In this document: positions 1-64,000 of the stretch, piece by piece | How positions within the stretch are numbered: position 1 is the stretch's first letter | How the letters are laid out: each line of letters opens with the position of its first letter | Assembly (NCBI GenBank): GCA_001314805.1 | Contig: LJSY01000001.1 | Coordinates: 66,975 to 130,974, forward strand | Direction of reading: 5' to 3' | DNA: 64,000 nt | From: Rhodobacteraceae bacterium HLUCCO18 | GTDB lineage: Bacteria > Pseudomonadota > Alphaproteobacteria > Rhodobacterales > Rhodobacteraceae | Program-made: the position numbers and the translations under genes | Notes under the pieces: model-generated | Databases searched by the model: none | The model's input: the letters and a program-made list of their open reading frames with translations, nothing else | Told to the model about the DNA's origin: nothing

Positions 1-825
1 CCCCAGCCGGTCCGACAGGGCCTGATGGAGCGTGAACACGTCGAGCGCATCGCCCTCCGCACGCAGGAACGTCTGGAAATCAGGATCTCCGCCGGAGGTT
101 TCAAACTCCACGAAAGCCCGCTCCAGCACCGCGCGACGACGCGGGATTTCCTTGGCGTAGTCGATCAGCGGCCCGTCCGGTGCGGGTGCCGCCATATCCG
201 CGATATGGAAGGCGCTCAGCCTGCGGCGATGGGAGGGCGTATAGGGGCTGAAGCCGCCGGGATCGCCCCAGAACCCGGCATGGATCGGGTTGAGGCCCAC
301 GAAGTCCACGCCAAGTCCCGCCAGCCCTTCCGACACTCCTGCCAGATCGGCGTAGTCGGCAAGACCGCCGGTTTCGGTCGGTCGCAATGCGTGCAGGGGC
401 AGCATGACGCCCCATGAACGGGGCGGCAGGGGCAAGCGCGCCGGCGCCGAGATCAAGGTGCATCGTGCCGCCCCGACGCTAAGTGCGTGCAACCCCGGAG
501 GCAACGGCGGGAGGCTGTCGCCCGCGCCGTCGATGAGCGTGCCGTCCTCCAGCCGAAGCTCCCAGTCGCGTCCCTCGTCCAGCAGGCCCTCCGGGGGCAT
601 GCCGGCCTCCACGACCGACCATTGCGGCAGCGTGCGGGCGGCCGCCTCCGCGCGCAGTTCGGCCAGCGCTTCGGCGACCTCCGCCTCGGTGTCCGCCGGC
701 AGACCGAGGCCGCGCAGCAGCGCGCGCATCGTCGCGCGCCCCGTCCGCCGCCTGCGCCCGGTCTGGTCCGTGTAGGACGGAACGATCCCCGCAGCCCGTG
801 CCAGCGCCGCCAGCGCGTCAGCCAT
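1..825 (-). CDS. malQ: 4-alpha-glucanotransferase (amylomaltase), N-terminal part, cut by window edge
   Basis: Only the first 275 codons are visible; the gene continues past base 1. The frame is fully open. MalQ (GH77) transfers alpha-1,4-glucan segments between maltodextrins in the cytoplasm, recycling short chains left by phosphorylase and debranching. The family signal is a segment around residues 180-200 with GFWGDPGGFSPYTPSHRRRL, matching the GH77 pattern that precedes the first catalytic barrel strands. The catalytic acids lie in the missing part. ATG at 825 overlaps the end of glgX by 8 bp, so the two are probably translationally coupled. It is the last visible gene of the glycogen operon. 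Confidence 0.85.
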   Translation of the reverse strand, partial: MADALAALARAAGIVPSYTDQTGRRRRTGRATMRALLRGLGLPADTEAEVAEALAELRAEAAARTLPQWSVVEAGMPPEGLLDEGRDWELRLEDGTLIDGAGDSLPPLPPGLHALSVGAARCTLISAPARLPLPPRSWGVMLPLHALRPTETGGLADYADLAGVSEGLAGLGVDFVGLNPIHAGFWGDPGGFSPYTPSHRRRLSAFHIADMAAPAPDGPLIDYAKEIPRRRAVLERAFVEFETSGGDPDFQTFLRAEGDALDVFTLHQALSDRLG

Positions 826-2907
826 CCTGCGCCTCCAGCACGCAGACCGCGACCGAGGGCCCCGGCACGTCGAGCGGACCGTTCAGCGGCTGCGCACCGA
901 ACCACGAGGTCGCGGTCGAGATGCGGTGGATCCAGTGGCTTCCGTCGTGCTGGGGGGGCAGATGGATCTTGGCATCCGCCTCGCCCGCGTTGAACACGAG
1001 GAACAGCGCGTTGTCGCGCTCGGCATAATCCGGCGTTCCGGAGGCCATGCGCAGCTCGGCGCACAGGACGCGTGCCTCGGGATCGTCCCAGTCGGCCTGC
1101 GTCATGGGCGTGCCGTCGGGCCGCCACCAGAACAGATCCTCCAGCCCGTCGACGGCGCGTTCGCGCGCATGCAGGAACCGCTGCTGGCGCAGGATCGGAT
1201 GGGCGCGGCGAAAGGCGATCATATGGCGGGTGAATTCCAGGAAATCCGTATCCGCGGCCGCCCAGTCGATCCAGCCGGTCCTGTTGTCCTGGCAGTAGGC
1301 ATTGTTGTTGCCCCCTTGCGAATTCCCGATCTCGTCGCCCGCAAGGATCATCGGCGTCCCCTGGCACAGCAGAAGCGTGGCCATCATGTTGCGCCGCCGC
1401 AGCGCGCGGGCGGCGCGGATCGAGGGATTCGTCGTCGGGCCCTCCACGCCGAAATTGTCGGACCAGTTCGCGCTGTGCCCGTCGCGGTTGTCCTCGCCAT
1501 TGGCCTGGTTGTGCCGCTCCACGAAGGACACCACGTCCGACAGCGTGAACCCGTCATGGGCCGTCAGCATGTTGACCGACGCCGTGGCCGGACGCCCCGA
1601 ATGGTCGAATTGCAGCGCCGAGCCCGTCAGCCGGTCGGCCATGACCGGCACGTGACGCGCATCGCCCCGCCAGAACCGGCGCACACCGTCGCGAAACTTG
1701 TCGTTCCATTCCATGAAAGGCGGCGGGAAGGCGCCCAGCTGGTAGCCGCCCGGCCCGATATCCCACGGCTCGGCGATGAGCTTGACGTTCGTCAGAACGG
1801 GGTCCTGCCGGATCGCGTCGAAGAAAGCGGCACCACGGTCGAAACCCTGCTCCGTGCGGCCCAGCGTCGAGCACAGATCGAAGCGGAAGCCGTCCACATG
1901 CATGACCTCCACCCAGTAGCGCAGACTGTCGAGGATCATCCGCAGGACCATCGGGTGGTCCACGTTCACCGTGTTGCCGGTTCCGGTGTCGTTGATATAG
2001 CCGCGCCTGTCCGGGGCGAGGCGATAGTAGCTGAGGTTGTCGAGCCCCCGGAAGCTGAGCGTCGGCCCGGACTCGTTGCCCTCTCCGGTGTGGTTGTAGA
2101 CCACGTCGAGGATCACCTCGATCCCGGCGGCGTGCAGGCGCGCGACCATGTACTGGAATTCCGCGATCTGCCCCGCGTGCAGATATCGTGGGTCGGGTGC
2201 GAAAAAGCCGATGCTCTGGTAACCCCAGTAGTTCGTCAGGCCCTTCTCCACGAGGAAGCGGTCGTTCAGGAAGGCATGAACGGGCAGAAGCTCGATCGCG
2301 GTGATGCCCAGATCGGTGAGGTGGTCGAGCACCGGCTCGGAGCCGAGCGCGAGGAACGTGCCGGGGTGATCGGCGCCGGCAAACTCCTTCGTGAAGCCCT
2401 TGACATGGGCCTCATAGAGAACCGTGTCCGCCGCGCGATGGCCGGGCGGCCGGTCCACGCCCCACGAAAAGCTCGGGTCCTCCACCACGCAGCGCGGCAT
2501 GTAGGGCGCGCTGTCGCGGCGGTCGAAGCTGAGGTCGCCGCTGGAATGGCCCACGATGTAGCCCATCAGCGCGTCATGCCAGACGGGATGCCCGGTGATC
2601 CGCTTGGCGTAGGGGTCGAGCAGAAGCTTGTTGGCGTTGAAGCGGTGGCCATGGTGCGGCGCGTAGGGCCCGTCGGCGCGCAGCCCGTATTTCAGCCCCG
2701 GGCGCAGACCCGACACGTAGCCGTGCCAGACATCGCCATTGCGCTCGGGCAGGTCGAGCCGGTGGGTCTCGGTCTTGCCGTCATCGGAGAAGATGCAGAC
2801 CGTGATGCGCGCGGCATGTTCCGAGAAGACCGCGAAGTTCACGCCTTCGCCGTCGAACGTGGCACCCAGCGGGGCCGGGCGGCCTTCGGTCATCGTCAAC
2901 ATGCGCG

Positions 2908-2911
<4 letters not shown>
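818..2911 (-). CDS. glgX: glycogen debranching enzyme GlgX
   Basis: Isoamylase-type GH13 enzyme of about 697 residues that hydrolyses the alpha-1,6 branch points of phosphorylase-limited glycogen. It carries an N-terminal CBM48/isoamylase N domain (GATFDGEGVNFAVFSEHA) and the GH13 conserved regions DVVYNH, DGFRFDL (nucleophile Asp), LIAEPWDIG (acid Glu) and TAHDGFTL. The open frame extends upstream of 2911, but that part lies inside glgA in another frame. ATG at 2911 forms an ATGA overlap with the glgA stop, which decides the start. It belongs to the glgP-C-A-X-malQ run. Confidence 0.95.
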
Positions 2912-4352
<1,441 letters not shown>

Positions 4353-4353
<1 letters not shown>

Positions 4354-5618
4354 CAGAGCGCGGCTTCGCGCCGGTCGATCATGTCCTGCGTGATCAGCGT
4401 CACGCCCCCCTCCGAGACGCGGAACCAGCGCGCGTCTTCCTCGGGGTCTTCGCCCACCACGAGACCCTCGGGGATCTGCACGCCCCGGTCGATCACCACC
4501 TTGCGCAGCCGCGCATGCCGCGCGACATTGACGTAAGGCAGCACCACGGCCTGATCGAGGCTGGCAAAACTGTTGGTGCGCACCATCGTGAAGAGCAGCG
4601 ATTGCCGGATCTCGGTGCCCGAGATGATGCAGCCGCCCGCCACCATGGAACTGATCGCCACGCCGCGCCGGTCGGCCTCGTCATGGACGAATTTCGCGGG
4701 CGGCACGGATTCCGAATAGGTCCAGATCGGCCAGTCCTTGTCCCAGAGGTCAAGTTCGGGCGTGAAATCCGTCAGGTCCACATTGGCCTTCCAGAACGCA
4801 TCCACCGTACCCACGTCGCGCCAGTAGGCCGGCGCCTCGGCCGAGCGGCGCACGCAGCTGTCGGTGAAGCGATGGGCCACGGCCTTGCCGTTCTTCACGA
4901 TCGCGGGGATCAGGTCGCTGCCGAAATCATGGCTGGAATTCGGATCGTCCATGTCGCGCAACAGCAGGTCGCGCAGGAACGGCCACGAAAAGACGTAGAT
5001 CCCCATCGAGGCCAGCGCCACCGCCGGGTCCGAGGGCGTGCCGGGCGGATCGGCCGGCTTTTCGAGAAAGCTGGTGATCTTGTCGGCGGCGTCCACGGCC
5101 ATGACGCCGAAGGCGGTCGCCTCCATCCGCGGCACGGTCAGGCAACCCACGGTCACATCCGCGCCGGTGGCGACATGCTGACGGATCATGCGCTCGTAAT
5201 CCATCTTGTAGATGTGATCGCCCGCAAGGATCAGGACGTATTCCACGCCGTAGCTGTCGATGATGTCGATGTTCTGCGCCACGGCGTCGGCGGTTCCGCG
5301 ATACCACTGGGTTTCGCTCATCCGCTGGCTGGCGGGCAGGATGTCGAGATATTCGTTGCGCTCGGCGCGAAAGAAGTTCCAGCCGCGCTGGCAGTGGCGG
5401 ATCAGGGAATGGGCCTTGTACTGCGTGGCGATGGCCATCTTGCGTATGCCGGAATTCAGCGCGTTGGACAGCGCGAAATCGATGATCCGGGTCTTGCCGC
5501 CGAAATAGACCGCAGGCTTGGCGCGCCTGTCGGTGAGTTCCTTCAACCGGCTGCCGCGCCCGCCGGCCAGCACGAAGGCCATCGAGTTGCGCATGAGCTG
5601 TGACGTGCTGTCGACCAT
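4353..5618 (-). CDS. glgC: glucose-1-phosphate adenylyltransferase
   Basis: ADP-glucose pyrophosphorylase, about 421 residues, the committing and usually allosterically controlled step of glycogen synthesis. Visible: the pyrophosphorylase nucleotide loop [20 protein letters not shown] near the N terminus, [13 protein letters not shown], the sugar-phosphate region [10 protein letters not shown], and a C-terminal left-handed beta-helix with the FTMVRTNS and [12 protein letters not shown] segments. The frame is open to 5723, but ATG at 5618 has a GGGGGGA Shine-Dalgarno at good spacing and gives the family N terminus [12 protein letters not shown]. It sits 136 bp downstream of glgP. Confidence 0.96.
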
Positions 5619-5754
5619 TGTCCCGGGTCCCCCCTGTTCAATGCTGACCACGAGAACCGCCGCCCCGGAGCCTTCCGCATCGCCACTACGACCCGAGCCT
5701 AGGCAATCTCGTGGCCAGTGCAACAGTTGCGTGCAAAACGAAGGGCCAAAGTGG

Positions 5755-8133
5755 TCAGATCAACGGCTCGGCATGCCAGATATCCGCGAGGTAGCCCCGG
5801 ATCGTGCGGTCGGACGAGAACCATCCCGACCGCGCCGTGTTGAGTGCCGCGATCCGCGTCCAGCCGTCACGGTCGCGATAGGCGGCGTCCACCTCGCGCT
5901 GCGCGCGCCAGAAATCCGCGAAATCTGAGGATACGAGGAAGTAATCGTGATGCGTCAGATTATCGACGATATGAGCGTAACGCCCCGGTTCATCGGGCGA
6001 GAAGACGCCGCTGCCCACCGCCCCCAGCGCCGCGGCAAGCCGCGGGTCGGCGGCGATGGCCTTGGCGGCGTGGCCCTGCACCGTGCGCCGTGCCGCCGCC
6101 TCCTCGGCCGTCATGCCGAAGAGAAAGAAGTTCTCGGCGCCCACACGGTCCCGGATCTCCACGTTCGCGCCGTCCAGCGTGCCGATGGTCGGCGCGCCGT
6201 TCAGGGCGAATTTCATGTTGCCGGTGCCCGAGGCTTCCTTGCCGGCCGTCGAGATCTGCTCGGACAGGTCCGCCGCCGGGATCAGCCGCTCGGCCAGCGA
6301 CACGTTGTAGTTCGGCAGGAAGACGACCTGCAGCTTGTCGCGGGTCACCGGGTCGGCATTAACGACGGCGGCCACATCGTTGATAAGGCGAATAATATCC
6401 TTGGCAAAGTGATACCCCGGCGCAGCCTTTCCAGCGAAGATCTTGACGCGCGGCGTCCAGTCGCGATCGGGATCGGCCTTGATCGCCTGCCAGTGGGCGA
6501 CGGCCTCGAGGATGTTCATGTGCTGGCGCTTGTACTCGTGCAGGCGCTTGATCTGGACGTCGAACATCATGTCGGGGTCCAGCACCAGCCCGTGCTCGGC
6601 CTGCACCCAGGCCGCGAGGTCGGCCTTGTTGGCGCGCTTGGCCTCGGCGTAATCGGCGAGGAAGGTGGCGTCGTCGAGATGCGCCTCGAGCTTTGCAAGC
6701 TGCTCCAGATCGCCGACCCAGTCCTCTCCGATCCGGTCGGTGATGATCCGCGCCAGCCGCGGGTTGCAGGACAAGAGCCACCGGCGCGGCGTCACACCGT
6801 TGGTTTGCGCCACGATCCGGTCGGGATGAAGCCGGTTGAGATCTTCGAATACGGTCGTCTTCATCAACTCCGTGTGCAGGACCGAAACGCCGTTGACCTT
6901 GTGCGCCATGACGAAGCTGAGTTCGCCCATCTTGACCACGCCCGGTTCGCGGATCGTGGCCTTGCGGGTCGGATTGGCGCGGGCATGGGCGTCGTCGATG
7001 CGGTCCACGATCTCCAGATGCCGTGGCAGAAGCTGGCCGAAGAGATCCTCGGACCAGCGTTCCAGCGCCTCGGGCAGAAGCGTGTGATTGGTGTAGGACA
7101 GCGTATGCTGCGCGATCCCCATCGCCTCGTCGAAGGGCAAGCGGTGCTCGTCATGCAGAAGACGCACCAGTTCGGGTCCCGCGATCGCGGGATGGGTGTC
7201 GTTGAGCTGGATCGCCACTTTCTCCGGCAGGCGGCGCAGGTCGCCATGCTCGTCCATGTACCGCCGCAGGATGTCCGCCAGCGAGGCCGCGGTGAAGAAG
7301 TATTCCTGCTTGAGCCGAAGCTCCTTGCCCGTGGGCGTCGTGTCGTCGGGGTAAAGAACGCGGCTGATCGTGCGCGCCACCTCTTCACGATTTGCCGCGC
7401 CCACGAAATCGCCCCGGTTGAAACTGTCGAGGTCGAAGCCCTCCAGAGACCGCGCCGACCAGAGCCTCAGCGTATTGGCCCAGCCGGCCTTCCAGCCCAC
7501 CACGGGCGTGTCGTAGGCCGCGGCCATCACCGCCTCCGAGGGCTCCCAGCCGCGTCCGCCCGTCGTGCCGCCGAAGCCGATGCGATAGCGCGTCTCGGGC
7601 CTCTCGAATTCCCAGGCGTGGGGTTCCTGCAGCCATGTCTCGGGCAGTTCCACCTGACGCCCGTCGACGATGCGCTGCCGGAACAGCCCATGCTCGTAGC
7701 GGATGCCGTAGCCATGCGACGGCACCCCCAGCGTCGAGAGCGATTCAAGGAAACAGGCGGCCAGACGCCCCAGCCCGCCATTGCCGAGCGCGGCATCGGG
7801 TTCGTCGGCGATGACCTTGGCGGGATCGCAGCCGAACGAGATCAGCGCCTCGCGCGCGGCGTCCTGAAGCCGCAGGTTGATCAGTCCGTCATCCAGAAGC
7901 CGGCCGATCAGGAACTCCATCGACAGGTAATAGACCCGCTTGGACCCGGCGGCATAGGCACGCCGCGTCGACGCGAACCAGACATCGACGATCCGGTCCC
8001 TCAACGCGTGGCTCAGCGCCATGCGCCAGTCATAGGTGGTGGCGTGATCGGTATCCTTGCCGGCGGTGTAGGTGAGGTGATGCAGGATGGACGCTTGCAT
8101 GTCCTGCGTGCCGTACCGGGTAGAATCGTGCAT
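5755..8133 (-). CDS. glgP: glycogen phosphorylase
   Basis: GT35 alpha-glucan phosphorylase, about 792 residues, releasing glucose 1-phosphate from glycogen ends with PLP as cofactor. The PLP-lysine motif [20 protein letters not shown] is present near the C terminus, and [15 protein letters not shown] lies in the N-terminal third. The frame is open to 8385, but the family N terminus begins near [11 protein letters not shown] at 8133, with GAGG about 8 bases upstream. First gene of the glycogen operon. A degradative gene heading an operon with glgC and glgA points to co-regulated turnover rather than separate synthesis and breakdown. Confidence 0.96.
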
Positions 8134-8387
8134 GTGAACGCGCCTCGAACGGGTGACTTGCTGTTGCCTTGCGCACGGAAACCGCACGCGTCTTCTTGGG
8201 CGACGCCGAACACATGCCCGAACTCGCCACGGACCGGACGGGTATGTAGCATGCCACGATGACCGCGTAATGGCATAGTTCGAAAAAAATCGTGCACATT
8301 CGCAGGAAGATGACGCCTTGCACTGTGATCGGCATCCGAACGCCGAAAACGAGGCGGCCGGCAGGTCGTCGAACGCAGGACGCAAGA
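8134..8387. other. intergenic region between tRNA-Arg and glgP
   Basis: No gene seen. On the minus strand there is a run of seven T about 100 bases past the tRNA, without a clear preceding stem. It is followed by an ATGCCA-N14-TGGCAT inverted repeat (near 8249-8275) upstream of glgP that could be a regulator site. A weak promoter-like pair (TTACGC, 16 bases, TACATA) overlaps it. All of this is inference. Confidence 0.35.
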
Positions 8388-8464
<77 letters not shown>

Positions 8465-8564
8465 AGCGCCCGCGCGGTATAGGCGAAAGCGCACGGCCCT
8501 GCAATGGGAGAGGAACGCGGACGCGAAGATGCGTCGGACAGGCTGCGGCAGCCCATGTGGACGT

Positions 8565-9785
<1,221 letters not shown>

Positions 9786-9846
9786 CGGAGTTCCTTTCGC
9801 CCGTGTCGCGCCCAAAGGTGGGGCAGCCGACACCGGCATCAAGCGG

Positions 9847-10449
9847 TCAGGCAGGGGGTGCGACCCCGAGGCCCAGCAGCGTCAGCACGAGACTGAAGGC
9901 GAAGAGCAGCGCGAAGCCCGATAGGAGCGTGGCCACGAACACCATTCCCAGCGATGTGAACCCGTGCAGCACCGCGATGAAATTGACCAGCAACCACACA
10001 TAGAGCGCGATGGCGACGATGGTGATCAGCCCCGCCACGGGCGGCAGGATGAACAGCGTCGCGATCTGGATGACCTGCAGACAGATCAGGATGAACTGCA
10101 GCCAGATCACCAGAAGCGCGGTTTCCTCGAAACTGCCGGTCCCGCCGAAGAACTGTCCGATCCGGTGCACCGCGTGCATCGTCAGGTAGAGGAACCCGGC
10201 CATCACCAACCCCAGCGCGAGCGTGGAGCCTTGCATCGGTCCGGTGATCGGGCCGTCCATCGGGAAACCCGCGAAAACGGCGACGAATTCCCGCAACAGC
10301 AGCGAGAGGACGATGACCAGAACGAACATCAGCCACAGCGCCTGCCGCTCGGGCGCGAAGCTCAGCACCGTGTTGGCGCCTTCCCTCGGGTTCGACACCG
10401 TGTCCCGCGCAAGCCGCAGGAGGTTTCCGAGCGTCAGGATATCCGTCAT
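9847..10449 (-). CDS. YIP1-family membrane protein (second of a pair)
   Basis: About 200 residues with a cytoplasmic N terminus and five or so hydrophobic segments (for example LWLMFVLVIVLSLLLREFV and IATLFILPPVAGLITIVAIA). This fits the YIP1-domain membrane family; no catalytic motif is seen and its role in bacteria is unknown to me. ATG at 10449 overlaps the stop of the preceding YIP1 gene (ATGA), and sufS follows 61 bp later. Carriage inside the suf operon suggests co-expression under Fe-S control, not a proven role in assembly. Confidence 0.8.
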   Translation of the reverse strand: MTDILTLGNLLRLARDTVSNPREGANTVLSFAPERQALWLMFVLVIVLSLLLREFVAVFAGFPMDGPITGPMQGSTLALGLVMAGFLYLTMHAVHRIGQFFGGTGSFEETALLVIWLQFILICLQVIQIATLFILPPVAGLITIVAIALYVWLLVNFIAVLHGFTSLGMVFVATLLSGFALLFAFSLVLTLLGLGVAPPA

Positions 10450-10949
10450 GCCGCGGCCTCTGTTTCCGGGGCGATCTCCGCCTCCCTCAGACAGATGCCC
10501 CAGATCGTGACGAAGGCCAAGAGCAGGCCGGCACCGACCAGCTGTTCGGCGGGGCCCGGCCCGATGAAACCGCGCACCAGTCCGTGGAACAGCCAGGCGG
10601 GCGTGGTGGCCAGCAGCGTCCAGAACAGCGCGAGGCGCGCCGAATACCACGTGCCCCGCCCACCGAAGAGCCGCGCGACCAGGTGACTGACCCCGGCCAG
10701 CCCGTAGGCCAGAAGCGGCATCCAGAAGAGCCAGCCGAAGAGAGCGCCGCCGAGGCGCGCGTCGAACGGCACCGACGGGTCCTCGAAGGCGGCACGGCTC
10801 AGCGCCGGCCATTGCGCCACGAAGATGATCCCGCAGGCGAGGATCAGGAACATCAGCGCGCGATCCTCCCGACGGCCCTGCGCCAGAAGGGAGCGCATGA
10901 CGCTGCGCGGACGCCGCCATGTCGCCACGATATCGCGCGAGACGCTCAT
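10446..10949 (-). CDS. YIP1-family membrane protein (first of a pair)
   Basis: About 167 residues starting MSVSRDIVATWRRPRSVMRS, with hydrophobic segments LMFLILACGIIFVAQWPAL, GGALFGWLFWMPLLAYGLAG, LALFWTLLATTPAWLFHGLV and VGAGLLLAFVTIWGICL. It resembles its downstream neighbour in length and layout, so the two may be diverged duplicates or a heterodimer. It starts 4 bases after the sufD stop and overlaps the next gene by ATGA. No function can be given from sequence. Confidence 0.78.
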   Translation of the reverse strand: MSVSRDIVATWRRPRSVMRSLLAQGRREDRALMFLILACGIIFVAQWPALSRAAFEDPSVPFDARLGGALFGWLFWMPLLAYGLAGVSHLVARLFGGRGTWYSARLALFWTLLATTPAWLFHGLVRGFIGPGPAEQLVGAGLLLAFVTIWGICLREAEIAPETEAAA

Positions 10950-10953
10950 CGGC

Positions 10954-12257
10954 TCAGCTGCGACGCCGCCGCGACAGCCATTGTTCCAGCCTGCTGCGAA
11001 TATCGTCCTGCAGCCGCGGGTCCTCGATCTCGTCGATCGCCTCGGCGAGGAAGGCGAGAACCAGAAGGTCGGTCGCCTCGGATGCCGGCACCCCGCGCGA
11101 GCGCAGGTAGTAGAGCGCGGTCTCGTCGATCGCCCCCGTGGTGGAGCCGTGCGAACACTGCACGTCGTCGGCGTAGATCTCGAGCTCCGGCTTGGCCTGG
11201 AACGACGAATCCTCGTCGAGCAGAAGCGCCTGGCTGATCTGGTAGCCGTCGGTTTTCTGCGCATCGGGCTTGACCAGGATCTTGCCCTGGAACACGCCTT
11301 CGGCGCCGTTGCGGAGCACCTTCTTGAAGACCTGCCGGCTTTCGCAGCACTGGGCGTCATGGGTCACGAAGACCGTGTCGTCATGGTGGAACGGCGCATT
11401 CGCACCGTCACCCATGGCCGCGCCCGCCACATGGGCGATCGCATCGTCGCCGGTCAGCTCGATCACATGCTCGTTGCGTGTCATCGCGCCGTTTGCGGTG
11501 AGCGAGAAGGACTTGTAGGTCGAACCTGCCCCCACCCGCGCGAACATATGCGTCACCGCGCGCCGCTCATGGTCGCGGCCTTGCGCGCGGACGTGATGGA
11601 ATGCGCCGCCATCGGCCACGTCGATTTCCATGCACTTGTTGAACCGCGCGGCGGCTGGCCCGTTTTCGAGAACGGTGACCTCGGCGCCTTTCTCGACACG
11701 CACGACGTGGTGCAGCATCGCATCCGAGGTCTCGTCGCGGTGCAGGTAGACGAAGCTGATGGGTCTGGCCACCTTCGCGGTGGCGCGGATCACGATACCG
11801 TCGGTCGCGAACCCGGTATTCAGTGCGGCAAGCGGCCTTTCGACCGGGTCCTGACCACGCGTCTCAAGCACGCCGAAAAGATCGCGCGCCCAGTGGATGT
11901 CCTTTTTCAGAGCATCCGAAAGGCGTTCGATTTCAACGCCTTCCATCGCGAGGTCGTCGGATTGATCCGGGTCGAACACACCGTCAACGAAAACCAGCTT
12001 GAGCCGGTCGATATCCGCGTATAGGGGCACCTCGCCGTCGGCATCGAACACGGCTGCGCGCGGCGCCGCGGCCTGCGTGAGCGTGGCCGGATCGGTATAT
12101 TTCCAGTACTCGTCGCGCCGTGTCGGCAGGCCCATGGCCCGCACCCGCGCGACGGCGGCCGACCGCGCCTCGCCAGCCCAGCCGGCCTCGCCCGTGGGCG
12201 CCGGCATCTCGGCCAGCCGCGTCTCGGTCAGATCCAGTTTGGCCTGCGCAAGCGCCA

Positions 12258-12258
<1 letters not shown>
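10954..12258 (-). CDS. sufD: Fe-S cluster assembly protein SufD
   Basis: About 434 residues; forms the SufBC2D scaffold complex with SufB and SufC, on which Fe-S clusters are built in the cytoplasm. The C-terminal part has the SufB/SufD core beta-helix with SSFQAKPELEIYADDVQCSH and GSTTGAIDETALYYLRSRG, the region with the conserved His that lines the SufB-SufD interface. ATG at 12258 overlaps the sufC stop by one base. It lies in the expected place after sufC. Confidence 0.95.
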
Positions 12259-13013
<755 letters not shown>

Positions 13014-13146
13014 TTTTCTCTCCGTCTCCTCACGCACTCCAAGGCGCGCGCAGGTGGTTCGTGTTCATCCGGCGCGGCACCGTTCCATGGCTTGCGCCGC
13101 GCGCGGCCCGGCGCGAAACGCCGGTCGTTCCTTGTCGCCCATGCCG

Positions 13147-13458
13147 TCAGCCCAGCGTCACCGCCGTGCCCGAGGCGGACACCATCAGCATGTTGTTGAT
13201 CACCTCGTAGTCGAGATCGATGCCCACCACGGCATTGGCCCCCATCTCCCGCGCGCGATCCTGCATCTCCTGAAGCGCGACGGTGCGCGCCTTGCCGAGT
13301 TCCTCTTCGTAGGCGCCGGACCGGCCACCGATGATGTCGGTGATCCCGGCGAAGAGATCGCGGAAGACATTCGCGCCCAGGATGGCCTCGCCCACGACGA
13401 TGCCGTGATAGGCGGTAATCGGACGCCCCTCGACCGAGGGTGTGGTGGTCGTGATCAT
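13147..13458 (-). CDS. YbjQ/UPF0145 (DUF74) family protein
   Basis: A complete 103-residue protein beginning [20 protein letters not shown], with [19 protein letters not shown], the [18 protein letters not shown] block and SASGTAV near the end. These are hallmarks of the YbjQ (PF01906) family, small pentameric beta proteins sometimes called putative heavy-metal-binding domains. Biochemical role unknown. GAGGACC lies just before ATG 13458. It follows the 64-residue membrane protein by 5 bp, and both sit between sufB and sufC, where metal or Fe-S linked expression is expected. Confidence 0.85.
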
Positions 13459-13463
13459 GGTCC

Positions 13464-13658
13464 TCAACTCCGCATGATGAGTTTGGCCGACACATGGGCC
13501 ACGACGATCGCCGTCACCGTCGCGAAAGCCGCCAGCCCGGGCCCGCCGGGGTACCATACGCCGTAAGTCAGCGTCATCAGGATCACCACGCCGATCGCCA
13601 GCAACAAGGCATAGCGTGCCCGGGGCTCTGCCGGCGTCAGCCAGAATTTCCAGTTCAT
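13464..13658 (-). CDS. small two-helix membrane protein in the suf operon
   Basis: 64 residues, [20 protein letters not shown] start, with two hydrophobic segments ([20 protein letters not shown] and [17 protein letters not shown]) joined by a short YPGGPG turn. It lies between sufB (39 bp away) and the DUF74 gene (5 bp away) on the same strand, so it is very probably co-transcribed. No recognised family. Called real because of its position, spacing and clean amphipathic pattern rather than by homology. Confidence 0.7.
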
Positions 13659-13697
13659 CGCGTTCTTCTCTCGGCAAGCGGGAACCGACGCTGCGCG

Positions 13698-15218
13698 TCA
13701 GCCCACCGACCCTTCAAGACTGATCGCCACGAGCTGTTGCGCCTCCATGGCGAACTCCATCGGCAGGGCCTGCAGAACCTCGCGGCAGAACCCGTTGACG
13801 ACCAGCGCCACGGCCTCCTCCTCGTCCATGCCGCGGCTCCGGCAATAGAAGAGCTGGTCGTCGTCGACCTTGGAGGTCGTCGCCTCATGCTCCACCCGGC
13901 TCGAGTTGTTCTTGACCTCGATATAGGGAACCGTGTGCGCCCCGCATTTGTCGCCGATCAGAAGGCTGTCGCATTGCGTGTAGTTGCGGCTTTCCTTCGC
14001 CTTGGGGTGCATCGACACGAGCCCGCGATAGGTGTTCTGCGCGCGCCCCGCGCTGATGCCCTTCGACACGATCCGCGATTTCGTGCGCTTGCCCAGATGC
14101 ACCATCTTGGTGCCGGTGTCGGCCTGCTGGGCGTTGTTGGCGATGGCGATGGAGTAGAACTCCCCCTGGCTGTCGTCGCCGCGCAGGATGCAAGACGGGT
14201 ATTTCCACGTGATCGCGGAGCCGGTTTCCACCTGCGTCCACATCACCTTGGACCGGTCGCCCCGGCAATCGGCGCGCTTGGTGACGAAATTGTAGATGCC
14301 GCCACGGCCTTCCTCGTCGCCCGGGTACCAGTTCTGCACGGTCGAATACTTGATCTCGGCATCGTCGAGCGCCACCAGTTCCACCACGGCCGCGTGCAGC
14401 TGGTGCGTGTCGCGCTGCGGCGCGGTGCAGCCTTCGAGGTAGCTCACGTAGCTGCCCTTGTCGGCGATGATCAGCGTGCGCTCGAACTGGCCCGTGTTCT
14501 CGGCATTGATCCGGAAATAGGTCGACAGCTCCATCGGGCAGCGCACGCCCGGCGGCACGTAGACGAAGGACCCGTCCGAGAACACGGCCGAGTTGAGCGT
14601 CGCGAAGAAATTGTCGGTGATCGGAACGACCGAACCGAGGTATTTCTTCACCAGGTCGGGATGCTTCTGGATCGCCTCGGAGATCGAGCAGAATATCACG
14701 CCCGCCTTCTCCAGCTCCGCCTGGAAGGTGGTGCCCACGGACACGCTGTCGAAGACCGCGTCGACGGCGACCTTGCGGCCTTCCGGGGCCATGTCCTCGG
14801 CACCCTCGACCCCGGCCAGGATCATCTGTTCCTTCAGCGGAATGCCCAGCTTCTCATAGGTGCGCAGAAGCGCCGGATCGACATCGTCCAGCGACTTGGG
14901 CTTCTCGCTCATGCTCTTGGGGCGGGCATAGTAATACTGGCTCTGGTAGTCGATGGGCGGGTAGTTCACCATCGCCCATTCGGGCTCATCCATCTGCTTC
15001 CAGCGCTTGAACGCCTGCAGACGCCAGTCGGTCATCCACTCCGGTTCGCCGTTCTTGTCCGAGATCAGGCGAACGATATCCTCGTTCACGCCCTTGGGGG
15101 CGTAATCCATCTCGATCTCGGTTTCCCAGCCGTACTTGTACTTGCCGCCGAGTGCCTTGACGGCCTCGACCGTCTCGCGTTCGACGCCTTCGCGAACTTC
15201 CGTATCAAGTGCGGTCAT
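13698..15218 (-). CDS. sufB: Fe-S cluster assembly protein SufB
   Basis: About 506 residues, scaffold subunit of SufBC2D. Typical features: N-terminal [35 protein letters not shown], central [32 protein letters not shown], and a C-terminal core with [20 protein letters not shown], a segment that includes the conserved cysteine of the sulfur-transfer tunnel. ATG at 15218 is preceded by a strong AAGGAGG. It lies 143 bp after the cysteine desulfurase gene. Confidence 0.97.
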
Positions 15219-15361
15219 CAATACCTCCTTGGTGCCGGGATGCCCGGCCCGTTTCGGTCGCGGTCGCGGGACCGCTTCGTTTCCATTCGGATGGTCGCCC
15301 ACCCGGTCCTGTTCAGCGGCCCTGTCGCCCTCGCGGCGCCGGCCCCCTTGTCGGACCGGGT

Positions 15362-16411
15362 CTATGCCGCGCGCGCACGGAAGCGGTCATGGGCCGCTCC
15401 CCAGGCCTCGGCGAAGGCGCGCACCTCCGCTTCGGTCGTGTCGGGCCCGAGCGAGACGCGGATGGCGCATGCCGCCGCTTTCTCGTCGAGGCCCATCGCG
15501 GTCAAGACGTCGCTCGACCGGACCTTCCCCGATGAACAGGCCGAACCCGCGGAGATCGCGAAACCGGCCAGGTCCATCTGCATCACCTGCGTCTCCCCCT
15601 TCCAGCCGGGCGTGACCAGGCAGGAGGTGTTCGGAAGACGCGGTACGCCTTGCCCGACAAAAATAGTCTCTTTTGCCCGGGGTTCCAGAGTCTTTTCTAG
15701 AATATTTCTAAGTTTCTCGACGCGGTCCCAAGTACCGTTCTCAACATCCTGTAGGCTTGCCTGTGCTGCCACACCAAATCCTGCAATGCCGATCAGGTTC
15801 TCCGTGCCCGACCGCCGCCCCATCTCCTGCCCGCCGCCACGGATGCGCGCGGTCATGTCCAGCCCGCGGCGCAGGATCAGCGCCCCGATTCCCTTCGGCC
15901 CACCGATCTTGTGGGCCGAGATCAGCGCCATATCGATGCCCGACCAGTCGAAGGCCATGGGCAGTTTCCCGAAGGCTTGCGTCCAGTCGCTGACGGCCAG
16001 CCCCTCGGGCAGGTCCTGCAAGATGCCGGTCTCCGAATTGGCCGCCTGAAGCGTGGAGGCCGCCGGCTCCGTCACGGCCACCGCGCCATCGGGGGAAACG
16101 GGCAGGTCCTCCGCCACCCAGACGCGCACCGCGTCATGCTCGATCGCCGCGCCATGCAGCCCGCGTCCGGCCAGCGCCAGCGCCGCGGCCTCCGTCGCGC
16201 CGGATACGAACACGATATCGGCCGCCTGCGCGCCCGCGGCCTGCGCGATCTGCGCCCGCGCCCGCTCCATCAGCGCCTTGGCCGCGCGCCCCTCGGCATG
16301 GACGGAGGACGGGTTGCCCACCATGTCCATCGCCTCGATCATGGCGGCGCGCGCCTCCGCCCGCAGCGGCATCGTCGCGTTGTGATCGAGATAGACGCGC
16401 GCCCTGCTCAC
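15362..16411 (-). CDS. cysteine desulfurase, NifS/IscS (class I) type
   Basis: About 349 residues, shorter than the roughly 400 of E. coli IscS. N-terminal [37 protein letters not shown] lysine in [15 protein letters not shown] and active-site cysteine in [15 protein letters not shown], the long-loop type typical of class I enzymes. The start is GTG at 16411, with GGGGACC upstream and no ATG in a sensible position. It lies between iscR and sufB. The operon therefore encodes two desulfurases of different classes, this one and SufS. Confidence 0.92.
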
Positions 16412-16481
16412 CGACGGGTCCCCTTCATCTTTCCAAAAATACGCATTCCGACGTCGACACCCGTGATGCCGCCTGTCGGTC

Positions 16482-16943
16482 TCACGCTTCGTCCACAACC
16501 TCGAAAAGCGTCGGCACCGCCGGGCAAGGGGTCAGGTCGTTGCGCACCACGTCCGACAGGCGCGTCTGGTGCAGGAACACGTAGACATGCGCGCTGAGGC
16601 TTTCCCAGAGCCGGTTCGTCATGCTCTGCGCCCGGCTGCCCGATTGCGCGCCGGTCGCGCTGGCGCCCTTGTGCATCGCGTCCACCATCTCGTCGACGGC
16701 GGCGAAGACCTCCACCACCCGGATGTCGGAGGCCGGCCGCGCGAGGCAGTACCCCCCGCCCGGACCCCGTACCGACGTCACCAGACCGGCGCGCCGGAGC
16801 TTCACGAAAAGCTGTTCCAGATAGGGCAGCGAGATGTTCTGACGCCTGGCCAGTTCCGACAGCGCGCTCAATTCTCCGTCGGGAAGCATGGCAAGGTCCG
16901 TCATCGCGACCATGGCGTAGCGGCCCTTGGTGGACAGTTTCAT
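16482..16943 (-). CDS. iscR: Rrf2-family regulator IscR, Rhodobacterales type
   Basis: About 153 residues. The N-terminal winged helix MKLSTKGRYAMVAMTDLAML and GSVRGPGGGY-like wing (SVRGPGGGYCLARPASDI) are typical Rrf2/IscR. The three-cysteine Fe-S motif of E. coli IscR (around residues 92-104) is absent: the linker reads VDAMHKGASATGAQSG without cysteine, and only two cysteines exist in the protein (GGYC and TPCPAV). From memory of the literature, Rhodobacter sphaeroides IscR also lacks this triad yet binds a cluster. First gene of the suf operon, so probably autoregulated. ATG 16943 follows GGGGAGA. Confidence 0.9.
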   Translation of the reverse strand: MKLSTKGRYAMVAMTDLAMLPDGELSALSELARRQNISLPYLEQLFVKLRRAGLVTSVRGPGGGYCLARPASDIRVVEVFAAVDEMVDAMHKGASATGAQSGSRAQSMTNRLWESLSAHVYVFLHQTRLSDVVRNDLTPCPAVPTLFEVVDEA

Positions 16944-17121
16944 CGCATTCTCCCCGGCAAGACACGGGTGACGGGCCCGGACCAATTGACCTTTGCGCCA
17001 TTGGCGCTTAACTGCGGAGCGGTTCGGAAGGTGCCGCCATCCGGACCTGAATGGTACTAGGCAGCGACAGGGCCCGCGTCAAGAAATCGTGGCCCATGAT
17101 CCATACGCGAGGGAGACCCGG

Positions 17122-17775
17122 ATGCCCGAGGTGATTTTCCCCGGTCCAGAAGGCCGGCTTGAAGGACGTTATCACCCGCAGAAGGCCAAGGACGCCCCGA
17201 TCGCGATCATCTTGCACCCGCACCCGCAATTCGGCGGCACGATGAACAACCGCGTCGTCTACAACCTGCATTACGCCTTTCACCAGATGGGCTTTACCGT
17301 GCTGCGGTTCAACTTCCGCGGCGTGGGCCGGTCCCAGGGCGAATACGACCAGGGCATCGGCGAGCTTTCCGACGCGGCCTCGGCGCTCGACTACCTTCAG
17401 TCGCTCAACCCCAATGCCAAGCATTGCTGGGTGGCGGGATTTTCCTTCGGCGCGTGGATCGGCATGCAGCTTCTGATGCGCCGGCCCGAGATCACCGGCT
17501 TCATCTCGGTCTCGCCGCCGGCGAACATGTACGATTTTTCCTTCCTCGCCCCCTGCCCGGCCTCCGGCCTCATCATCAACGGCACCAACGACCGCTTCGC
17601 CAAGCCGCAGGACACGCGCATCCTCGTCGACAAGCTGCACGAGCAGAAGGGCATCACCATCACCCACGAGGAGATGGAAGGCGCCGGGCATTTCTTCGAG
17701 GACCCGCACATGGACCCGATGATCGAAAGCGTGCAGACCTATGTTCGCCGCCGACTGACGGAAACCACCCGATGA
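17122..17775 (+). CDS. alpha/beta hydrolase, divergent from iscR
   Basis: About 217 residues, cytoplasmic. Alpha/beta-hydrolase fold: HPHPQFGGTMNNRVV after strand 3, NFRGVGRSQG, nucleophile serine in AGFSFGAWIG, probable acid Asp in NGTNDRF and catalytic His in GAGHFFEDP. This matches the conserved bacterial family annotated as alpha/beta hydrolase beside suf genes; substrate unknown. ATG at 17122 with GAGGGAGA upstream fits better than the open extension to 16993. It is transcribed away from iscR, so the 178-bp gap carries both promoters. Confidence 0.88.
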   Translation: MPEVIFPGPEGRLEGRYHPQKAKDAPIAIILHPHPQFGGTMNNRVVYNLHYAFHQMGFTVLRFNFRGVGRSQGEYDQGIGELSDAASALDYLQSLNPNAKHCWVAGFSFGAWIGMQLLMRRPEITGFISVSPPANMYDFSFLAPCPASGLIINGTNDRFAKPQDTRILVDKLHEQKGITITHEEMEGAGHFFEDPHMDPMIESVQTYVRRRLTETTR

Positions 17776-17788
17776 CCGTGAGCGCCCC

Positions 17789-18082
17789 ATGAGCTACTAC
17801 GCCGATCTGATCGACAAGCTGGCCGTGGACGTTCTCAAGGCCGCCGAGGAGCTGGACGACGACCGCCTCGCCGAGACCATCGCGCAGGCGATCGGGGCCT
17901 CGTCGCCAACCACGGAAGAATTGTTCCGGACCGCCGTGCGCATCCGCATGGCCGAGGCGCGCGCGCGCCGGATGCTCGAGGACAAGCTGGCGGCCCATCG
18001 GCGCAGCGCGTCCCACGGTATCGCGGCGGACGGCGGGACGGACCCCGCGCCCGGTCCGGGCGCGCAGGGTCACGGCACCTAG
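17789..18082 (+). CDS. small conserved-looking hypothetical protein
   Basis: 97 residues: a helical first two thirds (MSYYADLIDKLAVDVLKAAE, then charged helices ending RMLEDKLAAHRR) and a low-complexity Gly/Pro tail. It follows the hydrolase gene by 13 bp on the same strand and is probably co-transcribed. No family recognised. Its stop codon overlaps that of the converging aminotransferase gene within CTAG. Confidence 0.6.
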   Translation: MSYYADLIDKLAVDVLKAAEELDDDRLAETIAQAIGASSPTTEELFRTAVRIRMAEARARRMLEDKLAAHRRSASHGIAADGGTDPAPGPGAQGHGT

Positions 18083-19458
18083 ATCAGGCCGAGGCTCCGG
18101 GCGTCGGCAGCCGTCCGGTCGAGCGCGATCCGCGCCCGCTCCACCAGCATGTCGGCCTCTTCATGGCTGAGGATCAGCGGCGGCGACACGACCATCCGGT
18201 CGCCCACCGCGCGCATCACCAGACCGGCCGCGATGGAATGCTCGCGGCAGACCAGGCCCATCTCGGCCTTTTCGGGAAAGGGCCGGCGCGCGTCCTTGTC
18301 GGCGCAGAGCTGGAGCGCCCCCATCAGCCCCGTCATGACCGCCTCACCCACGACCGGGTGATCGGCCAGTGCGCACCAGCGCTCCTTCAGGTAGGGGCCG
18401 ATATCGTCCGCCACGCGGTCGGGCAGGCCCTCGCCCTCGAGGATATCGAGATTGGCGAGCGCCGCCGCGGCCGCCGCCGGATGGCCGGAATAGGTGTAGC
18501 CGTGGGTGAATTCCTCGCCCCTGGCGACCAGCACCTCGGCGATCCGGTCCGACACCGCGACCGCGCCCATCGGCACGTAGCCCGAGGTCAGCGCCTTGGC
18601 CATGGTCATGAAATCGGGTTCCGTGCCGTAGGTCTGGCAGCCGAACCACGACCCCGTGCGCCCGAAGCCGCAGATCACCTCGTCCGAGACCATGAGCACG
18701 CCGCGCTCCTTCAGACCCGCCCAGAGCGCGGGCCAGTAGCTGTCGGGTGGCACGATCACCCCGCCCGCGCCCATGACGGGCTCGGCGATGAAGGCCGCCA
18801 CGCGCTCGACCCCGATCCCGTCGATCAGGGACAGGGTGTCGCGTGCGACCTTGGCCCCGAACGCCTCGGGGCTCAGGTCGCCGCCCTCCGCCCACCAGGC
18901 CGGGCGCGGCGCGTGAAAGATGTTGCCCACGGGCAGGCCCGCCTGCCGGTGCATCGCGTCGAAGCCGCCGACGCTGGTCGCCGCCACGGTGGAGCCATGA
19001 TAAGCCCCCCGGCGCGAGACGATGACGTTGCGCCCCGGTTTCTCCCGCAACTGCCAATAGTAGGAGACGAGCCGGATCACGGTGTCGATCGCCTCGGACC
19101 CCGACGAGCAGTAGAAGAAGCGGTTGAACTGCGCCGGCGTCAGGGTGGCCAGCCGCTCGGACAGCGCGGCCACCGGCGGGTGCGTGGACTGGAAGAAGGT
19201 GTTGTAGAACGGCAGCTCGCGCATCTGGGCCGCGACCGCGTCGACGATGCTGTCGCGCCCGTACCCCACGGCGGTGCACCAAAGCCCCGCCATCCCGTCG
19301 AGGATGCGGTTGCCCTCGCCGTCGGTCAGCCACACGCCCTTGGCCCCGGTGATCACCCGCGCGCCCTTCACGTTGAGCTCACGCGTGTTGGTGAAGGGAT
19401 GGATGTGATGCGCGGCGTCGAGCGCGCGGATCTCGGTCATGGTCTTGGAACTGGTCAT
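18079..19458 (-). CDS. class III aminotransferase (omega-amino acid:pyruvate type)
   Basis: 459 residues, PLP-dependent. The family start HIHPFTNTRELNVKGARVIT, PLP site lysine in MAKALTSGYVPMGAV, VMVSDEVICGFGRTG-like segment (LMVSDEVICGFGRTGSWFG) and THGYTYSGHPAAAAAALANL are those of the aspartate aminotransferase family III subgroup using beta-alanine, taurine, GABA or other omega-amines with pyruvate. Substrate not decidable. GGGAGAA precedes ATG 19458. It is the last gene of a run with tctCBA, an SDR and an FAD monooxygenase. Confidence 0.92.
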   Translation of the reverse strand: MTSSKTMTEIRALDAAHHIHPFTNTRELNVKGARVITGAKGVWLTDGEGNRILDGMAGLWCTAVGYGRDSIVDAVAAQMRELPFYNTFFQSTHPPVAALSERLATLTPAQFNRFFYCSSGSEAIDTVIRLVSYYWQLREKPGRNVIVSRRGAYHGSTVAATSVGGFDAMHRQAGLPVGNIFHAPRPAWWAEGGDLSPEAFGAKVARDTLSLIDGIGVERVAAFIAEPVMGAGGVIVPPDSYWPALWAGLKERGVLMVSDEVICGFGRTGSWFGCQTYGTEPDFMTMAKALTSGYVPMGAVAVSDRIAEVLVARGEEFTHGYTYSGHPAAAAAALANLDILEGEGLPDRVADDIGPYLKERWCALADHPVVGEAVMTGLMGALQLCADKDARRPFPEKAEMGLVCREHSIAAGLVMRAVGDRMVVSPPLILSHEEADMLVERARIALDRTAADARSLGLI

Positions 19459-19530
19459 GTCGGTTCTCCCGGGACTCGAAACCTCCCGTTTCGCCCAAGA
19501 TGTGTCGCGTTTTCCGGGCGGATGCCAGCC

Positions 19531-20811
19531 CTAAGCGGCACCCACGCGTGCCCCCGGCGGGATCGTCGGCGGCGCGGCGTTCAGCCGGTCGATGGCAAAG
19601 CCCGCCGCGGCCTTGTAGCCCGCGATGAAGGCCGCCCGTTCCTCGGGCGGGATCACCGTGTCGATATCGTCGAACACCCCGGCACAGCGGTCGTCCACGA
19701 TGTCGAGCAGGCCGAAGGGCCCCGCGTTGCGGTTGCGCAGCACAAGCTCCGACACCGGCCCGCAAAGCTCGGCGTCATAAGCCGAGAGCGCCCCGGGACC
19801 GACGCCATGCGCCAGCATCTTCGCCCCGATCACACGCGCATCGACGATGGCCTGGCTCGCGCCATTGGAGCCCGTGGGATACATCGCGTGCGCCGCGTCC
19901 CCCATCAGCGCCACGCGCCCCTCGACCCATGCGGGCACCGGGTCGCGGTCGATCATCGGGTTCATCCACGCCGCCCCACTCGCCGCAAGAAGCGCGGGCA
20001 CGTCCAGCCAGGGGTAGCGGAAAGCCTCGAAATGATGGACGAAATCGCCGATCTCCGCCGGTTCGAACCAGCGTTCGCCGCTCCAGCCCCCGGTGCTGTC
20101 GACGGTGACCTCCGCGATCCAGTTGATCAGGGCGCGGCCCTCCGCGTCCGGGTGGGAGATCGGGTAGATCACCATGCGCTGCCGCCCGGTGCCAAGCCCC
20201 ACGAAGGACGACCCGGTGCGCAAGGGCCGCGCCCGCACCGTGCCGCGCCACATCAGCGCGCCGCCCCAGTGGATCGGGCCCTGATCGGGGTGCATCTGCG
20301 CCCGGATCGCCGAATGAATGCCGTCCGCCCCGATCAGGAGCGCGCCGCGCGCCTCGGAGTGCCTGCCGTCCGCCCGCGACAGGTGCAGCGTCACGCCGTC
20401 CGCGTCCTGCGCATAGCCCTGCGCCCGCGCGCCCGTGACCACGGCCCCCTCGCCCAGCCGGTCGCGCACCGCCTGATGAAGCGCCATGTGGAACGCCCCG
20501 CGATGAACGGCGTATTGCGGCCAGCGGTAACCCGCCTCGATCCCGCGCGGCTCGGCGTGGATGTCGTTGCCGTTCAGCCCCACCAGCGCCCATTCCCGCG
20601 CGGGCAGGCCGACGCGGTCCAGCACTTCCGCACCCAGCCCGAGGTCGAACAACTCCCGGACCGCGTTCGGTTGCAGGTTGATCCCCACGCCCAGCGGCCG
20701 GATCTCGGAGGCCGCCTCGTAGACGCGGGCCTGCACGCCGATCTGATGCAGGGTAAGCGCAAGGCTCAGCCCCGCGATCCCGCCGCCGGCGATGAGGACC
20801 TCGCCCGCCAC
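19531..20811 (-). CDS. FAD-dependent aromatic-ring monooxygenase
   Basis: 426 residues, group A flavoprotein hydroxylase. FAD Rossmann motif LIAGGGIAGLSLALTL at the N terminus, central DG motif LLIGADGIHSAIR and the second FAD motif ALMGDAAHAMYPTGSNGASQ. The substrate may be a hydroxylated or amino aromatic acid but cannot be fixed. It lies 3 bases after the SDR stop, so the two are coupled. The gene belongs to the tctCBA-SDR-monooxygenase-aminotransferase run. Confidence 0.9.
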   Translation of the reverse strand: MAGEVLIAGGGIAGLSLALTLHQIGVQARVYEAASEIRPLGVGINLQPNAVRELFDLGLGAEVLDRVGLPAREWALVGLNGNDIHAEPRGIEAGYRWPQYAVHRGAFHMALHQAVRDRLGEGAVVTGARAQGYAQDADGVTLHLSRADGRHSEARGALLIGADGIHSAIRAQMHPDQGPIHWGGALMWRGTVRARPLRTGSSFVGLGTGRQRMVIYPISHPDAEGRALINWIAEVTVDSTGGWSGERWFEPAEIGDFVHHFEAFRYPWLDVPALLAASGAAWMNPMIDRDPVPAWVEGRVALMGDAAHAMYPTGSNGASQAIVDARVIGAKMLAHGVGPGALSAYDAELCGPVSELVLRNRNAGPFGLLDIVDDRCAGVFDDIDTVIPPEERAAFIAGYKAAAGFAIDRLNAAPPTIPPGARVGAA

Positions 20812-20814
20812 GGC

Positions 20815-21582
20815 CTAGCGCGGCGCCAGCCGGATCGCGCCGTCGAGCCGCAGGACCGAGCCGTTCAGCATCGGGTTGTCGATGATGTGACCCACCAGCG
20901 ACGCATACTCCGCCGGATCGCCGAGGCGCGCGGGGAACGGGACCTGCGCGCCCAGGCTGTCCTGCACCTCCTGCGGCAGGCCCTCGAGCATGGGCGTCAG
21001 GAACAGCCCCGGCGCGATGGCGGCCACGCGCACCCCCTTGTCGGCGAGGTCCCGCGCCATGGGCAGCGTCAGGCCCACGACGCCGCCCTTCGACGCCGCG
21101 TAGGCCACCTGCCCCACCTGCCCCTCATAGGCCGCGACGGAGGCCGTGTTGACGATCACGCCGCGCGTGCCATCCGCGTCCACGGGCTCGGCCGCCACCA
21201 TGCGCGCGGCGGCCTGGCTGGCGAGGTTGAAGGTGCCGATCAGGTTGATGGCAATGGTTTTCGCGAAGAGGTCCGGGTCGTGGGCTTCCCCGCGCGAGAC
21301 GGTCTTGGCCCCCGGCGCTATGCCGGCACAGCTGACCGCGACGCGGATGGTGCCGAGATCGGCGGCGACATGCGCGATGGCCCCCGCGACGGCGCCCGGA
21401 TCGGTCACGTCGACGGCGTAGAACCGGCCACCCACGTCCCGCGCCACGGCCTCGCCCGCCTCCGCGTTGAGGTCGAAGATCGCGGGAACCATGCCGCGCG
21501 CGGCCAGCGCCCGCGCGGTCGCTTCGCCCAGCCCCGACGCGGCCCCCGAAATGACGGCCACCTCACCCTCGAACAACGCCAT
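20815..21582 (-). CDS. SDR, 3-hydroxyacyl-CoA dehydrogenase (HSD10-like)
   Basis: 255 residues, classical SDR: GAASGLGEATARAL cofactor loop, NAG equivalent SCAGIAPG, catalytic Ser in NTASVAAYEGQ and YAASK (Tyr and Lys). The overall pattern (AYEGQVGQVAYAASKGGVVG, APGLFLTPMLEGLP) is that of type II 3-hydroxyacyl-CoA or 3-hydroxy-2-methylbutyryl-CoA dehydrogenases. Probably NAD-dependent beta-oxidation of an acyl-CoA made by the same operon. A strong GAGGGAGG precedes ATG. Confidence 0.9.
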   Translation of the reverse strand: MALFEGEVAVISGAASGLGEATARALAARGMVPAIFDLNAEAGEAVARDVGGRFYAVDVTDPGAVAGAIAHVAADLGTIRVAVSCAGIAPGAKTVSRGEAHDPDLFAKTIAINLIGTFNLASQAAARMVAAEPVDADGTRGVIVNTASVAAYEGQVGQVAYAASKGGVVGLTLPMARDLADKGVRVAAIAPGLFLTPMLEGLPQEVQDSLGAQVPFPARLGDPAEYASLVGHIIDNPMLNGSVLRLDGAIRLAPR

Positions 21583-21648
21583 GTCTGCCTCCCTCGGACA
21601 TTCCCGCCTCGGGATAGCGCCGGGGGCGGCGCAGGTCCAGACGCGTGA

Positions 21649-23169
21649 TCAATCGCCGTCGGCCACGCCCTCGGCCCGCTTGCGCGCCCGCCGCGCCCGA
21701 TAGCTCGGCAGAAGCACGAGCAGCAGCGCCATCACCAGAAGCGCCAGTGTCATGGGCCGTTCCAGCACGAAGCCGACTCCCTGGTAAAGCTGCATCGAGC
21801 GGGAGAAATTATCCTCCAGCATGGTGCCGAGGATGAAACCGATCAGGAGCGGCGCCAGCGGGTAATCGGCGAAGCGAAGGATCGTCGCCACCACGCCGAG
21901 ACCCACCAGGATCAGAAGCTCGGTGGCGTTGTTCTGGCCGATATACGCGCCCATCAGCGTGAAGAACAGGATGAAGGGGATCAGGTATTCGCGCGGGATC
22001 GTGAGAATCTTGGCGATATAGGGAATGAGCGGCAGGTTCAGGATCAGCAGGACGAGATTGCCGATGAACATCGAGATGATGACCGCCCAGAAGATCTCGG
22101 GCGTGTCCGTCATCAACCGCGGCCCCGGCGTCACGTTCAGCGCGATCAGCGCGCCGAGCAGGATCGCGGTGGTCCCGGACCCCGGAATGCCCAGCGTCAG
22201 CAGCGGCACGAAGGACCCGGTGCAGGCGGCGTTGTTGGCGGTTTCCGGCGCGGCCAGTCCCTTGACCGAGCCCTTGCCGAATTCCTTCTGCTCCTCGGGC
22301 GAGGCGAGGTTGCGTTCCACCGCGTAGCCGAGGAAGGACGCGATCGTCGCCCCCGCCCCCGGCAGCACCCCGATGAAGAAGCCCTGCACCGACTGCCGCC
22401 CGATCACCGGCATCATCGCGCGGCCCTCCGCGCGGGAAAACCGCAGGCCGGTGATCTTGTTCGATCCACCCTCGCCATTCGTGCCCCGCGCGGGATTGAG
22501 GACAAGGAACATGGCCTCGGGCAGCGCGAACATGGCCATGGCCAGCGTGATGAAGGAAATCCCCGATTGCAGGTCCATCAGCCCCAGCGTGAAGCGCGGC
22601 ATGCTGAAAAGCGCGCCTTCGCCCACGGTGGCCAGCATCAGGCCAAGCATCGTCATCATCAGCGCCTTGGCCACCTGCCCCGTGCCCGCGAAGGCCGCAA
22701 TGGCCGATAGCCCGACGACCATGAGCGCGAAATACTCGGCCGAATGGAACAGGAGCGCCACGGTCGACAGCGCCGGCGCGAAGACCATCAGGAGGATCGC
22801 GCCGATCGTGCCGCCCGCGAAACTGGCCACGGCGGCGATGGTCAGGGCCTTGCCCGCCTGCCCCTTCTGCGCCATCGGGTAGCCGTCGAAACTGGTCGCG
22901 ACCGTGCCCGCGACGCCCGGCGCGTTCAGCAGGATCGAGGAGGTCGAGCCCCCGAAGATCGCGCCGTAATAGACGCCCGCCAGCAGGATCAGCGCCGCCG
23001 CCGGATCGCCCAGCGTGATCGCCACGGGGATCATGATCGCGATGATCGACATCGGCCCGAGCCCCGGCAGCATGCCGATGAAGGTGCCGATGAGGCAGCC
23101 GGCGACCACCATCAGGAGGTTCTGGAGCGAAAAGGCCGCCGTCAGCCCGATCATGATGCCTTCAAGCAT
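21649..23169 (-). CDS. tctA: tripartite tricarboxylate transporter, large permease TctA
   Basis: 506 residues with about 11-12 membrane spans. Hallmarks: GTFIGMLPGLGPMSIIAIMI, the GVYYGAIFGGSTSSILLNAPG block, and FFIGVLPGAGATIASFLGYA with its inverted-repeat topology, then LTLGIPGSGTTAILLGALI. It moves a carboxylate across the inner membrane with Na+ or H+, fed by the periplasmic TctC. It starts just after tctB. A long C-terminal arm ends in basic RARRARKRAEG. Confidence 0.95.
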   Translation of the reverse strand: MLEGIMIGLTAAFSLQNLLMVVAGCLIGTFIGMLPGLGPMSIIAIMIPVAITLGDPAAALILLAGVYYGAIFGGSTSSILLNAPGVAGTVATSFDGYPMAQKGQAGKALTIAAVASFAGGTIGAILLMVFAPALSTVALLFHSAEYFALMVVGLSAIAAFAGTGQVAKALMMTMLGLMLATVGEGALFSMPRFTLGLMDLQSGISFITLAMAMFALPEAMFLVLNPARGTNGEGGSNKITGLRFSRAEGRAMMPVIGRQSVQGFFIGVLPGAGATIASFLGYAVERNLASPEEQKEFGKGSVKGLAAPETANNAACTGSFVPLLTLGIPGSGTTAILLGALIALNVTPGPRLMTDTPEIFWAVIISMFIGNLVLLILNLPLIPYIAKILTIPREYLIPFILFFTLMGAYIGQNNATELLILVGLGVVATILRFADYPLAPLLIGFILGTMLEDNFSRSMQLYQGVGFVLERPMTLALLVMALLLVLLPSYRARRARKRAEGVADGD

Positions 23170-23172
23170 GGC

Positions 23173-23667
23173 TCAGGTCCCCATGAAGAACGGAAAGGGG
23201 CGCAGGAAGATGCCCAAAACTTCTTGTACAAGATACCAGACACAGCCGGTCGCAATCCCCGCGACCAACAGCATCCTCAGCCATTTGCGCTCTCCCAGGA
23301 CGGCGCTTCCGGCGAAAAGAAAGACGGTCGTCGACAAAAGGAAACCCGCCGGACGCAGCATCAGCGCATAGGCGACCATCAGCCCCAGCAGCATGAGCGC
23401 CTGGCCCAGCTTGTAGTCATGCAAGCGCCGATAATTGATGTCCGTGGCGGACGGTTCCTTCTCGGCCGAATGCGACTCCAGCCCGAACAGGACGACGAGG
23501 CCCACGATGATACCGAGGACCGACAGCACCTTTGGGAAGGTCGAGGGCCAGACCGGGTTGCGCTGCATGAAGGGCGGCAGAAGCTGGTCCATCGTGAAGA
23601 AGGCCAGATAGCCGTAGACGCAGCAGAACGTGATGAAGATCAGCGCGATCCAGCGATCCAGCGCCAT
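23173..23667 (-). CDS. tctB: tripartite tricarboxylate transporter, small permease TctB
   Basis: 164 residues with four hydrophobic segments (WIALIFITFCCVYGYLAFFT, VLSVLGIIVGLVVLFGLES, ALMLLGLMVAYALMLRPAG, LRMLLVAGIATGCVWYLVQE), the usual size and layout of TctB. It sits 3 bases before tctA and 117 bp after tctC, with a perfect stem-loop in that gap. Confidence 0.9.
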   Translation of the reverse strand: MALDRWIALIFITFCCVYGYLAFFTMDQLLPPFMQRNPVWPSTFPKVLSVLGIIVGLVVLFGLESHSAEKEPSATDINYRRLHDYKLGQALMLLGLMVAYALMLRPAGFLLSTTVFLFAGSAVLGERKWLRMLLVAGIATGCVWYLVQEVLGIFLRPFPFFMGT

Positions 23668-23721
23668 GGCGTCCCCTCCCCTTTATCGGTGCCGTGGAGG
23701 CAATGGGACGGCGGGGTCACC

Positions 23722-23754
23722 CCCGCCCTGCGCGTATCTCCGGCGCAGGGCGGG
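23722..23754 (-). repeat. 12-bp perfect stem-loop between tctC and tctB
   Basis: CCCGCCCTGCGC (23722-23733) and its exact complement (23743-23754) flank a 9-base loop. There is no T run on either side, so a simple rho-independent terminator is unlikely. A second smaller GC inverted repeat abuts it (GGCGGGGTCACCCCCGCC). Such hairpins after binding-protein genes stabilise the upstream mRNA or reduce read-through; that role is inferred. Confidence 0.7.
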
Positions 23755-23784
23755 ACCGGTCCCGCCGCCCCTCTCTACATGACC

Positions 23785-24768
23785 TCAGAGGAAGCCGAGC
23801 TGCCGCATCAGGTCGCCGATTTCCTGTTCCTGCGCTTCAAGGAACGTGCGGAAATCCTCGCCCGGGTTCCAGATGTTCACCCAACCGTTGCGCGCGCGCA
23901 CCTCTTCCCATGCCTCGGTCTCGTAGAGGGCTTCGAGCGCCGCGATGTACTGGGCGGTTTTCTCGTCGGACGTGCCCGGCGGAGCGAAGAAGCCGCGCCA
24001 GTTGATGAAGGTCGTGTCGATGCCCTGTTCGACGAAGGTGGGCGCCGTGTCATAGGCCGGCACGCGTTCGGGCGCGGTCACTCCGAGAATGCGCACCTCG
24101 CCCTGATCGGCGAGCGCGATGGCCTCGGAGAAGCCGGTCGAAAGCGCGTCGATCTCGCCCGAAAGCAGACCGGCCATCGCCTCGCCGCCCGCGTCATAGG
24201 CGATGTAGTTGACCGCCGTTGGGTCCTCGCCGGCCGCGCGCATCACCATCGCCACGACGAGGTGGTCCATGCCGCCCGGCACCGAGCCGCCGCCGACGGC
24301 GAAGTCCATCCCCTGCTCGGCATAGGCCGCCAGAAGGCCGTCCATGTCCTCGATCGGGCTGTCGGCGGGCACCACGATCGCCGCGTAGTCCCCGGTGGTC
24401 CCGGCCACGAGCGTAAGGTCGCGGAAGCTCTGCGGGAAGACGCCGGTGAGCGAGCGGATCACGATGGGCGTGGAGTTCACCATCAGCGTGTTGTCGAGGC
24501 TTTCGGCGTTCTCGATCATGTGGGCGATCGCGACACCGCCGCCGCCGCCGGACATGTTCTCGAAGGACGCGCTGCCGACAAGGCCGGATTCGGTCAGCGC
24601 CTCACCGGTTCCGCGTGCCGCGCCGTCCCAACCGCCACCGGCGCCGCCGGGAACGATGAAGTGGAGCTGTTCGAGCATCTGGTGGTCGTCGGCCTGAGCC
24701 GCGCCCCCGAAGGCCAGCGTGGCCGCAGCCGCCGCCAGCACGACCCGACGGGTCATGGTCATTTTCAT
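23785..24768 (-). CDS. tctC: tripartite tricarboxylate transporter, periplasmic binding protein TctC (Bug family)
   Basis: About 327 residues. A signal peptide MKMTMTRRVVLAAAAATLAF ending near AQA-DD directs it to the periplasm. The mature part starts LEQLHFIVPGGAGGGWD, the Bug-family loop near the ligand site, then ALTESGLVGSASFENMSGGG and VNYIAYDAGGEAMAGLLSG. It binds a dicarboxylate or aromatic carboxylate and delivers it to TctAB. The open frame extends to 24999, but GGGAGGAAA before ATG 24768 and the signal peptide set the start. Confidence 0.93.
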   Translation of the reverse strand: MKMTMTRRVVLAAAAATLAFGGAAQADDHQMLEQLHFIVPGGAGGGWDGAARGTGEALTESGLVGSASFENMSGGGGGVAIAHMIENAESLDNTLMVNSTPIVIRSLTGVFPQSFRDLTLVAGTTGDYAAIVVPADSPIEDMDGLLAAYAEQGMDFAVGGGSVPGGMDHLVVAMVMRAAGEDPTAVNYIAYDAGGEAMAGLLSGEIDALSTGFSEAIALADQGEVRILGVTAPERVPAYDTAPTFVEQGIDTTFINWRGFFAPPGTSDEKTAQYIAALEALYETEAWEEVRARNGWVNIWNPGEDFRTFLEAQEQEIGDLMRQLGFL

Positions 24769-24892
24769 CTGATATTTCCTCCCAGTTCGCATGGACGGGT
24801 TCCTCCCGCCCTTTGCATGATCTGCGGGGCGCAGGCTGGCACATTCCGACGAGGGGAGGCAAGTCATGTATGCCGGCGCATACGAAACTGCG

Positions 24893-26941
24893 TCACCGAG
24901 GCCGCGGCGCGCGGTAGCGAACCATGGTGAGCAGGTCGTATTCGGCCACGGCATCGCCATCCTGATCCACGACCTCGACGTTCCAGCGCACCTCGCCATA
25001 GCTGTCGGTGCGACGCGTCTTGCGTTTCACGGTCAGCCTGACCCGGATCGCGGCGCCCGGCGGCACGGGCTTGAGAAAGCGCAGGTTTTCCAGCCCCGTA
25101 TTGGCAAGAACCGGCCCCTCGTCGGGCCGCACGAACAGCCCCGCCGCGAAGCTGAGGATCAGGTAGCCATGGGCGACACGGCCGGGGAAGAACGGGTTCC
25201 GAAGGGCTGCGGCCTCATCCATATGGGCGTAGAACCTGTCCCCGGTGAAAGCGGCGAAATGCTCGATATCCTCCAGCGTGACCGCGCGTTCCCCGGTCTC
25301 GAGCGTGTCGCCGATGGCGAGGTCCTCGAAGGCGCGGGTGAAGGGATGGGTGGCCGCTTCGGGCCGTGCCGCACCTTTCTGCCACTGGCCGGTGATCGCG
25401 GTCAGCATGTCGGGGCTGCCCTGGATCGCGGTGCGCTGCATGTAATGCAGCACGCCCCGCACCCCGCCCAGTTCCTCGCCCCCGCCCGCGCGGCCCGGCC
25501 CGCCATGCACCATATGCGGCAGCGGCGAGCCGTGGCCGGTGCTCTCGTCCATCGCCGTTCGGTTGTTGATGTAGATGCGCCCATGATACGCGGCGCTTTC
25601 CATCGTGACGGTCCGCGCGACATTCGGATCGTTGGTGACGAGCGAGACCACGAGGCTGCCGCCACCGCGATTGGCCAGCGCCGCGGCGTGGTCGAGGCCG
25701 GCGTACCCCATCACCGTCGCCACCGGGCCGAACGCCTCGGTGTCGTGGACGCGCGCCGCCCGGTCGGGGTCGGCACAATGATAGAGCATCGGCGGCAGGA
25801 AGGCCCCGGCCCGCGCGTCCGCGCCATCGACCTCGAACGCGTCCGGATCGCCATGCACACGCTCGGCCTCCGCCGCGATCTTTTCGGCCTGCGCCAGCAC
25901 GTCCTGCCTTTGCGCCTGCGAGATCAGCGCGCCCATGCGCGTCGTCTCGCGCTCGGGCGCGCCGATGCGGGTCGCGGCCAGCCGCTGCGACAGCCCGTCG
26001 ATCACCGCCTCCACATGGGGTTCGGGCACGAGGATGCGCCGGATCGCGGTGCATTTCTGACCCGCCTTGGCGGTCATCTCGCGATGCGCCTCCTTCAGGA
26101 ACAGGTCGAACTCGGGCGTTCCCGGCGCGGCGTCGGGGCCGAGGATCGTGGCGTTCAGGCTGTCCTGTTCGGCGACGAAGCGCACCGCCCCGCTCAATAG
26201 GGTGTGATTGGACCTGAGCGTCAGAGCCGTCGCGGCGGAGCCGGTGAAGCTGACCACGTCCTGTCCGTCGAGCCGGTCCAGCAGATCGCCCGGATCGCCC
26301 GAAACAAGCTGCAGCGCGCCCTCGGGCAGGATGCCGCTCTCCAGCATGATCCGCACCGCGGCCTCGGCCACGTAGCCGCTGGCCGTCGCCGGCTTCACGA
26401 TGGCCGGCATGCCCGCCAGAAGCGTCGGCGCGAGCTTTTCCAGCATGCCCCAGACGGGAAAGTTGAACGCGTTGATATGGACCGCCACCCCCTGCAGGGC
26501 CGTGCAGACATGCTGGCCCACGAAACTGCCGCCCCGCGACAGCGCCTCGAGCCCGCCGTCGAGATAGACGTCGCCGTCCGGCATCTCGCGCCGCCCCTTG
26601 GAGGCGATGACGAACATCGTCCCGATGCCGCCGTCGATGTCGATGCGGTTGTCGGCCATGGTCGCGCCGGTGCGGTGCGACAGGCGGTAAAGTGGCGCGC
26701 GGCGCTCGTTCAAGTAGGCGGCCAAGGCCTTGAGCATCCGGGCGCGGTCATGGAACCCCATGGCGCGCAGCGCGGGGCCGCCTTTCGTGATCGCGAACTC
26801 CCTGATCGCGCCAAAGTCGAGGCCACCATGTCCTGCCTCGGCAAAGACCTCTCCCGTCGCGGCATCGGCGATGGGGCGGGCCCGCTCGCCCGGCATGACC
26901 CATTCGCCGGCGACGAAACTTTGCACGGGGTGGAGCGTCAT
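24893..26941 (-). CDS. paaZ: bifunctional oxepin-CoA hydrolase / semialdehyde dehydrogenase PaaZ
   Basis: 682 residues, fusion of an aldehyde dehydrogenase (about 1-520) and a MaoC-like enoyl-CoA hydratase (about 540-680). It opens the oxepin-CoA ring and oxidises the resulting aldehyde in phenylacetate breakdown. Catalytic Cys in [13 protein letters not shown], Glu in [11 protein letters not shown], and [20 protein letters not shown] cofactor loop are present. The hydratase part has [20 protein letters not shown] and [19 protein letters not shown]. It begins 10 bp after paaE. Last paa gene here; a TTT transporter operon follows after 124 bp. Confidence 0.96.
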
Positions 26942-26951
26942 CGGCCGTCCC

Positions 26952-28019
26952 TCACGTGTCGTAGCTCACGCTGACATGATCGGTCAGCGGGCGCGACTGG
27001 CACGACAGCGCAAAGCCCTGCGCCACCTCGTGATCCTCTAGCGCGTGGTTGGTGTCCATCGCGACCTCGCCCTCCGTCACGCGGCAGCGGCAGGTCGAGC
27101 AGACCCCGGCGCGGCAGGAAAACGGCACGTCGAGGTCATGGGCAAGCGCCGCCTCCAGCACGGTCTGATCGGGGCCCATCGCGAAGCTCTGCGTGGCACC
27201 GTCGAGCGTGACGCTCAGCCGGATCGTCTTGCCGGTGGACCCGCTCTTCGTCATCGCGCGTTGCGGCAGGCGGCCCTGCTGCGCGGCGGATGTGAAAAGC
27301 TCGTACCTGATCCGGTCCCTTGCCATTCCATGCGCCTCGAGCGCGCGTGCGATCCCCTTCATCATCGGCTCGGGCCCGCAGATGAATGCCATGTCCATCG
27401 CGCCCACCTCGATCCAGCCGCGAAAGAGCTCGGCGCATTTCTCCTCGGTCACGCGGCCGGTGAACAGCTCGATCTCCTGCGCGTCCTGCTCCAGCACGTG
27501 GATCACGCGAAGCCGGCCCATGTGCAGGTTCTTGAGGTCCTCGATCTCCTCGCGGAACATGATCGTGTTCATGCGGCGGTTTGCATAGACCAGCGTGGCG
27601 CGCGACTTCGGCTCGCGCGCCAGCACGCTTCGGATCAGCGACAGGACGGGCGTGATCCCGGACCCTCCCGCGAAGGCGAGGTAGTCGTGCGCCGCCTCCG
27701 GGTCCAGATCGACGGTGAAGCGGCCCGTGGGCGGCATGGCCTGCAACGTGTCGCCGACGGCGAGTTCTTCATTGGCGAAGGTGGAAAACGCGCCGCCCTC
27801 GACCCGTTTGATGCCCACCTGCAGCACGCCATCGTCCAGCCCTGCGCAGATCGAATAGGTGCGCCGGATCTCCTGCCCGTCGAAATCGCGGCGGAAGGTC
27901 AGGTACTGGCCGGGGCGAAAGGTGAAATCGGCGTCTTCGGGCGGACGGAGCGTCACGACCACCGCATCGCGGATGGTCCTTTCGATACCGGTGACGGTGA
28001 GGTCATGGAAACGCGGCAC
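26952..28019 (-). CDS. paaE: phenylacetyl-CoA epoxidase reductase subunit PaaE
   Basis: About 355 residues: an FNR-type FAD/NAD(P)H reductase (about 1-240, with RTYSICAG, FAGGSGITPVLSLIRSVL and ICGPEPMMKG) and a C-terminal plant-type 2Fe-2S ferredoxin with CRAGVCSTCRCRV and a final LSCQSRP cysteine. It passes electrons to the PaaAC diiron oxygenase. The start is taken as GTG at 28019 (VPRFHDLTV) with GAGGG upstream, 11 bp after paaD. No ATG fits, and the length then equals that of the E. coli enzyme. Confidence 0.94.
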   Translation of the reverse strand: MPRFHDLTVTGIERTIRDAVVVTLRPPEDADFTFRPGQYLTFRRDFDGQEIRRTYSICAGLDDGVLQVGIKRVEGGAFSTFANEELAVGDTLQAMPPTGRFTVDLDPEAAHDYLAFAGGSGITPVLSLIRSVLAREPKSRATLVYANRRMNTIMFREEIEDLKNLHMGRLRVIHVLEQDAQEIELFTGRVTEEKCAELFRGWIEVGAMDMAFICGPEPMMKGIARALEAHGMARDRIRYELFTSAAQQGRLPQRAMTKSGSTGKTIRLSVTLDGATQSFAMGPDQTVLEAALAHDLDVPFSCRAGVCSTCRCRVTEGEVAMDTNHALEDHEVAQGFALSCQSRPLTDHVSVSYDT

Positions 28020-28030
28020 GGGGTCGGCCC

Positions 28031-28498
28031 TCAGATGCACTTGAAATAGTCGAAGGGTTCGAGACAGTCGCGGCAGCGCCACTGCGCCTTGCAAGGCGTG
28101 GAGCCGAACTGGCTGATCCGCTCCAGATCGGCGCCGCCGCAGCGCGGGCAGCGTTTCGGCCCGCCCGCCGTCTCGGGCGGCGCGATGCCGAATTCCTCCA
28201 GCCGGGCGCGGCCCTTCTCGCTCAGCCAGTCGGTGGTCCATGGCGGCGCGATGCGGGTCTCGAGGCGGATGTCTTCCACCCCGCGCGCGCGCAGCGCCGC
28301 CTCGATCTCGAGCGAGATGATCGCGGTGGCGGGGCAGCCCGAATAGGTGGGCGTGAGGGCGACGACAAGCGTGTCGCCGTCCCAGCCCACGTCCCGCACG
28401 ATGCCCAGATCCACAACCGAAATCACCGGGATCTCCGGGTCCGGGACAAGGTCGAGCCAGCCCCAGACATCATCGGGCGCGGGCCGGAGCGCTACCAT
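28031..28498 (-). CDS. paaD: phenylacetyl-CoA epoxidase-associated protein PaaD (MIP18 family)
   Basis: About 155 residues. An N-terminal DUF59/MIP18 domain (VPDPEIPVISVVDLGIV, TPTYSGCPATAII) and a C-terminal four-cysteine metal-binding knuckle (CPRCGG and CRDCLEPFDYFKC region). PaaD is thought to help mature the Fe centres of the epoxidase. It starts inside the end of paaC (7-bp overlap at ATG 28498). Confidence 0.94.
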   Translation of the reverse strand: MVALRPAPDDVWGWLDLVPDPEIPVISVVDLGIVRDVGWDGDTLVVALTPTYSGCPATAIISLEIEAALRARGVEDIRLETRIAPPWTTDWLSEKGRARLEEFGIAPPETAGGPKRCPRCGGADLERISQFGSTPCKAQWRCRDCLEPFDYFKCI

Positions 28499-29250
28499 GT
28501 CGCCCCCGGATAGGCGCGCTGGAGCCACTGCATCTGGGTCAGGAGATGGCCCAGATGCTCGCTGTGTCGCACACCGGACTTGCCGCCCGACCGGGCGTGA
28601 CGGGTCTCGGGGATGCTGAGCGTGGCCTTGTCCAGAACGGCCTCGATCCGCTCCGACACCGGCGCGCGCAGGGCCTCCGCCGCGGGCGCGATGGCGGCCT
28701 TCTCCATCGCTTCGTCCACCCCGTCGCCATGAAACATCTCGCCCAGATAGGGCCAGAGCCTGTCGAGCGCGGCCTGCATCCGCGCGTGGCTTTCGTCCGT
28801 CCCGTCGCCGAGGCCGATCACCGTGTCGCCCGAACGCTCCACGTGATACCGCGCCTCCTTCAGCGCCTTGGCCGCGATCGCCGCGATGCGCGCGTCGCTG
28901 CTGTCGGTCAACCGCCGCAGCATCTCGACATGCCACGCATCGAACAGGAACTGCCGCAGGATGGTCTGGCCGAAATCGCCGTTGGGCTGTTCGACCAGAA
29001 GAAGGTTCCGGAAATCCCAGACGTCGCGCAGGAAGGCGAGGTCGTCGGCGCTCCGCCCCTGCCCCTCGACCTCGGCGGCAAGTCCCAGCCACATCTGCGT
29101 CTGGCCGATCAGGTCGAGCGCGGTGTTGGCCAGCGCGATGTCCTCCTCCAGCACGGGGGCGTGGCCGCACCACTCGCTGACCCGGTGGCCGAGGATCAGC
29201 GTGTTGTCTCCCATCCGCAGGAGGAACTGGAACAAGGCAGCCCCTTCCAT
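28492..29250 (-). CDS. paaC: phenylacetyl-CoA epoxidase structural subunit PaaC
   Basis: About 252 residues, ferritin-like helical partner of the catalytic PaaA in the 1,2-epoxidase. Typical segments LRMGDNTLILGHRVSEWCGH, ALDLIGQTQMWLGLAAEVEG and EARYHVERSGDTVIGLGDGT. The start is ATG 29250, sharing one base with the paaB stop; the open frame continues upstream only through overlapping coding sequence. Confidence 0.95.
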   Translation of the reverse strand: MEGAALFQFLLRMGDNTLILGHRVSEWCGHAPVLEEDIALANTALDLIGQTQMWLGLAAEVEGQGRSADDLAFLRDVWDFRNLLLVEQPNGDFGQTILRQFLFDAWHVEMLRRLTDSSDARIAAIAAKALKEARYHVERSGDTVIGLGDGTDESHARMQAALDRLWPYLGEMFHGDGVDEAMEKAAIAPAAEALRAPVSERIEAVLDKATLSIPETRHARSGGKSGVRHSEHLGHLLTQMQWLQRAYPGATW

Positions 29251-29534
29251 CACATGTGCCCCGCTTCGTCGGGAATGTCGAAGAAACTCGGATGGCGGTA
29301 GACCTTGGAATGCGACGGTTCGTAGAACGGGCCCTTGTCCGAGGGCGAGGAGGCCGTGATGTGCCGCGCCTCCACCACCCAGATCGACACGCCTTCGTTG
29401 CGCCTCGTGTAGACGTCGCGGGCGTTCTTCATCGCCATCTCGGCATCGGGCGCATGGAGCGAGCCCACATGCCTGTGGCTGATGCCATGCTGGCCGCGGA
29501 TGAAAACCTCCCACAGGGGCCATTCGGTGCTCAT
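29250..29534 (-). CDS. paaB: phenylacetyl-CoA epoxidase subunit PaaB
   Basis: 94 residues, nearly exactly the family length: WPLWEVFIRGQHGISHRHVG, NARDVYTRRNEGVSIWVVEA and FYEPSHSKVYRHPSFFDIPD. PaaB bridges PaaAC heterodimers in the multicomponent complex. It lies 12 bp after paaA and overlaps paaC by one base. Confidence 0.96.
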   Translation of the reverse strand: MSTEWPLWEVFIRGQHGISHRHVGSLHAPDAEMAMKNARDVYTRRNEGVSIWVVEARHITASSPSDKGPFYEPSHSKVYRHPSFFDIPDEAGHM

Positions 29535-29546
29535 GTCCCAGCCCTC

Positions 29547-30539
29547 CTATTCCGCGGCGACCTTGCGCGCGGCCTTCTTGGCGGCATGCGCCATCAGCCC
29601 CTCGCGCACCCAGGCGCCGTCGTCCCAGGCCTTTCGCCGGGCTTCCATGCGCTCTGAATTGCAGGGCCCATCCCCTTGAATCACGGCGAAGAATTCCGAC
29701 CAGTCGGGTTGCGAGAAATCGTGATGCCCCCGCGCCTCGTTCCACTTCAATTCCGGGTCGGGGATCGTCAGGCCCAGAAGCTCCGCCTGCGGCACGGTCT
29801 GATCCACGAACTTCTGGCGCAGCTCGTCATTGGTGTTGATCTTGATCTTCCAGGCCATCGACTGCGCGGAATGCACGCTGTCGGCATCGGACGGCCCGAA
29901 CATCATCAGCGACGGATACCAGAACCGGTTCAGCGCATCCTGCGCCATGCGCTTTTGCTCCGGCGTGCCCTTCGCCATCTTCATCATGATGTCGTAGCCC
30001 TGCCGCTGGTGGAACGATTCCTCCTTGCAGATGCGGATCATCGCGCGCGAATAGGGCCCGTAGGAGGTCCGCTGAAGCGGTACCTGGTTCATGATCGCCG
30101 CCCCGTCGACCAGCCAGCCCACCGCGCCCATATCGGCCCAGGTCAGCGTGGGGTAGTTGAAGATCGAGCTGTATTTCATGCGCCCGCTTAACAAATCCTG
30201 CGTCAGCTCATCACGGCTCACGCCCAGCGTCTCGGCCGCGCAATAGAGGTAAAGACCATGTCCCGCCTCGTCCTGCACCTTGGCCAGCAGGATCGCCTTG
30301 CGCTCCAGCGTGGGCGCGCGCGTGATCCAGTTACCCTCGGGCAGCTGTCCCACGATCTCGGAATGGGCGTGCTGGCCGATCTGCCGGATCAGCGTCTTTC
30401 GGTAGCCCTCGGGCATCCAATCCCTGGGCTCGATCTTCTCGCCCGCGTCGATGCGGTCCTGGAAGCGCGCTTCCTCTTCGGTCATCTCGGCGCGGGTCTT
30501 GACCCCCTTGCCCGTCGACTGAACCATTTGTGCATACAT
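29547..30539 (-). CDS. paaA: phenylacetyl-CoA 1,2-epoxidase catalytic subunit PaaA
   Basis: 330 residues, diiron carboxylate oxygenase converting phenylacetyl-CoA to its 1,2-epoxide. Diiron ligands appear in [19 protein letters not shown] (ExxH) and [20 protein letters not shown] (ExxH). The C-terminal [20 protein letters not shown] is also typical. ATG 30539 is used; a second Met five codons on is possible. First of five contiguous paaABCDE genes. Confidence 0.97.
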
Positions 30540-30557
30540 CGCCTTGACCCCCTCCGG

Positions 30558-31775
30558 TCAGATCCGCTCGATCACCAGTGCCGTGCCCTGTCCCACGCCG
30601 ACGCACATCGTGCAAAGCGCATGGCGCCCGCCCGTCCGCCTGAGCTGATGCGCCGCCGTCAGCACCAGCCGGGCTCCCGACATCCCCAGCGGATGGCCAA
30701 GCGCGATGGCTCCGCCATTCGGGTTCACATGCGCCGCGTCGTCGGGAAGGCCGAGCGCGCGCAGCACCGCCAGAGCCTGCGCGGCGAAGGCCTCGTTCAG
30801 CTCGATGACATCCATGTCCGCGATCGTCAGGCCCAGCCGGTCCAGCAGTTTGCGCGTGGCGTCGACCGGGCCGATGCCCATGACCCGAGGTTCGACGCCC
30901 GCCGAGGCCATCCCGAGGATGCGCGCCACGGGTGTCAGGCCGTGCGCCTCCGCCGCCCGCCGCTCCGCGATCAGAAGCGCCGCGGACCCGTCATTGACGC
31001 CAGAAGCGTTGCCGGCGGTCACGGTCCTGTCGGGCCCGTTGATGCCGCGCAACGTCGCCAGCCCCTCGGCGGTGGTGCCGGGCCTGGGATGTTCGTCCCG
31101 GTCCACGATGACCGGCGCGCCCTTGCGTTGCGGGATCGCGACTGGCGCGATCTCGTCGCGAAAGACGCCCTCGGCCTCCGCCGCGGCCCATCGCTGCTGG
31201 CTGCGCAGGGCGAAGGCGTCCTGGTCGGCGCGTGAGATGTCGTAATCCGCGGCCACGTTGTCGGCCGTCTCGGGCATCGCATCGGTGCCATAGCTGGCCG
31301 CCATGGCCGGGTTCACGAAACGCCATCCAATCGTGGTGTCGTGGACCGTCGTTTCGCGTGACCACGCCGTGTCGGGTTTGGGCATCACGAAGGGCGCGCG
31401 GGTCATGCTTTCCACCCCGCCGGCGATCGCGACGGTGTAATCGCCGGCGCGGATACCGCGTGCCGCGAAGCCCACCGCGTCCATGCCGCTCGCGCAGAGC
31501 CTGTTGAGCGTGACCCCCGGCACGGAGGCCGGCAGCCCCGCGAGAAGCGCGGCCATGCGCGCCACGTTGCGGTTGTCCTCCCCCGCCTGATTGGCGCATC
31601 CAAGAAGCACCTCGTCGATGCCGTCTGGCCTGAGCATCGGATTTCGTTCCAACAGCGCGCGTATCGGGATCGCGGCCAAGTCGTCGGTCCGCACGCCGGA
31701 AAGCGCACCGCCGTAGCGGCCAATCGGTGTTCGTAGCCCGTCGCAGATGACGGGTTCGGATGCAATATTGCTCAA
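30558..31775 (-). CDS. paaJ: 3-oxoadipyl-CoA / 3-oxo-5,6-dehydrosuberyl-CoA thiolase
   Basis: Acetyl-CoA acyltransferase, about 405 residues, catalysing thiolytic steps at the end of phenylacetate (and possibly beta-ketoadipate) breakdown. Active-site Cys in [14 protein letters not shown], second Cys in [14 protein letters not shown], and [21 protein letters not shown]-terminal [20 protein letters not shown] matches PaaJ/PcaF. I chose TTG at 31775 because GGGAGGG lies 6 bases upstream; ATG at 31793 has its purine run too close. Which of paaJ or pcaF is not decidable. First gene of the paa operon. Confidence 0.88.
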
Positions 31776-31807
31776 GGAGGCCCTCCCGTGCATCCCTCAA
31801 GTATTCC

Positions 31808-31821
31808 CGACCAATTGGTCG
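31808..31821. promoter_or_regulatory. perfect 14-bp palindrome, candidate paa operator
   Basis: CGACCAATTGGTCG is a perfect palindrome 33 bp upstream of the proposed thiolase start and directly downstream of the candidate -10. Such a site suits a TetR-type repressor of PaaR kind, known to control paa genes in other bacteria; no such gene is in this window. Binding is inferred. Confidence 0.65.
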
Positions 31822-31850
31822 AATTAACTTCAAAACCGGGCAGAATGCAA
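31822..31850 (-). promoter_or_regulatory. candidate promoter of the paa operon
   Basis: On the minus strand TTGCAT (31845-31850) and TTAATT (31822-31827) are spaced by 17 bases. The -35 is good and the -10 weak. The -35 lies in the loop of an ACCGGGC-N9-GCCCGGT inverted repeat (31835-31857), possibly a second regulator site. Confidence 0.45.
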
Positions 31851-32212
31851 GCCCGGTGTCCTGCCGGGCTGTCCGGACCGCCAATATCGCGCGAACCTTC
31901 ATCGGGAACTGGTCGCTGGCCCTGACCGCGGGCCTCGGGATGACCGAGTGCGATGGCGCTTCGGCATGTCCCCGCATGAACCGCCGAAGTGAGGAGACCC
32001 TGACTCGGCATCTCCATCGAAGCCCTGCTTGTGCGACGGTTTTCCTAGGAGTCAGGAAAGATCTTGAGGCCGGGCCGATGGCCGTGCACCGCCCAACGCC
32101 CTGCCTGGGGTCCGTGGGGCGGCTGCCGCTCAGGCGCTCGAGCCCGCGCAGGACTCTCACGATCGGGCGATGCGCTCGTCTCGACCGGCGGCGCTCGGCC
32201 GGGATCCCGACG

Positions 32213-33949
32213 TTACATGGCCAGCCGGAAGTCGGACTCCGTGCTGCCCGTGGCGTTGCCGCCGGGAAGCCTGAAGACGGCGATGCTGCGGGCCATCTCG
32301 TTGGCTTCATCGCGAAGCGTGCGTCCGGCCTCATTGGCCTGGCTGACCATGGCCGCGTTCTGCTGGGTCACCCGGTCGAGCTGCGCCACACCGGTGTTGA
32401 CCTCCGCGAGGCTCGCGGATTGCTCTCGTGCGTTCGACGAGATGCCTTCGACATGCTCCGAGATGGTGGAAACGCTGTCGGTGATCGCGCTCAACTCATG
32501 GCCGGCACTGGCCACAAGGTCCACGCCCCGTTCCACGAAAGCCGAGCTTTCGCTGATCAGCCCCTTGATTTCATTCGCAGCATCCGAGGATCTCTGGGCC
32601 AGGGCCCGAACCTCGTTGGCCACCACGGAGAAGCCGCGTCCGGCGTCGCCGGCCCGAGCGGCCTCCACCCCTGCATTGAGGGCGAGAAGATTGGTCTGGA
32701 ACGCGATTTCGTCGATCACGGACGTGATGCGCGAGATCTGTCGAGATGATTCCTCGATCCGCGACATCGCGTCGACGGTCTTCTGCACCACTTCGGCGGA
32801 TTCGGTGGCACGCATGCGGGCATCGACGACGATGCGTTCGACGTCCTGAGCGCTCAATGCGGAGCTTTCGACATTGGACGTGACCATGTTGAGCGCGGCC
32901 GCGGTTTCCTCCAGGGAGGCGGCCTGGTTCTCGGTTCGGGCGGACAGGTCGTCGGAACTCTGGGCGATGCTCTCGGCGCTCCTGCGGATGGTTTCGGCAT
33001 TTCGCGCCATCTGTTCGATCACGCGGACGAAGGTATCGACCGTTTCGTTGAAGGAATTGCGCAGCGGCTCGTATTCGGCCTCGAAGGGGGTATCGAGCCT
33101 TTGTGTCAGATCGCCGCCGGCCACGGTCTGCAGGGCGACGGCAAGCCGTTCGACAACACGTTTGCGCCCCTGTTCGATGCGCGCGCGCGCCTCCGCGCCA
33201 AGTGCTGCGTCGGCAAGCTGCGATTGCAGGTCGGACAGGTTGCGCGCGATCGTGCCGATTTCATCGCCACGCTCGGTGAAAGGCACAGCCCCGTCGTATC
33301 GACCGCTCCGCAGGATGACGATCTCCTCGGCCAGGGCCGTGACCGGGCGCGACACCAGCATGCGCAGGAGGCTGCCGGCGCAATACAGCAGGGCTGCGAG
33401 CACCACGGCCGAGATGCCGAGGTTGATGAAAAGCTGCGACTGCGCCGCCGACCGGCTCAGGGCCGAGGTCCACAGGATGGCGATCGCGCCCGTGGACGTG
33501 GCGGTGTCGGATCCGGCGAAGGCGGGCACGGCATGCACGAACCCGTCATCGGAGACCTGCGCCATGCCGGACGTGGCGGCGGTTCGTGCAAGCGCGGCCA
33601 GCGTGGCCGCCTCCACGTCGCCCGCCGCGCCCAGTTCCGCGAGTGTTTCACCTTGAGCGTTCACCGCGATGGCGCGCAACGCGGCGCCGTCCGTGGTGGT
33701 GAGAACCCGGTCGAGCGCTTCTTCCAGGGCCGCGACATTGCCGAAGCGCAGCGCGGCCCCGCTGGCCGCTGCCGCCGAGGAGGTCGCCGCCTCGGCCAGT
33801 TCACGGATGCCGTTGTCGATGGCCGTGTTCGTGGTGCGGATGTTCAACAAGGACAGAACGGTTGCCACGAGGATCGTCGCCCCGGCCATCAGGACCAGGC
33901 ATTTCAAGAAAACCGACGCGTTGGTCATGCTGAAGCGAGTGACGTCCAT
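32213..33949 (-). CDS. methyl-accepting chemotaxis protein
   Basis: About 578 residues. Layout: TM1 about 13-35 ([20 protein letters not shown]), a roughly 135-residue periplasmic part, TM2 about 173-197, HAMP to about 250, then coiled-coil signalling domain with hairpin tip [20 protein letters not shown] and [20 protein letters not shown]. It lacks a C-terminal CheR/CheB tether pentapeptide (ends ESDFRLAM). ATG 33949 has GGA at 8 bases; ATG 33967 is possible. The gene directly upstream encodes a periplasmic PDC-like protein, a probable partner. Confidence 0.92.
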
Positions 33950-33983
33950 GGGTGGCATCCGTTCCATTCTTTCGGGTTTGGGC

Positions 33984-34553
33984 TCAGAGAAGCGCTTCGG
34001 CGTCGACGCCCACTGTCATGGCGCCGATCGGCTCCCCGGTGGCCGGGTCCACGATGGTGAGCGAGATCTGCGCCTGGTAGCGCTGCGTGGACTCGTCCAG
34101 TCCCACCTCGCTGAAATGCACCGCGTCGGGGCCGATGCCATAGGTTTCGGTGAACTTGGCCTCATCGCCCTGCCACATGTCCGATGTTATCGCGGAGGCC
34201 GCCACGTTCAGACCGTGAAGGTCCATGATGAAGATCTCGGTGATGCGTCCGCCGGACGCATCGACGCGGGCGCGCAGGAAGTCGGCGACCGGTCCCTGCA
34301 CCACGGGGTCGATCGTTGGGGTCGATCCGCTGCCGATCTCGGCGCGCCAGGTCAGGTCCAGCGCGTCGATCCGCGCCTGATCAAGCGTGGCATTCTGGAC
34401 ATTCTGATCCTGGATCGCGCCGACGATCTCGGCCGCTTGCGACCAGCCGAGGATCTCCGTCTCGAGGAAGGCCTGTAGGGCGGAGTCGAATTCACTGGCG
34501 GCGGAGGGGGTGGCGGCCATGGTGGCCAGGAGGGCGATGGCGGGCAAGCGCAT
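33984..34553 (-). CDS. periplasmic PDC-type sensor protein paired with the chemoreceptor
   Basis: About 189 residues with a signal peptide ([20 protein letters not shown]). The mature part resembles PDC/dCache-like ligand sensors: [18 protein letters not shown], a [20 protein letters not shown] strand-loop, [16 protein letters not shown], and [20 protein letters not shown] at the end, a pattern usually found inside receptors. Here it is a free secreted protein. It ends 34 bp before the chemoreceptor start, so one operon is likely; it may present a ligand to that receptor. Confidence 0.75.
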
Positions 34554-34943
34554 CCGATGAACCTTTCTTGATACAAAAACGGTGTCGCCCGGGATCGGGC
34601 CGCTGCACACTCGCGGCAATTCCTGAAGAATGGGTGAACCGGACCCTGCCGCCCGCGGCCCGCATGTCGCGCGTGATGCCCGTGCGAGAAGCCACAGGAT
34701 ACCGTTTTCAAACGCGAAAATTGCAGCTCTCCGCGCAAGCCCCGCGCCGTCCTTTCGAATTGTCGGTACTATCGCACCAGTGATCCCGCGCTGACGCGGC
34801 AGGACCTCGGCCTTCGATCCTCAGACCGCCGGCTCGTCCGAGCAGCGTCCATCCTGACGGAAACAGGACCGATTGACTTGCATCAACGCGCTTTCTGCCA
34901 GCATCGGACACACCCTTGGGGTGAGATCAGGGAGGGATTGCGC
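34554..34943. other. 390-bp divergent intergenic region upstream of the ftsH-like gene
   Basis: No coding frame is convincing. Near its right end is an FNR-like box (listed) and a GGGAGGG ribosome site for the protease gene. The left side should hold the promoter of the PDC-protein/chemoreceptor operon, but I see no clear hexamers. Confidence 0.5.
34873..34886. promoter_or_regulatory. FNR/FnrL-like box
   Basis: TTGAC-TTGC-ATCAA matches the FNR-family consensus TTGAT-N4-ATCAA at nine of ten positions. It ends 57 bp before the ATG of the ftsH-like gene, a workable activator position. It suggests oxygen-dependent control; binding is inferred. Confidence 0.6.
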
Positions 34944-36897
34944 ATGTCCGGGGACAGTGGAAAACCGTCGACCGGCCAGCGGCGCGAGCCGGTCGATCCA
35001 CGACCAAACGGCCCCAGGAGCGCCCTCGCATGGCTTGTCCTGACAGCCGTTCTGTTTCTCCTCTTCCCGTTCCTGTTGGCCCGTGACGTCACCGAGGCGA
35101 CCCCTTACAGCGCCGTGAAGACCATGATCCGTGACGGTCAGGTCGAAAGCGCCATCCTCGAGGAACACGCGATCATCGTGACCGCGCCCGACGAGACCGG
35201 AACGCCGAGGCAGTATCGCGCGGCCCTGCCAAATCTCGATGATCCCGAACTCCTGCCGCTTCTGGAGGCGCAGGGTATCGAGATCACCGGGCGTGAGCCG
35301 CAGGGGATCTCGTTTCTCGGCCTGTTCCTGCCATGGCTCCTGATCATCGGCGCGATCTTCTGGCTTCAACGGCGCAGCATGGGTCAGCTCGGCGGGCTGG
35401 AGGGACGCGGCCTTGGGCGGCTGTTTTCCGGGCGTTTCTCGGAACCCTCCAGGGGCGACCGGCGTGTCACATTCCGCCATGTCGCGGGCCAGGACGCGGC
35501 CAAGCAGGAGGTGACGGAACTGGTGGATTTCCTGCGCGAGCCCGAACGCTTCCAGAAGGTCGGCGCCGAGGTCCCGCACGGGGTTCTGCTGATGGGCCCG
35601 CCGGGCACGGGCAAGACGCTTCTGGCCAGGGCGCTGGCGGGCGAGGCGGACGTGCCCTTCTTCTCGACCTCCGGGTCGGAATTCGTCGAGGTGTTCGTGG
35701 GCGTGGGCGCGGGGCGCGTGCGCAAGATGTTCGAGGCCGCCCGTGCCGCGGCGCCGTCGGTGATCTTCATCGACGAGCTCGATTCCATCGGCCGGCGTCG
35801 CGGCACCGGGCTTGGCGGCGGCAATGACGAGCGGGAGCAGACGCTGAACCAGATCCTCGCCGAGATGGACGGGTTCGACGAGAAGGAGGCCGTCGTCGTT
35901 CTGGCGGCCACGAACCGCCCCGACGTGCTGGACCCCGCCCTCCTGCGGCCCGGGCGCTTCGACAGGCATGTCACGCTCACCCTGCCCGACAGGGCCGCGC
36001 GGCGCGCGATCCTCGACATTCATGCCCGCGCCCTGCCAATGGCGGACACGTCGGACCTCGACGACATCGCGTCCGGGACGCCCGGCTTTTCCGGCGCGGA
36101 CCTGAAGAACCTACTCAACGAGGCGGCGATCCAGACGGCGCGGCGTCACGGCGACCTCATCACCGCCGAAGACCTTGCCGAGGCGCGCGACAAGGTGATG
36201 ATGGGCACCGTGCGCACGCTCGCCATCCATCCCGAGGAACGCCACAGGCTGGCCGTGCACGAGGCGGGCCACACCGCTGTCGCCTATTTCACGCCCGAGG
36301 CCGATCCGCTCTACAAGGTCACGATCATCCCGCGCGGCCAGAGCCTCGGCGGCACGCATATGCTGCCCGACAAGGAGCATCACACCCTGCCCGAAAGCTA
36401 CCTGAGGGCGCAGCTAGCCGTATTGCTGGCGGGGGCGGGCGGCCGAAAAGCTACTCGCGGGATCGGTCAGTTCCGGGGCCGAGGACGACATCAAGCGCGC
36501 CACGCGCCTTGCCCGGTCGATGGTGGCCGGCTGGGGCATGTCGGACGCGATCGGCCCGATCGACCTGCGCCAAAGGGAGGAGCACCCGTTCCTCGGCCAG
36601 TCCATCGCGCAGCCGCGGGAGTTCTCGGACACGATGGCGGCCCATGTGGATGCCGAGGTGGCGGAGCTTCTGAAAGAGGCGGAGGACCGCGCCACAGAGA
36701 TCCTGTCCGACCACGAGCAGGAGCTTGGCAAGCTCGTCTCGCGTCTCGAGGAACAGGAGACGCTCGGTTTCGAGGAGATCCGCGCAGTGCTGGAGCCGGG
36801 CCGGAGCCTGCCGCCCGCGGAACCGGACGGGGACGCGAAGGTCGACTGGGCCGTTCAGGTGCCGCTTGCGTCCGGCCGGGCGCGCAAGAAGGCCTGA
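34944..36897 (+). pseudogene. FtsH-type AAA+ zinc metalloprotease gene with a one-base frameshift
   Basis: Reads as a full-length FtsH paralogue (about 650 residues if corrected). TM1 is near residues 27-44, a periplasmic loop follows, then TM2 near 119-142. Walker A GPPGTGKT is near 218, Walker [10 protein letters not shown] near 273, the second region of homology is [20 protein letters not shown], and zinc site HEAGH near 439. At 36431-36435 a run of five G where four are needed shifts the frame. The rest of the protease domain (SSGAEDDIKRATRLARSMVA through 36897) is intact in the +1 frame. As read, the product loses the Asp zinc ligand and gains about 186 unrelated residues. This may be a sequencing error, recent inactivation or programmed slippage. 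ATG 34944 has GGGAGGG. Confidence 0.85.
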
Positions 36898-36909
36898 CGG
36901 CTCGGCTGG

Positions 36910-37506
36910 TCAGTCCTCCCTGTCCGAAGCACGCGGTCGGTCGGACATGTCATCGAGCCTTTTCCGAAACGCCGCCTCGTCGCCGAAATCCATGAAGGCG
37001 GGATAGGTCGAATGGGGCTGCGCCACGCGGCGGGAATGCTTGATCGGACACCAGTGGGCCTCGGTCCGGGCCGCGATCTCGCGCACCCAGCCGATCAGGC
37101 CGTTGGCATAGCCGCAATACATGCAGTTCAGCTTCTGCAACCCGTTGAGATAGGCGAGTTGGTGACGGTCGATCACCACGTAATCGCGCCGGGGCACCTT
37201 CTCGATGCCGTAGACGGGAAAGCAGACCGCGTGAAAGAGGGTGACGAAGAGATCCAGAAGAACCAGCGGAAGGATCAGCGCATAGATGAAAGGCGCGGTC
37301 AGCACGACGGCAAGCCGTGCGCTTGCAAGGTAGTCCAGCAACCCGATGCGCGCGGCCTTGTGGCGGGCCACGACATCCTTCTCGAAGACGGCGCGGCGTC
37401 GTTCCAGCCGGTAACGAAGCTCGCGACGTTTCTCGCGCAGCTCTGCCTCGAGGGCTTCCTCGAGATCGCGGATACGATGCACGAGGTCTTCGATACGCGT
37501 GGGCAT
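36910..37506 (-). CDS. conserved membrane protein with coiled coil and CxxC motif
   Basis: About 198 residues. An N-terminal charged coiled coil (IEDLVHRIRDLEEALEAELR), two hydrophobic segments (LAVVLTAPFIYALILPLVLL, DLFVTLFHAVCFPVYGI), then a well-conserved-looking tail RRDYVVIDRHQLAYLNGLQK, LNCMYCGYANGLIGWVREIA and a further EAHWCPIKH. The CxxC plus later Cys and His may bind metal. Function unknown to me. Its 3' end is 12 bp from the converging protease gene. GGAGACC precedes ATG 37506. Confidence 0.8.
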   Translation of the reverse strand: MPTRIEDLVHRIRDLEEALEAELREKRRELRYRLERRRAVFEKDVVARHKAARIGLLDYLASARLAVVLTAPFIYALILPLVLLDLFVTLFHAVCFPVYGIEKVPRRDYVVIDRHQLAYLNGLQKLNCMYCGYANGLIGWVREIAARTEAHWCPIKHSRRVAQPHSTYPAFMDFGDEAAFRKRLDDMSDRPRASDRED

Positions 37507-37810
37507 GTCGGTCTCCGGTCGGTTCTGCGCGTCGTGACGGGATTGCAGGCCGTGCGTTGCGGCAGCGCCCCACGCCGTCGCCGCGGCTTTGTCAGAAAAT
37601 GCTACGATGAATTGGCCTTCGGGGCCAGCAACCAGGGGCGCCCTTGCCGGGGCGAGCGACGGCGAGCAAAGGTTGCCCTGCGACCGAGTTGATCCCGACG
37701 GATATCTCCACGATAGTTTCGGTGCCGGACCGAAGGCTTCTGCACGCGCCCTGCGCACAAGGGGCCTGCCACGCGCCAGATCATTCCCCCGCGCCGCATC
37801 CAGAGGTGCC
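37507..37810. other. 304-bp divergent intergenic region
   Basis: An open frame enters from the right (to 37589) but lacks a ribosome site and family-like residues, so I treat the stretch as non-coding. It should carry promoters for the membrane protein (-) and the secreted hydrolase (+). I see no site I can name. Confidence 0.45.
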
Positions 37811-38848
37811 ATGCCATTCCGAGGACCGTTCTTGTCGATGATGCTTCTGGCGGCCGCGGCCCTCGCGTCGCCGCCTGCTCCCGTCAGAGCCGAGGACGGT
37901 CTCGCGCCCCGTGGCGTGCCCTACCTGACGAACCGCAATCGCACCGGCGAGAGCGACCCCGCTTTCGTCTACGGCGATGCACGGGGCACGCTGGAGGCCG
38001 GATATTGCGACATCACCGAGGAGCGATTCGACCTGCTGGCGACGGTTGCCGAGGCAGCGCCCTTCCGGATCCCCGACGGGGTCCTGCAGGTTGAGAATGT
38101 ACGCCCCGCGCCGATCGAAGACGTGCTGTCGTCGCTCGGGACAGGCGAGGGCGAGGCCGCCCCGGTGCTGTACATCCACGGGTTCTACCTCGATTTCGAC
38201 AGGGGCTGCATCCGGGCCACGGAACTCCAGGAAAGCGCCGGTCTCGAGGGGCGCTTCCTGTGGTTCAGCTGGCCCTCGGACGGGAGCCTGTTCAACTACA
38301 CCCATGACGAGGCCGATCTCTCCTGGAGCGTGCCGGACCTGACCGAGATCATCCTGACGCTCGTGGATCGCTTCGGCGCGGGCCGGGTCAGCCTCGCGGG
38401 TCACAGCCTCGGCGCGCGCGGCTTGGTTCTGGCGATCCAGGACATCGCCGCGCGCCACCCCGACGTGGAGCTCGGCGATGTGGTCCTTCTGGCACCCGAC
38501 ATGGATTTCGACATCTTCGCCCGGCTCCTGCCGCGCATCCGCCCCGTCGTGCGCAGCATCACCATTTACGTCGCGGACACCGACCAGCCGCTTGCCCTGT
38601 CCGAAACCGTGCACGGCTACCCGCGGCTTGGCCAGACCGGCAACGACGTGACGCGCCTCGAAGGTGTCGAGGTGATCGATCTGAGCGATCTGGAGGTCCG
38701 CAGCCCCATGGGGCATCTCTACCACGTTTACAACCCGGAGGTGGGCGCGGACATGGGCCAGCTGCTGAATGAGGGGCTGGCGCCTGCATCACGGCGGAAC
38801 GTGGTGCAGGCGGGGCCGAACCTGTGGCGGCTGCTGCGCGCGGAGTGA
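37811..38848 (+). CDS. secreted alpha/beta hydrolase (DUF900-like)
   Basis: About 345 residues. Signal peptide MPFRGPFLSMMLLAAAALAS with cleavage near VRA-ED, so periplasmic or exported. Fold signals: VLYIHGFYLDFDRGC after an early strand, FLWFSWPSDGSLFNYTHDEA, nucleophile in SLAGHSLGARGLVLAI, VVLLAPDMDFDIFARLLPRI and a late GHLYHVYNP. This matches the DUF900 alpha/beta-hydrolase family. Substrate unknown. GAGGTG before ATG 37811 and the signal peptide fix the start. Confidence 0.82.
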   Translation: MPFRGPFLSMMLLAAAALASPPAPVRAEDGLAPRGVPYLTNRNRTGESDPAFVYGDARGTLEAGYCDITEERFDLLATVAEAAPFRIPDGVLQVENVRPAPIEDVLSSLGTGEGEAAPVLYIHGFYLDFDRGCIRATELQESAGLEGRFLWFSWPSDGSLFNYTHDEADLSWSVPDLTEIILTLVDRFGAGRVSLAGHSLGARGLVLAIQDIAARHPDVELGDVVLLAPDMDFDIFARLLPRIRPVVRSITIYVADTDQPLALSETVHGYPRLGQTGNDVTRLEGVEVIDLSDLEVRSPMGHLYHVYNPEVGADMGQLLNEGLAPASRRNVVQAGPNLWRLLRAE

Positions 38849-38927
38849 TGCGCGACGCGATCGGGTGGGCGGACCGCGATGACGGGCGTCGCCCCGGCGC
38901 CCTGCCCTGTCGGGCTCCGTCATGGCG

Positions 38928-39605
38928 TCAGAGAACGACCCTGACCGCCTCCCGAAGTTCCGCGTGGAGTATCCAGCTGCCCGGATCGGTCTCGCTGCGC
39001 GCCTCTCCCCGGTATCCCAGGAGCGACGTGCCGTCGGGATCGCCGGCACCGCCGTTTTCCACCGGCACGATCGAGAGGTAATCCGCGATAAGCAGCCCGG
39101 CCGCCGCGAAGGACCTGTTGGCCGACGACCGCGACTTGTAGCCCGCCGAATTGGCCATGCGTAGTTCGGTCAGCCCGTCTTCGCCCGCCAGCGAAAGCGC
39201 CGTCAGCATCGCGCGCTGCGGCGCGGACAGCGTGACCTGCCGTATCGCTTCGACATATTCCTCGACACTGGGCACCGAGACGCCCGAGGACGCATCGAGG
39301 CGGCGTTCGTCGGTCCGCGAGGTTTCGCGCGCGTCGATGAGGTCATGGAGCGCCGCGATCGCGGCCTCCTCCGTCGCGCCGGTGGCCTCGGCGATCATGC
39401 CGCGCGCCTTGGTCGGCGGTTTCGGGAAGGCCCGTGCCACGTATTCCCCCGCAAGGCGGCCCGACTTGACCTGGTAGCGGCCATGCTCGCCCACGAGGAT
39501 CGCGATGGGCGTGTCGGGGTTGCGGTCCTTGGTCTTCTTCTTCGCCATCCCCTTGAAAAGGTCATTGCCCGCATTCTGTCTGCTTACTGCTGTGGAACGT
39601 GTCAT
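38928..39605 (-). CDS. hypothetical protein
   Basis: 225 residues, no family recognised. A basic N terminus (GMAKKKTKDRNPDTPIAILV), then GEHGRYQVKSGRLAGEYVAR, an acidic middle, and a helical C-terminal part (QRAMLTALSLAGEDGLTELR, MANSAGYKSRSSANRSFAAA) that resembles a winged helix in pattern only. No membrane segment or signal peptide. GGAGAGG lies about 8 bases before ATG 39605. It follows the desaturase gene by 28 bp on the same strand, so read-through from it is possible. Confidence 0.65.
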   Translation of the reverse strand: MTRSTAVSRQNAGNDLFKGMAKKKTKDRNPDTPIAILVGEHGRYQVKSGRLAGEYVARAFPKPPTKARGMIAEATGATEEAAIAALHDLIDARETSRTDERRLDASSGVSVPSVEEYVEAIRQVTLSAPQRAMLTALSLAGEDGLTELRMANSAGYKSRSSANRSFAAAGLLIADYLSIVPVENGGAGDPDGTSLLGYRGEARSETDPGSWILHAELREAVRVVL

Positions 39606-39633
39606 AGGCTATCCTCTCCTGAGGTGGGAAATG

Positions 39634-40704
39634 TCATGTTTGGGCCGGTCCGGTCGATATCCGCTGGCGCCGCGCCTCCCGAAAGGACACGAGCCTGCGG
39701 TCCCGTTCGCACCAGAGCGCGAGCCGGGCGCAGCCAAGGCTTTCGCGCAGGCCGATCCGGTGAACGCCTGACAGCGCCGGGTGGTCCCGCAGAACCTCGG
39801 GCAGCCGATAGAACGGGATCCGGCTGGCAAGGTGGTGAACATGGTGCACGCCGATATTGGCGGTGATCCATCGCAGGACGGGCGGCAGGACGTAATGCGA
39901 CGAGCCATGCAGCGCGGCCTCCTGCACCGACCATGCGCCGTTGCCGTCCCATGACGTGTCCTCGAACTGGTGTTGGACATAGAACAGCCACATGCCCACC
40001 GAGGCCGCGAGCAGCATCATCGGAAGGTAGACGAACACAAGCACCGGGAGACCGCCCAGAATGACCAGCGTCCCGAGCAGGACAAGCAGCGCGGCATCCG
40101 TCGCAAGCGCGCTGACCCAGAAGCGTGCGCCCGATTTCATCTGACCGACCGGTAGCCGGCTCTGGATGAAGAAGCTGTAGACGGGCGCGACCCCGAAGAG
40201 CACCACGGGGTGGCGCAGCAAACGGTACAGGATGCGGCCCATCGGTGGCTTGGCCTTGTATTCCGCCACGGTCATCGTCGGAATGTCGCCGACGCCGCGC
40301 TGGTCGAGATTGCCGGTGGTGGCATGATGCGTCGCATGGTTGCGCCGCCACACGTCATAGGGCGTGAGCGTCGCGATCCCGATGACGCGCCCGACCCAGT
40401 CGTTCACGCGACGGCTGCGGAAGAACGCGCCATGGCCGCAATCGTGCTGGATCATGAAGAGGCGGACGACGAAGGCCGCGTTCGCCAGCGACAGCGCGAC
40501 CGAAAGCCACGGGCTGATGGCAAGGGCGGCCCAGGACAGGGCGAAAAGCGCGATGAAGGGAAAGACCGTCACGGCCAGTTCGAACAGGCTGCGCGCCGGT
40601 ATCGGGCTGCGATAGGCGGCGAGACGCCGTGTCCATGCGGTCGCCGCTTCGGGCGATGTGTCGGGGGTGTGGATGTCGGATGTCCGGATGTCTGGATCGG
40701 TCAT
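39634..40704 (-). CDS. membrane fatty acid desaturase
   Basis: 356 residues, integral-membrane diiron desaturase. Three histidine boxes are present: HDCGH, HATHH and HHVHH. Hydrophobic pairs lie between them (LFELAVTVFPFIALFALSWA, AALLVLLGTLVILGGLPVLV). It inserts double bonds in acyl lipids, usually to keep membranes fluid in the cold; position specificity is not readable. It lies just downstream of a cold-shock protein gene, with a GC-rich hairpin between, which supports a cold-adaptation role. Confidence 0.9.
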   Translation of the reverse strand: MTDPDIRTSDIHTPDTSPEAATAWTRRLAAYRSPIPARSLFELAVTVFPFIALFALSWAALAISPWLSVALSLANAAFVVRLFMIQHDCGHGAFFRSRRVNDWVGRVIGIATLTPYDVWRRNHATHHATTGNLDQRGVGDIPTMTVAEYKAKPPMGRILYRLLRHPVVLFGVAPVYSFFIQSRLPVGQMKSGARFWVSALATDAALLVLLGTLVILGGLPVLVFVYLPMMLLAASVGMWLFYVQHQFEDTSWDGNGAWSVQEAALHGSSHYVLPPVLRWITANIGVHHVHHLASRIPFYRLPEVLRDHPALSGVHRIGLRESLGCARLALWCERDRRLVSFREARRQRISTGPAQT

Positions 40705-40726
40705 GCGCGGCGCCTGATGGCCTGTT

Positions 40727-40752
40727 GCCGGGCGCCCGTCGGGACGCCCGGC
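40727..40752 (-). terminator. GC-rich hairpin after the cold-shock gene
   Basis: An 8-bp perfect stem (GCCGGGCG 40727-40734, CGCCCGGC 40745-40752), extended by an inner CCC/GGG pair, lies 10 bp past the csp stop. No T run follows on the minus strand. It may be a terminator with partial read-through to the desaturase, or an mRNA 3'-end stabiliser. Confidence 0.5.
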
Positions 40753-40761
40753 ATCAGTGGC

Positions 40762-40968
40762 TCAGGCCAGCGCCAGTTCGATTGCGCTTTCGCGTCCATC
40801 GCGGCCGGCTTCGACCTCGTAGGTGACCTTCTGGTCATCGGCGAGGCCGGTCAGTCCGGCACGCTCGACGGCGGAGATGTGGACGAACACGTCCTTGCCC
40901 CCGTTCGCGGGTTGAATGAAGCCAAAACCTTTGGAGGCGTTGAACCATTTCACGGTGCCATTGGCCAT
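40762..40968 (-). CDS. cold-shock protein (CspA family)
   Basis: 68 residues, single cold-shock domain. RNP1 KGFGFIQP and RNP2 DVFVHISAV are intact, with N-terminal MANGTVKWFNASKGFGFI. It binds single-stranded nucleic acid and acts as an RNA chaperone. AGGAGAA precedes ATG. A leader of at least 130 bases with a small open frame lies upstream. Confidence 0.96.
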   Translation of the reverse strand: MANGTVKWFNASKGFGFIQPANGGKDVFVHISAVERAGLTGLADDQKVTYEVEAGRDGRESAIELALA

Positions 40969-40991
40969 ATCCGTGTTCTCCTGTTCAGGAT

Positions 40992-41013
40992 GCTGCCCGC
41001 AGAATGCGGCAGC
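40992..41013 (-). promoter_or_regulatory. hairpin in the csp leader close to the start codon
   Basis: On the minus strand GCTGCCGCA and TGCGGGCAGC pair across a three-base loop with one bulged G. It sits about 20-45 bases before the csp ATG and just after a short upstream frame. It could act as a temperature- or translation-sensitive element, which is inference. Confidence 0.4.
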
Positions 41014-41022
41014 CCGGCTTAG

Positions 41023-41100
41023 TCAGTCCAAGTCGATCAACTGAGAGCCGGATGAACGGAAGCAGTGGTTCGAAGAGAAAAACAATCGCCCTTGGTACAT
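41023..41100 (-). CDS. candidate 25-residue leader peptide upstream of csp
   Basis: ATG at 41100 with AAGAAG just upstream opens a frame coding MYQGRLFFSSNHCFRSSGSQ and then LIDLD, ending 54 bp before the csp start. Its composition (aromatic, Ser-rich, no Ala/Arg bias) is unlike the surrounding GC-rich background and the stretch is A/T-richer than its flanks. It may instead be a structured conserved RNA whose frame is incidental. No known family. Confidence 0.35.
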   Translation of the reverse strand: MYQGRLFFSSNHCFRSSGSQLIDLD

Positions 41101-41551
41101 GGGCTTCTTTTTAGCTCTGCACAAGGGCTCATGGCGCGGAACTGCGCCGCGTGCGCCTTGGAGAATGCGAATTCGCGGCCGCCCCGCCCCCGGATCGCCG
41201 CGCACCGCCAGCGGCCCGCTTCCGGCGCGCACCAAGTCACCACGGGAAGACAGCACGGGAAGACACTACAGGCGCAAGTCGGCTCCGCAGCTGTCGCGGC
41301 GAAGCCGTCAAGTGTCCCGTCATTCGAGCGGCCGCTGCGCACGACGCCCGTCCACCGGAAGCATGATGTGGGCATAAGGTGTATCCGGATGGCTCCGTTG
41401 CACATATCGTTTGACGGCCGGGGTTCCCTTGCCCAGGACGGACCCATCCCACGGCTTCCGTGACAGGGATGCCGAAAGCGGTGTCGCCGTTCAAAACGGC
41501 GAGGCGCTCCGTGTCCGGTGAAAGGGCGCAATCGAGAGGCGGTGCTTGTGC

Positions 41552-42253
41552 TCACATCTCGGTCTGCATGCGGTAGCCGGGATGAAAGACCAGCCGGACC
41601 GAGGTGATGACGCCCCCGGCACTCCAGGTTGTCCGGTCGAGAACGAAAAGCCCCTCACCCACCGCGCAGGACAGGACCGACGCTTCGGCGGGCGTCGAGG
41701 TCATCGCCGAGAATGTGAAATCGCCCCCCTCGAACGGGACCTCGCGCACAAGCCACTCGTTGGGGCTGATGTCCGAAAAGGTCTCGTCCAGCACCGCGGG
41801 CACGGCCTCGGGATTGACCCAGCGATCCTCGTGGACATAGGGCGCACCGTCCGCGGTATAGAGCGTCCGGAGATGCAGCATGGCCTGACCGGCGCCCGTG
41901 CCCATCCTGTCACGGATATCGGGCGGCGGCGCGCGCAACTCCCGGACGAGAACCGCGTGACGGAAGGCCGCCCCCTTCGCCTCGATCTCCTCGCGGATGA
42001 CCTGAATGTCGATACGGGCCCTGCGCACCGGGTTGAGGGCCACCCGCGTCCCGGCCTTGCGGCGGCGGTCGAGCAGCCCCTCCTCGGCCAGTTCGCGAAG
42101 GGCGCGGTTCACGGTCGCCCGCGCACAGCCGAATTCGCGTGCCAGCTCCGCCTCGTGGGGAATGTAGTCCCCCGGCTTCCAGACGCGCCGCGCGATCCGG
42201 CGACGGACCTCGTCCTGCACCGCCTGCCAGCTTCTGATCGCCGGGCCGGTCAA
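41552..42253 (-). CDS. hutC: GntR-family histidine utilisation repressor HutC
   Basis: 233 residues. N-terminal winged helix (WKPGDYIPHEAELAREFGCA, RATVNRALRELAEEGLLDRR) and a C-terminal UTRA ligand domain (YVHEDRWVNPEAVPAVLDET, SDISPNEWLVREVPFEGGDF). HutC repressors sense urocanate and release hut promoters. ATG overlaps the hutF stop (ATGA), so it is co-transcribed with hutF and probably controls itself through the site at 43654-43667. Confidence 0.94.
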   Translation of the reverse strand: MTGPAIRSWQAVQDEVRRRIARRVWKPGDYIPHEAELAREFGCARATVNRALRELAEEGLLDRRRKAGTRVALNPVRRARIDIQVIREEIEAKGAAFRHAVLVRELRAPPPDIRDRMGTGAGQAMLHLRTLYTADGAPYVHEDRWVNPEAVPAVLDETFSDISPNEWLVREVPFEGGDFTFSAMTSTPAEASVLSCAVGEGLFVLDRTTWSAGGVITSVRLVFHPGYRMQTEM

Positions 42254-43629
42254 ATCGCGTCCCCCAGCTCTTTCAACACCTTGCGGTAGTCGGCCGCGAT
42301 GGCGTCACGCGCAATGTGCCGCCCGGCCCGGACAAGATGCCGGCCCGCCGACCAGACCTCGCGCACCATGCGATCGTCGCCCGCGAAGACGAACACGTCG
42401 AGGATCGTGTCGCCGGTTCGCCCCTCCAGATCGACATGCCCGCCGTCGAGCGCGAGAAGATCGGCCAGCTTTCCCACGCCGATCGCACCGGTCGGACGGC
42501 CCGCCGCGACCGCGCCGCCGATCGCCGCCGCCTCGAGGATCCGCCTGCCCGTCGACTGATCGGGGCTTGCCAGCGCGGCCCGGGACCGGTCGCGCAGGCG
42601 TTGCGAATACTCAAGGGTCCGAAGTTCCTCCGAAAGCGCGATCCGGATGTTGGAATCCGACCCGATCGCGATCCGCCCGCCGCTTTCGAACCACCGGACG
42701 CCATCGAAGATCCCGTCGCCAAGGCTCGATTCCGTGATCGGACAGAGACCGGCGACGGCGCCCGAACGGGCAAGACCCTCGGTTTCATGCGGCTCCATCT
42801 GGGTGCAGTGAATGAAGGTGAACCGGTCGTCGGGGTCGAGGCGGTCCAGAACCCACTCCACCGGACGGCGACCAAGCGCGGTGCGCACCTCCTCCACCTC
42901 GGCCGTCTGCTCGGCGAGATGCATGTGAACCGGCCCCTCGGGCGCAAGGGCGCGCAGCCCGGCGATGGCCTCCGGCGCTGCGGCGCGCAGGCTGTGAGGG
43001 GCGACACCGATGCGGGTATCGGACGGCAGGGGCTTCAGGACATCGGCCGAGGCGGCATGCAGCCGCGCGAACCGCTCGGGGTCATTGCCGAAACGGACCT
43101 GACCGGGCCCCAACGCGCGCCGGTCGCAGCCGCCGAACTGGTAGAGCACCGGAAGCAGCGTCAGGCCGATGCCGCTGCGCGCCGCCGCCGCCGCGATCCG
43201 CTCCGCCATCTCGGCGAGATTGGCATAGGGCGCACCGCCCGGCTGGTGATGCAGATAGTGGAACTCGACGCTGGTCGCATAGCCCGCCTCCAGCATCTCC
43301 ATCTGCACGAAGGCCGCGATGGCCTCGACATGGTCGGGGGTCAGGCGGTCGAGGAAGCGGTACATCAGCGCGCGCCATGTCCAGAAGCTGTCGCGCGGGT
43401 CGGGGCCGCGCCGTTCCGTCAGCCCCGCCATCGCCCGCTGAAAGGCATGGCTGTGCGCATTGACCGGGGCCGGAAGGAGGATGTCGACCACATGGTCCGC
43501 CGCTTGGTCCGCCGCCGCTGGCGCGCCCGGTTCGACCGCCGCGATCCGTCCACCCGCGCCGATCGTGACCAGAACATCCCGCGCCCAACCCGCATCGGTG
43601 AGGGCCTGCGCCGCCCAGAGTCTGGTCAT
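42250..43629 (-). CDS. hutF: formimidoylglutamate deiminase HutF
   Basis: About 459 residues, amidohydrolase converting N-formimino-L-glutamate to N-formyl-L-glutamate plus ammonia. Metal ligands in LLPAPVNAHSHAFQRAMAGL, HMHLAEQTAEVEEV and FIHCTQMEPHETEGLARSGA, with IAIGSDSNIRIALSEELRTL near the C terminus. The open frame reaches 43698, but GCGGAGACC before ATG 43629 sets the start. It defines the five-step hut route, which then needs an N-formylglutamate deformylase (HutG), absent here. Confidence 0.95.
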   Translation of the reverse strand: MTRLWAAQALTDAGWARDVLVTIGAGGRIAAVEPGAPAAADQAADHVVDILLPAPVNAHSHAFQRAMAGLTERRGPDPRDSFWTWRALMYRFLDRLTPDHVEAIAAFVQMEMLEAGYATSVEFHYLHHQPGGAPYANLAEMAERIAAAAARSGIGLTLLPVLYQFGGCDRRALGPGQVRFGNDPERFARLHAASADVLKPLPSDTRIGVAPHSLRAAAPEAIAGLRALAPEGPVHMHLAEQTAEVEEVRTALGRRPVEWVLDRLDPDDRFTFIHCTQMEPHETEGLARSGAVAGLCPITESSLGDGIFDGVRWFESGGRIAIGSDSNIRIALSEELRTLEYSQRLRDRSRAALASPDQSTGRRILEAAAIGGAVAAGRPTGAIGVGKLADLLALDGGHVDLEGRTGDTILDVFVFAGDDRMVREVWSAGRHLVRAGRHIARDAIAADYRKVLKELGDAI

Positions 43630-43653
43630 GACGGTCTCCGCTTGACGGAATAT

Positions 43654-43667
43654 TATGTGCAGACATA
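43654..43667. promoter_or_regulatory. candidate HutC operator
   Basis: TATGT-GCAG-ACATA is a perfect 5-bp inverted repeat with a 4-base spacer in an AT-rich patch between the divergent hutF and hutI genes. Known HutC sites are AT-rich palindromes with TGT/ACA half-sites, so the position and form fit. Binding is inferred. Confidence 0.6.
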
Positions 43668-43700
43668 TATAAATCCATATCGCCTGTGCCAAGGTCAATC

Positions 43701-44894
43701 ATGCTCCTCAGGAACGCGACACTCGCCGGAACGGACACGGATGGGCCCCATGGGCTGATCGAGCGCGGCGCGATCGCGATCGAGGGCGACAGGATCGCCT
43801 GGGCGGGTCCCGAGGCAGCGCTTCCGGCCCAACTCGCCCGCCGTGACACGATCGATCTCGAAGGACGGCTCGTCACCCCGGGGCTGGTGGATTGCCACAC
43901 CCATATCGTCCATGGCGGCAACCGCGCGCAGGAATTCGAGATGCGGCTCGAAGGCGCGTCCTACGAAGAGATCGCCCGCGCCGGGGGTGGCATCGTCTCG
44001 ACCGTCGCCGCCACCCGGGCAAGCACCGAGGACCAGTTGCTGGCGGACGCCCTGCCGCGCGTCGACGCGCTGATCGCCGAGGGGGTCACGACGCTCGAGG
44101 TGAAGTCGGGCTACGGGCTCGACCTCGAAACCGAACTCGCCATGCTGCGCGCGGCGCGACGGATCGCGGAGGTGCGGCCTGTGCGGTTGCGCACCAGTTT
44201 CCTCGGCGCCCATGCCGTTCCCGGCGACTACGCGGGGCGGCCCGACGCCTATATCGACCAGGTCTGCCTGCCCGCCCTGAACGCGGCGCATGACCAGGGA
44301 TTGGCCGACGCGGTGGACGGGTTCTGCGAGGGCATCGCCTTCGACACCGCACAGATCGCGCGGGTTTTCGAGCGTGCCCGCCACCTCGGCCTGCCGGTCA
44401 AGCTGCATGCCGAGCAGCTGTCCAATACCGGCGGCACGCGGCTGGCGGCGGATTTCGGCGCGCTATCCGTCGACCATCTGGAACATGCCACCGACGCCGA
44501 TGCCGCCGCGATGGCCGGCGCGGGCTGCGTGGCGGTGATCCTGCCGGGGGCGTTCTACACGTTGCGCGAAACCCGAAGCCCGCAGATCGCGGCCTTCCGC
44601 GCCCATGGCGTGCCGATGGCCGTGGCGACGGACTGCAATCCCGGCTCTTCGCCGCTGAGTTCGATCCTGCTGGCCATGAACATGGCCGCCACGCTGTTCC
44701 GCATGACCCCCGACGAGTGCCTCGCCGGGGTCACCCGCCACGCGGCGCGCGCGCTCGGGCTCGACGATGCAGGAGTGCTGCGCGCCGGCGCCCGCGCCGA
44801 TCTTGCGATCTGGAATGTCGACCACCCGGCGGAGCTTTCCTACCGGATCGGCTTCAACCCGCTGTGGAAGCGTATCTTCGGGGGCGCGCTGTGA
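43701..44894 (+). CDS. hutI: imidazolonepropionase HutI
   Basis: About 397 residues, amidohydrolase opening the imidazolone ring in histidine breakdown. [20 protein letters not shown] (metal HxH), [40 protein letters not shown] and [20 protein letters not shown] are typical. A GTG at 43686 is in frame, but AAGG lies six bases before ATG 43701, which I prefer. Its stop overlaps the hutH start (GTGA). Confidence 0.95.
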
Positions 44895-46432
44895 CCGTTC
44901 TTCTGACGCCCGGAGGCACGACCCTCGACACGCTGGAGACGCTGTGGCGCGAGGGCCAGGCCGCCGCGCTCGTGCCCGGGGCGCGCCCCGCGATCGACGC
45001 CGCGGCCGCGTTGGTGGCGCAGGCCGCCGCCGGGGACGTGGCCGTCTACGGGGTCAACACAGGCTTCGGCAAGCTGGCCTCGGTGCGGGTGCCGCCCGAG
45101 GATACCGCGCGGCTGCAAAGGAACCTCGTCCTGTCGCATTGCTGCGGCGTGGGCGACGCGCTCGACGACGCGACGACGCGGCTGATGATGATCCTCAAGC
45201 TTCTGTCGCTGGGCCGCGGCGCATCGGGTATCCGCTGGGAAACGGCGAAGCTGATCGAGGACTGCCTCGCGCGCAGGGTGACACCCGTCGTTCCCGTGCA
45301 GGGATCCGTCGGCGCCTCCGGCGATCTCGCGCCGCTGGCGCATATGGCGGCCACCCTGATCGGCGAGGGCGAGGCCGGTTTCGAGGGTGTCCGGCTTCCC
45401 GCGCGGGTCGCGCTGGAGCGGGCGGGGCTTGCCCCCGTCATCCTCGGACCGAAGGAAGGGCTGGGGCTCATCAACGGCACGCAGTTCTCGACCGCCTGCG
45501 CGCTTGCGGGATATTTCGACGCCATGCGCAACATCGAGGCCGCCGTGGCCGCATCCTGCCTTTCCACGGACGCGATCATGGGCTCGACGGCGCCGCTGGA
45601 ACCGGCCCTGCACGCGCTTCGCGGCCATGCCGGGCAGATCGACGTGGCCCGCGCCATGCGCGCCGTGATGGACGGCTCCGAGATCCGCGAAAGCCATCGC
45701 GACGGCGATGCCCGCGTGCAGGATCCCTATTGCATCCGTTGCCAGCCGCAGGTCACGGGCGCGGCGCTGGACCTTCTGCGCTTCGCCGGTCGCACGCTGG
45801 AGATCGAGGCGAATGCCGTGTCGGACAACCCGCTCGTCCTTGTCGAGGAGGGCAAGATCGTCTCGGGCGGGAATTTCCACGCCGAGCCCGTCGCCTTCGC
45901 CGCCGACCAGATCGCGCTCGCCATCGCCGAGGTGGGCGCCATCGCGCAACGCCGCGTGGCCCTGATGGTCGACCCGACGCTCAGCTTCGACCTGCCGCCG
46001 TTCCTGACGCCGAACCCCGGTCTGAACTCCGGCCTGATGATCGCCGAGGTCACGACGGCCGCGCTGATGAGCGAGAACAAGCACCTCGCCAATCCCTGCT
46101 CGACGGATTCGACACCGACCTCCGCCAACCAGGAGGACCACGTCTCGATGGCCGCCCATGGCGCGCGGCGGCTGAAGCGGATGAACGAGAACCTCGCCGT
46201 CATCCTCGGGGTGGAGCTTCTGTGCGCCGCGCAAGGCGTTGAGTTTCGCGCGCCCCTGACCACGAGCCCCCGTCTGCAGCGCCTGCTGGCGACCCTCCGC
46301 GCGGCCGTGCGACCTCTTGGCGAAGACCGCTACATGGCCGACGACCTGGCGCGCGCGTCTGGCCTTGTCCGGGATGGGCTGGTATCGGCGACCTGCGGGA
46401 TCCGCGACCTGCTGCGGGAGCCCCAGGCGTGA
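44891..46432 (+). CDS. hutH: histidine ammonia-lyase HutH
   Basis: About 513 residues, first enzyme of histidine degradation, giving urocanate. The MIO cofactor forms from Ala-Ser-Gly in [53 protein letters not shown] and [20 protein letters not shown] are also diagnostic. GTG at 44891 overlaps the hutI stop by four bases; no better start exists. Confidence 0.96.
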
Positions 46433-46532
46433 GGCCGGTGGCGATCCTCCGCGACGCCGGGACGCTCCGTCCGCAACTGCGGGCCTTTCCCGAGACGCTT
46501 CGGGCCATCGCTTTTTCACGTCGAGGCACATC

Positions 46533-48218
46533 ATGACCGATCCGCGCCACAACCTTCGCGACATCTATCCGCCCACCGGGACCGAGATCAGCGCCAGGAG
46601 CTGGCTGACCGAAGCCGCGATGCGGATGCTGATGAACAACCTGCACCCGGACGTGGCCGAGAATCCGCACGAGCTGGTCGTTTATGGCGGCATCGGGCGC
46701 GCGGCGCGGACATGGGAGGATTTCGACCGCATCGTCGCGGCGCTCAAGGATCTCGAGGCGGACGAGACGCTGGTCGTGCAGTCGGGCAAGCCCGTCGCCA
46801 TCGTGCGCACCCATCCCGATGCGCCCCGCGTGTTGATCGCGAATTCCAACCTCGTGCCGCACTGGGCGACATGGGCGCATTTCAACGAGCTCGATCGCAA
46901 GGGTCTGATGATGTACGGCCAGATGACGGCCGGGTCGTGGATCTACATCGGCACGCAGGGCATCGTGCAGGGCACCTACGAGACCTTTGCCGAAGCCGGG
47001 CGGCAGCATTACGGCGGCGACCTGACGGGGCGCTGGATCCTGACCGGCGGGCTTGGCGGCATGGGGGGCGCGCAGCCGCTGGCGGCGGTGATGGCGGGGG
47101 CCTGCTGTCTCGCGGTGGAATGCGACGAGACGCGGATCGATTTCCGCCTGCGCACCCGCTATGTCGATGAAAAGGCACGGACCCTCGACGAGGCGCTGGC
47201 GATGATCGACCGCTGGACCAGCGCGGGCGAGGCCAGGTCCGTCGGGCTGGTGGGCAATGCGGCCGAGGTCTTTCCCGAGCTTGTCCGGCGCATGAAGGCG
47301 GGCGGGCCGCGCCCCGATATCGTGACCGACCAGACCTCGGCCCACGATCCGCTGCATGGCTACCTGCCCATCGGCTGGAGCGTCGCGGACTGGCGCGCGA
47401 AACAGGAAAGCGACCCCGCCGCCGTCGAGGTCGCCGCGCGCGCGTCGATGAAGACCCATGTCGCGGCGATGGTGGAGTTCTGGAACGCCGGCGTGCCGAC
47501 GCTCGATTACGGCAACAACATCCGGCAGGTCGCGAAGGACGAGGGACTTGAGACCGCCTTCGCCTTTCCGGGCTTCGTGCCGGCCTATATCCGCCCGCTT
47601 TTCTGCAAGGGGATCGGACCCTTCCGCTGGTGCGCGCTCTCGGGCGACCCGGAGGACATCTACAGGACCGACGCCGCGATGAAGCGGCTTTTCCCCGAGA
47701 ACGCCCACCTGCACCGCTGGCTCGACATGGCGCGCGAGCGGATCGCGTTCCAGGGCCTGCCCGCGCGCATCTGCTGGATCGGCCTGGGAGACCGCCACCG
47801 GGCGGGCCTGATGTTCAACGAGATGGTGGCGCGCGGAGAGTTGACGGCACCCGTCGTGATCGGCCGCGACCACCTCGACAGCGGCTCGGTGGCGAGCCCG
47901 AACCGCGAGACCGAGGCGATGAAGGACGGCTCGGACGCGGTGTCCGACTGGCCGCTCCTGAATGCTCTCGTCAACACCGCGAGCGGCGCGACCTGGGTGT
48001 CGCTCCACCACGGTGGCGGGGTCGGCATGGGCTTCAGCCAGCACGCGGGCGTCGTCATCGTCGCCGATGGCACGCCGGAGGCCGCCAGACGGCTGGAGAG
48101 GGTGCTGTGGAACGATCCAGCCTCCGGCGTCTGGCGCCATGCCGACGCGGGCTATGAAGACGCCATCTCCTGCGCCCGTGAAAACGGTCTGCGCCTTCCC
48201 GGCATTCTCGGGAACTGA
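46533..48218 (+). CDS. hutU: urocanate hydratase HutU
   Basis: About 561 residues, NAD-dependent, converting urocanate to imidazolonepropionate. [20 protein letters not shown] (NAD site), [35 protein letters not shown] with the catalytic Cys region, and [20 protein letters not shown] near the end. GAGG lies before ATG 46533. A 100-bp gap separates it from hutH, where other genomes sometimes carry hutG; nothing coding is seen in it. Confidence 0.96.
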
Positions 48219-48258
48219 GAGCGCGCGGATCGGCGTGGCGGTCCTTGCGGGGCATCCG

Positions 48259-48278
48259 CGGCAATGCGTCGATTGCCG
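48259..48278. terminator. weak hairpin between convergent hutU and IclR genes
   Basis: CGGCAAT and ATTGCCG form a 7-bp perfect stem with a six-base loop in the 82-bp convergent gap. No T run on either strand. A bidirectional terminator is plausible by position only. Confidence 0.35.
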
Positions 48279-48300
48279 ATGTCCTACAGGTGATCCGCCG

Positions 48301-49047
48301 CTAGGGCGCAGGCGCGTTCCAGCCCATCGCGCGGCTGATCGCATAGGCGGTCTTCAGGACCTCACGCTCCACCGAGGCGGGCACGGTGTCGGTCTGTTTC
48401 GTGGCGCTGATCGCCGCGACGACTTCGCCGGACATGTCGTGGATCGGGGCGGCGACACTGCACAGCCCGGTCTCGAAGCTGCCGTTATGGATGACCGAGG
48501 GGCTTGCGCTGTCTTTCCGCCAGGCGGCGAGCGCCTTCTCGGTGGCGGCTTTCGGCTGACCTTCCAGCAAGCGACGGATCTGCGGCTCGGTCTTCCGGCT
48601 CAGCAGCACCCGCCCCATGGCGGTCATCGTCGCCGGAAGGCGGCTGCCGACATGGACCAGCGACGACAGACCGTCGGAGGCCGGCAGCCGGATCAGGTAG
48701 AGGATATGCCGCCCGTCCAGCACGCCGAGATGACCGGACCAGTCCTGCGCGTCGCGCAGCGCCTCGAGCGGCTTCTGCGCCACTTCCAGCAACTCCCGGC
48801 TGGCGAGGTATCCATAGCTGACCCGCAGGACCGCCGGACCGAGGCGGAAATGGTTGCCGTCCCGGACCGGCAGCAGGAAACCCTCCTGCACCAGCGTGTG
48901 AACGGTGCGGAACACAGCCGAACGCGTGATGCCGAGCGTCTGCGCCAGTTGCGCCATCGTCTGCTCCGGGCGCTGCGGCGTGAAGGTCTGCAACAAGGTC
49001 AGCCCGCGCACGAGGCCGGGAACGGAATAGGGATCCTTGTCGCTCAT
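48301..49047 (-). CDS. IclR-family regulator, divergent from the cupin operon
   Basis: About 248 residues. N-terminal winged helix (VPGLVRGLTLLQTFTPQRPE, LAQTLGITRSAVFRTVHTLV) and C-terminal effector domain (LGVLDGRHILYLIRLPASDG, SRLPATMTAMGRVLLS, GLCSVAAPIHDMSGEVVAAI). It probably governs the diverging cupin-HTH-Rieske operon, 96 bp away, in response to an aromatic or related acid. GGAGGGG before ATG 49047 sets the start. A loose CGTTT-N8-AAACG repeat at 49061-49078 may be its site. Confidence 0.9.
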   Translation of the reverse strand: MSDKDPYSVPGLVRGLTLLQTFTPQRPEQTMAQLAQTLGITRSAVFRTVHTLVQEGFLLPVRDGNHFRLGPAVLRVSYGYLASRELLEVAQKPLEALRDAQDWSGHLGVLDGRHILYLIRLPASDGLSSLVHVGSRLPATMTAMGRVLLSRKTEPQIRRLLEGQPKAATEKALAAWRKDSASPSVIHNGSFETGLCSVAAPIHDMSGEVVAAISATKQTDTVPASVEREVLKTAYAISRAMGWNAPAP

Positions 49048-49060
49048 CACCCCTCCAGGG

Positions 49061-49078
49061 CGTTTCATGGGTAAAACG
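49061..49078. promoter_or_regulatory. loose inverted repeat, possible IclR site
   Basis: CGTTT and AAACG flank eight bases, just upstream of the IclR ATG in the divergent gap to the cupin operon. Only five paired bases, so chance occurrence is possible. It differs in sequence from the TTGAAC repeat next to the second IclR gene. Confidence 0.3.
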
Positions 49079-49143
49079 CGCGCTTCCCAACGAAACCCCC
49101 GGCCTTAGTGTCGGGTCAAGCAATTTCATACGGGAGACACGCC

Positions 49144-50100
49144 ATGAACATCGCCGCGAACCCTCAGGCCAGCCTTGCGGACCGCATGAAAGCCCATACC
49201 GGGCGCTTCGTCGACAAGACCTTCGACTGGAACGCCTTCCCGTCCAACGCCGGCTTCGACGACCTGGCGCGCGCGCAGATGCGCTATATCGGCGCCGGTG
49301 GCTCCCCCAAGGTGGGCGACCCCACGACGCTCAAGGCGGACAACTTCACGCTCAGCCTGATCTACAAGGAACCCGGCCGCTACGCCGCGTGCCACAGCCA
49401 CGAGATCGAGGAAAGCTTCCTCATCCTGTCGGGGGCGCTGGTCGTCGGCTGGGAAAAGCACGGCGAGGTCGTCGAGGTCAATCTCGGCCCCAGGGACATG
49501 ATCCTGAACGCGCGCGAGATCGGCCACGGTTTCCGCGTCGACGGGGTCGAGCCGGTGATCATGTCGATCTCGGTCGACGTGGGCAAGCCGCTGCCGCCGG
49601 TCTATCACTATCACCCCAAGGAGCATCCGGCGGAGCTGGCGCGCACCTTCGGCGCCGAGCCGGGCAAGACCATGCCCTTCGATCGCAACGGCACCCACGA
49701 GATCCAGAAGCTGATGGCCGACTACGTGGTGCGCTACACCGAACTGCCGACGATCTGGGAAGACGCGGGCTTCACGCGGAAGGTCTACGTGGGCGATGCG
49801 CCGGGCGCGGTGAAGCATGACAGCACGCGCAAGGAGATGTGGGGCCTGCCCATGGGGGCGAAACTGGCGCCCTTCACCCGCACGGTCGAGGATGCGTATC
49901 TCTGCGTGGAGGGCAGCGTCGAGGTCGTCTGGGTCGGCGAGGACGGCGAGGAAACCAGCGTCGAGCTTGGCCCCCGCGACCTGGTCAAGACGCCCGCGGG
50001 ACAGTCCCACTACCTGCGCAACCCCGGCGTCGGGCCGGCGACGGTCTGGACCGTGATCGGCACCTCGGGCGATGATGGCGCCGTCTACAGGAAGGGCTGA
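49144..50100 (+). CDS. bicupin protein, gentisate-dioxygenase-like
   Basis: About 318 residues with two cupin halves. The first has a metal-type motif CHSHEIEESFLILSGALVVG (His, His, Glu) and PRDMILNAREIGHGFRVDG. The second (about 225-310) keeps the fold (VEDAYLCVEGSVEVVWVGED, LGPRDLVKTPAGQSHYLRNP) but lacks the first two His, as in ring-cleaving gentisate-type bicupins where one half is active. Ring cleavage of a hydroxylated aromatic acid is plausible, not shown. CGGGAGA precedes ATG. First gene of a five-gene operon. Confidence 0.8.
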   Translation: MNIAANPQASLADRMKAHTGRFVDKTFDWNAFPSNAGFDDLARAQMRYIGAGGSPKVGDPTTLKADNFTLSLIYKEPGRYAACHSHEIEESFLILSGALVVGWEKHGEVVEVNLGPRDMILNAREIGHGFRVDGVEPVIMSISVDVGKPLPPVYHYHPKEHPAELARTFGAEPGKTMPFDRNGTHEIQKLMADYVVRYTELPTIWEDAGFTRKVYVGDAPGAVKHDSTRKEMWGLPMGAKLAPFTRTVEDAYLCVEGSVEVVWVGEDGEETSVELGPRDLVKTPAGQSHYLRNPGVGPATVWTVIGTSGDDGAVYRKG

Positions 50101-50105
50101 GCGCG

Positions 50106-50432
50106 ATGAGCAATGCCGGCACTCCCGGACGCCCCGACGCGTTCAAAGAAATGATGGCCGCCGCACGCGCCGCGGGCCGGCCGGAACTGGCCCATCAGGG
50201 CCGGGGCCGGCCCCTCAGCGCCGCGGAGGATGACTTCGCCGGGGCGCTCATGGCACTCTATGGCGAAGGGATCGCCGATCCGGCGGACCTTGCCGACGCC
50301 CTTGCCGCCCGCGGCGTCATCCGACCGTCCAGTGGCAGGCCCGACTGGACGGCCGAGACGCTGGCGGCCGAGTTGCAGGCGATCAACGCGGATCTGGACG
50401 CGGCATATCTCGAAAACGGCTTCGGAGCCTGA
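50106..50432 (+). CDS. small protein with recombinase-like helix-turn-helix
   Basis: 108 residues: GRPDAFKEMMAAARAAGRPE, a basic RGRPLS linker, then helices GALMALYGEGIADPADLADA and LAARGVIRPSSGRPDWTAET, whose pattern resembles the end HTH of serine recombinases and resolvases (ALAARGVRTPSGR-like). No catalytic domain. It starts 5 bp after the cupin gene and ends 12 bp before the Rieske gene, so it is a constant-looking operon member rather than a mobile-element remnant. Role unknown; local regulator or small oxygenase partner are both possible. Confidence 0.7.
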   Translation: MSNAGTPGRPDAFKEMMAAARAAGRPELAHQGRGRPLSAAEDDFAGALMALYGEGIADPADLADALAARGVIRPSSGRPDWTAETLAAELQAINADLDAAYLENGFGA

Positions 50433-50444
50433 GGGGAGGACACG

Positions 50445-51497
50445 ATGGCAGTATCGGCAGAGATGAGGGCCCGGATCGAGGCCCGCGTGAACGAAGGCGT
50501 CCGCGATCAATGGTATCCGGTCGCCAAATCGGTGGAGATCCGGGGCGACCGGCCCTTCGGCGCCGTGGCGCTGGGGCAGAAGCTGGTGATGTGGCGCCGC
50601 TCGGACGAGACGGTGCAGTGCATCGAGGATTTCTGCCCGCATCGCGGCGCGCCGCTGAGTTACGGCGAGATCCACGGCGAGAACATCGGCTGCCGCTATC
50701 ACGGCGTCGTGGTCGATGGCACAGGCACCGTGCAGCAGGTTCCCGCCATGCCCGATTGCCCGATGGAGGGGCGCAAGGCGCTGCGCTCCTACCACGTGGC
50801 CGAACACAGCGACGCGGTCTTCGTCTTCATGTCCTCCGACGAGGCGACGGTGCCCCCGCCCCTGCCGCTTTCGCCCGAACTGACCGATCCGGACTGGGCC
50901 GGCTTCCTGTGCACCGCCGTCTGGGATGTGAACTATCGCTACGCGCTCGACAACCTCGCGGACCCGATGCATGGCTGCTACCTGCACGCGGAGAGCTTCA
51001 CGCTGGCCTTCGGCTCCAAGCAGGACCTGCTGGAGCTGGAAAACCGCGAGAGCGGCTTTCGCGTGGCGCGCGTGGGCCAGACCGGCGAGAATTTCGACTG
51101 GGTCGAATTCGAGACGCCCGAAGGCGGCATGTATTGCCACCTCGACATCCCCTATCCGGCCTCGGCCGGGCCCGGCGGCAACATGCGGATCGTGGGCTAC
51201 GTCCTGCCCATGGGTCCGCAACGCTGCAAGGTGTTCTTCTGGCGGATGCGCAAGGTGCAGGGCTTCGAGCGCGACAGCTGGCGCTTCCTGTTCCGCGCGC
51301 GGCTGGAGGAACAGCACTGGAACGTGCTGGAGCAGGACCGCGTGATGCTCGAGGGGATGCCCGACGACGCGCGGCGGCGCGAGATGCTCTATCAGCACGA
51401 TATCGGCCTTGCGCATCTGCGGCGGGCGCTCAACCGTCTGGCGCGCGCGCAGATCGAGGCCGAGGACGCGGCGGCCGACGGCGTCGCCGCGCAATGA
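50445..51497 (+). CDS. Rieske 2Fe-2S ring-hydroxylating oxygenase, alpha subunit type
   Basis: 350 residues. N-terminal Rieske site CPHRGAPLSYG and CRYHG (residues about 65-87), then a catalytic domain with mononuclear iron motif DNLADPMHGCYLH (N-x2-D-x2-H-x4-H). The layout resembles vanillate O-demethylase and related phthalate-family oxygenases that act without a beta subunit. No ferredoxin or reductase gene accompanies it. It hydroxylates or demethylates an aromatic compound; substrate unknown. GAGGGGAGG precedes ATG. It overlaps the next SDR gene by ATGA. Confidence 0.9.
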   Translation: MAVSAEMRARIEARVNEGVRDQWYPVAKSVEIRGDRPFGAVALGQKLVMWRRSDETVQCIEDFCPHRGAPLSYGEIHGENIGCRYHGVVVDGTGTVQQVPAMPDCPMEGRKALRSYHVAEHSDAVFVFMSSDEATVPPPLPLSPELTDPDWAGFLCTAVWDVNYRYALDNLADPMHGCYLHAESFTLAFGSKQDLLELENRESGFRVARVGQTGENFDWVEFETPEGGMYCHLDIPYPASAGPGGNMRIVGYVLPMGPQRCKVFFWRMRKVQGFERDSWRFLFRARLEEQHWNVLEQDRVMLEGMPDDARRREMLYQHDIGLAHLRRALNRLARAQIEAEDAAADGVAAQ

Positions 51498-52222
51498 ACC
51501 TGAAGGGACGGCACATTCTCGTGTCCGGTGCGGCGCGCGGTCTGGGCGCAGTGATCGCCCGCCATCTCGCGGAGGCCGGCGCACGGCTGACCCTGACCGA
51601 TATCCTCGAGGAGGAGGGGCGCGCAGTGGCGGCCGAGCTTTCGGCCGATTTCCACCCTGTCGACCTGCGCGATCCGGCCAGCGTCGCGGCACTGGGCACG
51701 CAGCTTGACGGACCGTTGCACGGGCTGGTCAACAACGGGGCGATCGCCACCGGCATCGGCGGCATCGGGTTCGAGGATGTCGATATCGACACCTGGGACC
51801 GGGTGATGGAGGTCAACGTGCGCGGCACCTGGCTGATGACGCGGGCCGCTTCCCCTGCCCTGCGCGCCTCCGGCTCGGGGCGGATCGTCAACGTGGCCTC
51901 CGACACCGCGCTCTGGGGCGCGCCCAACCTGATGAGCTACGTGGCCTCCAAGGGCGCGGTGATCGCGATGACGCGGTCGCTGGCGCGGGAACTCGGCCCC
52001 GACGGGATCGGCGTGACGGCCATCGCACCGGGCATCCTGACCACCGAAAGCACCGAATACGTGCCACAGGCGCGCCATGACCAGTACGGGCAGGGCCGCG
52101 CGGTGCCCGGGGCGCAACCGCCCGAGGACGTCGCCGGAACCGTGGCCTTCCTGCTAAGCGAGGCGGCCCTGACGCTGACCGGGCAGGTTCTGCCGGTCAA
52201 CCGGGGCTTCGTGTTCACATGA
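51494..52222 (+). CDS. short-chain dehydrogenase/reductase
   Basis: About 242 residues, classical SDR: SGAARGLGAVIARHLAEAGA, NNGAIATGIG, catalytic Ser in VNVASDTALWGAPN, YVASK and PGILTTEST. Could be a dihydrodiol or hydroxyacid dehydrogenase acting on the Rieske product; the pairing suggests this, while the family alone does not. ATG overlaps the Rieske stop and its own stop overlaps the next ATG, so translation is tightly coupled. Confidence 0.88.
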   Translation: MNLKGRHILVSGAARGLGAVIARHLAEAGARLTLTDILEEEGRAVAAELSADFHPVDLRDPASVAALGTQLDGPLHGLVNNGAIATGIGGIGFEDVDIDTWDRVMEVNVRGTWLMTRAASPALRASGSGRIVNVASDTALWGAPNLMSYVASKGAVIAMTRSLARELGPDGIGVTAIAPGILTTESTEYVPQARHDQYGQGRAVPGAQPPEDVAGTVAFLLSEAALTLTGQVLPVNRGFVFT

Positions 52223-52743
52223 CCGGGGCGGAGCTTCTGGCCGAGTTGCAGCGCCCGTGGCGCCACGGCGAACATGTCGACGCGCGCGGCATCGTGCTGG
52301 AGGCGCCGCTGATCCTCGACGGGCTGGAGCTGCGCGGCTTCGACCTGTCGGGCGCGCGGCTGAACGGAGGGATCAGCGCGCGGGGCACACGGTTTCGAGG
52401 ACTTGCATGGCTGCGCCGGGCGACGGTGCGCGGGCCCTGCGACCTTCGCGGCGCGACGTTCCGCACCGACCTGCGCGCCGACGGGTTGGTCGCGGGCGAT
52501 GTCTGTCTGGACGGGGCGGTTGTTCAGGGCGTGCTTTCGCTGGCGCGCGCACGGCTGGCCACGCTGTCGATGCGCGACGCGCTGATGATGGCCAACGTGA
52601 CGCTGGAGGGCGCGCGGATCGACGGGCCGGTCGACATGTCCGGGACCGAGATCCTCGGCGGGTTCTGGACCGCCGGCGCCGGGATCGCCGCGCTGAACCA
52701 TGCCGAGGCCGAGATTTCGGGGCGGCTGCGCCTGCCGGCCTGA
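52219..52743 (+). CDS. pentapeptide-repeat-like protein
   Basis: 174 residues; from about residue 25 onward the sequence shows imperfect pentad-like periodicity with A/L/G-x-L/F patterns (LILDGLELRGFDLSGARLNG, GPCDLRGATFRTDLRADGLV, MANVTLEGARIDGPVDMSGT). It suggests a right-handed beta-helix. No enzyme motif. ATGA overlap with the SDR puts it firmly in the operon. Why a beta-helix protein sits in a catabolic operon is unclear. Confidence 0.65.
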   Translation: MTGAELLAELQRPWRHGEHVDARGIVLEAPLILDGLELRGFDLSGARLNGGISARGTRFRGLAWLRRATVRGPCDLRGATFRTDLRADGLVAGDVCLDGAVVQGVLSLARARLATLSMRDALMMANVTLEGARIDGPVDMSGTEILGGFWTAGAGIAALNHAEAEISGRLRLPA

Positions 52744-52749
52744 GCGCGG

Positions 52750-53928
52750 TCAGCGGCCCAAGCCGCCCGCCTCGGTCAATGTGCGCAACCGGTCGTAGAA
52801 CCCGTCCACCTTGTCCTGTGCCGTCGCGCGCATCTCGGCATGGCTGGCCGATGGGTCGCCCGTTTCCCGCGCACCGGCCTCGCCGACCGCGCGCGAGACG
52901 TCCTGCACGAAGGCGCAGACGGGAAAGCGCGCCCGGCCGAAGGCGGTCAGCGCCGCCTCAAGCGTGTCATGCGCCGCAAGTGCATCGGCAAGGACCACGG
53001 CGTCCTGCATCGCCATGGCACCGCCCTGCCCCATGAAGGGGGTCGAGGCATGGGCGGCATCGCCGATCAGCTGGACACGCCCCCGGTGCCACGGCAGAGG
53101 CAGGACGATTTCCTCGACCGCCGTATACAGCACCTCGGTCCCTGCCCCCAGCTCCGCGAGGAACGGGGCGGCGGGACCTGCGAACTCCGAAAACCGCGCG
53201 GCCATGAGCCGGGGCCAGTCGGCGGGCGCGTAATAGCTGTCCCCGGGCTCGGCCACGGTGCCGAAGGTATAAAGCAGCTCGTCGCTGATCGGCATGATGC
53301 CGAAACGCTTGGCCGGCCCCATCATCATGATCTTGTCGGTCAGCTCCGGCGGCCGGCGATGCACGGACCGCCAGACGCCCACCCCGGTGTAGCGCGGCGC
53401 AACCTCGATGCCGATCAGGGCGCGGGTGGCCGACCGCACGCCATCGGCGGCGATCACCAGATCGGCCCGTGCGAGGCTGCCATCCGACAGCGTCGCGGTG
53501 ACGCCCCCTGCCCCGTCCTTCAAACCCGTGACGGTCGTGCCCAGCTGTACCGGCACGCCGAGCGCCGCCACGCGACTTGCCATGACGCGGTGCATCTCGG
53601 CCCGCTTGATCCCGAGGATCGCGGGGATCCGGCCCGCGTCGGCGGTGGGATAGCGGGTCTCGACGATCGGCTGCCCGACGTGATCGTAATAGGCGTTGCG
53701 TCCTTCGGGCACGAGGAACCCAGCGGCGAGGATATCCTCCAGCAGGCCGATTTTCCCGAGGCTTTCCAGACCGTTGGCATAAACGAAGATGCCCGAGCTC
53801 TGGAACCGCCACGCCTCCTGCTTCTCGACGATCCGGACCCGGTGGCCGGTCTGCGTCAGCGCGATGGCGGCGCAGCAGCCGGCGATCCCGCCGCCCACGA
53901 TCAGTATGTCCATGGGGCGCTGCGGCAT
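52750..53928 (-). CDS. FAD-dependent aromatic-ring monooxygenase (last gene of TRAP-sulfatase operon)
   Basis: 392 residues, group A hydroxylase. Motifs: ILIVGGGIAGCCAAIALTQT, LVIAADGVRSATRALIG, VQLIGDAAHASTPFMGQGGA. It starts 4 bases after the sulfatase stop and converges 6 bp from the pentapeptide-like gene. One of two flavin hydroxylases bracketing this operon, so two ring hydroxylations or two alternative substrates are possible. ATG 53928 is used; Met at 53913 is an alternative. Confidence 0.88.
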   Translation of the reverse strand: MPQRPMDILIVGGGIAGCCAAIALTQTGHRVRIVEKQEAWRFQSSGIFVYANGLESLGKIGLLEDILAAGFLVPEGRNAYYDHVGQPIVETRYPTADAGRIPAILGIKRAEMHRVMASRVAALGVPVQLGTTVTGLKDGAGGVTATLSDGSLARADLVIAADGVRSATRALIGIEVAPRYTGVGVWRSVHRRPPELTDKIMMMGPAKRFGIMPISDELLYTFGTVAEPGDSYYAPADWPRLMAARFSEFAGPAAPFLAELGAGTEVLYTAVEEIVLPLPWHRGRVQLIGDAAHASTPFMGQGGAMAMQDAVVLADALAAHDTLEAALTAFGRARFPVCAFVQDVSRAVGEAGARETGDPSASHAEMRATAQDKVDGFYDRLRTLTEAGGLGR

Positions 53929-53932
53929 CGGT

Positions 53933-55498
53933 CTAGGCCTGATGCGTGGGCTGCAGGGATGTGTCCCTCAGCGCGATCTGGCGCAGGACGAGCTGCTGCA
54001 TCAGGTCCGCCTTGCGCGCCGCGAAGGCAGGATCGGCCCAGAGGTTCGACAGCTCGGACGGATCGGCGCCGAGGTCGTAAAGCTCCCCCAGATCGGAACC
54101 CTCGAACACCGTCATCCGCCAGCCGTCATGGACCAGCGTGCGGCTGGCGGTGCGGCCGTCGTCGCTGGCGAAGGCAAGGCCCGCATCCTCGATCAGGACG
54201 GGCAGTTCGGCGGCGTCCTCGGCCAGCAGGTCGCGCCCCTGCATGCCGACGGGGCATGCGATCCCGGCGCTTTGCAGCAGCGTCGGGGCGAAGTCGATGG
54301 CGCTGCCCTGCCGCGACGACACGGATGCGCCCGCCCGCCTCGGATCGGCCCAGATCAACGGCACGCGGATCAGCCCGTGGCTGTGAAGCCCGTGTTTCAG
54401 GACCGTGCCGTGATCGCCCATGTAATCGCCGTGATCCGACATGAAGACGACGACCGTGTTCTCCGCCTTGCCGGCTTGTTCCAGCGCGTCGAGGATCCGC
54501 CCGACCCAGTCGTCGATCATGGTGATCGCTCCGTAGTTCAGTGCAATCATCCGGCGCGTCGCCTCCGCGTCGCCGTGAAAGGGCCAGTAGGCGTCGGGGT
54601 TTTCCGCGCCGATCTCGTAGACACGCCGGATGTGGCGCGGCAGGTCCGTCCGGGCCGAGGTCGGATGGTCGAAGCTGTCGGGGAGCGGAATATCCGCCGG
54701 GTCATACATGTCGAAATAATGCCCCGGCGGCGTGAAGGGATGGTGCGGATCGGGGAAGGAGGCCAGCAGCAGAAACGGATCGTCGCTTGGGTCTTGCAGG
54801 AATTGGCAGGCCTCTTCGCCGACATAGGCGGTGGGATAAAGCGCCTCGGGCACCGCCGTCCGCCACATCTGGGGCGCGGCGCCGGGCGCGTTGCCAGCCG
54901 ACGCGGCGCGTCCGCGCGGATCGGGCGCGCCGTCCAGCCGGTCCCGCAGCCAGCCCGTGTAATGCCCCTCCACCTGATCGCCATGGCCGATGCACAGGCG
55001 CAGATGATCGAACCCGTAATAGGGAAGCGGCACGCCGCGGTCCGGGTCGTCGATCCAGCGGGTGCGGATCTCGTGTTCATACTCCGGCCCGCGCCGTTGG
55101 CCTCTGCGCGCCAGATTGAAGGGCTCGGGCGGGGCCTCGCCTTGCCCGGCCGGGGCTGGCGGCCGCGCCGGAACGGGCGAGACGTTCTGGAAATGCGCCT
55201 TGCCCACCAGCCCCGTGCGATAGCCCGCCGCACGCAGCACATCGGCATAGGTCGTGCAGTCGAGGCCAAGGGGAATACCGTTCTGGCGGCAGCCGTTGAC
55301 CGAGGTCAGCTGCCCCGTGGCCAGTGCGGCGCGGTTGGGCTGGCAGATCGGATTGGCGACGTAGAAACGATCGAACCGCGTGCCCCGCGCGGCCAGCGCA
55401 TCGATCCGCGGCGTGCGCAGGATGCCGTTGCCGTAGCAGCCAAGGTGATCGGCACGCTGCTGATCTGTCATGATGACAAGGAAATTCGGGCGGCTCAT
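53933..55498 (-). CDS. cysteine-type sulfatase
   Basis: About 521 residues, alkaline-phosphatase-superfamily sulfatase. N-terminal metal site NFLVIMTDQQRADHLG, formylglycine motif CQPNR within PICQPNRAALATGQL (C-x-P-x-R), later VVFMSDHGDYMGDHG and KHGLHSHGLIRVPLIW. No signal peptide, so it acts in the cytoplasm on a substrate already imported. It needs a formylglycine-generating enzyme, not seen here. ATG overlaps the dctM stop (ATGA); a long upstream extension of the frame runs inside dctM and is rejected. Choline-sulfatase identity is not supported. Confidence 0.9.
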   Translation of the reverse strand: MSRPNFLVIMTDQQRADHLGCYGNGILRTPRIDALAARGTRFDRFYVANPICQPNRAALATGQLTSVNGCRQNGIPLGLDCTTYADVLRAAGYRTGLVGKAHFQNVSPVPARPPAPAGQGEAPPEPFNLARRGQRRGPEYEHEIRTRWIDDPDRGVPLPYYGFDHLRLCIGHGDQVEGHYTGWLRDRLDGAPDPRGRAASAGNAPGAAPQMWRTAVPEALYPTAYVGEEACQFLQDPSDDPFLLLASFPDPHHPFTPPGHYFDMYDPADIPLPDSFDHPTSARTDLPRHIRRVYEIGAENPDAYWPFHGDAEATRRMIALNYGAITMIDDWVGRILDALEQAGKAENTVVVFMSDHGDYMGDHGTVLKHGLHSHGLIRVPLIWADPRRAGASVSSRQGSAIDFAPTLLQSAGIACPVGMQGRDLLAEDAAELPVLIEDAGLAFASDDGRTASRTLVHDGWRMTVFEGSDLGELYDLGADPSELSNLWADPAFAARKADLMQQLVLRQIALRDTSLQPTHQA

Positions 55499-56811
55499 CT
55501 GAACATCAGGTCGACCGGATAGGTCACCAGTTCGGGGATGAAGAAGATCAGCAGGATCGCCAGCAGGTCGAGCAGGATGAAGGGGATCGCCGCCCGGTAG
55601 ATGTCGCCCATCGTCGTGCCCTTGGGGGCCACGGCCTTCATCACGAACAGCGCCGCCCCGAACGGAGGCGATGTCGCCCCGGTCTCGATCGCCACGAGGA
55701 ACAGGGCGGCGAACCAGATCGGGTCCATGCCGAACTGCTGCACGATGGGCACGAAGATCGGCAGCGTGATCAGCATGATCGGCAACGGCCCCATGAACAT
55801 CCCCATGAAGACCACCAGCATGATCATCATGAAGACGATCGCGTCGTCCGAGATGTCGAGGCTCAGGACCGCATCGACCATCCCGAAGGTGGCCCCCGTG
55901 AAGGCCAGAAGCTGCGAGAAGGTGACGGCACCCGACACGATCAGCAGCACCATGACCGAGATGTTGGCGCTCGAGAACATCGTGTCGCCAAAGACCTTGG
56001 GCGTCAGGCGGCGGCGCAGTGCGGCCAGCAGCAGCGTGGCGAAAGCCCCCGTCGCGGCGGCCTCGCTGGGGGTGGCGATGCCCAGGAAGATGACGCCCAC
56101 GACCGAGAAGACGATCACCGACAGCGGCAGGATGTTGACGGTGGTGGCCGTCAGCTTTTCGCCCAGGCTGACCTTCGGAACATCGAAGGACGGCGCGAGA
56201 TGCGGCTGCAGGTGGCAGCGGCCGAGGATGTAGAGGACGTAGAGCAACGCCATCAAGAGCCCCGGCACGATGATGCCGATCAGGATGCGTCCGATCGAGA
56301 TATCGCCGATCACGCCCAGAACCACCGCCAGCGATGACGGCGGGATCATGATCGCAAGGCCCGAGGATCCGAGGATGGGCCCGAGCGACATCGGTTTCGC
56401 ATAGCCGCGCCGTTCCATCTCGGGCGTCAGCGACGATCCCAGAAGAGCGATGGAGCCCATGGAGTTTCCCGTGAGGGTCGAGAACAGGACGCCCCCGCCC
56501 ACGGCCATCAGCGCCAGCCGCCCGCGCAGCTTGCCGAACCACTTGTCGAGCGTGTCCATGAGGTCGATGGCGATGCCGGAGCGGAACATCGCCTCGCCCA
56601 TGATCATGAACAGCGCGATGGGGATCAGCGTGAAACTGGTCACGGAGCCGACGGTGTTCAGGACCAGTTGCTCGACGCCGGAAAAGCCGCCCATCAGGAT
56701 GTAGGATCCCACGAGGTTGATGGCGAGAAAGGCGAAGGCGACCGGCAGGCCCGCCAGCATCAGCGCGAACAGCGGGACCAGAACGATGGTGAGCGTGACA
56801 TACCATTCCAT
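55495..56811 (-). CDS. dctM: TRAP transporter large permease DctM
   Basis: 438 residues, about 12 spans. Typical LIPIALFMIMGEAMFRSGIA, LFSTLTGNSMGSIALLGSSL, LGSSGLAIMIPPSSLAVVLG and FLGIATPSEAAATGAFATLL. Na+-driven uptake of a carboxylate-type solute from DctP. It starts 3 bases after dctQ and overlaps the sulfatase gene by ATGA, linking uptake and desulfation. Confidence 0.95.
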   Translation of the reverse strand: MEWYVTLTIVLVPLFALMLAGLPVAFAFLAINLVGSYILMGGFSGVEQLVLNTVGSVTSFTLIPIALFMIMGEAMFRSGIAIDLMDTLDKWFGKLRGRLALMAVGGGVLFSTLTGNSMGSIALLGSSLTPEMERRGYAKPMSLGPILGSSGLAIMIPPSSLAVVLGVIGDISIGRILIGIIVPGLLMALLYVLYILGRCHLQPHLAPSFDVPKVSLGEKLTATTVNILPLSVIVFSVVGVIFLGIATPSEAAATGAFATLLLAALRRRLTPKVFGDTMFSSANISVMVLLIVSGAVTFSQLLAFTGATFGMVDAVLSLDISDDAIVFMMIMLVVFMGMFMGPLPIMLITLPIFVPIVQQFGMDPIWFAALFLVAIETGATSPPFGAALFVMKAVAPKGTTMGDIYRAAIPFILLDLLAILLIFFIPELVTYPVDLMFR

Positions 56812-56814
56812 CGC

Positions 56815-57315
56815 TCAGATCGCCTCGCCACGCAGGGTGCGGATGATCTGGTCGAGGAACTGGACGGCCATCAGGGCCATGCCCACCGGCAGGGCCGCGG
56901 TGATCCACCAGCTTTGCGGACGCATCACCGTCACCAGCCGGACGCCCAGGTCGTATTGCTCGATCACCACGCTGACGCCGACGACGGTCAGCAGCGCGCA
57001 CAGAACGAACCCGATGGTCGCATTCATGAGTTGCAGGATCAGGCGCCAGCCGTGCGGCAGGCTGTCATGGACCAGATCCATGACCACGTGCAGGTTCTTT
57101 TCCAGAAGGTACGGCGCACCGAGGAAGGTGATGAACAGGAGCGCGTATTCGCTGACCTCGATCACCCAGATCTGGGACGCGCCGCCGAGCCAGCGGATGA
57201 CGACCTCGAAACAGATGATCGCCGCGATCATGGACAGGAGCACCGCCCCGATCACGGCACAGAACAGGTTCAGGCGGCTGAACACGCGCCTCAGCTGGGT
57301 CAGGGTGCGGTCCAC
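56815..57315 (-). CDS. dctQ: TRAP transporter small permease DctQ
   Basis: 166 residues with four spans; LFCAVIGAVLLSMIAAIICF, RWLGGASQIWVIEVSEYALL (the E of the DctQ signature), FLGAPYLLEKNLHVVMDLVH and a final SWWITAALPVGMALMAVQFL. It starts after a 77-bp gap that holds a perfect stem-loop. Confidence 0.92.
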   Translation of the reverse strand: MDRTLTQLRRVFSRLNLFCAVIGAVLLSMIAAIICFEVVIRWLGGASQIWVIEVSEYALLFITFLGAPYLLEKNLHVVMDLVHDSLPHGWRLILQLMNATIGFVLCALLTVVGVSVVIEQYDLGVRLVTVMRPQSWWITAALPVGMALMAVQFLDQIIRTLRGEAI

Positions 57316-57340
57316 CTTCTGCCTTCCGTTCTTGACAATG

Positions 57341-57369
57341 GGCGGGGTCGGAGCACGCCCGACCCCGCC
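57341..57369 (-). repeat. 11-bp perfect stem-loop between dctP and dctQ
   Basis: GGCGGGGTCGG (57341-57351) pairs exactly with CCGACCCCGCC (57359-57369) across seven bases. No T run. It occupies the same place, after the binding-protein gene and before the permease genes, as the tctC/tctB hairpin, and probably keeps dctP mRNA in excess. Inferred. Confidence 0.7.
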
Positions 57370-57392
57370 GTTTCGCGCGTCACATCAGGCCG

Positions 57393-58367
57393 TCAGCGGT
57401 CCAGCATCTCGCGAAGCTCGGCCGCGATCTCGGCGCCCGCGTTTTCCGCCGTCATGCCCCATGCCGCATCCATGGCCATGGCCTCATACTGCGCGGCCTC
57501 GTCCTCGGGCAGCATGAGGTAGTTGAACCCGGCCGCTTCCTGCGCGGCCCGTTCGGTCGCGATGTCCTCGGCCCAGATATCGTCCATCCGGGGGGCGAAA
57601 TCCTCGCGCAGGAAGGTGACGAACCGCTCCTGCAGGTCGGGCGACATCTCGTTGAACAGGTCCATGTTCATCAGAACCGGGAAACCCGCGCGGTAGACGC
57701 CGGGCTGAACGACCGTCTCCACCAGCCCCTCGAACTGCGCCGCCTGACCCAGCGGGCCCTGCATGAACCCGTCGATGGTGCCGCGTTCCAGCGCGGTGTA
57801 GATTTCCTCCATCGGCAGGACGATGGGCTCGGCGCCGAGCGCCTGGGCCAACGGCAGAAGCGTCGGGAAGACGCGGATGCGCTTGCCTTCCAGGTCGGCG
57901 AGGCCGGTGACCTCGTCGGCCATGTAGATCTGGAAATTCAGCTGCGTGGCCGGGATTTCGCCGATGAACGCGAGATCCTGTTCGGCGTGCAGCTCGGTCA
58001 TCCGCTCGTGGTAATCGGTGGCCGCGATCTCTTCGTAGTTCAGGAAGGACAGGTTCATCGTGCCCGAGGTCGGCACCAGGCCCTGGTAGTAGCTGGGGCT
58101 GGTATAGGTCATGCCCATTGCGCCGTTGCGCACGCCCTCGGCCTGACCGAAGGGCGGCATGACCTCCGGGCCGCCCCGCCAGTTGATCTCGATCTCGCCT
58201 TCGAAGCGTTCGTTCACTTCCTCGACGAACTGGGCGAAGGGCTCGGTGATGTAGACCGACCGGGGCGCCAGCGTCACGGCGTTGATCTGGACCGGATCGG
58301 CAAAGGCCGGGGCGGCGGCTGCGGCAACGCCGGCGGCAAGCAAGGCGGTGCTAAACACGTGTTTCAT
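57393..58367 (-). CDS. dctP: TRAP transporter solute-binding protein DctP
   Basis: About 324 residues. Signal peptide MKHVFSTALLAAGVAAAAAP with cleavage near AFA-DP. The mature part shows the DctP pattern: VEEVNERFEGEIEINWRGGP, GLADLEGKRIRVFP with the carboxylate-binding Arg, and VLPMEEIYTALERGTIDGF. Ligand unknown, probably an organic acid. ATG 58367 has GGGAG and lies 17 bp inside the end of the upstream hydroxylase gene. Confidence 0.93.
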   Translation of the reverse strand: MKHVFSTALLAAGVAAAAAPAFADPVQINAVTLAPRSVYITEPFAQFVEEVNERFEGEIEINWRGGPEVMPPFGQAEGVRNGAMGMTYTSPSYYQGLVPTSGTMNLSFLNYEEIAATDYHERMTELHAEQDLAFIGEIPATQLNFQIYMADEVTGLADLEGKRIRVFPTLLPLAQALGAEPIVLPMEEIYTALERGTIDGFMQGPLGQAAQFEGLVETVVQPGVYRAGFPVLMNMDLFNEMSPDLQERFVTFLREDFAPRMDDIWAEDIATERAAQEAAGFNYLMLPEDEAAQYEAMAMDAAWGMTAENAGAEIAAELREMLDR

Positions 58368-59520
58368 GGGAACTCCCGTTGTGAGTGGACTGATCGAGCG
58401 GCGTGGTCCAGGCGTTGTAGCCATAGACCCAATCCGCGTTGCCGGCCTTCTTGAGCCAGTCATTGGCAAGCGAGCTTTCCTGGACCCGCGCGGTGCGGGG
58501 CTTGCGTTCCGTTTCGTAGCGCGCGAGCGCGGCCTCTATATCGTCGGTGCGGTCTGCGCTTGCGAGGGCGCGGGCCAGCACCACCGCATCCTCGATGGCC
58601 ATGCAGGCGCCCTGCGCCATGAAGGGCACCATCGGATGCGCCGCGTCGCCCAGAAGCGTCGCGCGCCCCTTGGCCCATTGCGGCATCGGATCGCGCACAT
58701 GCAGCGCCGATCGCGTGACATCGTCCAGCGAGTCCAGCAGCTTGCGGGCGTCGCCGTGGAAATTGGCATAGGCACGGCGCAGATCCTCGGCATCGCCGGG
58801 CAGCGTCCAGCCTTCCTCGGACCAATCCTCCTGCGGCAGGGTGGCGAAGACGAAGATTTCCCGCCCCCCGGTCAGCGGGAAGGTCACGATCTGCTTTTCG
58901 GGCACCTCGCCCCACCACTTGGTGAAGGCGTCGGTGTCGGGAAGCCCCGCGGCCCTGTCGCTGGGGAACGTGCCGCGATAGGACACCATGCCGGTGTAGC
59001 GCGGATGATCCTCGCCCCAGAGCGCGGTGCGCACGACCGAGTGGATGCCGTCCGCGCCGATCACCACGTCGAAGGCCCCGCGCGTGCCATCGGCAAAACC
59101 CAGCGTCGCCTGCCCCGCGCCAAGCTCCAGCGAGACCGACCCCATTCCAAGGCGCAGCCTGTCCTCGGGCAGGCGCGCGCGCAGGGCGTCCAGCAGATCG
59201 GCGCGGTGGATCGTCAGTTGCGGCGCGCCGTATTTCTCCTCCGCCGCCGCACTCATCGGCAGGCGGGAGGTCTCCTCGCCGCTGACGCCGTCCCGGCTGA
59301 TGCGAAAGCTGGGGCGCGCCGCGCTGTCGCGCAGGTAGGGGCCGACGCCCAGCTGGTCGAGAGCGAAGACGGCGTTCGGCGTCAGGTTGACATCGGCCCC
59401 GACCCGGTTGAAGGCCCGCGCCTTTTCGAAGACCTGCACGTCGTGACCAGCCTGATGCAGCGCGATGGCGGCGCAAAGACCGCCGATGCCACCCCCGCAT
59501 ATGCCGATTGAAAGCGCCAC
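58351..59520 (-). CDS. FAD monooxygenase, salicylate/6-hydroxynicotinate hydroxylase-like
   Basis: 389 residues, group A flavin hydroxylase. FAD motif IGICGGGIGGLCAAIALHQA, DG motif VVIGADGIHSVVRTAL, second FAD motif TLLGDAAHPMVPFMAQGACM. The N-terminal region around FRISRDGVSGEETSRLPM and APQLTIHRADLLDAL resembles NicC-type enzymes. First gene of a six-gene operon with the TRAP transporter, the sulfatase and another hydroxylase; it faces the second IclR gene across a perfect inverted repeat. Confidence 0.88.
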   Translation of the reverse strand: MALSIGICGGGIGGLCAAIALHQAGHDVQVFEKARAFNRVGADVNLTPNAVFALDQLGVGPYLRDSAARPSFRISRDGVSGEETSRLPMSAAAEEKYGAPQLTIHRADLLDALRARLPEDRLRLGMGSVSLELGAGQATLGFADGTRGAFDVVIGADGIHSVVRTALWGEDHPRYTGMVSYRGTFPSDRAAGLPDTDAFTKWWGEVPEKQIVTFPLTGGREIFVFATLPQEDWSEEGWTLPGDAEDLRRAYANFHGDARKLLDSLDDVTRSALHVRDPMPQWAKGRATLLGDAAHPMVPFMAQGACMAIEDAVVLARALASADRTDDIEAALARYETERKPRTARVQESSLANDWLKKAGNADWVYGYNAWTTPLDQSTHNGSSHETRV

Positions 59521-59553
59521 TTTGTCCCCTTTGGTCTTGCCGGGTGTTCTATA

Positions 59554-59570
59554 TTGAACTATATGTTCAA
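59554..59570. promoter_or_regulatory. perfect inverted repeat, candidate IclR operator
   Basis: TTGAAC-TATAT-GTTCAA, six paired bases around five, in an AT-rich island between the divergent hydroxylase operon and the IclR gene (33 bp from the hydroxylase ATG). The form and spacing suit an IclR dimer site. Binding is inferred. Confidence 0.65.
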
Positions 59571-59666
59571 ACGTAGGTTATGAGGACCCGTGCGGTCAAC
59601 AGTTTTCCGCCGCGCGGCTCCGGCACGCAGCACCCCGCGCAGACCTGAACGACAGGACAGATCCCC

Positions 59667-60461
59667 ATGGGCGACACGCCATCCCAGACCCCCTACTCCG
59701 TGCCCCCGGTGGAGCGGGCGCTGAAGCTTCTGCATTACATCGGCGAAGGGCAGCGGGCGCGGAACCTGTCCACCGTGTCGCGCGATCTGGGGATTAACCG
59801 CACGACCCTGATCCGCCTGATCCATACCCTTCTGGAACACCGCATGATCGAGGAACTGGGCGACGGCGGCGGCTACCGGCTGGGCGCCGGGATGGTCAGC
59901 CTCGGCGCGCAGGCCATCCAGGGGCGGGACATCGTGCAGATCTGCCAGCCGATCCTGCGGGAACTGTGCCTTGAAACCGGCATGTCGGCGCATCTGGGGG
60001 TGCTGGACGGGCGCGACATCATCTATCTCGGGCGCGAGGCGCCCAATTCCCATCTCGTCAGCAACGTGCGCACCGGATCGCGGCTGGCGGCCCACGCCTC
60101 GTCGATCGGACGCGCGATCCTCGCGGAATGCTCCGAGACGCAGCTGCGGCAGATCTTTTCCGGCGATCCACCCCAGACGGCGACCGACAAGACGCCGCGG
60201 ACGATCGAGGAGATCATCGCGCAGGCCCGCCACGACAAGGCCGAGGGCTTCGCCTGGAGCCAGGGGAATTTCGAGGCGGGCATCGGGTCCTGCGCGGCGG
60301 CGGTCTTCGATCATACCGGGCAGGTCGTGGGCGGCATCAACGTGTCCGGCCCCGAGGCGCGCTTCGCCGCCGGTCCCGAAGGCCGCGACCCGGCCCTGAT
60401 CGACGCGGTCACCTCGGCCGCGCGCAGGGCCTCGGCCGCGCTGGGTCACACCGCGCGCTAG
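59667..60461 (+). CDS. IclR-family regulator, divergent from the hydroxylase-TRAP-sulfatase operon
   Basis: 264 residues. Winged helix (VPPVERALKLLHYIGEGQRA, DLGINRTTLIRLIHTLLEHR) and effector domain (LGVLDGRDIIYLGREAPNSH, TGSRLAAHASSIGRAILAEC, SCAAAVFDHTGQVVGGINVS). It likely senses the substrate or an intermediate of the divergent operon. It shares only family-level features with the first IclR, 10 kb away. The stop overlaps that of the converging aldehyde dehydrogenase gene. Confidence 0.92.
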   Translation: MGDTPSQTPYSVPPVERALKLLHYIGEGQRARNLSTVSRDLGINRTTLIRLIHTLLEHRMIEELGDGGGYRLGAGMVSLGAQAIQGRDIVQICQPILRELCLETGMSAHLGVLDGRDIIYLGREAPNSHLVSNVRTGSRLAAHASSIGRAILAECSETQLRQIFSGDPPQTATDKTPRTIEEIIAQARHDKAEGFAWSQGNFEAGIGSCAAAVFDHTGQVVGGINVSGPEARFAAGPEGRDPALIDAVTSAARRASAALGHTAR

Positions 60462-61936
60462 GGCCATCTGGCCCAGGGATGCGGCTGGCCGGACATGTCC
60501 TCGTAGATCGACTTCTGCCGCTGGTAGGCGCGCAGACCCGCGCGCCCTTTCTCGCGTCCGATCCCGCTTTCGCCATCGCCGCCGAAGGGCGTCGAGATCG
60601 AGAACTGCTTGTAGGTGTTGATCCAGACCGTGCCGGCCCGGATGGCGGCCGCGATGCGCCGGCAGCGGCGGTGGTCGGTCGACCAGATGCCGCAGGCGAG
60701 GCCATAGTCGTTGTCATTGCCCTGCGCGATCACGTCGGCCTCGTCCTCGAAGGGCATCACGACCAGCACGGGGCCGAATATCTCCTCCCGGCAAGTGCGC
60801 GCGGTGTTGTCGAGCCCGGCGATGATCGTGGGCATGTAATAGGCACCCGATTGCAGCGCTGCCGCCTCGGGCCGCGTACCGCCGCACAGGATCGTGCCGC
60901 CCTCGTCCCGGGCCAGCGCCACGTAGCGTTCCACGGCTTCGCGATGCTCGGGATGAACCAGCGAGGACACCTGCGTCGCCGCGTCGAAAGGATGGCCGAC
61001 CACCAGCGCCCGCGTCGCGTCGACCAGCCGCGCGACGAAGGCCTCGTACATGCTGCGCTGCACGAACAGGCGCGACCCCGCGATGCAGCTTTGCCCCGAG
61101 GACGAGAAGATGCCGAAGAGGATCCCCGCGATCGCCAGATCGACATCGCAATCCTCGAACACGATCGTCGGTGACTTGCCGCCCAGTTCCAGCGAGACCG
61201 GCATCAGCTTTTCCGCCGCCGCATGGGCCAGCCTGCGCCCCGTCGCCGTGCCGCCGGTGAACGAGACCTTGGCGATGTCGCGATGCTCGACCAGCGCGTT
61301 GCCCACCTCGCGGCCCGAGCCCGGCAGGACCGACAAAAGCCCTTGCGGCAGTCCCGCTTCCTCGGCGATGCGCGCCAGTTCGAGGCTGACCAGCGGCGAC
61401 CAGCTGGCCGGTTTCAGCAAGACGGCGTTGCCCGCGGCAAGGGCCGGCGCGACCTTCTGGGCGTCGGACGCGATGGGCGAATTCCACGGCGTGATCGCCG
61501 CCACCAGCCCCAGCGGCTCGTGGATCGAAGCCGTGGTATAGTCGCCGCGCGGCACCGTCAGCAGGTCGTCCGAGGTTTCCGCCACGGCCGCGAAATACCG
61601 GAAGGTGCCCGCAGCCGAGGTCGCCAGCGCGCGGGTTTCGGCCAGGGTCTTGGAGGTGTCGCGGCTTTGTACCCAGGCGATGCGGTCGATATTGGCGGCG
61701 ATGCCCTCGGATATGCGGTAGAGCACCGTGGCGCGTTCATGGGGCTTGAGCGCCCCCCATCCCGGTTGCGCGTCGCGCGCGCGGGCGATGGCAAGCTCCA
61801 CATCCTCCGCCGCCGCACCGCTCAGCGTTGTGTTGACGCTGCCCTCGGCGGCGAATTGCGAGGTGATCGGCGCGCCGCGCCCTTTTTGCCAATGGCCTCC
61901 GACAAAGATCAGGTCGTCGCGAAATGTCTGCTCCAT
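60458..61936 (-). CDS. NAD(P)-dependent aldehyde dehydrogenase
   Basis: 492 residues. Cofactor loop ITPWNSPIASDAQKVAPALA, FTGGTATGRRLA, catalytic Glu in SLELGGKSP and catalytic Cys in SSGQSCIAGSRLF. Close in pattern to hydroxymuconic or betaine-type aldehyde dehydrogenases; substrate not fixed. It starts 7 bp after the aspartate-dehydrogenase-like gene, on the same strand, and ends against the IclR gene. Confidence 0.92.
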   Translation of the reverse strand: MEQTFRDDLIFVGGHWQKGRGAPITSQFAAEGSVNTTLSGAAAEDVELAIARARDAQPGWGALKPHERATVLYRISEGIAANIDRIAWVQSRDTSKTLAETRALATSAAGTFRYFAAVAETSDDLLTVPRGDYTTASIHEPLGLVAAITPWNSPIASDAQKVAPALAAGNAVLLKPASWSPLVSLELARIAEEAGLPQGLLSVLPGSGREVGNALVEHRDIAKVSFTGGTATGRRLAHAAAEKLMPVSLELGGKSPTIVFEDCDVDLAIAGILFGIFSSSGQSCIAGSRLFVQRSMYEAFVARLVDATRALVVGHPFDAATQVSSLVHPEHREAVERYVALARDEGGTILCGGTRPEAAALQSGAYYMPTIIAGLDNTARTCREEIFGPVLVVMPFEDEADVIAQGNDNDYGLACGIWSTDHRRCRRIAAAIRAGTVWINTYKQFSISTPFGGDGESGIGREKGRAGLRAYQRQKSIYEDMSGQPHPWARWP

Positions 61937-61943
61937 GGTACCC

Positions 61944-62753
61944 TCAGATGGCGATCGCGGCGCGCCGGTTCACGACGGCGCGCGCGATGCTGTAAACGGT
62001 GGATCGGGACGTCTTGGGGTTTCGCGGCGACGGCTTGCCCACCAGTTGCATGGAAAACTCCAGCGCCTGCGAGGTGACGCGGAAGGCGTGTGTGTTCTCG
62101 GTCGTGCCGGGGTCGGCGACGAGGCGGACACGCGTTCTGTCCATGCCCAGCCCCGCCAGAGCCAGCGTCGCGGCGACATTGGCGTTCTTGGGATAGCTCT
62201 GCGCCGCCTCCCGCGCGCTGCCCTCGAAGAAGGTGAAGGGCGCGGTGAGCGCGGCAAGGTCGGTCACCTCCTCGGCCGGCGTGCCGGCCCAGGCGCCCGG
62301 CGGCTTGGTGCCGGTGTAATCGACCGAGATCAGCCCCGAGAGACGCGCCGCGCCAAGTGCGTCGATGCCGCCGATGGCCCCGGCGGGCACGAGGCATTGC
62401 GCCCCCGAGGCCCGCGCGGCGGTGTCCAGCCCGGCGGCGAGCTCCGCCTCCGCCAGGGCCCCGACCGAGGCCACGATCAGGTCCGTGCCGCCGGCCAGCA
62501 CCGCCGCCCCGAAGGCCGCCACCGCACCGTGTCCGGCGCATTCGACGACCACGTCGGGGCGCGCCGCCAGCACGCTGTCCAGCGACGATGTCACCGATGC
62601 CGTCCCGCCAAGCGCCGCGCGAACCTCCGCCTCGCGGCCTGGGCGCACCAGCACGGAGACGTGCTCGGGCGCGCGTTCCTGCGCAGCGAGGATGTCGATC
62701 AGGTCGCGGGCGATCGCCCCGAACCCGATGATCGCGACGTGACCGAGGCTCAT
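61944..62753 (-). CDS. aspartate dehydrogenase-like protein (NadX family)
   Basis: About 269 residues. Rossmann start VAIIGFGAIARDLIDILAAQ, CAGHGAVAAFGAAVLAGGTD, PAGAIGGIDALGAARLSGL and a C-terminal TTENTHAFRV with the conserved His. The family deaminates L-aspartate or reduces iminoaspartate; in catabolic clusters paralogues may act on other amino or keto acids. ATG overlaps the TPP-enzyme stop (ATGA). A role in NAD synthesis is less likely, as no nadA/nadC is near. Confidence 0.85.
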   Translation of the reverse strand: MSLGHVAIIGFGAIARDLIDILAAQERAPEHVSVLVRPGREAEVRAALGGTASVTSSLDSVLAARPDVVVECAGHGAVAAFGAAVLAGGTDLIVASVGALAEAELAAGLDTAARASGAQCLVPAGAIGGIDALGAARLSGLISVDYTGTKPPGAWAGTPAEEVTDLAALTAPFTFFEGSAREAAQSYPKNANVAATLALAGLGMDRTRVRLVADPGTTENTHAFRVTSQALEFSMQLVGKPSPRNPKTSRSTVYSIARAVVNRRAAIAI

Positions 62754-64000
62754 GACTTGCCGCCCGCCGCCCCGGCCGGCGGTCCGGCGAAGGATTCCGC
62801 GAAGGGACCGATGGACACCATGTCGACCTCCACGACCGCGGGGCCGGTCCGCCCGAGGGTCGCGTCCAGCGCCTGCGGGAAATCCTCGATCCGCGCGACG
62901 CGGGCATGGGGCATGTCGATGGACTGGCACAGCAGCCGGAAATCGGGCGTCTTGAGCTTGGAATAATGCCTGCGCCCGTCGTATTGCGCGTCCTGGATGT
63001 TCTCGATCACGCCATAGGCCGCGTCGTTCATCAGCACGAAGGTGATCGGCAGGTCCGCGTCGACCGCCGTGATCAGCTCGGCAAGGCCAAGCTGCGCCCC
63101 GCCGTCGCCCACCAGCGCGATGGTGCGCGCCTCGGATCCCGCCGCCGCCCCGATGGCCATGGCGATCCCCTGCCCGATGCCGCCGCCCAGGGCGTGGACG
63201 CCAAGATGCGGCGCCGCGATCTGGACGTAGCGGTTGCCGAAGGTGGAGTTCGAGATCGTCACGTCCCGCACCCATGGGTGACCGCCCTGCGGCACCACCG
63301 CCAGCAGATGATCGGCGACCACCTGATAGGGCCCGAGGCGCGCGCGCAGCGCGCCTTCCGATTTCGCGCGGGCCACGGCGATGTCGTAATGCAGCTGCGG
63401 GTCGGTCTGCAGCCTGTCGGGAAGACGGTCCAGAAGCGCCCGCAGCGTCGCCGCCGCGTCGCCGCACAGGAACCCGTCGACCGGGTAGTTGCGCCCGCCC
63501 TGCGCAGGCTCCACGTCGATCTGGAACAGCGGGCGCGGCAGCGGCATCTTGTTGTTGCGCGTCTCGTTGCCCCGCAGCCGCGAGCCCACGACGATCATCA
63601 GGTCGCAGCCGCGATAGAGCGCCTCGGCCTCGGGGGTCATGTTGAAGGCCCCGAGCGTGCCCTTGTGGGTTTCGGGAACCACCGCGCGCCCTTGCGTGGA
63701 CGTGACCGCGCCGAAGCCGCGTTCGACCAGCTCCGACGCCTCGGCCCCGGCGCCCCGCGCGCCGCCACCGAGCCAGAGCATCGGCCGTTTCGCGGATGTC
63801 ACCCGTTCGGCCAGCGCGTCGAGGGCGGCCTCCTCCACCGGCGGCAGAGCCGGGCGCGGTGGGGTCAGGCGCAATCCCGGCACTGCGGGGATGCGCTGCA
63901 CGTCGACGGGCACCTCGAGGCTGACCGGACCCGTGGGCGGCGTCATCGCCGCGCGGATCGCGGCCGAGAGCGTGCCAAGAACCCCCATCTCGTCCCAGAT
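62750..64000 (-). CDS. thiamine-pyrophosphate-dependent enzyme (acetolactate synthase-like), cut by window edge
   Basis: The last 416 codons are visible; the frame stays open to base 64000. TPP site VGDGGAQLGLAELITAVDAD followed by the Mg-binding LMNDAAYGVIENI, a central domain with MLWLGGGARGAGAEASELV, and VPVDVQ-type linker (VSLEVPVDVQRIP). Family members are decarboxylases or carboligases of 2-oxo acids such as benzoylformate or acetolactate; the substrate cannot be told without the N terminus. Operon with the aspartate-dehydrogenase-like and aldehyde dehydrogenase genes. Confidence 0.85.
   Translation of the reverse strand: MWDEMGVLGTLSAAIRAAMTPPTGPVSLEVPVDVQRIPAVPGLRLTPPRPALPPVEEAALDALAERVTSAKRPMLWLGGGARGAGAEASELVERGFGAVTSTQGRAVVPETHKGTLGAFNMTPEAEALYRGCDLMIVVGSRLRGNETRNNKMPLPRPLFQIDVEPAQGGRNYPVDGFLCGDAAATLRALLDRLPDRLQTDPQLHYDIAVARAKSEGALRARLGPYQVVADHLLAVVPQGGHPWVRDVTISNSTFGNRYVQIAAPHLGVHALGGGIGQGIAMAIGAAAGSEARTIALVGDGGAQLGLAELITAVDADLPITFVLMNDAAYGVIENIQDAQYDGRRHYSKLKTPDFRLLCQSIDMPHARVARIEDFPQALDATLGRTGPAVVEVDMVSIGPFAESFAGPPAGAAGGKS

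Follow-up and report, generated by a model that had tools for sequence, protein, structure and literature searches.

A three-box element at two operon promoters as the probable operator of an IclR-family regulator in an aromatic-type catabolic gene cluster

We found that the divergent gap between an IclR-family regulator gene (iclR1) and an FAD-dependent aromatic hydroxylase gene of Rhodobacteraceae bacterium HLUCCO18 carries a three-box element, GTTC-N6-GAAC-N5-GTTC, which recurs at the promoter of a second operon, and sequence comparison makes it probable that both copies are operators of IclR1, most likely for repression until an inducer is present. In an initial annotation of the window, that is, the whole stretch of 64,000 nt that was analysed, a perfect 17-bp symmetric site had been described between the IclR gene and its target, and the letters agree exactly: TTGAACTATATGTTCAA (TTGAAC-N5-GTTCAA) lies at 59554-59570 with zero mismatches, inside a 146-bp gap between the minus-strand hydroxylase gene (start 59520) and the plus-strand iclR1 (start 59667). 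We counted 33 bases from the 17-mer to the GTG of the hydroxylase, the distance that had been given, and 96 to the ATG of iclR1. The AT-rich island was found as well, the 40 bp surrounding the 17-mer having a GC content of 35% against 67.5% in the window, and among the window's 222 perfect inverted repeats with 6-bp arms only this one is at least 70% AT. A scan of the genome (3,684,589 bases; 3.68 Mb) at up to one mismatch returned one perfect and five one-mismatch copies. One of the five (C83:134048) lies on the same contig, 7.5 kb off and past the window end; three (on contigs C22, C29 and C51) are inside open frames of 178-504 codons, which are weak coding evidence in a GC-rich genome, and the remaining one is at C67:4237. 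The features are listed here in window coordinates.

59545-59570, no strand: putative three-box operator 1 (26 bp), defined from the sequence; 12 of 12 box letters in 12 loci
59546-59549: box1 of operator 1, GTTC
59556-59559: box2 of operator 1, GAAC
59565-59568: box3 of operator 1, GTTC
59594-59599, minus: candidate -35 TTGACC of the hydroxylase/TRAP operon, its first T 31 nt upstream of box3
59570-59575, minus: candidate -10 TACGTT, spacer 18, one base from box3, a weak consensus match
59667-60461, plus: iclR1, IclR-family regulator of 264 aa (Pfam), presumed operator binder
58351-59520, minus: FADmo1, FAD-dependent aromatic hydroxylase (Pfam FAD_binding_3), first gene of target operon 1
55495-58367, minus: TRAP transporter genes dctP, dctQ and dctM (Pfam DctP, DctQ, DctM), presumed operon 1
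53933-55489, minus: sulfatase (Pfam Sulfatase), presumed operon 1
52750-53928, minus: FADmo2, second FAD hydroxylase (Pfam FAD_binding_3), presumed last gene of operon 1
60458-61936, minus: aldehyde dehydrogenase (Pfam Aldedh), last gene of target operon 2, convergent with iclR1
61944-62750, minus: aspartate-dehydrogenase-like protein (Pfam Asp_DH_C, NAD_binding_3), operon 2
62750-64000, cut by the window end, minus: thiamine-diphosphate (ThDP) enzyme (NF005470, 761 bits), operon 2
48301-49068, minus: IclR2, the other IclR gene

The 17-mer makes up two thirds of the full element (59546-59568), consisting of box2 and box3 with flanking TT and AA. The third box was recognised from the comparison of two copies, both reading GTTC-N6-GAAC-N5-GTTC, the second of which (operator 2) is at G000:C83:134040-134062, equivalent to window positions 67066-67088 and thus outside the window, 7.5 kb from operator 1. 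Operator 2 precedes the convergent operon (ABH-VOC-SDR-ThDP-AspDH-ALDH) in the same orientation to its gene as operator 1. Since that operon starts with the same element, the regulator very probably serves two operons. The initial observation was therefore right, and its reading of the site as an operator candidate, supported by the conservation described below, holds and is extended, having been incomplete in that there are three boxes rather than two and two putative target operons rather than one. About 0.27 three-box matches are expected per genome by a Markov estimate. When further copies were sought in the own genome at up to three mismatches, 81 matches were obtained, the reversed pattern giving 27; the two operators account for the perfect match and for the one with a single mismatch, and the others carry two (8) or three (71) mismatches. 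One match outside the operators, exact for a 13-letter form of the pattern, is on contig C15, with GC-rich spacers and within a 415-codon open frame.

Both gene sets look as if made for the breakdown of aromatic compounds. FADmo1 has 3-hydroxybenzoate 6-monooxygenase as its best NCBIfam match, at a score below the cut-off, and its GTG start is 25 nt past box1, a position that is similar in the relatives. Operon 2, of the meta-cleavage type, continues beyond the window, where the ThDP gene begins at window-equivalent 64399 and is followed by genes for an SDR protein, a VOC dioxygenase and an alpha/beta hydrolase (ABH), up to operator 2; the extents of both operons are presumed. At their 3' ends, iclR1 and the aldehyde dehydrogenase gene share four bases, tail to tail (60458-60461). 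IclR1 is placed in the IclR family by HTH_IclR (37.0 bits, cut-off 22) and IclR_C (115.2 bits, cut-off 24), and it falls below the curated cut-offs of its best NCBIfam, the BhcR equivalog NF045644 (134.1 bits against 350), and of the PcaR/PcaU/PobR subfamily TIGR02431 (133.7 bits against 284.75). Among the papers that literature searches listed, none dealt with the operator, and one search for at least four of six pathway components together gave no paper on such an aromatic-type cluster.

We then compared the relatives of IclR1. These came from a scan of named genomes, which gave six loci (IclR identity of 72% or more in five and of 26% in one, from Colwellia), and from further samples of 394, 390 and 385 genomes; in the same-class sample of 385 genomes, the window's own genome was the single one with an IclR1 match at 1e-50, and no IclR1 relative was seen in the viral contigs searched. 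Three loci (L013, L042 and L043) were taken as duplicates of L009, L008 and L010 and left out. The initial annotation had staked its reading on conservation beside orthologous IclR genes, and all 12 box letters were present beside iclR1 in 12/12 loci whose IclR1 is at least 64% identical, the own locus included. A second full copy stands at the start of the ABH operon, in the same orientation, in all ten loci whose sequence reaches there; of the other two, the contig of L054 ends earlier and L055 has no ABH operon that we could find in 15 kb. All 22 of these canonical sites carry three alternating boxes, the boxes' full information content following from a search that demanded them exactly. 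In ten whole genomes of the group with at least 64% identity there were 19 exact matches to the 13-letter pattern, 18 of which are these operators and one the C15 match of the own genome, while 20 relatives without a strong iclR1 match (none at 1e-30 in one sample or at 1e-50 in another) gave six exact matches in six genomes, against two for the reversed pattern and about one by the Markov estimate.

Among 19 more distant rows (IclR1 at 46-52% identity), nine have a full match and ten have none within the available stretch. In the IclR1 tree, the element is found in 0/9 rows of one clade (support 96/99) and in 21/22 of the rest, counts that come from related rows and are not independent events; the fork that groups most element-bearing rows has a support of only 84/83. 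Whether a row has the element accords with its place in the IclR1 tree. A changed local layout is seen in five loci (L057, L061, L063, L065 and L066), where roughly 0.9 to 7.6 kb separate the site from iclR1. The scan with the 17-mer gave two 2-mismatch copies about 1.5-2 kb upstream of the iclR match in the Colwellia locus (L011); in the lower-scoring IclR loci L028-L041 it gave copies with one mismatch in L039 and L041 and with two in L029, L031 and L037, and no copy in the other nine. In L055 (G174:C5:1-15000), no hydroxylase gene was seen between iclR1 and the TRAP gene, nor operon 2 in the 15 kb; the operator is retained there, facing the TRAP gene, and the contig starts inside the TRAP genes.

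Sites of this general build have been described. In the available part of their study, Suvorova and Gelfand (2021; PMC8222616) present two groups of IclR motifs and predict sites of three alternating boxes in 32 orthologous groups, for which PcaU, PobR and HmgR are the experimental precedents. The element resembles those three-box sites in its alternating boxes, in its GTTC/GAAC-like letters and in the aromatic catabolism of the precedents, and, like the sites in that part of the study, it lies at a common distance from the start of its gene, between -20 and -80 nt. It differs in spacing, reading TGT-10-ACA and ACA-N3-TGT (clearest in operator 2, L005:10040-10064), whereas the main consensuses printed there have 11 or 12 bases within the first pair (TGT-11/12-ACA) and one or two within the second (ACA-N1-2-TGT); the middle box is thus about one base nearer to box1 than in the printed spacings, and the outer boxes have a period of 19 bp. 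The spacings of 10 and 3 lie outside those printed, which are given in that part as main consensuses and not as a stated requirement. The shift is a small variation rather than a new kind of site, and the element fits the known description of three-box IclR operators. As far as the accessible text of its report goes (PMC13273656), the proposed mechanism of IclR1 has a close counterpart in PheR of Sphingobium sp. SHPJ-2, an IclR-family repressor of an aromatic catabolic operon that protects -21 to +23 of its promoter; PheR differs in its core motif (GCAACG), substrate and gene set. Similarly, the portion available on BhcR of Paracoccus denitrificans (PMC11323563) describes an iclR gene that is transcribed divergently and has a candidate palindrome in the intergenic region, as for iclR1, although the pathway there is the beta-hydroxyaspartate cycle.

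Next to the element, we found a conserved pair of promoter-like hexamers. TTGAC is present on the target strand 31-38 nt upstream of box3 in 22/22 canonical sites, compared with a background of 0.0006 per position in the loci; the distance is 31 nt at the 12 first sites (33 in L052) and 33-38 nt at the 10 second sites. A [CT]ANNNT hexamer follows at a spacer of 17 or 18 in all 22, while other spacers from 5 to 25 give it in at most 4/22. Where a hydroxylase gene is present (11 of the first sites), its start is 22-28 nt past box1, with other in-frame starts closer in L051 and L052. No promoter of iclR1 itself was found by eye. Because the conserved -35/-10-like pair stands directly before the element, the transcription start is expected within box3 or immediately ahead of it, where the element would cover it, which suggests repression by promoter blocking.

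The comparison shows the sequence and how rare it is, that it is conserved together with iclR1, that it stands before two operons and that the promoter-like spacing is kept; we infer that IclR1 binds at both sites, that its control is negative, how far the two operons extend and that an inducer exists. Without inducer, IclR1, as a dimer or a tetramer, would lie across the three boxes and block RNA polymerase at both promoters; a substrate or intermediate of the pathway, as an aromatic effector bound by the C-terminal domain, would release it, so that uptake, hydroxylation and ring breakdown would be switched on together. An aromatic-type catabolic cluster thereby gains a concrete candidate operator, a presumed regulator and a predicted regulon of two operons, and the matched sequences can be used directly in gel shifts and in a search for the inducer and hence the substrate. 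The one-base shift of the middle box is regular and can serve to test the idea that IclR proteins dimerise in alternative ways. The element is well supported yet otherwise ordinary regulatory biology.

We consider it unlikely that IclR1 acts through this element as an activator or in a dual role, activating and repressing, although both are described for some members of the IclR family. PcaU and PobR act as activators. Their three-box sites belong to regulators of the IclR family in the available part of the motif survey (PMC8222616), and a dual action is discussed for BhcR in the portion of its report at hand (PMC11323563). The -10 hexamers are also weak ([CT]ANNNT), as would suit an activator-dependent promoter, and a strict sigma-70 consensus scan reported no promoter here. 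However, the element is downstream of the presumed -35 and over the presumed start in 22/22 sites, and a distance variation of 7 nt would be unusual for activation. With a distance from -35 to box3 that varies over 31-40 nt, steric blocking by IclR1 fits better than activation from a fixed face of the DNA.

That another regulator, for example IclR2, binds the element and iclR1 merely adjoins it seems improbable. An IclR2 homologue is present in 10/10 genomes searched, G174 included, so co-occurrence alone cannot separate IclR1 from IclR2 as the binder; in the case of L055, the IclR2 homologue is found elsewhere on the same contig. Against IclR2, the element lies in the iclR1 gap and tracks the IclR1 tree, the gap between IclR2 and its cupin gene has a different repeat, and a Vibrio plasmid stretch carries iclR1 and both elements without IclR2, as far as that stretch extends. 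IclR1 is hence the preferred binder because of the place, the tree and the different repeat at IclR2, and not because IclR2 is absent.

At the other IclR gene, as had been noted, there is no matching repeat, the 17-mer being absent from 46850-51715 at up to three mismatches. Around the IclR2 start and on towards the divergent cupin gene (49062-49096) there is instead the repeat GTTTCA / TAAAAC / GAAAC, with parts at 49062, 49072 and 49092. Inspected by eye, parts 1 and 2 occur in the corresponding gap in L070-L073 and part 3 in L071-L073 and not in L070, and variants are seen in L074, L054 and the more distant L061-L063 and L065-L067. This repeat is a candidate operator of IclR2, and at the DNA level it supports separate control of IclR2, in line with the initial suggestion that the two operons answer separate signals. 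The plus-strand genes beside IclR2 (49144-52222) encode a cupin protein, an oxygenase of the Rieske type (50445-51497) and an SDR protein. The distant relatives L061, L063, L066 and L067 have IclR1 and IclR2 as near neighbours, and one IclR2 homologue (G079:C5:18650-19387) contains one internal stop.

It is very improbable that autoregulation of iclR1 is the sole role of the site: the divergent gap in which it lies is shared with iclR1, whose start is 96 bp away, but the second copy has no adjoining iclR gene, and both copies take the same place relative to the catabolic genes. A chance palindrome can be dismissed, since, common as 6-bp inverted repeats are in the window (no more so than the 225-281 of five shuffles), a first-order Markov model predicts 0.0005 perfect 17-mers per window and 0.03 per genome, and the site is conserved in all 12 close loci.

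The closest plasmid match is a conjugative plasmid of Vibrio nigripulchritudo, a member of another class, whose IclR is about 51% identical and whose stretch has a GC content of 44%. The gene order on the operon-2 side is the same, with an added cupin gene, and the full element is present at both expected places: copy 1 between a hydroxylase-like sequence (58-67% identical, in three pieces) and iclR, and copy 2 upstream of a cupin-hydrolase-VOC operon, each copy lying downstream of a TTGACA, at 40 or 38 nt from its first base. In the 28.7-kb stretch of this plasmid, the search for IclR2 matched nothing besides iclR1 itself. A second Vibrio record (L100) also has both full copies and was left out of the counts. 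Two Paracoccus plasmids have the same IclR match, one (L099) with one full copy and the other (L101) with a one-mismatch copy only; both carry a one-mismatch three-box copy (L099:11899 and L101:11899) about 100 nt ahead of the IclR match, which in L099 is additional to the full copy. The Nitratireductor and Pseudosulfitobacter plasmids showed no element at up to one mismatch. As a tentative and rather doubtful extension, this IclR group may combine a box geometry (10 and 9 bp, start to start) between the two printed motif groups with a regulator and operator pair that moves among bacterial classes on plasmids as a self-contained switch, the operators and promoter hexamers being nearly the sole conserved letters of rewritten gaps.

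The cluster, at window-equivalent positions 48301-67058 (the end lying outside the window), looks accessory. The same-genus genomes G235 and G411 have no strong iclR1 match, and a related cluster is found on the conjugative Vibrio plasmid. Beyond the IclR2 side of the cluster lies a histidine-use gene, encoding formimidoylglutamate deiminase (HutF, 42250-43698).
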